This document shows, piece after piece, positions 1 through 64,000 of a DNA stretch of 64,000 nucleotides. The translations under genes were made by a program, and so were the position numbers. Origin of the DNA: Branchiostoma floridae (Eukaryota; Chordata; Leptocardii; Amphioxiformes; Branchiostomatidae); the NCBI RefSeq assembly GCF_000003815.2, contig NC_049984.1, forward strand, positions 15,159,929-15,223,928. Reading direction: 5' to 3'. Positions within the stretch are counted from its first letter, which is position 1. Every line of letters starts with the position of its first letter. The notes under the pieces were generated by a model. It made no database searches, had not been told where the DNA came from, and was given only the letters and a program-made list of their open reading frames with translations.

Positions 1-83
1 TCTGAAAGTTCTCTTACATTTCAACCCCATTTATGCTGTACTAATGTTACAAAAGAGATACTAGTAGTTGGAAGAGATTCAAG

Positions 84-423
84 CAGGGTTGTAGCCAGTG
101 CCCATCCTAATTTTGCAGCTGGGGACGGAAAAAAATTTTGCCCATTCCGTCCTCTGTGATGGATAAAGAAGATATAAAAAAACTGTCTCCCTTGTGTAAT
201 TTGTCACCAAAACAGATGAACAGCTTAGTCTACCAGAAAGTCTACTCCTGAAAAGGCAGGAAATAGCATTTCAGAGGGTCTAGATTTCAAAATTTTCCCA
301 GAGAGCATGCCCCCCGGACCCCCTTAGGAAGTTGTGCCTTCGGCTCGATGTCTTGCACCTTCGACGCTCGATAGGATTCAAAATCAAGGGGACGGAAATG
401 ATTTCAGGCTGGCTACAACCCTG
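84..423. mobile_element. hAT-type MITE, non-autonomous
   Basis: The element is 340 bp long. It begins with CAGGGTTGTAGCCAG and ends with the inverted form CTGGCTACAACCCTG. It is flanked by a perfect 8-bp direct repeat, GATTCAAG, at 76-83 and 424-431. A CAGGG terminus with an 8-bp target site duplication is the signature of the hAT superfamily. No transposase reading frame is present. It sits in the last intron of the plus-strand gene, ending 33 bp before the splice acceptor. Confidence 0.85.
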
Positions 424-456
424 GATTCAAGTGACACTTTTCTATCTCCTCTGTAG

Positions 457-591
<135 letters not shown>

Positions 592-807
592 TATTTGTAC
601 AAGAATTAAAATTAAAGTCTTTCTCAGAGATTCTTGTTGTTACAGCAATATTACATTTGTATCTTACAGGAAAATAATTTATGAAGTCAGTTGTAAGAGA
701 TTTGTTATGACTGCAAAAATATAAGCATTGATAGAGATGTTTTAGATATCTGTAAAAGCACTCCAACTTCCATATGTATGATAAAAGCTTATTTTAGTTG
801 AATGTTG

Positions 808-813
808 AATAAA
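808..813 (+). terminator. Possible polyadenylation signal AATAAA
   Basis: AATAAA lies 217 bp after the TGA of the terminal exon at 457-591, a plausible 3' UTR length. The surroundings are AT-rich. It is assigned by position only. Confidence 0.35.
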
Positions 814-2623
814 CCTGTATTGGGAACAAGCTGCTTAAATACATCTCATAGTCAAATATTACGACTATTATATCTTGTATGCCAAATATCAGTTTATCAA
901 CCGGACGGTTTTTGAAAAACTTTCATCAATTAGATATTTCTTACACTTGGACAATTTATTTTGAGTCAAATTGCATAATCTGTTATTCTCTGACAATCCA
1001 AAGTGTCTGTCAATTTATGAAATAACTGTCACATAGCTATCATCAGTCTGAGTCCCTCGGTTACCGATGTAATTTTGGTGTGGGGTTGTACCCTTGGGGT
1101 GCTAATGGTTAACATTAAGGTTGCCCTAGAATAACTCCATGTATAATGTTATGCCAAAAGAGACATAAAGAACTTGCATCATGTTTATTAAATTGTAATG
1201 TGTTATGCATTGTAAAAGATGAACTTGCAGAAAAGCACTATTTCATATGCTGTAAGCAAGTATTGTTCATAACAGTCTTATTGCAGAAGTTACTCTCTTT
1301 AACAGATATCTGAATTGATGTGTATATATAATGTACTTCATTCAGAGATGTATATATGAATTGTAAAGAGGATATATCAAAGAACAGAGTGTATTGTGAT
1401 AAATGTCTCTTACTTTCCTTTCAGTATGATCAGCATGATAGGTAAACAGTGTTGTAGATTAGTTCTTTGCACACAAAATACCCATTGCCTACCAATGTTT
1501 CGCTGGTCATACCCACTACTTACATTGGAAGCATGAAAATAAGCAGTATACATTACTTCTGTGAATGGCTTCATCAGGTTGGCAGGTCACTGTATTAAGG
1601 TCCTTTGTACACAAAATACCAATTTCCTTCTCCTAACCTCCTTAGGGCTATACTGACTGGTTTTAGTTTCCACTGGTGTTAGGAAGGTAGCTGAAAGACT
1701 ACTACATGTATATGTATAACATTGGTAGGCAGCTGGTATTTATGTATTAAGAACTGTAATACTAGCGATTGACCAACCTAATGACCAACCAATACTTCTG
1801 TAAATGCTTTCATTACGTTGAGTAATCACTGGGATTTACCAACCTAATTAAAGTTTGTTTGTTTTTGTTTGAACCTTTATCCATGAAAGCTCAAATCAGC
1901 CCACAGGCCGCTTTTCACTTAGGTCATGAGAGAAGAGATAAGGATATAGACAAAATATATATAACAGAGGTACAGTTTACATTATTTAAAGTCCTAAAAG
2001 GTCTTTACACATATTTAACACGTACTTGATACAAAGTATTCATAGAAGTTTTGTATGCAGCTTATTTTCTTCTTCCAATTGCAATCAGTACGGTATGAGT
2101 TTTTTTAACAGTGGGTATGAAGTAAGGCGGAGGGGGTGGGGGATGCATATTTTCAGTTAGATGAGGGCATACTTTGTTTAGGTTGTAACCTTTTGTACCT
2201 GTTTTCTTATAGCCTATACACATTCAAGGAGTCAACTTCGATCTCCTTCCTCGGTCTATATAATGTACATATGTACATCACTTTGCTTCACATTGTACCC
2301 GTCAGAATTGTTGTGCAAAAACCTTGACTTGACCTCTGTTTGGAGGGGTTGGGGTAATGAATCTAATAAGTGTTTTGAACACCTTGCAAATTATGTTAAC
2401 ATATGGATAGAAAATTACATGAAAGTCTAGTGCAAGTCCTATGAATATGCATACAATTTTGACAGTGTATGACAAGAGTGAACGAGAATGCAGTTATCAT
2501 ATTTTTACAATAAATAGGCATTTGATATTTTACACCAGATTCAACATGCAAAAGAGGAACTATTGAATTCTTAGCCAATTCAGATTCCATATGTACACAA
2601 TATAAGTTACCCTGTATGGCCGC
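814..2623. other. Intergenic, AT-rich, with dispersed repeat pieces
   Basis: No convincing coding sequence is seen here. The part adjoining 2624 is presumably the 3' UTR of the minus-strand ANKRD60-like gene. The stretch 1850-1990 shares an ordered set of words (TTTGTTTG, CTTTATCCATGA, AAGCTCAAATC, GGTCATGAGAG) with 6030-6150 and is a dispersed repeat copy. The stretch 2230-2335 resembles 58750-58885 (GTACATTGTACCCGT-like, then CTTTGACTTGAC) and may be the 3' end of a retroelement family. Confidence 0.5.
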
Positions 2624-5139
2624 TCAAGTCCTTGCTGCTGCCATTAAAAATCGGCGTCTCTCCATCTCCAAGCGCTTCTTTTCTTCGTTCAAGTTTTCCT
2701 GAGCCTTTCTAACGAGCCACAGTTCGAAAGACCTCTGACTTTTTCTCTTTCGCTCCTCGTCATTCGCTCTCTCCTGCCGCTCTTGCTGCGCCATGGCCAC
2801 AAACTCCACAATTCTGTCCTGCTCTTTCTGTTCCCTCCAGTTTCTGAAGGTAACTCCACGTTTCATGTTCCTGAAGCGACGCTCGCTTTCCTTACTTTGT
2901 GCCTTTCGACTCTCTGCCTCGAATTTTTCGTACTCTTTCTGATTCTCTTCTGCCTTGTGCTTCAGCCATTCGCGAAAGTTCTTGTCAACAATGCCTTTTC
3001 TTTGTTCGCGGGCTTTCTTTTCAAGCTCAGCCTTGTTGGCTTCTAGAAGCCTGTTTGTTAACGTTTCCTCTTGTAGCTTTCTGGCTAGCCACTCTTCGTA
3101 GGAAAGACCGCCGGTGAAAATTTTCTTCCGTACGGTCTTATCGTCTTCAATGGTGTCGAATCGTGAATCAGGAGTAGGAAAAGCTCCCTGTTCAGCTTTT
3201 TGACGCAGCCACTCTTCATGGGACATTCCATCAATGATTTTTGGACGTTCGATAGGTTCGTTGGAGCCGCTAGACTGCGGCGATTTTGCGCTTGATTCTC
3301 TTTCTTTCTTAGCCTTCTGTCTCTTAGCTTTTAACCATTGCTCAAATGCGTTTTGGTTTTCCTTGGTGTCACCGCTAGCCGGCTCTGAGGACTGGTCCGT
3401 AACATCTTCGCGTATCTCCTGGTCTTTCGTTCTCAGCCATCTTTGATAGGCCTCCACGTTCCGCCTTCTCCTTTCTTCATTCGCCGGTCTCTCCCGTCGC
3501 CCCTGTTTTTGGCGAGTCTTCATCAGAATCCACGACTCCAGCGTCTTGGCTCGCGGGAGCACGCCCGAAGCAGGCTTGCTTGGGAGAAACAGCTTGTCGT
3601 CCGCTGAGAGAGAACGCTGGCGAACTTGACGCTTTGGGGCGTTCTCTCGGCAGTCATTTCTCTCAGTTTGCGTTTCATTTTGAGCAACCATCAGAGTAGG
3701 TTTCTCTACATCCCATTTCACGCCATTGATCTGAAGTTTGGGGACGTCGTCGGTGGTGGTTTCAGCATCAGGATCTGTCTGTGGTGCTGAAAAACCTTCG
3801 TCTGAACACTGCGTCCCTTTTGTGTTGGAACCAGGCCGATCTTCTGAGATGTTGTCAACGTCGACCTGGTACTCCCTCTGTTTCACAAAGTTTGACGTTG
3901 CCTCTTCAGTTGGTTTGTCGACGTTTGTATCTTCATCGTCGTCAACAGTTTCTGTCTTGTCCATAGTGTCCCTCCCACTGTCTTCACTGTTGATGCTATC
4001 GGGTTTATGGTTTGCGTCGGGAGGCTTCGCGATGTCGGGGATGTCGTCGTCGTCACCAATGGCGGCGTCAACAGCTTCATCGTCGCTACAGAGAGAAGGC
4101 GGCGGCACGGAGTGACACCTCGTGATAGGGCGCTCGTCGTACTCCATCTCAGGCATCATGACGTGAAGCTGCTTCGCACCTACGGAGAACGTTTCCGGGT
4201 ACACGAAGTGTCTACTGGGCGCTCGCTGCGGGCTGCTTGGCTTCTTCGTCTCGTTGCGTATTCTACACCTCGAACAGCGCGAGCTATCCCCGGTACGCAG
4301 TCTTCTGAGCTGTTGCTGTGGTTTCTGCCTGGCTACAAGATCCGTGTCGTCTGGTGGTACAGGTGTAGAGGGCTGAGACAGGGACACGACGTGGATCAAC
4401 CGCTCGATGTCCTCGTCATCAACGTTGAAGTCGTCCTGAGGGTCGTAGTTCTCGACCGGAGTGTACGACGCGTGTGTCTGACAGTGCTTGTGGTACAACG
4501 AGGAGGTCGACCTGCTTGCGCTGTTTGTGGACTTCCTCTTACCGTCCTCGCTGCCGGCGCTCACCCGAGGGGAGTGGAGGGTAGACGTTCGGCAAACATC
4601 GGGGAACGACTTGTCTCCGAGGAGCGCCGTGCCGGGACGAATGCGCCCGTACCGGACACCCTTCACAGGCGCGCTCATGCTCGGTAGCTGGACGCTCTTC
4701 TGCGGTGCTTGGTGCGGTGGTGCGTGGCTGTTTGACCAGACATTGGCGCTCCCTATGTGATGTGCCTGCAGAGGAGATGGTCTAAACACCCTTCGTACGA
4801 CGTGCCGGGGTTTCTCACCTTGTACGTGAATGAAGCCCAATGTGCTGCTTGAAGCCGAGCCTGAGTTAGTATCTAGTCCACTCGATCCATGACTTGCCGT
4901 GTCTACGTCTGTGATGGTCTTAGCCGCTCGCAGGTTCCACTGGTGCAGCCACAGCCTCCGCTCGCACTCCCGCCGGCCGAACTGCCCAGACAGCTCCAGC
5001 GGCGTTTTGCCGTACATGTCCCGCGCGCCCACGTCGACGCCCTGGTCGAGAAGAGCGTTTAACACGTCCAGGTGTCCCTGTGCCGCGGCGGCGTGCAGAG
5101 GCGTCCGGCCCGAAGGCGTTCTACCCACTGGGTCCGCAC
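2624..5139 (-). CDS. ANKRD60: ANKRD60-like protein, exon 2 (ankyrin repeats and WLxxK coiled coil)
   Basis: This is the second and last coding exon; the coding join is complement(2624..5139, 8440..8950), about 1008 residues. The acceptor is the AG ending at 5140. An ATG at 5158 lies inside the intron and is not the start. The exon supplies GT to complete a glycine codon begun in exon 1, giving an uninterrupted ankyrin repeat across the junction (LLSIG then ADPVGRTPSGRTPLHAAAA). Residues about 145-235 hold three ankyrin units matching vertebrate ANKRD60. A low-complexity acidic region follows, and residues about 700-1000 form a charged coiled coil with eight W-x-x-x-K units (for example EEWLRQKAEQ, REWLKHKAEEN, ELWLVRKAQEN), as in CCDC34, CCDC181 and MAP9. 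Human ANKRD60 is much shorter and lacks this part. A scaffold or microtubule and cilium role is only a guess from the coiled-coil type. Confidence 0.85.
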
Positions 5140-5874
5140 CTGTACAAAACAGACACATAAAACATTATGGTCTCTGGTATATTGGGACAGTAAAGCATTC
5201 CGTTTAAAAGAAATACACAAAACGTTTGTGCCCTGGGAAATCACAATAAGTTGCCATGGGTACATGGTCCGTGACGTAAAGGTAACTCTAAACAGCGTTT
5301 CGAAAAGACAAAATACTCCAGACTTGATTCAACAGACCGGTGCCACGCAATGCATAGTGCACTCATCATCCATCTTGTCCTTATTATGTATGATCGTTGA
5401 TTTGTTGATGAAAGATATTTGATGTGGATCTTGCATTAAAAAGCTGGGTAATCGATATATCTTTAGAAAACTGGACAAAATACGCTTAGGGTATTAACGT
5501 ATGTAACACTCTAAATGTTCACTAAACGTGTGCTGACGACCTTGTCAGGATTTCTGTTGACTCGTAATTACATTTATGGTGGGAGGCTGCCGCTGAATGC
5601 CGGGCTAGTTTCTGTAACCTAATCAAAGCATAATGCCATGGCACCGGGTGTAGGTAAACAGTCTTTTTTTTGTTGTCGCTTCAAAGGCAGAACAATCCGT
5701 TGTTTACTGTAAACAGTTCTTATCGAGAATGGATAACCTCACAGGAGAGATTGGGTAGTTGATGGAAGCTAGCCCCCTTTAATTGTGACCTGATACGGAA
5801 GATGGGGCCATGTCAATGTGCAGCGTATTCAGACACTGATCTAGATAGAAACGCAATGCCCGACTGCTGACACT

Positions 5875-5995
5875 CACGGTCCCATTTGCACCGGTGCCCG
5901 TCAGGGATGCAGCCCCGGCCGGGCTCCGAAGAATTTGTCCCGGTGGACTGTTGGATACCTCGGGGTACCTCTCGGTGTTTTCACGAGTAGGTCAA
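5875..5995. repeat. Dispersed GC-rich repeat, copy 1
   Basis: The stretch carries GTCAGGGATG, AGCCCCGGCCGGGCTCCGAA, AATTTGTCCCGG and GGACTG in order and ends near GTAGGTCA. The same ordered words appear at 57770-57900 in the intron of the PTGES-like gene. Both copies are in introns of minus-strand genes and in the same orientation. The family is not recognised. Confidence 0.5.
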
Positions 5996-6575
5996 TGCGT
6001 CAATTTGTTGCCGGGTCACGGGTTGATTTTGTTTTTTGTTTGTTTGTTTGAGCCTTTATTTTTTCATGAGAAGCTCAAATCGGCCAGCATTCATTGAGGT
6101 CATGAGAGAGGTAAGGGTCAGATAAAATATAACAGAGATACAGTACAGAGGCCTAATAAATCTATCAACATATATCACTACACATTTATGGTACAAAAGA
6201 TGTAGTAGGGCGAAAGGTTTTCGCGGTCATAGTCCGTGTCCGTTCGTTTAACTCCGAGTTAAAAAATCCAGGGTCCAGACCGTGCCCTAAAATAGCCCGG
6301 TAGCTGAAGAGTTCCGAAGTCCCATGTCCGTTAACTACCCAGAAGGCTCATTTTCCAACGGGACCGTTATGCCAAGGTCAGATTTCCAAAACAGGGTCGG
6401 TAAGAAATAAAAGTGTATTTAAGAAATATACGCATATTATCATCATGAGTCATTCATTTCTTTTAAATTTCATGTGCTTTGCTGTTTTTCGGAAATCTGG
6501 GAATATAGAAGGTCAACTTCGATAATGGGCCTCCTAGCGGCCTAGAAACCACCAGTTTTATATCTCGTTAGATTG

Positions 6576-6912
6576 CAGGGCTAGAAATACCACCTGCATA
6601 TGCAGGTTAGTGTGGGTAAAATTGGAGCTGTGCAGGTATTTCTAGTGTCTACCTGCACCTAACATGCACTGGTCCATGTACTGGGTTTTATACATAAATG
6701 TCATATGATGTAGGTGTATGTGGATTGTTATTAGCTGCATTGAATATTGTCACCTATAAATTATAAAAAGAATAGCAATGGTTCCTGAACAATTTTAGCA
6801 TGATCCATACTTCCAAAATTGAGAAGGTGTAGGTAAAATTTGTCTGGTGCAGGTAATTTTCATTGTTACCTGCACCAGTGCAGGTATGCAGAAAAAAGTA
6901 TTTCAAGCCCTG
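6576..6912. mobile_element. hAT-like MITE
   Basis: Terminal inverted repeats are CAGGGCTAGAAATAC at 6576-6590 and GTATTTCAAGCCCTG at 6898-6912, matching at 14 of 15 positions. The element is 337 bp and carries internal copies of CCTGCA and TGCAGG. The flanks are similar (TTAGATTG on the left, GATTGTGAGATTG on the right) but do not give a clean 8-bp duplication. There is no coding capacity. Confidence 0.65.
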
Positions 6913-8439
6913 GATTGTGAGATTGTACGTGCGGCGTGAGAACTTTCTCCCAACGTCAGGTGTTTATTCCCTGGCTCTGTTCCGCTGAGTCACAACACAA
7001 TGTTACAAGCGCATTGATTGGTGGTGACCTGGAAAGTCGATAGCCGAGTGAGTGAAAGTTGAGCTACGAAACGAACAGTTACGTTTCCCTTTCTAACCTA
7101 AACAGTTTCCTTTAACGTGCACTCGTCTGCATCCAGCGGGAGAAAGTGTGGCATGGTGCTAGCAACCGTCGCGAAGGAAAACGCACGTCATAGAAAATCG
7201 ATTAATTGAGAGTTGCGACATACCAAGACTTGTACAGGCGACAAAGACTGGGTATGTCTTGTGAAGTTAACAAGGTCGCGGAACTGGCGATACAAAAGGA
7301 GCTCAAATAAACGAGTACACTTCGCTTGACTACGGGAGTTCTAAATGTCACATTGATGGCTTTTGCTGAATAAGGGGTCAAACGACTTTTGGTTCATTAC
7401 CTTGGACCTTTCTACCGAACAATCACGCTATAGTGAGTGATACTCAGTTGCCATGGTACTGTGTGTTTATATATATAGGGCGTCGTGCGATGCGTGCACT
7501 GATGGCACTCGCCAATGTCGTTTCATCATAGAAACATACTCAAGTACCCTGTTTTACCGTAGATCTCACGAAAATGTCAAATTGAGTGTTTTGTGTCAAT
7601 GTAGTGAGGGACAAATAGAACACTGTGAAAACTGACCTATCATTTTAAGAGCACGGCGACTCAAAAGTACATATCCCACAACTCATATTCAAATCCTTCT
7701 TCTACCATCTCAAACAATTATCTGTCATGTATAGCCGCGCAAAAAAACAAAACATATACAAGATACATTTTACAATGATAGTTCCTCTCCGCTTAAAATC
7801 CAGAAGTCGCCCATGCTGGGCAATAGTACTGTTTGTTGGCTGCATTTGTCCAGTGTCATGATACCCTGGTGTTTACCAAACAAGTCAAACACTGCACTGA
7901 CACAGCCAGAGGTTGCATGGGCTTCTAGGATTAAGTAAATGTACCCCTGTCTTTTTTTGTGTCAGGGAGTCTCGATTAAAAGTGAGGTCATACCATCTCT
8001 CGGTTTTAACGTTAGACTTCTGGACATTTGGAAACTTTTGTATATTATTCAGTTTCTTAATATCAACCCGAAAAGAGAAACGAGAGGGTTGCTGACACGA
8101 CGCTTTTATTTTTCTGGCGTAAATTTGATGCCAGACTTATTTAGAATTTTTGAATATGAATCCAGGTATGTTATACGTATTTTACAAACGTAGAGCTGTG
8201 TTGGTAAAAATAAGTCTTAATATCTAAATTAAATTATATGATGATGATGATGATTTAAATTAAAGGGTGAATCAAAGCAAAAACGAAAAAGGTCAAAGTA
8301 TGTGAGTATAGTGTAGCTTTTCGGTTAAGCAAACGCATGGATTTGCCGTTCTTAACGTATATGGTACAAGAATTCTAGACATTTTGGCAGCAGAGGGAAA
8401 AGAAATTTAAGAAATTGTCCAGGAAAACATAACACTTAC

Positions 8440-8950
8440 CGATGGAGAGTAGAACCTTACACAGTACGTAATGTCCTCTGTGGCAGGCCAGGAAAAGGGA
8501 AACGAAGGCTCTCTTGGCCACAATATTGTGCATGGCGACCGCTTCCCCCTCGCTGAAGTTAGCCTCACTAATGAGTTGTACACCTCCGCTGTAATACGTG
8601 TCGTCAATGTTCCCGTTCCATGTGGAGTAGAACAGCCCGTTCCAACTCGTGAAGAGCTGCATACGTAACGTAGCGCCGTTCATGATGCTCATTCCTATTC
8701 TCAGCTCGTTCTCGTCCTCCAAGTCTACATCATTTGTGTAGTGTAGGGTGTAGATCTGGCTGGGAATGCCCGTAACGATCTCGATTCTGGCCTTCAGGTC
8801 GTACACGGAGATGCCCGGCGGGAGGTTGCGGAAGCCCGCGACGTCTTCGTTGGGAAGGCGGACGAAGACGCTGTAGAGCTCCGACGAACTGTCGCGCGAC
8901 GTCCCGGCACTAGACGTTTGCGACTGCAGCCTGCCTTCCATCTTGTCCAT
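8440..8950 (-). CDS. ANKRD60: ANKRD60-like protein, exon 1 (N-terminus, ubiquitin-like domain)
   Basis: The exon encodes 170 residues plus the first base of a glycine codon and ends at a GTAAGT donor at 8439. The ATG at 8950 is supported by an in-frame TAA five codons upstream (8963-8965). After a Ser-rich start, residues about 22-105 form a ubiquitin-like fold (DLKARIEIVTGIPSQIYTL, then GATLRMQL followed by SWNGL) that matches the first half of ANKRD60. The exon ends inside the first ankyrin unit (KRAFVSLFLACHRGHY). The phase fit to exon 2 at 5139 and the restored ankyrin consensus make the join convincing. The closest alternative is ANKUB1, which shares the domain layout but fits the ankyrin sequence less well. 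Confidence 0.85.
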
Positions 8951-8965
8951 CCTCTGTGTTGTTTA

Positions 8966-9470
8966 AGGTCAACCTTTACCGTTTAAATGTCCTAGAACTG
9001 GGCATCGTCGGCTAAAGTTGCCTTTCCGTATTCTTCCGCTTGTCCTAGCTTACATGTAGCACTTCAGTATAGCAGAACTGCAGCTCGTGACCGTCAGCGA
9101 CAAGTCTTCACGCTGGCTCCATAAGGTTGAAACTGTCGAGGATAAACGGTAAGCAGTGGAGCGGAGAGTTGGCGATTCTTTACGGTGAAACGTGAGCGCG
9201 GTTGTAACTACTTTCGTGGCAGCCCAGGCGTGTAGGGCTGAGAAAACACGCAGGGGACGTGCGATCGCCAACCGCCTGACGTTACCACTGGGAACCCGGG
9301 GTCGGTTCTGGAACACGAGTGTTTGCACAGTCATTTATCAAGAGAAACAGAGACCTTTCACCGCACTCTAACGTTTGCTGTTGCATACGACTACGTGAAC
9401 CAAAGTCTTAGTCTCCAGACGGCTTCATGTTGAATGACGTTCCGTCTTGACACCACACATCGTACCAAAG
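8966..9470. other. 5' flank of the ANKRD60-like gene
   Basis: This stretch should hold the 5' UTR and core promoter of the minus-strand gene. It is less AT-rich than the intron. Reading frames seen here have no recognisable domain. No TATA box is obvious. Confidence 0.4.
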
Positions 9471-9795
9471 CAGGTGTCACCGCATTCTCCGCTCCCAATT
9501 GGGCTTATAAAACTTATATACCACTCTCGTACTGGTACCCGCAGGTGTCAAAAGGAATGAGCCGGGCGGGCTGAACCAACACCACGTCCGGTGTAAAGAA
9601 TAGCAGGAGTCTTTGTGCCCGGCGCTGTTTGTGTATTTACGTGTGCCTTGTTAACCTCGCGTTCGGTGGATGGCTTACCTTGTGCGGCTATTTATTCTCC
9701 GGCCTCGCGGCATAGGTGAGTGGGCAGGTGAGGTTACAGGTGAGGGGTTTGCGTTCCTCCTCAGGTGAACTGGAACCGAGACGGAATTACAGGTG
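9471..9795. promoter_or_regulatory. Cluster of six CAGGTG E-boxes
   Basis: CAGGTG occurs at 9471, 9542, 9725, 9737, 9762 and 9790, all in the same orientation, about 520-845 bp upstream of the ANKRD60-like start codon. Fewer than one is expected by chance in 325 bp. CAGGTG is bound by Snail/ZEB zinc fingers and class I bHLH proteins. Regulatory function is inferred from density alone. Confidence 0.35.
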
Positions 9796-9920
9796 ACACC
9801 TTACCCCGCACGGCTTAATCAAACCAGCACGACATGTAATCCGGCTTCTTGTAAACAACCCTCGTGTCGCGACTAGCAAGGTCGCCTGGAAGAACGGGCC
9901 AACACGAGTCAATAGAAGGA

Positions 9921-10230
9921 ACGGTTCAGAATGGTTAAGAACGGCTTAGAATGGTTTATAATGTTATAGAACTGTTTAGAATGATTTAGAACGGTTTATA
10001 ATGGTTTAGAACGGTTTAAAATCGTTTAGAACGTCTTAGAACTGTTAATAATGGTTTTGAATGGTTTAGAACGGTTTAGAATTGTTTAGAACGGTTTAGA
10101 AAAGTGTAGAATTGTTTAGAACTGTTTAGAATGGTTTAGAACGGTTTAGAATGGTTTAGAACGGTTTAGAATGGTTTAGAGCGATTTAGTATGGTTTAGA
10201 ATGGTTTAGAACGGTTCAGAACGGTTTAAA
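9921..10230. repeat. 10-bp minisatellite, 31 units
   Basis: Thirty-one consecutive 10-bp units follow the consensus A[CT]GGTTTAGA with no insertion or deletion across 310 bp; variation is by substitution only. In 10121-10180 units starting AC and AT alternate, a 20-bp higher-order period. The unit length is not a multiple of three, so the array is not coding. Confidence 0.95.
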
Positions 10231-10383
10231 ACTAGGCACGGTATAGAACGTGGACAATCTAAAACTAGGCACGGATTAAAATTCAAGCTCACGATATGTC
10301 AAAGTTTGCGATATGTCCCATTATTTCACTACAGTTTCTCGGCAATTAGGGAACAGCAGGTGTCTTGCTATAGGCTGCCTTGA

Positions 10384-10580
10384 GTGTAAACCGGACGCGA
10401 ATCTGTAGTCTACTACAGTAGTAGCACTCAGGGAAAGAGCATTGGTTTTACAGATAAAAATAGTGAATGAATGACCCCATATTACCCCAAATAGAACGCT
10501 CGTTCTGTTTGAATTACGTCATATCGGTCATGGTTGTTGCATTCGAAGTGTAGTCTACTACAGTTTCTGTTTACACCCGG
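10384..10580. mobile_element. Possible small MITE with imperfect inverted repeats
   Basis: GTAGTCTACTACAG occurs near 10407 and again near 10551. TGTAAACCGG on the left outer side matches the inverted TTTACACCCGG on the right outer side, giving inverted termini of about 30 bp around a 140-bp centre. No clear target duplication was found. Confidence 0.35.
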
Positions 10581-11580
10581 TTCGAAGTCTCATAGAACTT
10601 ACGCTGTAGCGCACTTAATTAATAGTAAATTATACTACTAGTATGTAGAATGTGTAATATTTATGATAAAAACATGTCGTTTCGTTATATCGACAATGAA
10701 TTCCCTCACGTAAGAGATATGGGTAGCGCTGCAAAAATCTATATTCCTGATAATATTTGATATACCAATAATAGCTAAACCCGTATATAATACTAAAGTG
10801 GTACATTTCACCATGGAAAAGCGAGAAGAAGCTTAACCTACTTGGTAACGTTAGCTATAGAATACGATAATTGTGCCAAAATGTGTATGCAGTATATGTA
10901 AAAATGTCTTTGCTGTGACCTACGGTCAGCAAAGGTATGCTAAAATGATATCTACATTCATTATTGTATTAGCATTACCATTCCAGAATATCAAAATATT
11001 ATGTTTCTGCCTTATCTAGGCTTCGGGTATCTGACACAAAGAACGTGTGCTTGTGAGAAAACTTCAAACTATAGATGGTGGTGATTTCAATGCCTATACA
11101 AATGTTTTCATCTTCTTCTAGTGTTAGATTTCGATGCATGTGATGGAAATGACGGAATGAGTTTAATACTTGGATCCATTCAGGTGCAATAATTGGTAAT
11201 TAATATCTGGTACGTTGGACTGTACCTAAATGATTTTTATAGATTGGATTATTGATTCAGTCGGTGATACATCGCAGCTACCTCTACACAGTAGAAGATG
11301 CTGAATTGTGCATTTTAGACACTGTACTTCATATGTAAAATCTAGCTCTAAAAATACAGTTACAAGAAATCTTATTATAGGAATAAAGCAAAAAGAAACA
11401 AAACAACTTGTTATTCAAAGTATAAATAAAGACTGTAACAGTGGATTAAGAGATATGGGAGATGTTTTCAGGTATATGTATTTAAAAGGTGAGTGAAGTA
11501 TGGGATGGGGCTGTTTTTATAGCGGTTAGTTATATACCATAACCGGTACACAGTAGCTGTACACATCCCTAACTGTTGAT
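10581..11580. other. Intergenic, AT-rich, no gene seen
   Basis: No reading frame or RNA signature could be supported here. Confidence 0.5.
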
Positions 11581-11599
11581 TAGGTCAAGTGAAGTACAA

Positions 11600-11960
11600 A
11601 CAAACTTACCTCTGCCTGGGAGATGATACGTTGGACTTGCGATGCTTCATGTCCAAACTGTGCGGGATCTTGAGACGTAATAGCAGGATGTTTGACCTAG
11701 AGGTCCTGGGTTCGAATCTCTCGCTTGTTGATATGCTTCCGATCTTGTGCCCTTTGGAAAGGCGCTGGACACGACTTTCCTCACTTCAATCAGGTGAAAA
11801 TGAGTAGCTACTGCTGTCCCTTTGATAGGGTCTTAAATGGAGGTCCCGAGTTTGATTCGAGCAACACTTCATACACGTCAAAGAACCCACCACACTTCTC
11901 GAAAACAGTAGGTGTCCTTCCCGATGTGAGTGGATCAAACTTTACAGGTTGGTTTTCCGC
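11600..11960 (+). mobile_element. SINE-like repeat
   Basis: The left part has a tRNA-type B-box, GGTTCGAATCTC, at about 11710. The body carries TTGTGCCCTTTGGAAAGGC, ACGACTTTCCTCACTT and CAGGTGAAAATGAGTA in order. The same body words occur at 50130-50290, and the inverted tail occurs at 15720-15800. This is a dispersed family, most likely a tRNA-derived SINE. The exact ends are not defined. Confidence 0.6.
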
Positions 11961-12020
11961 GGCCGGTTGACATTTTGAAAATTTGACAGTACACCTGCTA
12001 TGTTAATCCGTCAAATAAAG

Positions 12021-12515
12021 TGATCAGTTTTCCTAATACGTTTTCTGTTGTCTCGTTCTAAGACCTGAGACAGCACATTACTTATACGCTCCTCCTTGAA
12101 GCCTTGAAGTGTCTCAATGTCATTCCTTTGACTAGTGTGGGAAATGTCAATTAAAAATAACTGAAATTGATCAGTTTTCGTATCCTGCTGTCTCGTTCCA
12201 TTTCACTGTTCTAAGACAGCAAATAAGTTAAGCTCCTACTTGAAGTATTCAAGTGTCGCAATGTCCATCGTGTGATATATCTCAATAAATAAATGAATAA
12301 ATGAAATTTATCAGTTTTTGTATTCTACTGTCTCGCTTCACTGTTCTAAGACAGCGAATCAATTTAAGTTCCCTCTTGCACTGTCTGTCTCAGTGTCAAT
12401 CCTTCCACTTCTGTAGCAAATCTTAATGAATAACTAAAATTGATCAGTTTTTCTATTCCACATTCTGCTATCTCGATTAATACAGCAACTTACTTCACGT
12501 TCCCTATTGCAGTGT
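12021..12515. repeat. Degenerate tandem repeat, four units of about 132-147 bp
   Basis: Units begin at 12021, 12168, 12309 and 12441, each with T[GA]TCAGTTTT, then TGTCTCG or TATCTCG, then an ACAGC word and a CAGTGTC-like end. The last unit runs a few bases into the 3' end of the GPCR frame (stop at 12504-12506), so the array may form its 3' UTR. Confidence 0.65.
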
Positions 12516-13946
12516 CGTATCATCACCGGTCATTGTTGCACTGGCTTGTACTTCTGAACCGATCTGCCATGCTATCTTCGGACGCGAAGGTGGTGTCTTC
12601 AAGGCGAACTGGTCCGTTGTGTGCCCTACTGTTGTCTCATCGGTCTTGGTGTCCAACATTGGTGATGTAGGGCCGTCTGGCGATTCTGGATACAAGTGCA
12701 GTTGTCCTGGAAGGGTTTCGGTCATATCCTCTACAGAACGTGGTTTTGGTTCAGCATGTACCTCTGCACGTACTGATAGCTGGTATGGTCGCTCGGAAGT
12801 GGTCTTACGGCCGCGATGGTCTGTACAAGGCGCTAGTCCCGGGCCCATGTCTGCCTGTGTTGTCTGCTTTTGTGCTTGGTCGAAAGGTATGTCTGCAGAG
12901 GCTTGAGCTTGCGTTGGTTCTGTGGTTGGCGCGCCTTGCTCAGGACCGGCGATAGCGGCCATCTCCATGTCACGATGCCGCTGTGCCGGTACCGCAGGTG
13001 GGGTGTTGGTGGGCAGTCCACACAGCTCCCTACAGGCTCGACGGAACTCTCGGAGCCGAAAGCTGTAGACGATGGGGTTGGCCATGGACGACACCGTCAG
13101 GAACATGAGGATGCTGACATGATCCGCGATCATCATGGCATATTGTGACCTCTGGTCCTTACTGATCACAGCTCGTGCCATAGCCGTCTGGAAAATGGCA
13201 GTGGTTAGACATATTGTCCAAGCAGTAGCGTGCGGCATCATCATTTTGAATGCCTTGGTCTGGAAGATCCACAAGTCCCGGTTCTCATCCCTTTCTTGCT
13301 GTCTCTTGGCTTCCTTGAAGACGCGATAGTAGAGCGTTGGGATGAAGACAGCGGCGAGTAAGACGACAAGGAAGTTAATGTTCCTAAAAATGGCTTACAA
13401 GGAGACACTGTTGGCAGGGTCAATCTCACACGGCAGGCCTTTCTTGGGCAGTCCGCTGAACGCCAGAGGCCCAAGTCCAAAGAGCAGAGAGTATGTCCTT
13501 GTAGCAAAGATGCCCACAATCACACGTTTTGTGGTGACTTTGTCATGGTAGTGTAGGGGATCACACACAAAGTAGTACAGATCCAAACCCATCATCAGGT
13601 ACGTACCGGCCATAGATGTCAGACACGGGGGCGCGACCAGCATTCTAGCCGAGCACCAGAGATGATCCCCGCCGACATCTTGCTGGAAAAGCGCGTAGAT
13701 ACGGAATGGAATCAAGCAACCCGTAAAGATGATGTCGTCTACCGCTAGATTACAGCGAAGGTAATTACCTGGCCGCTGTAGATATTCTTTCTTCCAAACC
13801 AAGAAAATGAGAAGCAGACTGCACCCTACCGACAATACCAGGCTGATGATGAGGTATGTTGTCTGAAGATCGCGAGATGTTGAGCCGAGAGATAAAATAT
13901 GTTTCGGATCATCTTTTTCTGACGGATCATCGGTTTCTTCCTCCAT
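12504..13946 (-). pseudogene. Class A (rhodopsin-like) GPCR with one in-frame stop
   Basis: One frame runs from ATG at 13946 to TGA at 12504-12506 with a single internal TAA at 13395-13397, in the same frame on both sides. Seven hydrophobic segments are visible. TM2 has LAVDD. TM3 starts after a cysteine (LWCSARML) and ends in DLYYFVCDPLHY, so the DRY arginine is replaced by leucine. ECL2 has a partner cysteine (LPCEID). TM5 begins just after the stop. TM7 has SSMANPIVYSFRLREFRRAC. The NPIVY-to-REFR region and PLHY loop look closest to adenosine and MECA-group receptors. TM6 lacks the CWxP motif. A tail of about 160 residues follows. The frame is otherwise clean, so this is either a young pseudogene, a nonsense allele or a sequencing error. 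Confidence 0.75.
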
Positions 13947-15018
13947 ATTGCTAGCAAAATAGCACGAAAATACGCCGCGTAAACTTGTTAAGAGTGTGCT
14001 CCTGTATTGTCAACTGAACAGGCAAACGAGGCAGCAGAAGAAGTACTGGCTAATAAAGACAGCCAAATTATTCAGGGATTGACGCGTGATGTATTGGCGA
14101 GAAAAAAAAATGTTGTTGACGACCTTTGTGTATGAAACTCTCTCTGACGTGGAGGATACTATGCGGGCGATTTTTACATTAAGTTCTTAATCACCGATCC
14201 TTTGTATCTACAGCCTCCGGTGTCGATTTTCGCCCAGAGATTCCACAAATGTGATCCGAGCTCTTGTTGTCACACACAAAGAAAGAAATTTGTAATAACC
14301 GCTATGATATTTCAATGATAACTTCGTTTTCATCAAGAAGAGGTCAGTGACTTCAACATCTATTAACAAATTCTTGTTATTCACTTCTGACGTGAAGTGG
14401 AGAATGCACCTACCAATGAAAGAAATCTGAAAGGTATAGACATAAAGTTTTCCATCAACAATAGTTTGATTATACTATAGAAAGTAAGTTTTATGCAGAC
14501 TCCAAATCTAATGCACATGGTGGGCACTGAAACAAGCTGGGAAAAATAAAAAAATAAAAGCATGCCAACATCATCAAATTAAGAGACCATGAACATATAA
14601 AGTGATAAAACAATATAAGTAAATGACACCGGTTCAAATATTGTATCCTTCAGCAGAGTAGATTTGGCATTTCTCTGGTTAAGAACCTCTACAGAAATCC
14701 ACCATATCTGCAAAACGGCAGCTTTTTTAATGAATTAAAAGTCATTGACTGCCAAGAAAGCGTGGCTTCACAACTGTCTTGGTCCAACAAAAACAAAACG
14801 GTTTTGCAGCCTGTACGATGTGGAAGTGTTTGTTGCCGAGTGTTTTCCAGCCTCAACTCGATGTCAGTGACTCAGCGCTCATGCAGCTGAACAAAAGTCA
14901 ATTCACTAGGCAAAACGTCTATTGCGTATCGTGTATAGATCTAGACCGGCAGTAGCATTGCCTCTTTCTTCACTAAATTCATGCTAATATAGTTTACCAG
15001 CACAGAGTGCTCCGAAGA
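13947..15018. other. Intergenic, no gene seen
   Basis: This is AT-rich sequence between the GPCR start and the first MITE of the next cluster. No supported coding or RNA feature. Confidence 0.5.
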
Positions 15019-15191
15019 TAATCTCCAAGCAGATCCTACAATGGCATAAGATAGTACCAAAATGGCCAAGTAGTGTAGTCAGCCAAGAGGTGTACATTTC
15101 CCCGGTAGCAAAACACACTCCTCAGCCGGCTTCGCATCTCTGCCAGCTTTTGATGCTATCTTATGCTACCGTAGGATCTGCTTGGAGATTA
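15019..15191. mobile_element. MITE with 9-bp target duplication (Mutator-like), copy 1
   Basis: Inverted termini start TAATCTCCAAGCAGATCCTA and extend imperfectly through GCATAAGATAG, about 45 bp on each side, in a 173-bp element. The flanks are CTCCGAAGA at 15010-15018 and CTCCGAAAA at 15192-15200, an 8-of-9 match and so a 9-bp target site duplication. The same termini occur at 61367-61477. Confidence 0.7.
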
Positions 15192-16022
15192 CTCCGAAAA
15201 CACAATCTTGCCGACTGGAAAAAAAAAGAACACAAGAGCAATGCGCAGGTATGTACAAATGCATACTTACTATTGCTACTTTAAGGCATACTGGATTTTT
15301 TCCATTCTGGGTGTGTTTGCCAGAGGGTTACAAATTTCTTCGTTTTTTTTAGATCAGTCGAAAATCAATGAGCTGATGTTATCCATAAGATTTACTTGCT
15401 GCGGCCTGATAATATGGCAGATGCAACAACCGCTATACACATGGAATATAATGGCAATCATTTCCACCGTATTGATAACGAGCCTGGCATATTTTTGCCT
15501 CCCCAAACTATGTGCACCTGTTTACTAGACGGTTAATTGGGAATTTGCAAACAATTTTGAAATCGTGTATGTGATTACATTGGTGTACATTCAATGTATT
15601 ATGATAGATATCATATTAATGAATTACATTAATGATATCATTAATGTAATTCATTAATATTATGCAGGTTGATAGATCTTTTTCTACAGACTTAATGCTA
15701 TTAATATAGTGGTTTTATCCACTCACATCGGGAAGGTCCCCTACTGTTTTCGAAGTGGTGGGTTCTTTTACGTGTCTGGGGTGTGGCTCTTCCGATATCG
15801 TGATAAATTGTAGCTTCACTTTTGAGAAACTCTATGTCGATGGTACGTCCACTAGTACGTAAAACATGAAAATGTACTTTTGCTCTCCATGATATGTCAC
15901 TCTAGATCTTGGACAGGAGTGGCATGCCCTCTAGCGTTTGCTTTGTGAACTGGACCATGTTGTCCAATTATTATATATCCACACTGACCCTCCAATCTAT
16001 CATTCCCTCTACAAATTTTTAA
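15192..16022. other. Intergenic with palindrome and inverted SINE tail
   Basis: A perfect 48-bp palindrome lies at 15613-15660, listed separately. At 15720-15800 the words CACATCGGGAAGG and GTGGGTTCTTTTACGTG are the inverted tail of the SINE-like family seen at 11600-11960. An open frame of about 106 codons at 15208-15528 has no recognisable domain and is not called. Confidence 0.45.
15613..15660. repeat. Perfect 48-bp palindrome
   Basis: The two 24-bp arms are exact inverted copies with no spacer, centred on GATATC at 15634-15639. It is composed of ATTAATG and GAATTACATT words. The first mismatch is just outside 15613-15660. Confidence 0.95.
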
Positions 16023-16574
16023 CCCTATTCAGACCGGGGGGGGGGGGGCTTTTGAGGCCCGCGCTACATTTTGTAACTTCGATGTCCTATAACGCCAGAA
16101 CGGCTTACGCTAGAGCCACCACATTTAGTGAGTTTTCCTAAAATATTGTTGGCAACAATTTTACGAAGTTTGACAAATTTTCCATTTTTTCTTGTTGCCA
16201 TGGCAACCGTTTGTTGACAGGCAGTTTTGCCAAAAATCACTATTTTTGGTTCTAACAATGTATTTTTCACATTTATTTGCTATATTACTGCGATTTTGTT
16301 ACATAAATAAAATATTATATTATTCAACATATCTTTCATAATTATATATGCATAAATTATGCTAATTTGATGACGTCATCAGCCCAAAATCCAAGATGGT
16401 GGACCGAATGGCCAGATCAAGAATAACAAGCTAATTATCTCTTAAAATTTGTAACTACCTGGTATTTTTTAATCAAAAACCATCTAAATGAATGAATTTA
16501 GTCTATTTCCCTCAAAAGCCCCCCCCCCCCCCCCCCGGTCCAGGGATGACCAAAAAAGCCCGGTCTGAATAGGG
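16023..16574. mobile_element. MITE with TTAA target site and poly-G/poly-C flanks
   Basis: The element is 552 bp and is flanked by TTAA on both sides (16019-16022 and 16575-16578). It has inverted termini CCCTATTCAGACCGGG and CCCGGTCTGAATAGGG. Inside the left terminus is a G run followed by CTTTTGAG; inside the right is CTCAAAAG followed by a C run, so the inverted symmetry extends inward. TTAA is used by piggyBac and Kolobok elements. No transposase is present. Confidence 0.85.
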
Positions 16575-17211
16575 TTAAGAGTCGGTTTTTGTTGTTCCTA
16601 ACAGATTTCAGAAAAAAATTGCCCTTCAAATATGCCGAAAAAAGCTCAACACACTGAAAGAATAACACTGTACCAATCGTCTTATTTCAGCTTCAGCAAA
16701 GCATACAGTTGATTACTTGACTTGTCATTACATTCCCCACAAAATTACATTCTTCACAAAATTGGTCTGGGTATCGGGCTATCTATTGAAAAACAAGAGC
16801 CCGTAGGACACAAACCTCCGCCAAGAAGTTGTAGTGTTTGCGGTATGGGCAAAAGTGTGTTATACACAAGCAGATAAGTTTCTTTGAAATATGTATACAT
16901 AATTTGTTTCCTTTTGCAACAAGGTCCATACCCGAAGAGCTATGTACCACTGAAAAATTATACAGATGAGAGCTTTATAATAATGTCCCTGCCCCAAGAG
17001 CCATGTAACACTGAAAAATAAACAAATGAGAGCTGACAAAATTAAAAGAAAAAAATGTTACCTGTGATTGGAGAGTAGTCAACCATCCCCCGACAGCGAG
17101 AGCTTGTAATGTGTAAGCAGGGAGGTTAAAATCAAGCTCCTTGGTGTAAGACACGCTGTCCATTATGGAGGTGAGAGGTGTTTAATGCTTGGAATCACAT
17201 TACAGATGAGG
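16575..17211. other. 5' flank of LRR receptor gene A
   Basis: From about 16580 the sequence is alignable with 30110-31280, 33540-34790 and 44720-45890, the upstream flanks of the other LRR gene copies. It is clearly more divergent from those than they are from each other. No exon is supported. Confidence 0.6.
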
Positions 17212-18529
17212 TAACGGACTATACTAACGGACTACCAGCATGGTTTCAGAGCAAAGCGATCAACAGAAACACAGCTTATTTTAACAGTCCACGACATAGC
17301 TGGGGCACTGAACAATAAAAGACAGGTGGATCTAGCAATACTTGATTTCACTAAAGCCTTCGACAAAGTCCCACATAGCAGACTCATAACAAAACTGGAG
17401 TACTATGGAATTCAAGGTTCTACATTAAACTGGTTAAGGGCTTTCCTGACGAATAGAGAGCAAACGGTAGTGGTAGAAGGGAAGGCCTCAGCTCCAGTTA
17501 AAGTAGCATCGGGAGTTCCACAAGGGACTGTTCTGGGACCATTGCTCTTCCTCTTGTACATAAACGACTTGCCAGACCATCTCGATTCAAGTGTGAGGTT
17601 ATTCGCCGATGATTGTCTGTTATACATAGAGGTATCTGCAAAGAATGACTCACAACTTCTTCAGAAAGATCTGAACACCCTGGAAGAATGGCAAAGGAAA
17701 TGGCTTATGCAGTTCAATCCTGATAAGTGCTATATCATGCACATAACGAACAAACGCACGCCAAATGTGTCCCCTTACCAGTTTTGTGGTCAGACGTTAG
17801 TAACCACAAAAAGCCACCCATACCTAGGTGTTACGTTAACAACTGGGCTGAAGTGGGGTGTCCATGTTAACAAAATAACAACCAAGGCTAAACAGACATT
17901 GGGAGTGATCAAACGTAACTTGTGGGCATGCCCAGCCAGCGTAAAATCACTTGCATACACGTCACTGGTAAGACCTAACCTTGAATATGCTGCAACAGTA
18001 TGGGATCCGTATACAAAGAAAGACAAAGATAAACTTGAAAGGGTACAGAACCAAGCTGCCCGATTCTGTACAAACAACTACAACAGGGATGCTAGTGTTA
18101 CCAAAATGAAAACAGATCTACAGTGGACATCACTTGAAGACAGAAGGAAAATGTCCAGACTTTGCATGATGTACAAAATGACCAATAAGCTGGTGGACGT
18201 ACCGACTGATAAGTATCTAATACCAGCTCAAAAAAGAACAAGAAACAGCCATGACTTCAAGTACCAGAGTTTCCAAGCTAGGATTGATGTGTTCAAAAAT
18301 TCGTATTTTCCCAGAACTATCGTAGATTGGAATTTGTTATCACCAAGTACAGTAGGGGCATCTTCTCTGAATAGTTTTAAAGAACGCTTGCAGTTAGATG
18401 TGCAAAAGTTAGGTGTGACGGATCGTTCAGTGTAATATAACCAGCTGCTGCCGCGCCGCGTGCCTGCGAAGCTGGTGTGTTACGCCGAATGGCGGTTATA
18501 CCGGCTATATAGATACAGATACAGATACA
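17212..18529 (+). mobile_element. 5'-truncated CR1/L2/Jockey-group LINE with reverse transcriptase
   Basis: The open frame continues from about 17215 to a stop ending at 18435. It starts in the middle of the reverse transcriptase domain (LTDYQHGF) and includes FTKAFDKVPHS, GVPQGTVLGPLLFLLYINDL and the FADD active-site motif (LFADDCLLY). It ends with the LEYAATVWDPY and QNQAARF region usual in the C-terminus of this group. The tail ends in three AGATAC repeats at about 18512-18529. The homologous upstream regions of copies B and C lack the element: GATGAGG before and AGGTGTCGG after correspond to one continuous ATGAGGTGTCGG there. A short GAGG overlap is the only candidate target duplication. 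Confidence 0.9.
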
Positions 18530-18955
18530 GAGGTGTCGGTCTGTAATGATACAGTTCCTCAAAATACGGCTACGGTACCCCAAATCGCCATGTTTTATTG
18601 GGATCTCAATTACTATCAACATAACTAAAATTTCAAAAAAAATCTATCAGAAAGGTCTTGAGTTATAGGTGCAAGCACATAAATCGAGAAAAAAAAACAG
18701 TACCCCTGATGGAAGTCACTGAGCGCCTTGAAGAAAGTAATAACAACAGCTATCTCGTCGGTCGCATTCTTTGTCAGTGCTCCAAATGCATAAAAACATA
18801 ACACCAGTCTGTTTGATAAATGCAGTGAACATACTAACGTCACTGCAGTCGGTGGTGCAACGCTTGTTTGATATAGAGAACTGTGTCCTTAGAACAGAAG
18901 AAAATATCTGAGAATCAAGTGCGCTGCTGCCGGTAAGTGACAAACAGTTTATCTG
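18530..18955. other. Immediate 5' flank of LRR receptor gene A
   Basis: This stretch is homologous to 31285-31650, 34780-35149 and 45880-46249. A GCCGGTAAGTGACAA word just before the start codon is kept in all copies and could be a splice donor of a 5' UTR exon, or simply conserved 5' UTR. Confidence 0.45.
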
Positions 18956-21304
18956 ATGCAAGGTTTGCGTACAGAGAAAGGGGATGTCTGTAAAATGTGG
19001 CGACGAAGTAGAACAATAGCCATATTGTTCTTGTTTCTCTTGTCAGTAGCCTGCGAGGCTACCTATACAAATGCCTCGCGTTTTCCTCAGTGTAAGAAAG
19101 CTGATTGGCGAGATTGTGTGCCTTTAATAGAGAGATCCGGGGCTGTTTCCTCGGGCACATGTGTCCTATGTGGGGCCCTGCATGAGGATATGACCTCTAG
19201 AAGCCCCTTCTCGTTTCTTTCTGGTGCTGATATTGTGGCAATAAGGGGATATCCTTTCCATGTCTTGTCGGCAAAGAAGCTCGCACCGCTGGATCATTCT
19301 GTGGTTGGTACTTTGGCTCTGATAGATGCAAATATCGCTGATGTGATGAACGGGACCTTCGCTGAGTTTTCCATCCTCCAACACCTGTCCCTAGATTCTA
19401 ACAGGTTGACAGATGTCAAGAAGAATTGGTTCACTGGCTTGAAGAATCTCTATGTGCTGATTTTGTCCAACAACAAGATCACACACATAGAGCCAGGGTT
19501 CTTCGTGCACTTACCTCGCCTACGTGTATTGGATCTAGAAAACAACATGTTACGGGTTGTAGACCCTGACTGGCTATTTGGACTCAAAGGTAGTATAACA
19601 CTGTACTTGAAGTCGAATGAAATCAAAAGCATTTCCCCGGCGTCATTCCAACATCTACAGCTGGCCTGGTTAGACCTGAGGAGCAATGATCTGTCATGTT
19701 TGGATGAAGATGTGCTTAGGGGACAGTCTTGGCTTTCAAGGCTGCATGTCAGCAGTGGTATGTTGTCATCTGCCCGTGGTGTTGTACATGCAAGACCACA
19801 CGGCGGAATGATGTGGAGCATAGATCGGATAGCCAGTGTATTCAGAGGGTCGGTAACAATGGTTGTTCGGGTACCGAAGTTCATATTTTGTGTCAAGTAC
19901 AATGCTCAGGAAGTCTCGTTTGGATGGAAGTTCGATTCATCGAATAATGTGGTTAGTAACGTCGACTTAGGAACGGTCATCCCTGGTATGTCATGTGGTG
20001 ATTATGAGAGTCCACTGAGTACGATCTCTATCCAAACCCCTGTAGTTGTCCTGGCTACTGATGGCTCATTGGCGGCACACAAACTGACCCAGAACACGCT
20101 TGATCAGTGCAGGCAGGTTTGGGAATACGGAGGTGGTGTTACGGTGGGCCTGGGGGGAGAGTCAGTCTTCCGAATGGTTTCAATTGCCACAGAAAATACA
20201 TCGTCTGCAGATGTTGCGATGTCATTTGTCGAGACAAAAGACACCAGCACACTCACCACCGAAGAACACACCGCAAACATAAACGCCACACATGAGAACA
20301 CAAGGAACATCACCTGCATTCTTCTCACTGGAGGCAAGCACACGAGATCGTTCTTCATTGTTTCCCCTGTTATACACCAGACCCACACAAAAGAAACCAC
20401 TTACAGAAGCACAACTGAACAATCCAGCAGCATGACACTCTACCCTGAAACTACAGAGAAAGACTACACATCTTCAAAAGCTAGGAAGTACTCTACACAG
20501 GCGAGTACCTCACCAGGACCAGATCGTGTGGTACCTGCAACACCACCTCATGTTCTTATCTTAGTTGTTCTCTCGGCAGTGGTCGGTCTGGTGGTGTCGT
20601 CAGTCTTGATATGGAAGTTGTGTTCCAAGGATGAGCGGGCCAGTGTCGATGCGCACGTTTGGACTATTCCTCCTGGCATTGCCTTCCCCGGGTTGCTGAG
20701 GTCTGCTTCCCTCCCTGCATGTTCAAACAAGTTGTCGTCGAATGAGTTAGCTTCCTGGAGGTCATTACCCACTGTTCTGCATCCCATCGAACCTACTTAC
20801 AGTGAGATTCCAGATAACATAGCTTCTGCTCAGAGACCCCTGCCTGGCCTCCCAAATGTATACTGGGAGATCCCGGACGATGCCATCTCAGCTTCCCTCC
20901 CAGTGCGCACTCCTTGGGATGCGGAATCGTGCAGGTCATTGCCAGCAGTTCTCCCGTCTAGCGAGCCCAACTACAGCCAGATCCCCGATCACTTGGCCGC
21001 AGCCCAGCGCCCTCTGCCTGCTTTTCCTAATCACGAACCTGTTGCACAGTGGCCTCTGCCTGCCCAACCACACACCTACAGTGAGATACCAGACGATGAG
21101 GATAGCGGACCCATCCTTTCTATGATGCTGCTGCCGAGTTTTTCATTCGTGTCGTCGGACAAAATCGACGTTTCCGTCAGACTAACGACATTACCTCCAG
21201 CAGACACCGGTCTGGAAGACCCATTGCTAGTTATGGATCGGCAGTACAGACGAAATCCGAGCATAGTCCCTTCTACAGAATGGCTCACGAGGTCCAAGGT
21301 ATAA
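18956..21304 (+). CDS. LRR transmembrane receptor, copy A (tail frameshifted)
   Basis: The ATG at 18956 aligns with start codons in copies B and C; a second ATG at 18995 (AAAATGT) is a better context and would also leave a signal peptide (RTIAILFLFLLSVACEA). Cysteine-rich N-cap at residues 46-72, about six leucine-rich repeats at 117-250, a cysteine-bearing region, a Thr/Ser-rich stalk with several N-x-S/T sites, a TM helix at about 532-555 and a Pro-rich cytoplasmic tail. The tail has YxxI motifs at Tyr615, 636, 673 and 708 and RPLPGLP (627-633) and RPLPAFP (685-691), close to the class I SH3 consensus. It looks like a cell-surface receptor that recruits SH2 and SH3 adaptors; the ligand is unknown. 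Relative to B and C one base is missing at about 21114, so the last 63 codons are read out of frame and the repeat tail is lost. Confidence 0.85.
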   Translation: MQGLRTEKGDVCKMWRRSRTIAILFLFLLSVACEATYTNASRFPQCKKADWRDCVPLIERSGAVSSGTCVLCGALHEDMTSRSPFSFLSGADIVAIRGYPFHVLSAKKLAPLDHSVVGTLALIDANIADVMNGTFAEFSILQHLSLDSNRLTDVKKNWFTGLKNLYVLILSNNKITHIEPGFFVHLPRLRVLDLENNMLRVVDPDWLFGLKGSITLYLKSNEIKSISPASFQHLQLAWLDLRSNDLSCLDEDVLRGQSWLSRLHVSSGMLSSARGVVHARPHGGMMWSIDRIASVFRGSVTMVVRVPKFIFCVKYNAQEVSFGWKFDSSNNVVSNVDLGTVIPGMSCGDYESPLSTISIQTPVVVLATDGSLAAHKLTQNTLDQCRQVWEYGGGVTVGLGGESVFRMVSIATENTSSADVAMSFVETKDTSTLTTEEHTANINATHENTRNITCILLTGGKHTRSFFIVSPVIHQTHTKETTYRSTTEQSSSMTLYPETTEKDYTSSKARKYSTQASTSPGPDRVVPATPPHVLILVVLSAVVGLVVSSVLIWKLCSKDERASVDAHVWTIPPGIAFPGLLRSASLPACSNKLSSNELASWRSLPTVLHPIEPTYSEIPDNIASAQRPLPGLPNVYWEIPDDAISASLPVRTPWDAESCRSLPAVLPSSEPNYSQIPDHLAAAQRPLPAFPNHEPVAQWPLPAQPHTYSEIPDDEDSGPILSMMLLPSFSFVSSDKIDVSVRLTTLPPADTGLEDPLLVMDRQYRRNPSIVPSTEWLTRSKV

Positions 21305-22215
21305 GAGCCCGTAGACAGATGAGGACAGCTTTGGTATCCCCGCCTGCTGACCAAAGTGTGAAGACCTACATCAACACCACAGATGCAATCCTGTCCAGGG
21401 GTCAAGATGTCACGAGAGCGCATATCGACTTCCTCACATTGCCTGATACCTACTGGCCTTGGAAGATCCGAGCAGATGGACCCCGCCACACACAATTTAG
21501 GCGTTCGTCCCTCCCGCTCGTCACGCTACCAAACACCTACTGGCCTTGGGAGATTCCGGGGGACGGAACCCATGATACACAACGGCGTACGTCCCTCCCA
21601 CTCGTCACACCACTAAACACCTACTGGCCAGGGGAGAGAACCTGTAGCACACCACGACGTGCGTCCCTCCCTCTTGTCACACCACCAAACACCTACTGGC
21701 CATTGGAGATTTCGGGGGAGGGAACCCGTAACACACCAAGGCGCGCGTCCCTTGTCACACTACCAAACACCTACTGGCCTTGGGAGATTACAGGGGAGGG
21801 AACCTGTAGCACACCACGACGTGCGTCCCTCCCTCTTGTCACACCACCAAACACCTACTGGCCTTGGGAGATTCGGGAGGAGGGAACCCGTAACACACCA
21901 CGGCGTGCGTCCCTCCCTCTCGTCACACTGCCTAACACCTACTGGCCTTGGGAAATTTCGGAGGTGGGAACACATAACACACCACGGCGTGCGTCTCTTC
22001 CCTCTGTCACACTACCAAACACCTACTGACCTTGGGACATACCGGAGAAGGGAACTCGTAACACACCACGGCGTTCCTCCCTTCCCCTTGTCACACTACC
22101 AAACACCTACTGGCCTTGGGAAATTTCGAAGGAGGGAACCCGTAACACACCACGGCCCTCGTCCCTTGTAACACTACCAAACACCTACTGGCCTTGGGAG
22201 ATCCCGGGGGAGTAA
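21115..22215 (+). pseudogene. Out-of-frame remnant of the copy A receptor tail with 10 repeat units
   Basis: In the original frame this stretch would encode the rest of the cytoplasmic tail, matching copies B and C (for example EVQGIRARRQMRTALVSPP). It is followed by ten roughly 28-codon units with RRAS or RRSS near the start and NTYWPWEI in the middle. Units 3 and 4 vary (YWPGER, YWPLEI). In unit 8 the TGG after TAC is TGA (22027-22029), an in-frame stop. The same frame continues through two more units to TAA at 22213-22215. The 1-base deletion at 21114 disconnects it from the receptor frame. Confidence 0.75.
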
Positions 22216-25200
22216 ACTCATTATACATCACCTTGGGTGATCCCTGGGAAGGAAGTACATAACATACAACGGCGTGCGCCACCCCCCCTCCCTCTCAGTA
22301 CCTAACACGAACTGACATTGGGGGATCCCTGGTGAAGGAACCCGGAATTCACCTTAAAAAAACACCCCTGCACCTCCTGCCTCAACGTATTACTTTAAGT
22401 TCCGAGATCATCTACTTAGCATATTAAGATGCGGAAATAGTAGTTCCATGAACCTAGTACCAGCAATAAAATGCACCCTAACTGCCAAAGCATTTTGTGC
22501 ATATTTGCAATTTTAGCACAAATCCAGCACGACTGGCAAACCATTATCACAACTTTATGAGAACCTTGCTTGTTACCTTCATTGGCTAGATTGCAAGATA
22601 TTGAAAGTTAGTTGCAGTCTAAATTCGTTTTATTCTATGTGAGCAACATCATTTGCAAACCTGACGCCCTTTTCATAATAGATGTACCCAAGAAAGGAAG
22701 GATTCCCATGGTATTTGGTCTGCGGGTAGCTTAGACAGACATGGAAAAAGAAAAGAAAATGCGGATTATAGATTTGGGACTTAATCTGCATAGAAATCGG
22801 AAAATTTGATAATACCAATGTATTTCAAAATAGGACTTCTATATGTGTTACATATGCATGACAGGTGGAACATTTACATATGCCAATACTGCAAATAAGA
22901 GCCTAATTCGCATGATTGATACGAAAGTGCCGGAATACCTCAGTGGTAAATGATAGGAATTTTATACTTGTGACATGTGCAAGTAAGTTTACGTTCCGCA
23001 TCATTATGCATAAATTATGTAAATGTAAGATATTTGCATAACTTATGATATGAGCTACATGTATAAGCATGGCATTCTGTCAAAGGAAAGGACTTTCATA
23101 CATGCAATATGTATGGTTGTGGTAGAGAAGACCATTACTCAAAACAGTTTATTTTACTTTTCAAATACTTTGCTTTCAAGTGATCAAAATGTATGCTATT
23201 CTTACAAGAAGGAAATCTCAGCAAATGCAGTGGTCTTGTCATAGCCTCATTTCTCTCCACTGTACCGAGATATTTGGTATACACTAAAACACTCCGTTCG
23301 CGACTTACCACTCGGTTGAGCTAAGGCGGCCCAGGCACGCTCGATTTGTGTTCGAGTTCCGGTGCGTGTCGTCTTGTCCAGCCGAATTCGAACCATGTTC
23401 GATGATGTTCTATTACGTAATTCGAATAGAACGCGAGTTCGAACCTGTGGTTATTTGTGACTTTTTAATGTAAACACGCACCGTAAGGAGCTTTTATCCT
23501 TGGTGGGTGTTTGTGCGGATCAGTTTGTGACATTTACGGCTTCATGCCCGGCTCAAAATAAGAGTATTGATCTTTGTAGTACTCATGTTTTACTTATTAT
23601 CCCATTCTTATCAAAACTGTCCAAGGGTATTTTGTGTAATTATTCAATGTTTTTAACTTTGGTGCATTTTCAACCAAAAATTTAAAAAAGATAGTCGTTT
23701 CTGATGTTTTTGGCCCAAAAAAAGCAATGTAATCCTAATTTCAAACAAAATACCGTACCCCTGGATAAAATGATAAGTATGAGGTAGGCGTTCATCCTTA
23801 GGAATATCATGATTGAAGGTCTTGTTTCCACCTGGGCGTATACCCATGAAATAAGCATCACTTTTTTTAACCAAAATGTATATTTCTAACCGCAAATCCG
23901 GTATGTAAAAAAAACAAAATCACAAGTATTCAATGTGTTTCAAGTAGTACTAAAACTGTGCGAAGTTTCATCGTAGTGCGACCGAGCAATCAAAAGTTAC
24001 ATTCATATGTATAGAATACTACTTTACTACAAGCCTGGGCCGCCTTAAGCCAACCGAGATATAGTACAGGAGTCTGCTACCTTATTGTGTCAAAATAGGT
24101 AGACAGAATCAATCTGTCGTCTTAGTCCGTACCCGGCCCTCTGAAAATATAGAAGAAATTGGCCAGATAGTGTGCATGACTTGACACAGCAACGTGCAAC
24201 TCATTGACCTACTTTTACACCCTGGTAGTTTATTCTCCCTGCTTGGTTAATTTATTCACCAGCCCAATGACTCTGGTGGAGATTACTGTTTTTATGCCAC
24301 CACAATCGGGTACGATGTCTGGAAAAAAACTTACATTTGGTACACCCGTGCTTGTACATGCCCACTGGCGGGTCAGATCGTTCATATGCGACAAGCTACG
24401 GGACAATCTGACCCTCCCGAGGTCTGGAGCAACCTTCCAGGATGATTTCCAGACTTTGCAGAATCTGTTTTTTTTTCGTTGGAGATTCACATGTTTGTAC
24501 GAAGAAATTACACACTTGAACAAATCTATGAAACTTGGGCATTCTAGAGAAATGCAGTACAATTGCAGGTCATTAATTTGTGTATTGTATGTATTGTGTA
24601 TGTATTGTATTGTATTGTATTTGATGTATTTGGGTACTTTCTTTGATGTCTATACTTTCACCAAAACAAGTAGGGATGCTTCTGAGAATTCAAACCATGA
24701 TCCCAGAAAAGAAAAAAGAAACAAATAAAACAAAAAAGTACAAGGTGTAATGTACCCATAAAGCAACTATTGCAATATATCATAGGTCCATACAGGACTC
24801 CTTAAAGTGTTATCCAGTGCTTAAGTAAAGAAAAGGGAAGAAAAAAGCTATTGCATTGAATGCTTTCGTCAAATTACGTTTCTTTGAGATAGAAGATTGT
24901 GTTTATTCTTTGTTGGGTAGGGGATATATTTACCTGAAAGTATTGATTAGCCAAATGAAAATTTCAACTTTTTATGGTAAATGAAAACTTCAACATTTTA
25001 TGGTAATCAGTATCAGTGGGACTTAAAAGTGGTAGGTGATCTGAAAAGAAGAGATTACGACTTAATTGCTCTGATACTGATTTTGACCCACTTGTATTTA
25101 TTTCATGGATATTATATTTAGGTGGTCTTCAACTTTTGCATTGAACAAGAGTGTAAGGTACGTAGAACTAGAAAGCTGAGAGTCATTTTATGTTCGAAGC

Positions 25201-25316
25201 ACTTGTAGAAAGACAATGTTATAACTAACTGCGTGCGTTGATATTATACTTGTTAATGTTTGAGCCCGTAAGTATTCAGGTGGTCTTTATAATTATAACC
25301 TTGAACATGATTATAC
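22216..25316. other. Spacer A, part 1
   Basis: This is the non-coding 3' flank and spacer after gene A. AATAAA at 22465-22470 may be the polyadenylation signal of gene A. From about 22480 the sequence is nearly identical to 38463-41293 (spacer B). It is visibly more divergent from 49690-52290 (spacer C). Short open frames here are the same in A and B only because the duplication is recent; none has a recognisable domain. Confidence 0.6.
23311..24058. mobile_element. Terminal-inverted-repeat element in spacer A
   Basis: Left terminus CTCGGTTGAGCTAAGGCGGC at 23311-23330 continues through CCAGGC; right terminus ends in the inverted GCCGCCTTAAGCCAACCGAG at 24039-24058. About 26 bp of inverted repeat match with one or two differences. 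The spacer C sequence lacks the element. The first 150 bp are rich in TTCGAA and GTTCGA words, including a hairpin with AATTCGAATAGAAC. The target duplication is not clear and the superfamily is not assigned. Confidence 0.65.
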
Positions 25317-26732
25317 GTCGATCAGCGAACTTAGACCCATATCCCTGACACCTACGCTAGCAAAAGTAGCGGAAACTTTCATCTCGAAACATCTGTACTC
25401 TGACATCAAGCACAGCATTGACCCAAACCAATTTGGTTGCATACCAGGTCGTTCTACGACACACTGCCTCGTTGATTTAATTGACCAACTGGCTAGAACA
25501 GCAGATAAGAGGGAGACAATAACAACGCTGATAACTACGGATTTTGCCAAGGCGTTCGACCTTGTGGACCACAGCATAGCCGTTTCAAGCCTACTTGGAG
25601 CAGGTCTACGAAGCTCGCTCGCCAAATGGGTATGTTCGTTCCTGTCCACTAGAAAGCAGAGAGTGATGTACAAGGGAACGTATTCAGATTGGAGGGAGAC
25701 GACCTGTGGCCTACCACAAGGAACAGTGTTAGGCCCCTTAATCTTCCTTGCTCTAATCAACAGTGCAAGTGAGAATTCCCTTGCTAGGAGGTGGAAGTTC
25801 GTGGATGATCTTAACTTAGCTGAGAGCAGGTTGATCCGGGACACCTCAACACTTCAAACGGACCTCAACAGCCTCGACCAATGGGCATCCACAAGAAAGA
25901 TGAAACTTCACCCCAAAAAATGCAAAGCCATGCACGTGGTCTTTACGAGAACAGTCCTTCCACTGCCACCCCTGTCTATTGCTGGCCAACCGTTAGAGGA
26001 GGTCAAGATAGTTAAACTCCTCGGCTTGTTCATCCAGGCTGACCTTGGTTGGAACGTACATGTAGACCACATTGTCAAACAAGGCAACCGAAAGCTATTT
26101 ATGCTTAAACAACTCAACCAGTTCGATCTGTCTAGGGATGACATACTTACCTGCTACAAAACATTCGTCCGTCCAAGCTGTGAGTATGCAGCGCCTGCCT
26201 GGCATCCTGTACTAACTGCTAGACAGCGACGAAGGATCGAATTCATCCAGAAACGCGCATGTCGGATAATACTCCGCTCTGCCTACACTTCATACCCAGA
26301 GGCGTGCCGGATTCTGAACTTGTCTACCCTAGATCAGAGGAGAGACCACCTCTGCCTGCAGTTCGCCCAGAAACTCCTCCAGTCACCGGACTTCCGTCAC
26401 TGGCTACCACAAACCCGGGGGGCTATCACTGGGAGAGTCACAAGGGCCAGCAACCAACTAGACACTGTCAAACCCAGAACTGAGCGCTACAAAAAAAGTG
26501 CAATCCCATATATGATATGCCTGCTGAACAAAAATAATGGAAATTAATGTTAACAATGCAACTGTATATTATCTATTGTATATATGTAACGTTTTTTTTT
26601 TTTAATGATTTTATTGTATTTGTAGCACAGAGGTGCTGTACAGCAAGGCCGTAATTCAACCTCTGGTTGCCAGTGTCTTGCTTTTATTCTGAATAAACCA
26701 TTTGATTGATTGATTGATTGATTGATTGATAC
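25317..26732 (+). mobile_element. 5'-truncated LINE with reverse transcriptase (CR1/L2/Jockey group), spacer A only
   Basis: One open frame from about 25321 to a stop ending at 26547 starts at SELRPISLTPTLAKVAE. It includes TDFAKAFDLVDHS, GLPQGTVLGPLIF, the active-site FVDD (WKFVDDLNLAE) and the C-terminal FVRPSCEYAAPAWHP and FIQKRACRIIL motifs. The tail is a run of GATT repeats ending near 26728. Spacer B at about 41280-41300 is the empty site: TTATACGG is continuous there. ATAC at 25313-25316 and 26729-26732 is the probable target duplication. The insertion is therefore younger than the A/B duplication. It is an unrelated family to the LINE at 17212. Confidence 0.9.
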
Positions 26733-29643
26733 GGTATGTGAAATAATAAGCGTAGCATGCTGAGTGTCATTTTATGCACTTATAATCATAGCATGAAGGT
26801 TGCAAATAAACTTCGCTATAATCAAAGCGTACCTTAAAACACGATTATGTATAATACACATAAGCACAGAAACTATACATATATTGTTACATCCTAAAAC
26901 ATTTGATTACTGTGATTAAGAATACGATTTATAAGGCCGTTCATAGTTGGACGTTTAAAATGTGCAGAAATCAAGATAATGTTCTTTAGTAGGTGCATAA
27001 CGTTATATGTATGTGGAAGTAAAAGTAGCACTAATGTTCAATATAGTCAAACATTTTGTCACAATTATTTCTCTTATGCTTCAGTGGGCATTATAGTGTT
27101 TTGTCACATGTTTGGTGGTACCGGTATGGCATTACATAGTATACGCCATCAGCAAAGGGCTAATTGAATTTCTTAGGCTTTGTGCGTTGCAATCATAACG
27201 CTACAATATTCATGTGTGAAAGTAGTGGCACGGCATATGACAGTGGCAACCAGTGAAATGAGCAAAAAAAGCTAAAATGATGTGATTACCATCTAAATAA
27301 TGAGTTTGCACCGTCTTTTGGGAAGCAATGAACTGTGACCGCCAGGCCTCAAAATATTGGAGTAAAAAGATAAAGAACATCAGGTGGTAGAAAACCTACA
27401 AAAACACAAAGCAAAACACGTTTGGGGTAATATCATATCCCTGGCTTTCGTTAAACCCAGAGTCAACACTGGAACGGAATGTACTTGTATTCAAGTTTCT
27501 TGTGAATCATAAGAAGTCTTTTGTATTGGGTACTAATGTGTCTGGCACACCACAGCGCCACCCCCACCCCCACCCCCCGCCCTCACATAATGATAATATA
27601 ATGTGCAGTGATGTAGTTTCTGGATCGCTGATCCAGTCTGGAACTAGGAGTCACGGTTTGTGGCTATCCGGCTGTCGGCTTCAAGGTGGAAGACAATTAA
27701 AGACGCCACAGTGTCTCTAGGAGTGTTCTGTATGCCTTGTTCTGCAATGATGAAAAGCTACCAGTTCCGAACTAACAACCCATCTCTATGATATATCAGA
27801 ACCCTTTCTCTAAGAACAGAAATGTTGGGGTGTTCGATATGCAACTTCATACGATATCATATGCATAAGCAATTTTCTCTCTGCGTACCTGTGACTAGGT
27901 GTGGAACATCTGTTAGAAGTAGGAGCTATGCTCTTGAATCATCGTTAAGCATGGTTAAGTCCATCGCTTCACTTTAAGTCTTGTCAATGCAAATGATACA
28001 GTTCAGTACGAAACCACAAGTGTTAGTGACCTGTGTCATGAGTCATCATGTTGTAAACATGCACAAAAAATGCATGCAGTACAGATGGCAAGACTGGTGA
28101 ATTCATCACGCTCACATTTGGTTGCAAGTGACACTACAACGGAAGCATTCATTTGTGACAGGTCACCAAGTGTTATGTACAATAACGTTCTGAATGGTGA
28201 CTTTGAGCACGTCCTCAGCGTTTACGACACCACGATATCATTTGGATTTGGCTCAGTGGGACTCATGAAGGTTGATTTCGTCTGCCTATCTACTGACTTC
28301 ACGTATTCAAATTTGAGAGACGAAGGCAATGGACAATACCACAGTTCAGCTACAAGACCTGCTGTTTACTTTTGTGTACAACCTCAGTAGGGATTTATGT
28401 TCGTCATACCATTGTACCAAGGCTCTGACATGTCACAGCTCATTGTATTTTTAGACACAATTTGTAAGTAGCCACCCTCCCTCATTTAGGTTGACTTGAA
28501 TTCTATAGAAAAAGACCACTGTCCCACATATCCAACCATGGCACAACCTTCTCCACACCGTAGTTCCACGGTTGGGGATTAGTCGTAAGCAAGGTCATTT
28601 GTGGTTGGGAGTTGGTCGGCAAGGTTGCCTGACTAGTCTTTAAAATTAGTCTGCACAAGTCGAAAATGAACTTTGAAAAATTAAAGATGAGAAAGTCTTA
28701 TTCCATGTTGCTACTACCAGCCCATCACGTGCACACACCTTGGTTATGTAGTGAAGCAAGGTTGGCAGCAAGGTTGGGAAAACGTCCTGAATGTGTGACA
28801 GGGACTTTAATCAGTCTCCTCTGAACCAAGGACATTATTTGATCGTACTGGTGCCTATACTAGTGTAGTATGGAATAAGGAATGCGTTGGTGGTAATTGT
28901 GTCCCGTGCAGCACATGTCTTACAGCGTACTCATGTTCACTTTACTTCTTATGTAAAATTCTAACTGTATTTGACTTGATGACCAAAGGTACCTTTTGTT
29001 GTTATGTCAAATGTTATCGAAGTGAAAAATAAAAAAATGAATAAACTAGCACATATAACATACTTGTCACATATATATACATATGTATGTACCTAGCTGA
29101 TCCTTGTATATTCAGTCTAAAGTAATTAAGTCATGTTAAAAAGTGCTATTTTTTTAACTAGAACTATTTTTGAGATTATTTGTAAAGCATCGAATGACGC
29201 AATGTAGACTACAAGTGTTTGGAAGGAAAGTTACTTGTATTATAGCGAGAATGATGATGTTTGTAATAAATCTATCGATGAATCCGTGGACGTATATGAT
29301 TCATATTCAAAGCGTCATTGTACAAATGTTTCTATCCATGCAGTGTTTTGTGATACCCACAAGTGAACCCACATTATGAATGTGTAAATGCTGATCACTT
29401 CACAGCTTACAATAGAGACGTAACGAATATAAAATCAATGTAATGTTCACTGCTTGTATGTGATATATTTCAGCAAATAAACTTGTGAGTGATGTGATTT
29501 AACATATGTCGTGGACCTGATTGTGTTGTCGTCTAAGCTTATCTAGTCATAAACCCTACCATATGATTCTGTTGGTGGGACTACACTAGTAGTACATACT
29601 AATAGTACTAATAATGCATGCAGTCCTAATGCTAACCCGATCT
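26733..29643. other. Spacer A, part 2
   Basis: This stretch is nearly identical to 41294-44205. A 106-codon open frame at 28070-28390 is kept in spacer B (42629-42949) but the homologous stretch of spacer C (54080-54280) has an in-frame stop and large changes, so no gene is called. A C-rich run near 27550-27590 differs in length between spacers. Confidence 0.55.
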
Positions 29644-29743
29644 NNNNNNNNNNNNNNNNNNNNNNNNNNNNNNNNNNNNNNNNNNNNNNNNNNNNNNNNN
29701 NNNNNNNNNNNNNNNNNNNNNNNNNNNNNNNNNNNNNNNNNNN
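29644..29743. other. Assembly gap, 100 N
   Basis: The gap falls where the homologous copies (33045-33125, 44235-44410) have CT and TA microsatellites, so it probably hides a simple repeat. Confidence 0.9.
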
Positions 29744-31651
29744 CTCTCTCTAGGATTTTAAAACGCCAGTGTATATATATATATACATACATTTCTTTGT
29801 AGTGAAATGGACCATTGGTATGATTCAGACTGAACAGGCCCAGCAGACGAACTGGACCTGATCCTCTGGACCTGAACCGGACCTGGACCTGAAGAAAATG
29901 GTATCGTGGTAGACTGTATCTGCATGTAACCCTCTGCCGATAATACGTCCACTGGTACGTATGTACATGAATATGTACTTTGGCTTTCCACAATCCGTCA
30001 CTCTTGGACAGTAGAAATATGCCATCTAGCGGATGCCTTGTCAACTGGAGTAAGTTGTTTAAAAGCTGCACTAACCCGCTAATGTTTTATTCCCTCTACA
30101 CGTTTTCTAACGTCGGTCCATGTTGTTCCTAACAGGTTTCAGAAAAAAATTGCTTTCAAATATGCCCCAAAACCGCAACACACTGAAAGACACATCGTAC
30201 CAATCGTCTTGTTTCAGCTTTAGCAAAACATACAGTTAATTACTTGACTTGTAATTACATTTTTCTCAAAATTAGTCTGGGTTTCTGGCCATCTCTTGAA
30301 AACCAAGAGTCCGTAGGGCACAAACCTCCGCAAAGAAGTTATTATTATAGCGCCCGAGGTTTGAGAGGTGTGTGATACCCAAGAAGATCAATTTATTGGA
30401 AATCGAATGACTTACGTACACATTATTTGTTTACTTTTGTAATAAGGTGCCTGTCCAAAGAGCCATGTACCACTGAAAAATATACAGAGGAGAGCAAGAT
30501 TAACAAAAAAACAAGTGACCGTAGGTAACATACTCTATGATGTAATTATGGTTCATGTTAGTTGTGTTATTTTCTGTGGTGTGTGACTTGGTGTTTATAT
30601 CGCATACAGAACAAATCACATTGACTTATACCAAAAGCTTATTTAAAAGCTAACGTACCTAACGTATTACTGCCAAATGTAAACACAATCCTGTACGCAT
30701 CAACAGCAAAACCAGGATCTCAAAAGAACGACACCAAATGAAACAGCCACACAGCTTCAAAATGCATACCCGAGACCCACACCATCATATAAACAGCCGG
30801 AATAGTGACATCTGTGAACAGCTGACAACACGACGTGCACAAAACACGCAAATCACGCAACATCTGCTTGACAGTATCCAATTACCGCAAGGCCTAGATA
30901 ACGCAGACCCGGACCAATATATCGAAATTTTGTACATTTTGTCGGGGTGATTTTTAAAATTATTACGTTGATTATAAAAACAGCTTGCGCAAAAAAAGTG
31001 CATCATCGTCCAACTCAGTGCAGAGGACCGGCCAAACTACATATGAATGCTACAACGGCAACATATAGATACAGCTATATACGCGCGTTACATTGATTGA
31101 CAAAACTAAAACTCTGTTGCCTCCGGTCACAGAGCAAAAATAACCAAGCCGGGATCTAACCTCTTGATGGAGAGTAAGTCAACCATCCCCCGGAAGCGAA
31201 AGCTTATACATGTACGACACACTGTCCATTAGGGAAGAAACGGCTGTTTACTGCGATGTATCACATTACCTGTAACATGAGGTGTCGGGACTGTAATGGT
31301 AATGTCTATAGTTAATGTCTTGAGTTAAAGGTGCGCTTGCATAGACAGACACAAAAACAGTACCACCATTGGAGGTCACTGACTGTCTTGAAGAAGGTAA
31401 TAATATTTGCTATCTCGTCTGTCGCATGTTTTGTCAGTGCTCCAAATGCATAAAAACATATCATCAGTCTGTTTAATAAATGCAGTGATCGTACAGACGT
31501 CACTGCATGAGGGGTACAAAGCATCTTCGGTAGAGAAAACTATATCCTTAGTACAGTGAAAAAAGGGATCAGCTAGCAGACAATTGGTCCTTAATGCTTA
31601 CATCATCGACTTATCAAGTATGCCAAATGCCGGTAAGTGACAATTCATCTG
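29744..31651. other. 5' flank of the gap-cut LRR gene fragment
   Basis: This block is nearly identical to 33290-35149 and 44470-46249. Only at 29750-29895 is it different: a segment with repeated GGACCTGA words replaces the TTCCACTATCTCATAGG segment of the other two copies. No exon is supported except the LRR gene start at 31652. Confidence 0.55.
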
Positions 31652-31711
31652 ATGCAATGTTTACGTACGGATAAACGGGACGTCTGTAAAATATGGCGGC
31701 GAAGTAGAACC
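31652..31711 (+). pseudogene. 5' fragment of an LRR receptor gene cut by a gap
   Basis: The first 20 codons match copies B and C (MQCLRTDKRDVCKIWRRSRT) and then run into 340 N. Like copy C it has isoleucine (ATA) where A and B have the second ATG. After the gap the sequence resumes not in the gene but in the spacer, at a point homologous to 28680. Either a roughly 9.7-kb deletion or a misjoin of alleles explains this. Confidence 0.7.
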
Positions 31712-32051
31712 NNNNNNNNNNNNNNNNNNNNNNNNNNNNNNNNNNNNNNNNNNNNNNNNNNNNNNNNNNNNNNNNNNNNNNNNNNNNNNNNNNNNNNNNN
31801 NNNNNNNNNNNNNNNNNNNNNNNNNNNNNNNNNNNNNNNNNNNNNNNNNNNNNNNNNNNNNNNNNNNNNNNNNNNNNNNNNNNNNNNNNNNNNNNNNNNN
31901 NNNNNNNNNNNNNNNNNNNNNNNNNNNNNNNNNNNNNNNNNNNNNNNNNNNNNNNNNNNNNNNNNNNNNNNNNNNNNNNNNNNNNNNNNNNNNNNNNNNN
32001 NNNNNNNNNNNNNNNNNNNNNNNNNNNNNNNNNNNNNNNNNNNNNNNNNNN
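31712..32051. other. Assembly gap, 340 N
   Basis: The gap joins the start of an LRR gene to spacer sequence. If the gene were intact about 9.7 kb would be expected here, so the stated gap size cannot be right unless there is a real deletion. Confidence 0.85.
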
Positions 32052-33091
32052 TTAAAGATGAGAAAGTCTTATTCCATGTTGCTACTACCAGCCCATCACG
32101 TGCACACACCTTGGTTATGTAGTGAAGTAAGGTTGGCAGCAAGGTTGGGAAAACGTCCTGAATGTGTGACAGGGACTTTAATCAGTCTCCCCTGAACCAA
32201 TGACATTATTTGATCGTACTGGTGCCTATACTAGCGTGTAGTATGGAATAAGGAATGCGTTGATGGTAATTGTGTCCCGTGCAGCACATGTCTTACAGCG
32301 TACTCATGTTCACTTTACTTCTTATGTAAAATTCTAACTGTATTTGACTTGATGACCAAAGGTACCTTTTGTTTTTATGTCAAATGTTATCGAAGTGAAA
32401 AATAAAAAAAATGAATAAACTAGCACATATAACATACTTGTCACATATATATACATATGTATGTACCTAGCTGATCCTTGTATATTCAGTCTAAAGTAAT
32501 TAAGTCATGTTAAAAAGTGCTATTTTTTTAACTAGAACTATTTTTGAGATTATTTGTAAAGCATCGAATGACGCAATGTAGACTACAAGTGTTTGGAAGG
32601 AAAGTTACTTGTATTATAGCGAGAATGATGATGTTTGTAATAAATCTATCGATGAATCCGTGGACGTATATGATTCATATTCAAAGCGTCATTGTACAAA
32701 TGTTTCTATCCATGCAGTGTTTTGTGATACCCACAAGTGAACCCACATTATGAATGTGTAAATGCTGATCACTTCACAGCTTACAATAGAGACGTAACGA
32801 ATATAAAATCAATGTAATGTTCACTGCTTGTATGTGATATATTTCAGCAAATAAACTTGTGAGTGATGTGATTTAACATATGTCGTGGACCTGATTGTGT
32901 TGTCGTCTAAGCTTATCTAGTCATAAACCCTACCATATGATTCTGTTGTTGGGACTACACTAGTAGTACATACTATTAGTACTAATAATGCATGCAGTCC
33001 TAATGCTAACCCGATCTGTCAACTGTAACCAAACGTATTTCCAATAATCTCTCTCTCTGTCTCTGTCTGTCTCTGTCTGTCTCTCTCTCTG

Positions 33092-33125
<34 letters not shown>

Positions 33126-34446
33126 CATACATGTATATAGTCTGCAAATACACCCCCCCCCCAATCAGAGACCTAGGACAGGCCCAGCAGACGAAATTCC
33201 ACTATATACATGTATATAGTCTGCAAATACACCCCCCCCCAATCAGAGACCTAGGACAGGCCCAGCAGACGAAATTCCACTATCTCATAGGGGTGTGGAA
33301 AATGGATGGAGAATATCCAGAAAATGGTATCGTGGTAGACTGTATCTGCATGTAACCCTCTGCCGATAATACGTCCACTGGTACGTATGTACATGAATAT
33401 GTACTTTGGCTTTCCACAATCCGTCACTCTTGGACAGTAGAAATATGCCATCTAGCGGATGCCTTGTCAACTGGAGTAAGTTGTTTAAAAGCTGCACTAA
33501 CCCGCTAATGTTTTATTCCCTCTACACGTTTTCTAACGTCGGTCCATGTTGTTCCTAACAGGTTTCAGAAAAAAATTGCTTTCAAATATGCCCCAAAACC
33601 GCAACACACTGAAAGACACATCGTACCAATCGTCTTGTTTCAGCTTTAGCAAAACATACAGTTAATTACTTGACTTGTAATTACATTTTTCTCAAAATTA
33701 GTCTGGGTTTCTGGCCATCTCTTGAAAACCAAGAGTCCGTAGGGCACAAACCTCCGCAAAGAAGTTATTATTATAGCGCCCGAGGTTTGAGAGGTGTGTG
33801 ATACCCAAGAAGATCAATTTATTGGAAATCGAATGACTTACGTACACATTATTTGTTTACTTTTGTAATAAGGTGCCTGTCCAAAGAGCTATGTACCACT
33901 GAAAAATATACAGAGGAGAGCAAGATTAACAAAAAACAAGTGACCGTAGGTAACATACTCTATGATGTAATTATGGTTCATGTTAGTTGTGTTATTTTCT
34001 GTGGTGTGTGACTTGGTGTTTATATCGCATACAGAACAAATCCCATTGACTTATACCAAAAGCTTATTTAAAAGCTAACGTACCTAACGTATTACTGCCA
34101 AATGTAAACACAATCCTGTACGCATCAACAGCAAAACCAGGATCTCAAAAGAACGACACCAAATGAAAACAGCCACACAGCTTCAAAATGCATACCCGAG
34201 ACCCACACCATCATATAAACAGCCGGAATAGTGACATCTGTGAACAGCTGACAACACGACGTGCACAAAACACGCAAATCACGCAACATCTGCTTGACAG
34301 TATCCAATTACCGCAAGGCCTAGATAACGCAGACCCGGACCAATATATCGAAATTTTGTACATTTTGTCGGGGTGATTTTTAAATTATTACGTTGATTAT
34401 AAAAACAGCTAGCGCAAAAAAAGTGCATCATCGTCCAACTCAGTGC
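32052..34446. other. Second copy of the spacer end (5' flank of gene B)
   Basis: The sequence is nearly identical to 28680-30990 in direct orientation and to 43240-45600. At 33129-33283 a segment of about 76 bp starting ACATGTATATAGTCTG is present twice in tandem, unlike the other copies. CT and TA microsatellites lie at 33045-33125. Confidence 0.6.
33045..33125. repeat. CT/GTCT and TA microsatellite
   Basis: Runs of CTCT and CTGT are followed by a short TA run. The homologous position in the copy C flank is longer (44235-44410). Confidence 0.9.
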
Positions 34447-34546
34447 NNNNNNNNNNNNNNNNNNNNNNNNNNNNNNNNNNNNNNNNNNNNNNNNNNNNNN
34501 NNNNNNNNNNNNNNNNNNNNNNNNNNNNNNNNNNNNNNNNNNNNNN
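34447..34546. other. Assembly gap, 100 N
   Basis: Flanks on both sides match 45638-45670 closely, so little sequence is probably missing. Confidence 0.9.
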
Positions 34547-35149
34547 TGCGACAACGGCAACATATAGATACAGCTATATACGCGCGTTACATTGATTGAC
34601 AAAACTAAAACTCTGTTGCCTCCGGTCACAGAGCAAAAATAACCAAGCCGGGATCTAACCTCTTGATGGAGAGTAAGTCAACCATCCCCCGGAAGCGAAA
34701 GCTTATACATGTACGACACACTGTCCATTAGGGAAGAAACGGCTGTTTACTGCGATGTATCACATTACCTGTAACATGAGGTGTCGGGACTGTAATGGTA
34801 ATGTCTATAGTTAATGTCTTGAGTTAAAGGTGCGCTTGCATAGACAGACACAAAAACAGTACCACCATCGGAGGTCACTGACTGTCTTGAAGAAGGTAAT
34901 AATAATTGCTATCTCGTCTGTCGCATGTTTTCCCAGTGCTCCAAATGCATAAGAACATATCATCAGTCTGTTTAATAAATGCAGTGATCGTACAGACGTC
35001 ACTGCATGAGGGGTACAAAGCATCTTCGGTAGAGAAAACTATATCCTTAGTACAGTGAAAAAGGGATCAGCTAGCAGACAATTGGTCCTTAATGCTTACA
35101 TCATCGACTTATCAAGTATGCCAAATGCCGGTAAGTGACAATTCATCTG

Positions 35150-38100
35150 ATGCAATGTTTACGTACGGATAAACGGGACGTCTGTAAAATGTGGCGGCGA
35201 AGTAGAACAACAGCCATGTTGTTCATTTTTCTCTTGGCAGCAGCCTGCGAAGCTACGTATGCAAATGCATCGCCTTTCCCTGAGTGTAACACAGCTGGAT
35301 GGGAATATTGTATGCCTTTCAAAGACAGACCGGGAGTTACTGCGTCCGGCACATGTGTCCTATGTGGGGCCCTCAATGAAGATGTGACCTCAAGAAGCCC
35401 CTTCTCTTTTCTTGCTGGGGCTAATAGTGCGGCAATTAAGGGGTATCCATTCCATGTCTTGTCGGCAAAGAAGCTCGCACCGCTTGAACATTCTGTGGTT
35501 GGTACTTTGGCTCTGATAGATGCAAATATCACTGATGTCATGAACGGGACCTTCGCTTCGTTTTCCTTCCTAGGTTACCTGTCCCTAGACTCTAACATGT
35601 TGACAGATGTCAAAAAGAACTGGTTCACTGGCTTGAAGAATCTCTTTGTGCTGATTTTGTCCAACAACGAGATCACAAACATAGAACCAGGGGTCTTCGT
35701 ACACGTACCTCGCCTAAGTGTATTGAATCTAGAGAACAACATGTTACGGGTTGTGGACCCTGACTGGCTATTTGGACTGAAAGGTCACAGAATAACACTG
35801 TACTTAAAGTCGAACGAAATCAAAAGCATTTCCCCGGCGTCATTCCAACACCTACAGCTGGGCTGGTTAGATCTGAGAAGCAATGATCTGTCATGTTTGG
35901 ATGAAGATGTGCTTCGGGAACAGTATTATTCTCTCTCAAGGCTGCATGTCAGCAGTGGTATGTTGTCATCTGCCCGTGGTGTTGTGCATGCAAGGCCACA
36001 CGGCGGAATGATGTGGCGCCTAGATCGGATAGCCAGTGTACTCAGAGGGTTAGTAACAATGATCGTTCAGGTACCAAAATTCTTATTCTGTGTCAGGTAC
36101 AATGCTCATGAAGTCTCCTTTGGATGGAAGTTCGATTCATCGAATGATGTGGTTAGTAACGTCGACTTAGGAACGGTCGCCCTGGTAATGTCATAGTGGT
36201 GATTTGGGGAGTTCACTCAGTACNNNNNNNNNNNNNNNNNNNNNNNNNNNNNNNNNNNNNNNNNNNNNNNNNNNNNNNNNNNNNNNNNNNNNNNNNNNNN
36301 NNNNNNNNNNNNNNNNNNNNNNNNNNNNNNNNNNNNNNNNNNNNNNNNNNNNNNNNNNNNNNNNNNNNNNNNNNNNNNNNNNNNNNNNNNNNNNNNNNNN
36401 NNNNNNNNNNNNNNNNNNNNNNNNNNNNNNNNNNNNNNNNNNNNNNNNNNNNNNNNNNNNNNNNNNNNNNNNNNNNNNNNNNNNNNNNNNNNNNNNNNNN
36501 NNNNNNNNNNNNNNNNNNNNNNNNNNNNNNNNNNAGCACACGAATTTGTTCTTCACTGTTTCCCCTGTTATACATCAGACCCACACAAAAGAAACCACTA
36601 CAGAAAGCACAACTGAACAATCCAGCAACATGACACCATACCCTGGAACTACAGAGAAAGACTACACATCTTCAGAAGCTACTAAGTACTCTACACTTCA
36701 GGTGAGTACCTCACCAGTGCCAGATCGTGTGGTGCCTACAACAACACCACGCCATGTTCTCATCTTAGTTGTTGTCTCGGCAGTGGTCGGTCTGGTGGTG
36801 TTGTCAATATTGATATGGAAGTTGTGCTCCAAGGATGAGCGGGCCAGCGTCGATGCGCACGTTTGGACTATCCCTCCTGGCATTGCCTTCCCCGGTTTGC
36901 TGAGGTCGGCTTCCCTCCCTGCATGTTCAAACAATATGTCGTCGAATGAATTAGCTTCCTGGAGGTCATTACCCACTGTTCTGCATTCCATTGAACCAAC
37001 TTACAGTGAGATCCCAGATAACATAGCTTCTGCTCAGAGACCCCTGCCTGGCCTCCCAAATGTATATTGGGAGATCCCAGACGATGCCATCTCAGCTTCC
37101 CTCCCAGTGCGCACTCCTTGGGATGCGGAATCGTGCAGGTCATTGCCAGCAGTTCTCCCGTCTAGCGAGCCCAACTACAGCCAGATCCCAGATCACTTGG
37201 CCGCAGCCCAGCGCCCTCTGCCTGCTTTCCCAAATCACGAACCCGGTGCACAGTGGCCTCCGCCTGCCCAACGACACACCTACAGTGAGATCCCAGATGA
37301 TGAAGAGAGCGGACCCATGCCTTTCTATGATGCTGCCGCCGAGTTTTCCATTCGTGTCGTCGGACAAAATCGACGTTTCCGTCAGACTAACGACATTACC
37401 TCCAGCAGACACCGGTCTGGAAGACCCATTGCTAGTTATGGATCGGCAGTACAGACGAAATCCGAGCATAGTCCCTTCTACAGAATGGCTCACGAGGTCC
37501 AAGGCATAAGAGCCCGTAGACAGATGAGGACAGCTTTGGTATCCCCGCCTGCTGCCCAAAGTGTGAAGACCTACGTCAACACCACAGATGCAATCCTGTC
37601 CAGGGGTCAAGATGTCACGAGAGCTCATATCGCCTTCCTTACAATGTCAAATACTGCTCTCGTCACACCACCTAACACCTACTGGCCTTGGGAGGACCCA
37701 GGGGAGGGAACAAGTTGCACACCACAGCGTGCGTCCATCTCCACACTACCGAACACCTACTGGCCTTGGGGGATCCGGCCATGGATGGGAACCAATAACA
37801 CACCACGGCGTGCGTCTCTCCCTCTCGTCACACTACCAAACACCTACTGGCCATGGGAGATTCCAGGGCAGGGAACCCGTAATACACCACGGCGTGCGTC
37901 CCTGCCTCTTGTCACACCACCAAACACCTACTGGCCTTGGGAGATTCCGGAGGAGGGAACCCGTAACACACCACGGCGTGCGTCCCTTCCCCTTGTCACA
38001 CTTCCAAACACCTACTGGCCTTGGGAGATTCGGGAGGACGGGGGAACCCGTAACACACCACGGCGTGCGTCCCTTCCCCTTCTCAAACTTCCAAACACCT

Positions 38101-38213
38101 ACTGGCCATGGGAGATTCGGGAGGAGGGAACCCGTAATACACCACGGCGTGCGTCCCTTCCCCGTGTCACACTACCAAACACCTACTGGCCATGGGAGAT
38201 CCCGGGGGAGTAA
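35150..38213 (+). CDS. LRR transmembrane receptor, copy B (interrupted by a gap)
   Basis: The ATG at 35150 aligns with 18956 and 46250. The ectodomain to about codon 340 is nearly identical to copy C (for example Ala for Thr in GVT[A/T]SGTC). Just before the 311-N gap three single-base differences (loss of C, gain of A twice near 36182-36196) create a stop; they sit at a contig edge and may be errors. The gap length equals the 311 bases present in copy C, and the frame after the gap is open to TAA at 38211-38213. The tail keeps the YxxI and RPLPGLP/RPLPAFP motifs and ends in seven in-frame 28-codon repeats (NTYWPWEI cores, RRAS). It is the only copy whose repeat tail is fully open, so it best represents the intended protein. 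The first two repeat units differ from those of A and C. Confidence 0.8.
36224..36534. other. Assembly gap, 311 N, inside gene B
   Basis: The homologous segment of copy C is 47323-47633, also 311 bases, so the gap size is well estimated. Confidence 0.9.
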
Positions 38214-39292
38214 AATCATTATACATCACCTTGGGTGATCCCTGGGAAGGAGTACATAACATACAACGGCGTGCGCCCCCCCTCTCACTACTTAACACGA
38301 ACTGACATTGGGGGAATCCTGGTGAAGGAACCCGGAATTCACCTTAAAAAAACAACCCTGTANNNNNNNNNNNNNNNNNNNNNNNNNNNNNNNNNNNNNN
38401 NNNNNNNNNNNNNNNNNNNNNNNNNNNNNNNNNNNNNNNNNNNNNNNNNNNNNNNNNNNNNNACTGCCAAAGCATTTTGTGCATATTTGCAATTTTAGCA
38501 CAAATCCAGCACGACTGGCAAACCATTATCACAACTTTATGAGAACCTTGCTTGTTACCTTCATTGGCTAGATTGCAAGATATTGAAAGTTAGTTGCAGT
38601 CTAAATGCCTTTTATTCTATGTGAGCAACATCATTTGCAAACCTGACGCCCTTTTCATAATAGATGTACCCAAGAAAGGAAGGATTCCCATGGTATTTGG
38701 TCTGCGGGTAGCTTAGACAGACATGGAAAAAGAAAAGAAAATGCGGATTATAGATTTGGGACTTAATCTGCATAGAAATCGGAAAATTTGATAATACCAA
38801 TGTATTTCAAAATAGGACTTCTATATGTGTTACATATGCATGACAGGTGGAACATTTACATATGCCAATACTGCAAATAAGAGCCTAATTCGCATGATTG
38901 ATACGAAAGTGCCGGAATACCTCAGTGGTAAATGATAGGAATTTTATACTTGTGACATGTGCAAGTAAGTTTACGTTCCGCATCATTATGCATAAATTAT
39001 GTAAATGTAAGATATTTGCATAACTTATGATATGAGCTACATGTATAAGCATGGCATTCTGTCAAAGGAAAGGACTTTCATACATGCAATATGTATGGTT
39101 GTGGTAGAGAAGACCATCACTCAAAACAGTTTATTTTACTTTTCAAATACTTTGCTTTCAAGTGATCAAAATGTATGCTATTCTTACAAGAAGGAAATCT
39201 CAGCAAATGCAGTGGTCTTGTCATAGCCTCATTTCTCTCCACTGTACCGAGATATTTGGTATACACTAAAACACTCCGTTCGCGACTTACCA
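38214..39292. other. 3' flank of gene B and start of spacer B
   Basis: It matches the flank of gene A from 38463 on almost base for base. A 100-N gap lies at 38363-38462. No gene seen. Confidence 0.6.
38363..38462. other. Assembly gap, 100 N
   Basis: The gap replaces the segment homologous to about 22363-22480 in spacer A. Confidence 0.9.
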
Positions 39293-40038
39293 CTCGGTTG
39301 AGCTAAGGCGGCCCAGGCACGCTCGATTTGTGTTCGAGTTCCGGCGCGTGTCGTCTTGTCCAGCCGAATTCGAACCATGTTCGATGATGTTCTATTACGT
39401 AATTCGAATAGAACGCGAGTTCGAACCTGTGGTTATTTGTGACTTTTTAATGTAAACACGCACCGTAAAGAGCTTTTATCCTTGGTGGGTGTTTGTGCGG
39501 ATCAGTTTGTGACATATACGGCTTCATGCCCGGCTCAAAATAAGAGTATTGATCTTTGTAGTACTCATGTTTTACTTATTATCCCATTCTTATCAAAACT
39601 GTCCAAGGGTATTTTGTGTAATTATTCAATGTTTTTAACTTTGGTGCATTTTCAACCAAAAATTTAAAAAAGATAGTCGTTTCTGATGTTTTTGGCCCAA
39701 AAAAAGCAATGTAATCCTAATTTCAAACAAAATACCGTACCTCTGGATAAAATGATAAGTATGAGGTAGGCGTATAAGTATAAGTATGCCGTACCCGGCC
39801 CTCTGACAATATAGACGAAATTGGCCAGATATAAGCATCACTTTTTTTAACCAAAATGTATATTTCTAACCGCAAATCCGGTATGTAAAAAAAACAAAAT
39901 CACAAGTATTCAATGTGTTTCAAGTAGTACTAAAACTGTGCGAAGTTTCATCGTAGTGCGACCGAGCAATCAAAAGTTACATTCATATGTATAGAATACT
40001 ACTTTACTACAAGCCTGGGCCGCCTTAAGCCAACCGAG
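39293..40038. mobile_element. Terminal-inverted-repeat element in spacer B
   Basis: It is the duplicate of the element at 23311-24058, with the same termini. It differs at 39770-39835, where about 60 bp are replaced by a copy of sequence found about 340 bp downstream. Confidence 0.65.
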
Positions 40039-43000
40039 ATATAGTACAGGAGTCTGCTACCTTATTGTGTCAAAATAGGTAGACAGAATCAATCTGTCGT
40101 CTTAGTCCGTACCCGGCCCTCTGAAAATATAGAAGAAATTGGCCAGATAGTGTGCATGACTTGACACAGCAACGTGCAACTCATTGACCTACTTTTACAC
40201 CCTGGTAGTTTATTCTCCCTGCTTGGTTAATTTATTCACCAGCCAAATGACTCTGGTGGAGATTACTGTTTTNNNNNNNNNNNNNNNNNNNNNNNNNNNN
40301 NNNNNNNNNNNNNNNNNNNNNNNNNNNNNNNNNNNNNNNNNNNNNNNNNNNNNNNNNNNNNNNNNNNNNNNNNNNNNNNNNNNNNNNNNNNNNNNNNNNN
40401 NNNNNNNNNNNNNNNNNNNNNNNNNNNNNNNNNNNNNNNNNNNNNNNNNNNNNNNNAGATTCACATGTTTGTACGAAGAAATTACACACTTGAACAAATC
40501 TATGAAACTTGGGCATTCTAGAGAAATGCAGTACAATTGCAGGTCATTAATTTGTGTATTGTATGTATTGTGTATGTATTGTATTGTATTGTATTTGATG
40601 TATTTGGGTACTTTCTTTGATGTCTATACTTTCACCAAAACAAGTAGGGATGCTTCTGAGAATTCAAACCATGATCCCAGAAAAGAAAAAAAGAAACAAA
40701 TAAAACAAAAAAGTACAAGGTGTAATGTACCCATAAAGCAACTATTGCAATATATCATAGGTCCATACAGGACTCCTTAAAGTGTTATCCAGTGCTTAAG
40801 TAAAAAAAAACGGAAGAAAAGGAGCTATTGCATTGAATGCTTTCGTCAAATTACGTTTCTTTGAGATAGAAGATTGTGTTTATTCTTTGTTGGGTAGGGG
40901 ATATATTTACCTGAAAGTATTGATTAGCCAAATGAAAATTTCAACTTTTTATGGTAAATGAAAACTTCAACATTTTATGGTAATCAGTATCAGTGGGACT
41001 TAAAAGTGGTAGGTGATCTGAAAAGAAGAGATTACGACTTAATTGCTCTGATACTGATTTTGACCCACTTGTATATATTTCATGGATATTATATTTAGGT
41101 GGTCTTCAATTGTTGCATTGAACAAGAGTGTAAGGTACGTAGAACTAGAAAGCTGAGAGTCATTTTATGTTCGAAGCACTTGTAGAAAGACAATGTTATA
41201 ACTAACTGCGTGCGTTGATATTATACTTGTTAATGTTTGAGCCCGTAAGTATTCAGGTGGTCTTTATAATTATAACCTTGAACATGATTATACGGTATGT
41301 GAAATAATAAGCGTAGCATGCTGAGTGTCATTTTATGCACTTATAATCATAGCATGAAGTTGCAAATAAACTTCGCTATAATCAAAGCGTACCTTAAAAC
41401 ACGATTATGTATGATACACATAAGCACAGAAACTATACATATATTGTTACATCCTAAAACATTTGATTACTGTGATTAAGAATACGATTTATAAGGCCGT
41501 TCATAGTTGGACGTTTAAAATGTGCAGAAATCAAGATAATGTTCTTTAGTAGGTGCATAACGTTATATGTATGTGGAAGTAAAAGTAGCACTAATGTTCA
41601 ATATAGTCAAACATTTTGTCACAATTATTTCTCTTATGCTTCAGTGGGCATTATAGTGTTTTGTCACATGTTTGGTGGTACCGGTATGGCATTACATAGT
41701 ATACGCCATCAGCATAGGGCTAATTGAATTTCTTAGGCTTTGTGCGTTGCAATCATAACGCTACAATATTCATGTGTGAAAGTAGTGGCACGGCATATGA
41801 CAGTGGCAACCAGTCAAATGAGCAAAAAAAGCTAAAATGATGTGATTACCATCTAAATAATGAGTTTGCACCGTCTTTTGGGAAGCAATGAACTGTGACC
41901 GCCAGGCCTCAAAATATTGGAGTAAAAAGATAAAGAACATCAGGTGGTAGAAAACCTACAAAAACACAAAGCAAAACACGTTTGGTGTAATATCATATCC
42001 CTGGCTTTCGTTAAACCCAGAGTCAACACTGGAACGGAATGTACTTGTATTCAAGTTTCTTGTGAATCATAAGAAGTCTTTTGTATTGGGTACTAATGTG
42101 TCTGGCACACCACAGCGCCACCCCCATCCTACAACCCCCGCCCTCACATAATGATAATATAATGTGCAGTGATGTAGTTTCTGGATCGCTGATCCAGTCT
42201 GGAACTAGGAGTCACGGTTTGTGGCTATCCGGCTGTCGGCTTCAAGGTGGAAGACATTAAAGACACCACAGTGTCTCTAGGAGTGTTCTGTATGCCTTGT
42301 TCTGCAATGATGAAAAACTACCAGTTCCGAACTAACAACCCATCTTTATGATATATCAGAACCCTTTCTCTAAGAACAGAAATGTTGGGGTGTACGATAT
42401 GCAACTTCATACGATATCATATGCATAAGCAATTTTCTCTCTGCGTACCTGTGACTAGGTGTGGAACATCTGTTAGAAGTAGGAGCTATGCTCTTGAATC
42501 ATCGTTAAGCATGGTTAAGTCCATCGCTTCACTTTAAGTCTTGTCAATGCAAATGATACAGTTCAGTACGAAACCACAAGTGTTAGTGACCTGTGTCATG
42601 AGTCATCATGTTGTAAACATGTACAAAAATGCATGCAGTACAGATGGCAAGACTGGTGAATTCATCACGCTCACATTTGGTTGCAAGTGACACTACAACG
42701 GAAGCATTCATTTGTGACAGGTCACCAAGTGTTATGTACAATAACGTTCTGAATGGTGACTTTGAGCACGTCCTCAGCGTTTACGACACCACGATATCAT
42801 TTGGATTTGGCTCAGTGGGACTCATGAAGGTTGATTTCGTCTGCCTATCTACTGACTTCACGTATTCAAATTTGAGAGACGCAGGCAATGGACAATACCA
42901 CAGTTCAGCTACAAGACCTGCTGTTTACTTTTGTGTACAACCTCAGTAGGGATTTATGTTCGTCATACCATTGTACCAAGGCTCTGACATGTCACAGCTC

Positions 43001-44234
43001 ATTGTATTTTTAGACACAATTTGTAAGTAGCCACCCTCCCTCATTTAGGTTGACTTGAATTCTATAGAAAAAGACCTCTGTCCCACATATCCAAACATGG
43101 CACAACCTTCTCCACACCGTAGTTCCACGGTTGGGGATTAGTCGTAAGCAAGGTCATTTGTGGTTGGGAGTTGGTCGGCAAGGTTGCCTGACTAGTCTTT
43201 AAAAGTAGTCTGCACAAGTCGAAAATGAACTTTGAAAAATTAAAGATGAGAAAGTCTTATTCCACGTTGCTACTACCAGCCCAGCACGTGCACGGACCAT
43301 GGTTATGTAGTGAAGTAAGGTTGGCACCAAGGTTTTGAAAACGTCCTAAATGTGTGACAGGGACTTTAATCAGTCTCCTCTGAACCAAGGACATTATTTG
43401 ATCGTACTGGTGCCTATACTAGTGTAGTATGGAATAAGGAATGCGTTGATGGTAATTGTGTCCCGTGCAGCACATGTCTTACAGCGTACTCATGTTCACT
43501 TTACTTCTTATGTAAAATTCTATCTGTATTTGACTTGATGACCAAAGGTACCTTTTGTTTTTATGTCAAATGTCATCGAAGTGAAAAATAAAAAAATGAA
43601 TGAACTAGCACATATAACATACTTGTCACATATATATATACATATGTATGTACATAGCTGATCCTTGTATATTCAGTCTAAAGTAATTAAGTCATGTTAA
43701 AAAGTGCTATTTTTTTTAACTAGAACTATTTTTGAGATTATTTGTAAAGCATCGAATGACGCAATGTAGACTACAAGTGTTTGGAAGGAAAGTTACTTGT
43801 ATTATAGCGAGAATGATGATGTTTGTAATGAATCTATCGATGAATCCGTGGACGTATATGATTCATATTCAAAGCGTCATTGTACAAATGTTTCTATCCA
43901 TGCAGTGTTTTGTGATACCCACAAGTGAACCCACATTATGAATGTGTAAATGCTGATCACTTTACAGCTTACAATAGAGACGTAACGAATATAAAATCAA
44001 TGTAATGTTCACTGCTTGTATGTGATATATTTCAGCAAATAAACTTGTGAGTGATGTGATTTAACATATGTCGTGGACCTGATTGTGTTGTCGTCTAAGC
44101 TTATCTAGTCATAAACCCTACCATATGATTCTGTTGGTGGGACTACACTAGTAGTACATACTATTAGTACTAATAATGCATGCAGTCCTAATGCTAACCC
44201 GATCTGTCAACTGTAACCAAACGTATTTCCAACA
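40039..44234. other. Spacer B, part 2
   Basis: It is nearly identical to 24059-25316 plus 26733-29643 and lacks the LINE found in spacer A. A gap of 184 N lies at 40273-40456. No gene is supported. Confidence 0.6.
40273..40456. other. Assembly gap, 184 N
   Basis: The homologous segment of spacer A is 24293-24482, 190 bases. Confidence 0.9.
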
Positions 44235-44310
44235 ATCTCTCTCTCTGTCTCTGTCTCTCTCTGTATCTCTCTCTCTCTGTCTCTCTGTCTCTGCCCCCTC
44301 TCTCTCTCTC

Positions 44311-44400
<90 letters not shown>

Positions 44401-44410
44401 CATACATATA
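44235..44410. repeat. Compound CT and TA microsatellite
   Basis: CTCT/GTCT repeats to about 44312 are followed by long TA runs broken by TATG at 44350-44410. This is the longest of the homologous arrays upstream of the LRR genes. Confidence 0.95.
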
Positions 44411-46249
44411 TAAAGTCCCCCCCCCCCCCAATCAGAGACCTAGGACAGGCCCAGCAGACGAAATTCCACTATCTCATAGGGGTGTGGAAAATGGATGGAG
44501 AATATCCAGAAAATGGTATCGTGGTAGACTGTATCTGCATGTAACCCTCTGCCGATAATACGTCCACTGGTACGTATGTACATGAATATGTACTTTGGCT
44601 TTCCACAATCCGTCACTCTTGGACAGTAGAAACATGCCATCTAGCGGATGCCTTGTGAACTGGAGTAAATTGTTTAATAGCTGCACTAACCCGCTAATGT
44701 TTTATTCCCTCTATACGTTTTCTAACGTCGGTCCATGTTGTTCCTAACAGGTTTCAGAAAAAAATTGCTTTCAAATATGCCCAAAAAACGCAACACACTG
44801 AAAGACACATCGTACCAATCGTCTTGTTTCAGCTTTAGCAAAACATACAGTTAATTACTTGACTTGTAATTACATTTTTCTCCAAATTAGTCTGGGTTTC
44901 TGGCCATCTCTTGAAAACCAAGAGTCCGTAGGGCACAAACCTCCGCAAAGAAGTTATTATTATAGCGCCCGAGGTTTCAGAGGTGTGTGATACCCAAGAA
45001 GATCAATTTATTGGAAATCGAATGACTTACGTACACATTATTTGTTTAATTTTGTAATAAGGTGCCTGTCCAAAGAGCTATGTACCACTGAAAAATATAC
45101 AGAGGAGAGCAAGATTAACAAAAAAAACAAGTGACCGTAGGTAACATACTCTATGATGTAATTATGGTTCATGTTAGTTGTGTTATTTTCTGTGGTGTGT
45201 GACTTGGTGTTTATATCGCATACAGAACAAATCCCATTGACTTATACCAAAAGCTTATTTAAAAGCTAACGTACCTAACGTATTACTGCCAAATGTAAAC
45301 ACAATCCTGTACGCATCAACAGCAAAACCAGGATCTCAAAAGAACGACACCAAATGAAAACAGCCACACAGCTTCAAAATGCATACCCGAGACCCACACC
45401 ATCATATAAACAGCCGGAATAGTGACATCTATGAACAGCTGACAACACGACGTGCACAAAACACGCAAATCACGCAACATCTGCTTGACAGTATCCAATT
45501 ACCGCAAGGCCTAGATAACGCAGACCCGGACCAATATATCGAAATTTTGTACATTTTGTCGGGGTGATTTTTGAAATTATTATGTCGATTATAAAAGCAG
45601 CTAGCGCAAAAAAAGTGCATCATCGTCCAACTCAGTGCAGAGGACCGGCCAAATTACATATGAATGCGACAACGACAACATATAGATACAGAAATATTCG
45701 CGCGTTACATTGATTGACAAAACTAAAATTAAAACAGAGCAAAAATAACCAAGCCGGGATCTAACCTCTGGATGGAGAGTAAGTCAACCATCCCCCGGAA
45801 GCGAAAGATTATGTAAGACACACTGTCCATTAGGGAAGGAACGGCTGGTTACTGTGTATCACATTACCTGTAACATGAGGTGTCGGGACTGTAATGGTAA
45901 TGTCTATAATTAATGTCTTGAGTTAAAGGTGCGCTTGCATAGACAGACACAAAAACAGTACCACCATCGGAGGTCACTGACTGTCTTGAAGAAGGTAATA
46001 ATAATTGCTATCTCGTCTGTCGCATGTTTTCCCAGTGCTCCAAATGCATAAAAACATATCATCAGTCTGTTTAATAAATGCAGTGATCGTACAGACGTCA
46101 CTGCATGAGGGGTACAAAGCATCTTCGGTAGAGAAAACTATATCCTTAGTACAGTGAAAAAAGGGATCAGATAGCAGACAATTGGTCCTTAATGCTTACA
46201 TCATCGACTTATCAAGTATGCCAAATGCCGGTAAGTGACAATTCATCTG
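44411..46249. other. 5' flank of LRR receptor gene C
   Basis: It is closely similar to 33290-35149. It has the GCCGGTAAGTGACAA word just before the ATG. No exon supported. Confidence 0.55.
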
Positions 46250-49048
46250 ATGCAATGTTTACGTACGGATAAACGGGACGTCTGTAAAATATGGCGGCGA
46301 AGTAGAACAACAGCCATGTTGTTCATTTTTCTCTTGGCAGCAGCCTGCGAAGCTACGTATGCAAATGCATCGCCTTTCCCTGAGTGTAACACAGCTGGAT
46401 GGGAATATTGTATGCCTTTCAAAGACAGACCGGGAGTTACTACGTCCGGCACATGTGTCCTATGTGGGGCCCTCAATGAAGATGTGACCTCAAGAAGCCC
46501 CTTCTCTTTTCTTGCTGGGGCTAATAGTGCGGCAATTAAGGGGTATCCATTCCATGTCTTGTCGGCAAAGAAGCTCGCACCGCTTGAACATTCTGTGGTT
46601 GGTACTTTGGCTCTGATAGATGCAAATATCACTGATGTCATGAACGGGACCTTCGCTTCGTTTTCCTTCCTAGGTTACCTGTCCCTAGACTCTAACATGT
46701 TGACAGATGTCAAAAAGAACTGGTTCACTGGCTTGAAGAATCTCTTTGTGCTGATTTTGTCCAACAACGAGATCACAAACATAGAACCAGGGGTCTTCGT
46801 ACACGTACCTCGCCTAAGTGTATTGAATCTAGAGAACAACATGTTACGGGTTGTGGACCCTGACTGGCTATTTGGACTGAAAGGTCACAGAATAACACTG
46901 TACTTAAAGTCGAACGAAATCAAAAGCATTTCCCCGGCGTCATTCCAACACCTACAGCTGGGCTGGTTAGATCTGAGAAGCAATGATCTGTCATGTCTGG
47001 ATGAAGATGTGCTTCGGGAACAGTATTATTCTCTCTCAAGGCTGCATGTCAGCAGTGGTATGTTGTCATCTGCCCGTGGTGTTGTGCATGCAAGGCCACA
47101 CGGCGGAATGATGTGGCGCCTAGATCGGATAGCCAGTGTACTCAGAGGGTTAGTAACAATGATCGTTCAGGTACCAAAATTCTTATTCTGTGTCAGGTAC
47201 AATGCTCATGAAGTCTCCTTTGGATGGAAGTTCGATTCATCGAATGATGTGGTTAGTAACGTCGACTTAGGAACGGTCGCCCCTGGTATGTCATGTGGTG
47301 ATTTGGGGAGTTCACTCAGTACGATCTCTATCCAAACCCCGTTAGTTGTCGTAGCTACTGACGGCTCTCTGACAGACAAACTGGTTCTTAACACGCTTGA
47401 TCAGTGCAGGCAGGTTTGGGAATACGGAGGTGGTGTAACGGTGGGCCTGGGGGGAGAGTCAATCTTCCGACTGGTTTCCATTGCCACAGAGAATACAGCC
47501 TCTGCAGATGTGGGGATGTCATTTATCCAGACAAAAGACACCAGCACACTCACCACCAAAGAACCCACCGCAAACATAAACGCCACACATGACAACACAA
47601 TGAACATCACCTGTATTCTTCTCAACAAAGGCGAGCACACGAATTTGTTCTTCACTGTTTCCCCTGTTATACATCAGACCCATACAAAAGAAACCACTTA
47701 CAGAAGCGCAACTGAACAATCCAGCAACATGACACCATACCCTGGAACTACAGAGAAAGACTACACATCTTCAGAAGCTACTAAGTACTCTACACTTCAG
47801 GTGAGTACCTCACCAGTGCCAGATCGTGTGGTGCCTACAACAACACCACGTCATGTTCTCATCCCAGTTGTTGTCTCGGCAGTGGTCGGTCTGGTGGTTG
47901 TGGTGGTGTTGTCTATATTGATATGGAAGTTGTGCTCCAAGGATGAGCTGGCCAGCGTCGATGCGCACGTTTGGACTATCCCTCCTGGCATTGCCTTCCC
48001 CGGCTTGCTGAGGTCGGCTTCCCTCCCTGCATGTTCAAACAATATATCGTCGAATGAATTAGCTTCCTGGAGGTCATTACCCACTGTTCTGCATTCCATT
48101 GAACCAACTTACAGTGAGATTCCAGATAACATAGCTTCTGCTCAGAGACCCCTGCCTGGCCTCCCACATGAATACTGGGAGATCCCAGACGATGCCATCT
48201 CGGCTTCCCTACCAGTGCGCACTCCTTGGGATGCGGAATCGTGCAGGTCATTGCCAGCAGTTCTCCCGTCTAGCGAGCCCAACTACAGCCAGATCCCCGA
48301 TCACTTGGCCGCAGCCCAGCGCCCTCTGCCTGCTTTCCCAAATCACGAACCCGGTGCACAGCGGCCTCCGCCTGCCCAACCACACACCTACAGTGAGATC
48401 CCAGATGATGAAGAGAGCGGACCCATGCCTTTCTATGATGCTGCCGCCGAGTTTTCCATTCGTGTCGTCGGACAAAATCGACGTTTCCGTCAGACTAACG
48501 ACATTACCTCCAGCAGACACCGGTCTGGAAGACCCATTGTTAGTTATGGATCGGCAGTACAGACGAAATCCGAGCATAGTCCCTTCTACAGAAAGGCTCA
48601 CGAGGTCCAAGGCATAAGAGCCCGTAGACAGATGAGGACAGCTTTGGTATCCCCGCCTGCTGCCCAAAGTGTGAAGACCTACGTCAACACCACAGATGCA
48701 ATCCTGTCCAGGGGTCAAGATGTCACGAGAGCTCATATCGCCTTCCTCACATTGCCTGATACCTACTGGCCTTGGGAGATCCGAGCAGATGGACCCCGCC
48801 ACACACAATTTAGGCGCGCGTCCCTCCCGCTCGTCACGCTACCAAACACCTACTGGCCTTGGGAGATTCCGGGGGCCGGAACCCATGATACACAACGGCG
48901 TACGTCCCTCCCCCTCGTCACACCACTAAACACCTACTGGCCAGGGGAGAGATGGAACTGGTATGAGACCAAGGGGTGGGTCCCTTCCCCGTGTCACACT
49001 ACCAAACACCTACTGGCCATGGGAGATTCGGGAGGAGGGAACCCGTAA
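46250..49048 (+). CDS. LRR transmembrane receptor, copy C
   Basis: The ATG at 46250 is used because the second Met of copies A and B is isoleucine (ATA) here. Domain order: signal peptide (TTAMLFIFLLAAACEA), Cys-rich cap, six LRRs, Thr-rich stalk, TM helix and tail with four YxxI motifs and two RPLPxxP motifs. The TM (about 47851-47937) is three residues longer than in copy B because of a 9-base in-frame insertion giving LVVVVVLSILIW. The frame stays open through the first three 28-codon repeats. Then a net +1 shift around 48949-48990 turns the third unit into YWPGERWNWYETKGW and ends the protein at 49046-49048. Signalling through SH2 and SH3 adaptors is inferred from motifs. It lies about 11.1 kb after copy B in the same orientation. 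Confidence 0.87.
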   Translation: MQCLRTDKRDVCKIWRRSRTTAMLFIFLLAAACEATYANASPFPECNTAGWEYCMPFKDRPGVTTSGTCVLCGALNEDVTSRSPFSFLAGANSAAIKGYPFHVLSAKKLAPLEHSVVGTLALIDANITDVMNGTFASFSFLGYLSLDSNMLTDVKKNWFTGLKNLFVLILSNNEITNIEPGVFVHVPRLSVLNLENNMLRVVDPDWLFGLKGHRITLYLKSNEIKSISPASFQHLQLGWLDLRSNDLSCLDEDVLREQYYSLSRLHVSSGMLSSARGVVHARPHGGMMWRLDRIASVLRGLVTMIVQVPKFLFCVRYNAHEVSFGWKFDSSNDVVSNVDLGTVAPGMSCGDLGSSLSTISIQTPLVVVATDGSLTDKLVLNTLDQCRQVWEYGGGVTVGLGGESIFRLVSIATENTASADVGMSFIQTKDTSTLTTKEPTANINATHDNTMNITCILLNKGEHTNLFFTVSPVIHQTHTKETTYRSATEQSSNMTPYPGTTEKDYTSSEATKYSTLQVSTSPVPDRVVPTTTPRHVLIPVVVSAVVGLVVVVVLSILIWKLCSKDELASVDAHVWTIPPGIAFPGLLRSASLPACSNNISSNELASWRSLPTVLHSIEPTYSEIPDNIASAQRPLPGLPHEYWEIPDDAISASLPVRTPWDAESCRSLPAVLPSSEPNYSQIPDHLAAAQRPLPAFPNHEPGAQRPPPAQPHTYSEIPDDEESGPMPFYDAAAEFSIRVVGQNRRFRQTNDITSSRHRSGRPIVSYGSAVQTKSEHSPFYRKAHEVQGIRARRQMRTALVSPPAAQSVKTYVNTTDAILSRGQDVTRAHIAFLTLPDTYWPWEIRADGPRHTQFRRASLPLVTLPNTYWPWEIPGAGTHDTQRRTSLPLVTPLNTYWPGERWNWYETKGWVPSPCHTTKHLLAMGDSGGGNP

Positions 49049-49544
49049 CACACCACGGCGTTCGTCCCTTCCCCTTGTCACACTACCAAACACCTACTGG
49101 CCATGGGAGATTCCGGGGGAGGGAACCCGTAACACACCACGGCGTTCGTCCCTTCCCCTTGTCACACTACCAAACACCTACTGGCCTTGGGAGATTCCGG
49201 AGGAGGGAACCCGTAACACACCACGGCGTGCGTCCCTCCCTCTTGTCACACCACCAAACACCTACTGGCCTTGGGAAATTTCGGAGGTGGGAACACATAA
49301 CACACCACGGCGTGCGTCCCTGCCCCTCGACACACTACCTAGCACCTACTGGCCTTGGGAGATTTCGGAGGTGGGAACCCGTAGCACACCACGGCGTGCG
49401 TCCCTTCCCTCTGTCACACTACCAAACACCTACTGACCTTGGGACATACCGGAGAAGGGAACTCGTAACACACCACGGCGTTCCTCCCTTCCCCTTGTCA
49501 CACCACCAAACACCTACTGGCCTTGGGAAATTTCGGGGGAGTAA
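49049..49544 (+). pseudogene. Out-of-frame repeat tail of copy C
   Basis: In the shifted frame (from about 48963) further 28-codon units continue with RRSS or RRAS and NTYWPWEI cores. Unit 9 has TGA (49434-49436) in place of the first TGG, at the same place and with the same following codons (PWDIPEKG) as unit 8 of copy A. One more unit follows, ending in TAA at 49542-49544. In total ten YW-type cores can be counted in copy C. Confidence 0.75.
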
Positions 49545-50129
49545 ACTCATTATACATCACCTTGGGTGATCCCTGGGAAGGAAGTACATAACATACAACG
49601 GCGTGCGCCCCCCCCCCCCCTCCCTCTCACTACCTAACACGAACTGACATTGGGGGATCCCTGGTGAAGGAACCCGGAATTCACCTTAAAAAAACACCCC
49701 TGCACCTCCTGCTTTAACGCATCACTTTAAGATCCCAGACCATCTACTTAGCATGTTAAAATGCGGAAAGAATAGTTTCACCAACCTAGTACCAGCAAAA
49801 AAATGCACCCTAACTGCCAAAGCATATTGTGCATATTTGTAATTTCAGCACAAATGTAGCATGTCGCTTGCAAACCACTATGTCAATTTTATTAGAACGC
49901 TTTTACCTTCGAACTTCAATGGCTTCATTGCAAGATATCGGAAGAGTGAATTAGTTGCAGTTAATTGCCTTTTACACTGTCTCGGCAACCCCATTTGAAA
50001 ACCTGACGTCCTCTCAATAATAAATCAAATCAAATCATTACTGAAACATATTGTCCTTTTGAACTCCCAGAAAGTCTTTGGTTCATGATATTTGAACGGT
50101 AGGCATGTAATTCTGTCAATCCGGCTGCC
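49545..50129. other. 3' flank of gene C and start of spacer C
   Basis: It is homologous to 22216-22900 but with many substitutions and small indels. A C run at about 49606-49620 is longer than in the other copies. No gene seen. Confidence 0.55.
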
Positions 50130-50465
50130 GGGTTACCGATCTTGTGCCCTTGGGAAAGGCACTTTACACGACTTTCCTCACTTAACTCAGGTGAAAATGA
50201 GTACCTAGCTTCGGCTAGGGCCGTCCCTCGGATAGGACGTTAAATGGAGGTCCCGTGTATGGGGAGAGCCACACCCCATGCACGTTAAAGAACCCCAACA
50301 CGTGCGATGGTGCGGTGTGTGTTGGTGCAAATCCTTCTGTCGAGAGTTGGTGCTTCACTTCAAATCACCGGATGGAGGCCTGTCGAACCTCTATCTCGTA
50401 TCAGCCACATGGTGATTTACATCATTCACCCGGACGGGAGACCTGGCGCATCCCCGTCTTGTAAT
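50130..50465 (+). mobile_element. SINE-like repeat in spacer C
   Basis: It contains ATCTTGTGCCCTTGGGAAAG, ACACGACTTTCCTCACTT, CAGGTGAAAATGAGTACC and GTTAAATGGAGGTCCC, then CACGTTAAAGAACCCCAACA. It shares these with 11720-11900. It is absent from spacers A and B. Confidence 0.6.
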
Positions 50466-51182
50466 TAGCCAGCGAAAGGGTATGTCAGATTGTGCAACTC
50501 AGATTTCGAAGCAGATGAATGGGTACCAAAATCCAAATTAGTGTGATCATTATTTTGCAGGCGACACCCAGTAACGTTAGGTAAAGGGAGAAGGAAAGAA
50601 ACGTGGACAATTGAGCTTCGACCTGAGGTGTGCGGGTCAACCTGCGCTGCTGGAAGTCAGACACCCACTTCTTTCTGCTTGAAATAGGAAGAGAATCATA
50701 ATCAAACATTTTGACAATGTCTTTTGTTAATGACAAAGAATATACGGCATGGGGAACTCGACACACACATGTCTGATCACAATTCACCATTCTTTTTCTT
50801 GTCACTTACCTTCTAAAATTTAGTTAAAAAACGAATGCCTGGAAAGTAATGACTGCAATGATTTGATATTTGGAGGATATTGATAGGCTTCATACTACGA
50901 CGTTGTGCCGCGATATTTGAGTTGTGCTTATTATTTCTGGGTGAGACCGAGAATTTATTGACCTCCCCTCCTACCAAACCCACCTAAATTGGCCAGGTAG
51001 GGTGCATGGTTTGACACAGCAACGTGCAGCCCTTTGACCTACTTTTGTTCCCTGGCAGTTTAATCACCCTGCTTGGCCAATCTATTCACCAACCCAATGA
51101 GTCTGGTGGAGAGTACTGTTTTCATGTCACCACAATCAGATACGGTGTCCGGAATTTTGGTAGGCCCATGCTTGTACATGCC
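50466..51182. other. Spacer C, between SINE and MITE
   Basis: Only part aligns with spacer A (from about 50880). No gene is supported. A minus-strand open frame at 50485-50805 has no recognisable domain. Confidence 0.45.
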
Positions 51183-51466
51183 TAGCCTGGTAACCATACC
51201 ATCGAGGCGCTCGGAGATGCTCTTCGGCGCTGTAGGGGTAGCCGGCCCGTACAGTTAATTAGCGCAGGCCGGGGAGTTCTTACTGGGTTGAGTTGGGTTA
51301 GATTTCGTCGCTGGCGGCGTAAACTCCAAAGGCCGGCTACAAGCTCTGTCGGCGAAATCTCAAAGGTCAGCTAATCAGACAGGCTGACAGAAGCAGGTCG
51401 GTGCCTAAATATAGCACTGGGCCGGGTTACCCCAAAGCCGACCGGCGGAGAATGGTACCCAGGCTA
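51183..51466. mobile_element. MITE with 9-bp target duplication, spacer C
   Basis: The termini are TAGCCTGG and CCAGGCTA, continuing imperfectly (GTAACCATACC against GGTACCATTC inverted). A perfect 9-bp duplication GTACATGCC flanks it at 51174-51182 and 51467-51475. Spacer A has the single-copy empty site at 24354-24362. A 9-bp duplication points to a Mutator-like origin. Confidence 0.8.
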
Positions 51467-52939
51467 GTACATGCCCACTGGCAGGTCAGATCTTCCAAAT
51501 GTGACAAGTCACGAGACTATCTGGCCTTCCCGAGGGCTGGAACATTATCTTCCAGGATGATTTCCAAAATTTTTTTTCGTTGGAGATTCACACAGCGTCA
51601 GAAAAGAAATAACACACTTGGACCCAGTCTCTAAAACCTAAGCATTTCTCAGGTAAATGCTTCACACAGGTCTGTCATTATCGGATGTCTGGGTACTTTC
51701 TTTGATGTTCATACCTTCATCAAAACAATGAGGTACTGTTCTTAAGAATCCAAACCGTGACCCCAGAAAAGAAAAACAACAACAACAAAAAGTACAAGGT
51801 TTATTGTAACGATTTAACTATTGCATTGAATGCATACGTCATATTATGTTTCTTTGAGATAGAAGATTGTATGCATTCTTTGCTTGGAAGGGGATATATT
51901 TAGCTGCAAGTAGTGATTAGCCAAATGAAAACTTCATTTGATCATCATCAATATTAGTAGGACTTAAAAATGGTAGGTGATCTGAAAAGAAGAGATTACG
52001 ACTATTGCTAACATGCTTTGATGCTGATTTGACCCATCTGTACATATTTGATGGATATTTATATTGTAAGAATTTTAGTTGGTCTTTAACTATTGCATTG
52101 AAGAGTGTAAGGTACGTAGAACTAGCAAGCTGAGAGTCATTTTATGTTCGAAGCACTTGTAGAAAGACAGCGTTATAACTAACTCCGTGGGTTGACATTA
52201 TTCCTGTTAATGTAATGGTAAGTGTTTGAGCCCGTAAGTATTCAGGTGGTCTTAAAATTGTAACCTTGAACATGATTATAAGGTATGGGAAATAAACGTG
52301 TCATTTCATGCACTTACATTCAAAGCATGAACTTGCAAATAAACTTCTCTATAATCGAATCATACCTTAAAACACGATCATGTATAATACACATAAGCAC
52401 AGAAACTATACATATATTGTAACACCCTAAAACATTTGATTACTTTGATTTAGAATACGATTTATAAGGTCGTTCAAAATTGGACGTTCAAACGCAGAAA
52501 CCAAGAAAACGGTCTTCATTAGGTGCAAATGTGTATGTGGAAGTAAAAGTAGCACTGATGTTCAATATTGTAATAGTAAATTTTGTAATATTTAGTTCTC
52601 TTACGCTTCAAAGGACATTATAGCGTTTTGTCACATGTTTGGTGCACCGGTGGTACCTGCATGTCATTACGTAGTGTGCGCCAGTCTAAGGCTTATTGAA
52701 TTCCATTGTGCGTAGCAATCTTAACTCTACAATATCCATGTGTGGAAGTAGTAACACGGCACATGACAGTGGCTGCCAGTCAAATGAGCTAGAAAAAGCT
52801 ATTAAAAATGATCATTACCATTTTTTCTAAATAATGAGTTTGCACAGTCTTTTATAACAATGAAGCAATGAGCTGTGGCCTCAAAATATTGGAGTAAAAG
52901 ATAGATCACATCTGCTGGTAGAAAACCTACAAGAACATA
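51467..52939. other. Spacer C, middle
   Basis: It aligns with 24360-25316 and 26733-27395 of spacer A with many differences and lacks the LINE of spacer A. No gene supported. Confidence 0.55.
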
Positions 52940-53508
52940 CGAGGGGCATTCAATATGTAATGCCCCTGACCCACTTCCAGTTGTCTGATCTAAATTAAAT
53001 TTTGCATGTGTAATGATTTATATCTCTATGGGTTATGTTGCAAAAAACAGCTCTGAACTAATTGTTGTCTCTGATTTACTGGTGTTTGAACTGAGTCAGG
53101 TATGAAATGGACAGGTGTGAAATGGAGCCAGTTGAGTGTGCGCAGTGATCCTTTTTTTGTATTTGAAAGGACGCACACCAAAGGAGACTTTTGATGAAAT
53201 GAAAGAAACTTGTGGTGATGATGCCCCATCATATGACCTTCTAAAATGCATGAATTCTAGCATGGCCGGAAGTTTTTGGAAACAGCTCCCAGAGCTGTTC
53301 GTCCCTCTTCTGCCATTGATGAGGCATATGTTGGAGGACTAACCTCAGGTGTTCTACAAAAACGGTGTTCAGAGCTGCATCAAACGACGGGAGAAATGCA
53401 TAACTCTGGGAGGTTCCTATTAAGAGAAAGACTAATAACTGTGCCAAGTTTCATTAATCTCCTGCTATGGGAAATGAGTCAGGGGCATTACTTATTGAAC
53501 GCCCCTCG
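52940..53508 (+). mobile_element. Mariner-family deletion derivative
   Basis: Inverted termini of about 30 bp begin CGAGGGGCATTCAAT on the left and end in ATTGAACGCCCCTCG on the right, between TA dinucleotides at 52938-52939 and 53509-53510. Inside are the N-terminal helix-turn-helix part of a mariner transposase (LKGRTPKETFDEMKET, GDDAPSYD), then, after a frameshift, ETAPRAVRPSSAIDEA, then directly the C-terminal end (QKRCSELHQTTGEMH). The catalytic core is missing. Spacers A and B have the empty site near 27390 and 41950. Confidence 0.88.
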
Positions 53509-54347
53509 TAAAACAAGACACATTTGAGGTATTATCATATCCCCAACTTCCATTATACCCAGAGTCAACGAACCCGCACTGATAATAGAATGGAATTCTT
53601 GTTGATCATAAGAAGTCCTTTGTATGGGGTACAAATGCATCTGGCATATTACAGCGCCCCCCCCCCCCCCCATCACATAATGATAAAATGATGTGCAGTG
53701 ATGTAGTTTCTGGATCGCTGATCCAGTCTGGAACTGGAATTCTGGTTTGTGGCTAACCGGCTGTCGGTTCCAAGGTGGAAGGCATTAAAGACACCATAGT
53801 GCGTCTGGAAGAATGCTCTGTATGCAACTTTATTAGTTCCTAACCATTTCTCTAAGGACTGAAATGTTGGGGTATATACGTACATACATGCGTATCTGTG
53901 GCTAGGTGTGGAACGTCTGTTAGAAGTAGGGGCTATGCTCTTGAATCATCGTTAAGCCTGGTTAAGTCTATCACTTCACTTTAAGTCTTGTCAATGATAC
54001 CGTTCACCACGAAACATGTTTGTATCGAGGTCGTGGCGACCTGGTTGTCCCAGGTCATGAGCCGTCACGTTTTCAACATGTACAAAAAATGAAAACAACG
54101 TAGATGGTATGACTGGTGATCAATCAATGCAAGCTCACATTTGATTTCACGTGACACCTGATCTTAAACATTCATTTGTGACTGGTCACCAAGTGTTATG
54201 TACAATAGCTAGCGGAAAACAAGACCGTTCATCTACAATACCTGCTGTTTCCCTTTGCTATCCCAAGGCTCTGATATGTCACAGCTCTTTGTATTTTTTT
54301 TCGACACAATTTGTAATCAGCCACCCTCATTTAGGTTGAATTGCTGC
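53509..54347. other. Spacer C, homologous to 27395-28490
   Basis: Divergent counterpart of spacer A with a C run at 53657-53672. No gene supported. Confidence 0.5.
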
Positions 54348-55205
54348 TACTTATAGCGGATGTAGGTGGCGCTGTAGCAGCGAGAATGTCGTCTCAAATG
54401 TGGATCAGTTTGTATGCCCCCTCGTCTCTGTTCATGACTGATCCAGACTGCCTCCGTGGACTGCCTCTTTGGAGTGATTCGAACGTTGATGGACAGGAGT
54501 AAAACAGTGCTTTCAGAGGACGCGGACAGACATCAAGAGAGGGAACACATTAAACAAGCCCTGTCACTCTGTGGCTTTCCAGATTGGTCTTTCAAGAGAA
54601 AACAACATCAGCACAACAAACCTAAACCAAAGAAAGACAAGAAGAAAGAAGAAGAGAATTACAAGGGAATGATCATCATACCGTATGTGAAAGACACTAT
54701 TGAGGCTTTAGATAGCATTTTCAGACAACATAACATAGCCACGGCAGTACTAGTAAAGCCCAAGACGACTCTCAGAAACCCGAAGGACAGACTTGAAGAC
54801 TCCTACAAGACAGACTGCATATATAAAATCCCATGTAAAATCTGTGATAAGATGTACATTGGGGAGACGGGCAGGAATTTCTACACCAGATTTGCAGATC
54901 ACAGAAAGGAAGCAGAAAACACCACAGGAACTACATACACAAGATCCAAGAAGAAGGCAGCAGAACAAGAAGAGAACAAATCAGCGGTCACTGACCATTT
55001 CAACAGAAACAATTGTGTAATAGACTGGGATCGGAGTGGGCTAGAGTCATCTACAGAGAGAAAAACAGACAAACACGCTCGATAAAGGAGGCTGTCTGGA
55101 TCAGGAAGTCAGCTCCAGTCATGAACAGAGACGAGGGGGGTATACAAACTTATCCATGTTTGGGATGGCATTCTGCTACAGCGCCACCTACATCGGCTAT
55201 AAGTA
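54348..55205 (+). mobile_element. Penelope-like retroelement fragment between inverted repeats
   Basis: A frame from about 54456 encodes the end of the reverse transcriptase region (VIRTLMDRSKTVLSEDADRH) and a GIY-YIG endonuclease (CIYKIPCKIC, then MYIGETGRNFYTRFADHRKE). After a frameshift near 55035-55050 the usual C-terminal part continues in another frame (REKNRQTRSIKEAVWIRK, APVMNRDEGG) to a stop at 55234. GIY-YIG fused after the RT defines Penelope-like elements. The catalytic RT part is absent. The fragment is enclosed by 33-bp inverted repeats (54348-54380 and 55173-55205) that match at 32 of 33 positions. Spacers A and B lack it. Confidence 0.85.
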
Positions 55206-55236
55206 GTACGGAGAATCGTATCCAACCATTCTAACC

Positions 55237-55265
55237 CTGATGATGGTGTCTGACAGACACCGAAA
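55237..55265 (+). ncRNA. Hammerhead-ribozyme-like core
   Basis: CTGATGA at 55237-55243 is followed by a hairpin GGTGTC-TGACA-GACACC and then GAAA at 55262-55265, the order of conserved core, stem II and GAAA in hammerhead ribozymes. It lies just after the Penelope fragment, and Penelope-like elements are known to carry such ribozymes. One extra T before stem II and unclear stems I and III make activity doubtful. Confidence 0.35.
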
Positions 55266-55339
55266 CTTTGGAAGTACGTACTCCCTGGTTGCGCCTAAAG
55301 AATCTTACTATATGGATCTAGAATAGGATGGATTCCATG

Positions 55340-56200
55340 CTGCTACTACCAACCCATCACGTGCACGGACCATGGTTAGGTAGTGAAGTAAGGTTGGCAG
55401 CAAGGTTGTCAAAACGTCCTGAATGTGTGACAGGGACTTTAATCAGTCTCCTTTGAACCAAGGACATTGTTTGATTGAACTGGTGCCTCTAGCATGAATT
55501 GTTGAATAAGGAATCGCGCGCTGGTAGCAATTGAGTGTCGTACAGCATATAACAGTACATGTTTAACAGTGTACTCAAGCTTACTTAACTTCTTATGTAA
55601 AATTCTACCTGTACTTAACTTGATGTCCATGGGCACCATTTATGTCAAATATTATCAAAGTACTGTTGTAATGTAATGTGAAAATCTAACTAAGTAAACT
55701 AGCACAGATACGATTTACTTGTAACTTATATACATGTATGTACATAGTTGATCCTTGTGTATTTAGTTTAAAGTAAATACTAAGTAATGTTCACTGGTAA
55801 TATTTTTTTTTAAATCATATGTAATGTAGCGAATGACGCAATATTGACTACAAGTGTTTGGAAGGAAAGTTATTATAGCGAGAATGATGAATGAGAATGA
55901 CGTGGACGTATATGATTCATATTCAAAGTGTCATTGTACAAATGTGTTTCTAGCCATGCAGTGTTTTGTGCTATCCACAAGTGAACCCACATTATGAATG
56001 TGTAAATGCTGATCACTTCACAACTTGCCACATAGACGTAACGAATGTAAAATCAATTTAATGTTTACTGCTTATATGGAATATTTCTTTGCAAATAAAT
56101 TTCTCAACGATGTGATGATAAAACATATGTCAAGGACCTGATGTGTTCCCTTCTGTGCGTATCTAGTCAGAAACCCTACAATATGATTCTGCAGTGCTTG
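55340..56200. other. End of spacer C
   Basis: Divergent counterpart of 28700-29560 in spacer A. The short open frame seen at 29170-29379 is destroyed here. After about 56200 the similarity to the array stops, so the array ends here. Confidence 0.55.
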
Positions 56201-56620
56201 CACAACAGTTTAACACAAGGACTATACCAACAGAGATGAACACTACCCTATAGTGGGTGGGATGGACTTGAATGAAATAAATTATTGCTTATGACAAATT
56301 CTTCCCCGAAGGCTAATTGCAAGCAACATGAACTAAGGACGAAGAGACAATGGAGAACAATATAACATGCAACTACTCTATATCTGGTCTAAATGTTAAC
56401 TCTAAATGTCATCTTATCACTAGGTCTGACTCCCTTTTCCTAAGGTAGTGGAAGTCGAAGAATGCCACTTTTGATACCATAGTAGTTGGCGTTTAGGACG
56501 TAGTTTGTGGGCCTACGCCTATAAATGGCATAAATAGCCTAGTAGCTCACATATATGGTGCAAACAACTTATCGAACAGGCTTCAAGAGACGAAAAACCA
56601 ACAAGAAACGTATTGTCCTT

Positions 56621-56885
56621 TTAACGGTTCCCCACACGATCTGTCTGGAAGGACGTCATAACCACTTGTACGGCCATAGAAATAGAGACGACCAGTCCGG
56701 CGGTGTAGGAGAGACTCCTAGTGGGAGCCTTGAGAGCTGCAAGGTAGGCGACGGTGTGCATGAGGCGGGCTGCGGTGAAGAGGCGGAAATGCCAGGCGGC
56801 TACAGTCGGGCTCGGGGCGCTCAGAACGTAGAAGAACCCGATAAGGATGAAGGGAAGGATGTTCTCCAAGTCGTTACGGTGAGTC
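56621..56885 (-). CDS. PTGES: Microsomal prostaglandin E synthase-like, exon 3
   Basis: The coding join is complement(56621..56885, 57233..57315, 60280..60402), 156 residues, the usual length for MAPEG enzymes such as PTGES and MGST1. The enzyme would convert prostaglandin H2 to E2 with glutathione in the ER membrane. Exon 3 begins by completing an arginine codon and encodes THRNDLENILPF, the third and fourth TM segments and the C-terminus. The glutathione-binding block R-N-D-x-E and the helix with R-x-x-H-T-V-A-Y-L are kept. TRSLSYT near the end has the Arg-Ser pair corresponding to human PTGES Arg126-Ser127, with the following Tyr; MGST1 lacks that serine. With HGGPEF from exon 2 this favours PTGES over MGST1. 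It could still be a co-ortholog. Confidence 0.88.
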
Positions 56886-57232
56886 CTGAAGGGAGACAGG
56901 AAAATGGGGAATGATTATCTGAATGAACGTTCATCAAGGTTGTTGCTACGCGTACATAAACATATATATGTATTTTTTCTGACACAACAGATCTATGACT
57001 GTTATGACTGAGGCAGCTGTATCCATACTTTGGATACGTACTCATCAGCGTTCCTTATAACATGTAAAAGGTTGGTATGTCATATTTTTTCATCAAAATT
57101 TGATGTATGTTGAAGAATTACTAGTACATCTATATAGTCTGCTCAAAGACATCATACTACGTTAGCAACCATAAAACGTTATAAAAGGACAGTTTCAAAC
57201 ATCCAACACAGTGATGACGTCATTCCACCCAC

Positions 57233-57315
57233 CTGACAGCCCTGTCTACATCCGGGTGACTCCTGACGAACTCGGGTCCACCATGACGCATGGCGTCCTC
57301 TGGATTCAAGAACGA
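57233..57315 (-). CDS. PTGES: Microsomal prostaglandin E synthase-like, exon 2
   Basis: The exon is 83 nt between an acceptor TTTCACCAG and a donor GTGGGT and is in phase with both neighbours. It encodes SFLNPEDAMRHGGPEF and then VRSHPDVDRAV, matching the cytosolic loop of PTGES (NPED, RHGGP, DPDV). This loop carries the Asp that corresponds to human Asp49. Confidence 0.88.
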
Positions 57316-57769
57316 CTGGTGAAACAGAAAGATAAACGTATGAAAATCATGACCTGACATGGTAGCCTGCACATCACGGAACACCAGTGCTCCCTAGCGG
57401 TTTGCAGCAGAAATCACTTAACTAAACGGCGCAATCATCGGAACAAGAGAAAAATCATACATCACAAAACATTAATAACTTTAAAATGCAATAAAAGGTT
57501 TATTGCTATATATAATTGTGCTAGATAAAACACCTAATCCAAAAATAACGGCTATCTCACTGAAGCTGCGACCTAGCGATTTGACAGAAGACTCATGAAC
57601 AAATTTCATGGATAAAAACGAATCTTTTACACTTGGTGTGTGTTTTGTTGTCTTGTAAGGCATACTTATTTGTTTTGCACGATATTGCCATTTTAAAGTC
57701 AAGGGTAATACAACTCCAATCTAGGACACATCGACGCCGCTAACGCGTCGCTGTCCGGTTTAGGTTTAG

Positions 57770-57900
57770 GTCCCAATTGCACCTGGAGTGTCCGTCAGGG
57801 ATGTAGCCCCGGCCGGGCTCCGAAGCCGCAAATTTGTCCCGGCGGACTGCATGCCGAACACCGGGGGGTAACCCCTTGATATTCCCCACCGGTAGGTCAC
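57770..57900. repeat. Dispersed GC-rich repeat, copy 2
   Basis: It shares with 5875-5995 the words GTCAGGGATG, AGCCCCGGCCGGGCTCCGAA, AATTTGTCCCGG and GGACTG in the same order. Confidence 0.5.
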
Positions 57901-57915
57901 GTCGTCTTTTTGTTA

Positions 57916-58309
57916 GGCCTACGTCACATTTCCAAACAAGGGCTAGACCGGGCAGCTTTCGGGAGCGACAAGTGTGAAATAGAAGAAACCAAACTACACA
58001 AGACATAAAGAGAATAGTCATGGGTATCATTTGTGTATATCTTACGGATATATTTCTATTTTTCGTACAAAGAGCCTGACCGGGCCCCGGGTTGGGAATG
58101 TGACGTTAGCCTTAGGCCTAGGTCCCATTGCCCAACCCGGGACCCGGCCGGGCAGCTTTGGGAGACGAAACATATGATATAAAGGCAACAAAACACACAG
58201 ACCGTAAAAAATTATTCATGAGCATATTTTGTATACATTCCTTGTTAAACAGTTTTATTTTTCGTCTCCACAGACATCCCGGCCCCTGTTTGGAAATGTG
58301 ACCTAAGCC
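57916..58309. mobile_element. PIF/Harbinger-like MITE
   Basis: The element is 394 bp with inverted termini GGCCTACGTCACATTTCC and GGAAATGTGACCTAAGCC (20 of 23 bp match) and TTA on both sides (57913-57915, 58310-58312). A 3-bp TTA duplication is typical of PIF/Harbinger. Its middle (58090-58150) is an imperfect palindrome with CCGGGTTGGG and CCCAACCCGG, so it may be a head-to-head composite. Confidence 0.7.
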
Positions 58310-58899
58310 TTACTCGGTGAGCCAGAGAGCCGTGACTTTGCTTTATTGTGGTTCGATGTTTAACACACCCACTTACGTAACCTTCCTCTTTAAACATCAT
58401 GGCTTTTAGCTAAACAAATTTTCCGTGTAGAGCACAAAAGGATAGGAGCAATATTACACAGCTTACGTCAATCAACACTGTGCTTTATAGTGCTCTGTGT
58501 AAATTTGTCTCCCGAGTTTTAAATGACAATTCTGTCGCGTGGCAAGACTTGAGAGCCTTTCTCGTTATGACAAGGCTTCAACTACACCTGATATGAATCA
58601 TATACTTCACAGACTTTTCCAAACAATACATGAATAATAAATGTATAACGTTAATATTTCTAATTTTCTGCGTGGTTGTCACCTACACACCGTGAATACA
58701 CGTACATGCGCCTTCCACTCATATAGGTTTCCGAGCTTTGGCCTAAATTGTACATTGTATATTCTTTCAATATTGTGTAGCCTCTCTTACTATATAGGAC
58801 AATGTCCCATACGATATACATCATCATCACCGTACATTTTGCCCGTTACAATTGCTATGCAATAAACTTTGACCTGAATTGACTATATGACAAATATTA

Positions 58900-59073
58900 C
58901 TGTAGAATCCAGTAAATTGCACAGCGCATAACCGCACACATCTGTTAATTGCACGGAACCCCCAAATCCCAAACCAGTGCGGTCCAGCTGGATAACTTCG
59001 CATTATTGCACCATCCGGATAATTGCACGAAATACGCTGGCAAAAGAGATGCGCAATTGAATGGCTTCTCCTG
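58900..59073. mobile_element. Pogo-like MITE (tentative)
   Basis: The flanks are TA on both sides (58898-58899, 59074-59075). The termini are CTGTAGAATCC and the inverted GGCTTCTCCTG, about 19 of 26 matches when extended. ATTGCAC words recur inside, as in Tigger/pogo termini. Confidence 0.4.
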
Positions 59074-60279
59074 TATTTGATTCATACCACTCCATTTCTA
59101 CCGAAGGATCTATGTATCATTAGAAACGTATATGAAACATACACGAACATCTGCTTAGTTGGAACTATGCCAAGTTGTGAGACGAAAAGCCCTTCCCCTG
59201 AACGCAGCCTTTCTTTCAAATCTGTTATTTATGTGACAAATGTCAACAGAGTCAATGGTAATGTCAAACACTAAAAGGAGTGTTCCGCCTCAAAGGGAAG
59301 AAAAGAGGCACGCTTCACGCAGTGCGTCCCTGGAAATGGCGCGTGAAAGACGGACCAATCAAAATCTCTGTTTGTCGCCTATCCCTGGTCGGAGTCTGAC
59401 GGACCAGGGTTGGGCGTATTAGGTATGACGTCATCGATCACTCCCTTAAGACTAGACAGATTATGGTGGATATAAACACACCGAAAAGTTACGTCACGGC
59501 ATGCGTCACAAGACTTTTAAGTTATAATTTTTGGTTTCTATGTCACGCTTGACTAACTTCCAAAAGACTTACAAGGACTCCAGTACTATAACTCGTTACT
59601 GAAAAGTAGAATGCCGCCTGTAACCCCAAGAGAGAGAAATAAAAGAGAATAATTAAGAAAAACAATGAGTCAAGCTTTTACAATGGAGTTTGCATTTTAT
59701 AATCGTATAGTACAAAACCTATACCAGGGTCGGGGGTTGACAACATGTAGCTCTTTGACCTGCTTGTACGACCTCTAGCAATTGTTCTTCTTCACGTTTG
59801 GCTGATTTGTAGCATTTTTGTGCAACTCGAGATCTGGTGATTAGTCTCACCACTACTGAAACGCCTAAAATATGATTGTTTTTCTTGGAACTTCAACTCG
59901 TCTGTCTTGAATTTCCGCCTATAGCCAATGTCTCACCCAGGGAAGATAAATTCTACTGGTTCCAGGCGCCCAGGGGTTATCGAAGCCCGAAATCACGGGG
60001 TTAATTTGTCTTGTCTGTTTTGCTACAGATAAAATCACACAAGAAGAACGAGTAAAGAACAAAAGAGTCAACTCTCCACTTGAGTGGTACTTTTGGTTCT
60101 TGTCGCACGCGTCGGTGTTTGCCAAAATAGAAACATTCCGCGGATTTTTAGGACGACCCTGGTTCAAGGAGGATAAGACTTAAGAAGTAACGGGCTTTCC
60201 CTTAATAGTCACGCCTTATCTCTTTCAAATGAACAAGGAAAACACGCTAGCGTTTTAAAAGTCTTAAAACAACACTCAC

Positions 60280-60402
60280 CTTAGTGCTGAGTCTTAGCTG
60301 CCCAGTGATAATAGACACCATAAACATCTTCAACACCAGGAGCATGCAGTAGAACGCAAACGACCTAAACGTCGGGTTCTTAAAATCCAAAAACGCAGAC
60401 AT
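60280..60402 (-). CDS. PTGES: Microsomal prostaglandin E synthase-like, exon 1
   Basis: The ATG is at 60400-60402. The exon encodes 41 residues: a short N-terminus and the first TM helix (LLVLKMFMVSIITGQLRL) and ends AAG before GTGAGT at 60279. The helix with K-M and IITGQ-R-L is the PTGES signature of TM1. Phase 0 fits exon 2. Confidence 0.87.
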
Positions 60403-61366
60403 GTTGTCTTCTCTCGTCCGCGCTCGACAGTCTGAGAAGAGAGCTTTGTAACTTGAGTCGGGAGGGGGGCGGTTGGGTGGACGCGTCCTTGTTACACGAA
60501 TGGCTTCACCTTTTGGTTGATTTTACGGCGAATCAATCACGTTCAAGTTGTTGAAAGGGCTGCAGAAATTCGGACGTCGGTGTCTGTCGGTTACCGGGAC
60601 AACGGTGAAGAGCCGCGGGACAGAGAGAATCAGTTATTCAGTGACGTTTCCTGTACAATCGGGAGGTTTCTTACAGGCGTGACACAAGGCAGGTAAGACA
60701 GGTGACCACCGACTCAGATACACATCTCGGGTACAGTGTCCTTTTTAAAGTGACTGCACCCGCATTGCCCTTTAGGCATAAAGTTTCAATACTTACCGGA
60801 TAAACATTTTCCGGTTGAAGGTGTTTCCTGACCGGAAATGACGCAGGACAAATACCACCGATAAGAGAAACTAGCGGGTTGGTTATCCCTGGATGAGTAA
60901 GCGGCTTGCCCTCATTTAGCGGAGGCCACGCCCTCAGGTGATCTTACATTTAGTTGTGGCCAAGAGTAACAAAGACCGGGACATACCATTTGCTGTTCCG
61001 AGAGGGGCAACAAAATGTCAGTAAAATATTTCAAATAGATGATTCTGACCATCAAATTTGTACAAACTGCTGGTATGTTGGTCAAGGTTAGATGAAAAAG
61101 CCAATTTTATTAGTATCACTCGCAATAGACTATATCTATTATCATGCGGCATTCTTATGCAATGGGACTTTGAATGGTCTTTGAAGGAGTCCGACAACCA
61201 AGAAATTTGTTATCCATATATGCTGTGCTGTATTGACAATGACGAGGCAACTGTTTATTAGCACAGAAATCTGAAATATTTTAATGGGAGTCTGAAGTTC
61301 CTGCCGTCATCGTGTGGACGTCACAATAACCATAGCCTGGTCACCAGTCTCTCGCATGGTTTGTAC
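60403..61366. other. 5' flank of the PTGES-like gene and intergenic
   Basis: It contains two CAGGTG/CAGGTAA-like words near 60690. No gene seen. A promoter for the minus-strand gene is expected just above 60402. Confidence 0.4.
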
Positions 61367-61477
61367 TAATCTCCCAGCAGATAGTACGGTGTGAAATGCA
61401 CACTCCTAGGTCGGCTGCACTTCTTCGGCCACCTTATGATACTATCTTATCCTACCGTATGATCTGCTTGGAGATTA
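61367..61477. mobile_element. MITE with 9-bp target duplication (Mutator-like), copy 2
   Basis: The 111-bp element starts TAATCTCCCAGCAGAT and ends ATCTGCTTGGAGATTA, the same termini as the element at 15019-15191. The flanks GGTTTGTAC (61358-61366) and GGTTTGTAT (61478-61486) form a 9-bp duplication with one change. Confidence 0.7.
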
Positions 61478-62659
61478 GGTTTGTATCGGGGGCCACAGCA
61501 ACGTTTTATGCTAACTTCAGAGGAATCCCCTACGTACACTAAAATCAAGGAAAACAATGAATTACGCAGAATGCGATCACCTCGCTAGGAATTATGTGAA
61601 CCAAGGAGGTTAAAAATCAAGATTTTTAACCTTCTTGCGTGAACCGGAGTCGACTTTCCATGCGAATGGGAAATCCTCGGTACTAGTACATGTATTAAAG
61701 CTTCCATTTGGAATTGCAAAGCTATCAAATTCGGCGGGTGGCTAAACTTCAATTTACGATGAATTCAGGCGCCAACGACACTATAACTAGATTACGCCCT
61801 ACGACTTTTTAAATCCAACAACGAATTAACTGCATGGAATTAAAAATGGCTGATTCTACTGAAAAGGACACACAGGCCCCTTTCTGACCCTTTCAAATCA
61901 TCGCTTGGTCAACTTAAAGCCCACTCCGCTGACAGAAAGGTTTTGCCTGTCTGAATTCAATTAAAAGTTTTAGGTAGTATTCCATAGGGGAGTTGAAGCA
62001 AAAATTTCCTTGGGGACATGTTACTCCTGGTGCCGAAGCGTTGGTCTGTGTGTAGACCCTGGCAACAGTCTCTGGTTCCAGGCTACAACATCCCAGGCTG
62101 ATCTCCAGAAGACCGAGGAAGTCTGATAATAACCTATCACTTATGTGTGGCAAGTATGACGTGATCTTTCATCTGTCAACAGTTAAAGTATCGTTATCAG
62201 CTCATGTTCCTGTATGACATACTTATGTACACATTGTCACTTGTGGGAGTAACAAATCTCGCGGGCTTTCTCACTGAATCACAGTAGACCATACGAAAGA
62301 AGGTGTTTATGATGATATGGCCAGTAACACAATTTTAAGTGTCAGTACCCAATGAAATTTGCACAGTCCTCAAATGATGAACCATCATTATTATTGAGAA
62401 AAAGGCCGAATTTCTTCAGTAATACCAATAGGTTTATAACTTTGAGTGTGGACGCTAGCTACTTTTTCTGCTATGGAAAAGTAGGACAATTTTAATTTCA
62501 TTCAGCTGCAGAAAAGTCGTATGGTCACTTTATAATGAAGTGGTACTAGTAAGGCCTATTGAAAAAATTGTCTCCTTTATAGAGGAATGGTATAGTCCGA
62601 ACAACCCCATCCGCTATAGTCGACTCGTCCATAGCGGTGTACCATGGGAAATATCCATC
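61478..62659. other. Intergenic, no gene seen
   Basis: A hairpin lies at 61602-61637 with 17-bp arms (CAAGGAGGTTAAAAATC, one mismatch) and a 2-base loop, between two GTGAACC words. Nothing else is supported. Confidence 0.45.
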
Positions 62660-62674
62660 ATGGCGGACGATCAG
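62660..62674 (+). CDS. First coding exon of an unidentified gene (MADDQ)
   Basis: ATCATGGCG gives an ATG in good context (A at -3, G at +4), followed by four codons and a GTAAAT donor at 62675. An earlier ATG at 62643 is out of frame with exon 2 and would meet a stop there, so 62660 is preferred. The product is not recognised. Confidence 0.5.
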
Positions 62675-63189
62675 GTAAATATTATTTCCGCACGTGTTTG
62701 AACATTATATTTTAGATATTCTGAAGTTTCCTGGCACTTTTTATCTTACTCTTACGTTAAAAGGAAGGACAGGGGAATTTTCAACAGTTAACTAGAATTG
62801 TATGTATCATTTTCTCGCCGTTTTCGTAAATATTGGTCATACGCACATGCATGCACACGAACTGACGGCATGCACACGTGCATGTGTGTTTCACTTCAAA
62901 ACACTCCAAGCGTTTGGTATGTAAGACCATAATACTATCATATTTGTATTCTTTATGTACTGTCGATAGTATATAATACAGGAGTTTCGACCTTCTTGTA
63001 AGGCTGACGAATATTTGTCTTGGAACTCAAACAAAATTATTACCCCCCTCCCCCCACATCATGTGGTTCAAGTTATAATTTTTTTGTTGAAGCCTATCTC
63101 TCAGCTCAGCACTGTTTGATTGAAAATACTTGCAATATACCTGTTAATTATTAATATTAATCTACCACATGGTTCCTCTGTATGTTAAG

Positions 63190-63246
63190 GTTATAGCACA
63201 AGATCTTCCAAAGGCAATGGACGTCCTGAATGACATTAAAACACAG
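63190..63246 (+). CDS. Second coding exon of the same unidentified gene
   Basis: The exon is 57 nt between TGTTAAG and GTAGGT, phase 0 on both sides. It continues the frame from 62674 as VIAQDLPKAM then DVLNDIKTQ. The predicted N-terminus is hydrophilic and helical. Further exons lie beyond the window. Confidence 0.5.
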
Positions 63247-64000
63247 GTAGGTTCATCTTGCTTTTTTTTAATGTAGAAGTTTTGAGAAAACGGTGACCAA
63301 GTAAAAGATAGATAGTCGGGTCAGGATTGCACTGAGGCAGAATAAGCTATTTCACAAAGTTCTACATCTATATTGCCACTACCCCCGGATAACCTCATCA
63401 GGGGCAAAGTACCTGGTTTAGTTGAGGTCCCGGGCTAAGGCGGGCAAGCCTACAGCCTGGCACCAAAGGACCCAACTGTGTGGGCTGTCACTTCCATGTC
63501 AGGCGGGGAGCTCCATTCCGGTCTAGTTTGGGGAAAAAATGAATATTTGTCAGAGCCTGTCGGCAAGTATAGGCTGTAGTTTGAGTTGTTGGCTCCCTCA
63601 GGTGCACGTGTGAGTGACAGGATGCCTGGGTAATATGTCAAAGGGGAAGGCCCATCAGAAATAAATAGTCTCGTCTCGCCCATTGTTATTATATAATGTT
63701 AAGGTATCTTGGTTGGCTAAATTGGCATTTTGACCTTTCACTGTTTTCTTATTAATAAATTAAGAAAGAATAGAGCCGTAAGGAATGTTGATAGATGGAC
63801 ATTAAAGAATTCTAAATCTGATTTTTTGGGGGCCAAATTGATGAAGTCATCATTTTTATTACCTCTGATATTATTTTTTCCTATGACAAAATACAGCACT
63901 TTGGTAGATACCACTGTAATGAAACTTCGTTTTTCGTTGCATAATGATGACAGCTACAAACGTAGTTTTGCGCTAACTGATATCTACTAACGATCTGTAG
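63247..64000. other. Intron of the unidentified gene, no exon seen
   Basis: AT-rich apart from a GC-richer stretch at 63390-63530. No further exon could be supported before the window ends. Confidence 0.4.

Follow-up and report, generated by a model that had tools for sequence, protein, structure and literature searches.

The 64,000-nucleotide stretch of Branchiostoma floridae DNA analysed here (the window) carries three copies of an LRR receptor gene, A, B and C, and a piece of a fourth. The gene layout comprises a signal peptide, LRRs, a Ser/Thr-rich stalk, one strong hydrophobic segment and a tail, and the receptor frames are free of introns as read in their coding part (untranslated parts could hold some). 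The features of the window are:

18956..22212, forward: copy A, LRR receptor, with a 1-nt deletion at 21114, an array at 21448-22212 and a TGA in unit A8
31637..31711, forward: N-terminal piece of a fourth copy, entering a gap (ORF list, by eye)
35150..36223, forward: signal peptide and LRR ectodomain of copy B, with a 1-nt insertion at 36195, followed by an assembly gap at 36224-36534
36759..36815, forward: transmembrane segment of copy B, LILVVVSAVVGLVVLSILI (Kyte-Doolittle 19-residue mean 3.25)
36903..36920, forward: RSASLP motif of copy B, fitting R-S-x-pS-x-P
36996..37019, forward: PTYSEIPD tyrosine motif of copy B
37038..37058, forward: RPLPGLP of copy B, class I SH3-ligand-like, flanked by two tyrosine motifs
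37065..37082, forward: YWEIPD tyrosine motif of copy B, where the unit HMM scores near zero
37173..37193, forward: NYSQIPD tyrosine motif of copy B
37212..37232, forward: RPLPAFP, second SH3-ligand-like site of copy B
37275..37298, forward: HTYSEIPD tyrosine motif of copy B
37677..38213, forward: array of copy B, in which six complete units (78, 87, 84, 84, 87 and 84 nt) precede a partial unit with TAA
38214..38362, forward: decayed unit-like DNA 3' of the copy B stop, reaching the next assembly gap (nhmmer, the rest by eye)
46250..49541, forward: copy C, LRR receptor, with an array at 48761-49541, a frame-breaking unit C3 (48932-49007) and a TGA in unit C9

Pfam scans of copies A and C detected LRR_8 with E values of 5.1e-31 and 3.3e-39, respectively, and the copy B ectodomain is 99% identical to that of copy C over the aligned stretch. 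A strong hydrophobic segment follows the ectodomain in all three copies, as judged by hydropathy only, and the topology is thus a prediction. An AlphaFold2 model of the ectodomain made from three sequences was not usable (mean pLDDT 29, pTM 0.20).

The frame is disrupted in all three copies as assembled, with none intact from start to final stop. The deletion in copy A is relative to B and C and precedes the array, while unit C3 is 76 nt long. Because of the lesions in A and C, only the copy B tail continues unbroken into array and stop, as assembled. Ectodomain blocks of B and C are identical at 300/300 and 299/300 positions, yet their arrays are unlike, in agreement with the original prediction that the number and order of units differ among copies. 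Either the arrays change faster than the ectodomains, or the assembly mixes haplotypes.

A coding repeat at the receptor C-terminus

Translation of the window arrays yields a 28 aa consensus unit, TYWPWEIxxEGTRNTPRRASLPLVTLPN, and Tandem Repeats Finder reports an 84-base tandem array at 37657-38210. The cytoplasmic tail of copy B is 459 residues long, and translation of 36537-38213 places TYWPW starts at 37677, 37755, 37842, 37926, 38010, 38097 and 38181, the array being closed by a TAA at 38211-38213. Seven consecutive 28-codon units had been proposed to end this tail; the seven starts stand, whereas the uniform length does not, as the complete units measure 26, 29, 28, 28, 29 and 28 residues and the last is partial. 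An RRAS in every unit had also been described, but only five occur in copy B, with unit B1 reading PQRASIS and the last unit partial. The ten units proposed for each of A and C correspond to ten starts in each, albeit with TGA inside A8 and C9 and a break of frame in C3. Beyond the copy B stop, a single nhmmer match begins at approximately 38229, with a net indel of -7 (E 2e-10).

Lengths are divisible by three in 23 of 24 complete window units, and eight of the nine that depart from 84 nt keep the frame. Comparing, pair by pair, the 15 window units that measure precisely 84 nt gives 213, 375 and 559 differences at the first, second and third codon positions; their TYW frame has a pN/pS of 0.49, versus 1.59 and 0.85 for the other frames. 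Between genes the corresponding values are 0.66 versus 0.97 and 0.93, from 94 units of 28 aa (12 loci plus the pooled window) chosen by motif pattern; the motif-picked tables behind this sample demanded the Tyr and limited the residue set, and are therefore biased. A wrong reading frame is excluded, as the TYW frame has the smallest pN/pS of the three both within the window and between genes. Post-stop units were considered as a neutral control and discarded, since the six found, four of them from one locus, are too few. Filtering 210 paralog pairs for saturation and length left 35, not independent of one another; pN/pS is lower in the proximal tail than in the ectodomain in 24 of these (medians 0.50 and 0.59). 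The 28-residue repeat is thus genuine, coding and C-terminal in LRR transmembrane receptors. The placement at the receptor C-terminus made in the original prediction is confirmed by the in-frame tail position and by LRR_8, present in A, in C and in all ten members scanned outside the window.

A dispersed LRR-receptor family

A search of the genome (513,431,437 bases, 431 contigs) with a 14-nt unit core gave 415 matches (248 forward, 167 reverse), compared with 1 (0 + 1) for the backward control. At least 221 matches were found to a 66-aa array query (150 of 461 candidates scored) and at least 169 to a 79-aa proximal-tail query (150 of 281 candidates scored). Following 3-kb clustering, the listed tail and array matches fall into at least 93 loci on 19 contigs, 54 of which have both kinds; one 3-kb cluster covers three tail matches several kb apart. 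These counts dispose of the idea of a local curiosity of three copies.

Twenty-six stretches were retrieved, of which 25 contain a long frame with the family tail and 23 at least one unit. Family tail and array occur together in 19 of the 20 drawn from the pattern list, and L016 was rejected as a member, being a chance pattern match (NTYWPPV in an 86-aa frame). The six drawn among weaker tail-query matches all have the tail, four of them (L030-L033) have units, and LRR_8 was found in each of the four scanned (L029, L030, L032 and L034). In L030, a RPLPGLPNTYWEIPD module is amplified about five times besides the units. Two of the 25 members, L029 and L034, are without both the array and RPLPxLP, which counts against the docking function considered below. 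Apart from LRR_8, the ten members scanned outside the window match no Pfam family at E 0.01. A transmembrane segment followed by the tail was found by script in 21 of 22 family rows, and unit number per gene ranges from 0 to about 17. The array is therefore the signature of a large, dispersed LRR-receptor family and not of three local copies.

The proximal part of the tail carries its own motifs. The script found RPLPxLP in 21 of 22 tails, the failure in this and in the transmembrane count being the copy B row, where the transmembrane segment was misplaced, although copy B has RPLPGLP and RPLPAFP. In the 24 rows of the tree set, RPLPxLP is present in 22 (missing in L029 and L034) and the RSASLP pattern in 16; YxEIPD-type tyrosines adjoin RPLPxLP in family tails. 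RPLPxLP resembles RPLPPLP, the class I Src SH3 ligand in the excerpted part of PMC4509517, and the 14-3-3 mode I motif is R-S-x-pS-x-P as quoted in an extract of PMC6770128. The set of YxEIPD, RPLPxLP and RSASLP, which did not figure in the original prediction, suggests Src-family kinases as a candidate partner.

Conservation and origin of the unit

An HMM built solely from window units called 166 units in 19 genes, 132 of which span at least 24 of the 28 positions. The Tyr is aligned in 130 of these 132 well-covered units. Gene-weighted consensus matches over the same set are 0.97 for T, 0.99 for Y, 0.89 for W, 0.85 for P and 0.87 for the second W, followed by 0.65 for E and 0.67 for I; in the basic and C-terminal parts they are 0.84 for R17, 0.82 for R18, 0.75 for S20, 0.82 for L21, 0.89 for P22, 0.89 for T25, 0.92 for P27 and 0.91 for N28. 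Within RRAS and its surroundings, the serine is thus kept less well than the R, L and P on either side. Since local alignment masks changes at unit ends, all 166 called units were extended, and Tyr is found at position 2 in 158. One of the eight calls without it is the proximal module of L024, whose Tyr lies two residues off, and the extra locus L032 has one unit with a Tyr-to-His change. Units of L018 and L019, which are recent duplicates, mostly read TYVQCD or TYMPCD, with both Trp gone and the Tyr kept. Thus the two Trp and one Tyr at fixed spacing, first noted as unusual for a cytoplasmic tail, do recur as TYWPW, but it is the Thr-Tyr, not the Trp pair, that is the best-kept part. In all 12 groups compared (11 loci plus the pooled window), units resemble those of their own group more than those of other groups, so the arrays are homogenised; the apparent conservation is inflated accordingly and needs to be discounted.

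The unit HMM scores at least 5 bits in 6 of 22 proximal tails (the L027 case lying inside the array region) versus 17 of 4400 shuffles, although the top shuffle score of 14.4 exceeds the best real proximal-tail score of 9.5. It recognises TYWEIPDD...RSASLP in several proximal tails, with A, B and C scoring near zero. This gives moderate support to a derivation of the unit from the proximal module. A tree of 24 ectodomains, which omits L020, L021, L024 and copy B as truncated or gapped, places array-bearing genes in each main clade; the array-less L029 and L034 form one supported pair beside the array-bearing L009, L015 and L028.

Possible functions and known receptors

A multivalent docking or phosphorylation platform, as initially put forward, remains the best reading of these motifs, and the repeat tail is probably a tunable signalling platform. 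We put at about even the chances that the constrained tail combines a putative Src-family docking tail with a variable-length Tyr/Ser docking array, a proposal drawn by analogy from BbLcLRR, p130Cas (both described below) and the effect of RRPLPPLP on Km. In the extract of PMC4509517, placing a class I SH3 ligand that ends in RRPLPPLP C-terminal to a substrate Tyr lowers the Km of Src from 28.7 to 4.3 uM. By analogy, RPLPxLP and the adjoining YxEIPD tyrosines would dock a Src-family kinase via its SH3 and SH2 domains. Farther out, the array holds between one and about seventeen repeats of a related module, R-R-x-S-L-P ... L-P-N-T-Y-W-P-W-E-I-P. The docked kinase could phosphorylate the Tyr of this module and, secondarily, a basophilic kinase the Ser of RRxS, and more units would offer greater docking capacity. 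The genome contains 60 SH2 matches, so readers of phosphotyrosine are encoded. Against docking of this kind, the phosphotyrosine patterns Y..[ILV], Y..P, Y..M and Y.N at the array Tyr each occur in 0 of 132 units. Src kinases favour acidic residues before the Tyr, and the array Tyr is without them.

Other explanations have to be set beside this one. It is a real possibility, somewhat short of an even chance, that the three window copies are pseudogenes, or artefacts of the assembly, and this is compatible with a docking tail: N gaps and large near-identical segments surround B and C, and the lesions comprise the 1-nt deletion in A, the 1-nt insertion in B close to a gap, the 76-nt unit in C and the TGA codons in A8 and C9. 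However, the insertion in B lies only about 28 bases from the assembly gap, and pN/pS between A and C is 0.47 for the ectodomain and 0.21 for the proximal tail, or 0.40 and 0.29 with alternative segments. Near-neutral growth of a repeat that ends a disordered tail and is tolerated without being used would account for the spread of 0 to about 17 units between genes, for units being more alike within than between groups and for frames that stop inside a unit in L011, L021, L023, A8 and C9. It is already weakened, and we regard it as very improbable: the in-frame pN/pS lies under that of both other frames in the window and between genes, eight of nine off-length window units keep the frame, and the Tyr is retained across clades with long ectodomain branches.

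Two further alternatives move the emphasis away from the Tyr as a phosphorylation site. The RRxSLP sequences could be PKA-type sites that become 14-3-3 sites when phosphorylated, with 14-3-3 dimers bridging units 28 residues apart and gating or clustering the receptor. Of the 132 units, 82 contain RR.[ST] and 85 contain R..[ST].P, the PKA substrate Kemptide (LRRASLG) has RRASL as its core (extract of PMC4183626), and the proximal RSASLP fits mode I RSxpSxP in the quoted portion of PMC6770128. We nevertheless consider this serine-based function unlikely, given that the Ser (0.75) is less well kept than R17, R18, L21, P22 and above all the Tyr, and that Pro takes its place in 18 of 132 units. 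As an equally doubtful alternative, TYWPW and the RR pair could act without phosphorylation, by contacting a folded partner, the inner leaflet of the membrane or, in self-association, other tails. YWPW is retained in 101 of the 132 units, the two Arg are also well conserved and none of the scanned phosphotyrosine patterns fit the array Tyr, but the recent duplicates L018 and L019 keep the Tyr and lose both Trp in most units.

Considerably more tentative is a wider proposal for the docking tail, which we think has perhaps one chance in a few of holding as a whole. A family of approximately a hundred genes, perhaps confined to cephalochordates, may have made its Tyr/Ser array from a Src-kinase docking module, with repeat number, changed by unequal exchange within and between genes, setting receptor gain. 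If the tail signals, an animal that probably stands near the vertebrate root would have a large receptor family in which a repeated linear-motif array takes the place of the TIR, death or kinase domain of other receptors. An effect of repeat number on signal strength can now be tested for.

The belief that no described family has this repeat was borne out in the databases searched. Pfam gave no family for the copy B tail and PF12038 at E 0.0036, below its cut-off, for the copy A tail; NCBIfam had no match passing the cut-off, nor did PDB sequences (best E 0.21), and a known domain as the identity of the repeat was thereby rejected. TRAF6 ligands have the consensus P-x-E-x-x-aromatic/acidic, and TRAF6-type sites were discarded with only 24 of 132 units fitting. 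A phage origin was dismissed with no match in phages, and a viral one because none of 64 pattern stretches in viral contigs was related by tblastn. Unit and proximal motif strings (e.g. TYWPW, YSEIPD) are absent from PMC full text, and among the PMC papers listed on amphioxus LRR receptors no title or opening of an abstract describes such a tail. The extracts of PMC5787515 and PMC2575513 make no mention of a repeat tail. The LRR receptor kind is known; the repeated tail may be new, though an earlier description is possible.

Among known receptors, Toll-like receptors have a TIR domain and BbLcLRR a WSC domain, neither of which was detected by Pfam in the window sequences scanned or in ten outside members. 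ITIM/ITAM immunoreceptors are, like copy B, membrane receptors with YxxI motifs in the tail. The ITIM consensus is S/I/V/L-x-Y-x-x-I/V/L and the ITAM consists of two YxxL/I 6-8 residues apart. EPTYSEI, PNVYWEI, EPNYSQI and RHTYSEI of copy B have P, N, P and H at -2, and 18 residues rather than 6-8 separate YSEI from YWEI, the first two YxxI of this copy. An extract of PMC8211107 also quotes the ITIM consensus. FrLRR of B. belcheri is likewise an amphioxus LRR receptor, with Grb2-linked SH2/SH3 signalling, a folate-receptor domain and a predicted GPI anchor, but the abstract of PMC10199209 has no such tail.

The soluble scaffold p130Cas/BCAR1 combines a Src-binding RPLPSPP with a substrate domain of fifteen YxxP (excerpt of PMC2956669), and the amphioxus tail would resemble it in principle only, in pairing a Src-binding proline site with repeated tyrosines. 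The scaffold has SH3 and CCH domains and the amphioxus protein is a receptor; Y..P occurs in 0 of 132 units, and the Pfam scans gave no SH3 or CAS family. Among the closest in kind is BbLcLRR, an LRR receptor of B. belcheri which, in the available portion of PMC8211107, has tail tyrosines, including HDYSEV, phosphorylated by Lck and inhibits T-cell activation in Jurkat cells. It shares with the window receptors an LRR ectodomain, one transmembrane segment and several tail tyrosine motifs (HDYSEV being similar to HTYSEI), and is set apart, by its description there, by a length of 699 aa, the WSC domain and no described repeat array. It can now be tested whether Src-family kinases also receive input from amphioxus LRR receptors of a kind other than BbLcLRR.

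Near-identical segments around the receptor genes

Within the window, the surroundings of the three LRR transmembrane receptor genes (copies A, B and C) contain segments that recur in near-identical form (about 97-99%):

22481-24292 / 38463-40272, segment pair
26723-29643 / 41285-44205, segment pair
29893-31710 / 33319-34446 / 44508-46308, segment trio

These would represent either segments duplicated in tandem recently or haplotypes left unmerged in the assembly.

The proximal tail outside the window

At the family locus L030 (G000:C12:18182800-18187800), the RPLPGLPNTYWEIPD module of the membrane-proximal cytoplasmic tail is amplified approximately 5x, and the C-terminal 28-mer array is present in addition. 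A further genome match to the proximal tail (G000:C262:33391-33627) was placed within a 5559-aa open frame, the length of which is perhaps caused by N runs.

Other frames and repeats in the window

Pfam searches, Tandem Repeats Finder and inspection by eye of translations gave the following:

2624-5158, - strand, long frame in which Pfam finds ankyrin repeats, plus a match of CCDC34 type
9919-10232, minisatellite, ~31 copies of the 10-base unit GAACGGTTTA (Tandem Repeats Finder)
12504-14009, - strand, rhodopsin-type GPCR (Pfam 7tm_1, E 7.6e-15 and 2.5e-05)
17215-18435 and 25264-26547, reverse-transcriptase-like frames, contexts FADD and FVDD (by eye)
54438-55085, frame containing a GIY-YIG-like stretch (by eye)

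The GPCR comprises two adjoining open stretches in one frame; between them lies either one stop codon in frame or a short intron. The frame at 54438-55085 possibly originates, on the basis of its translation, from a Penelope-like element.
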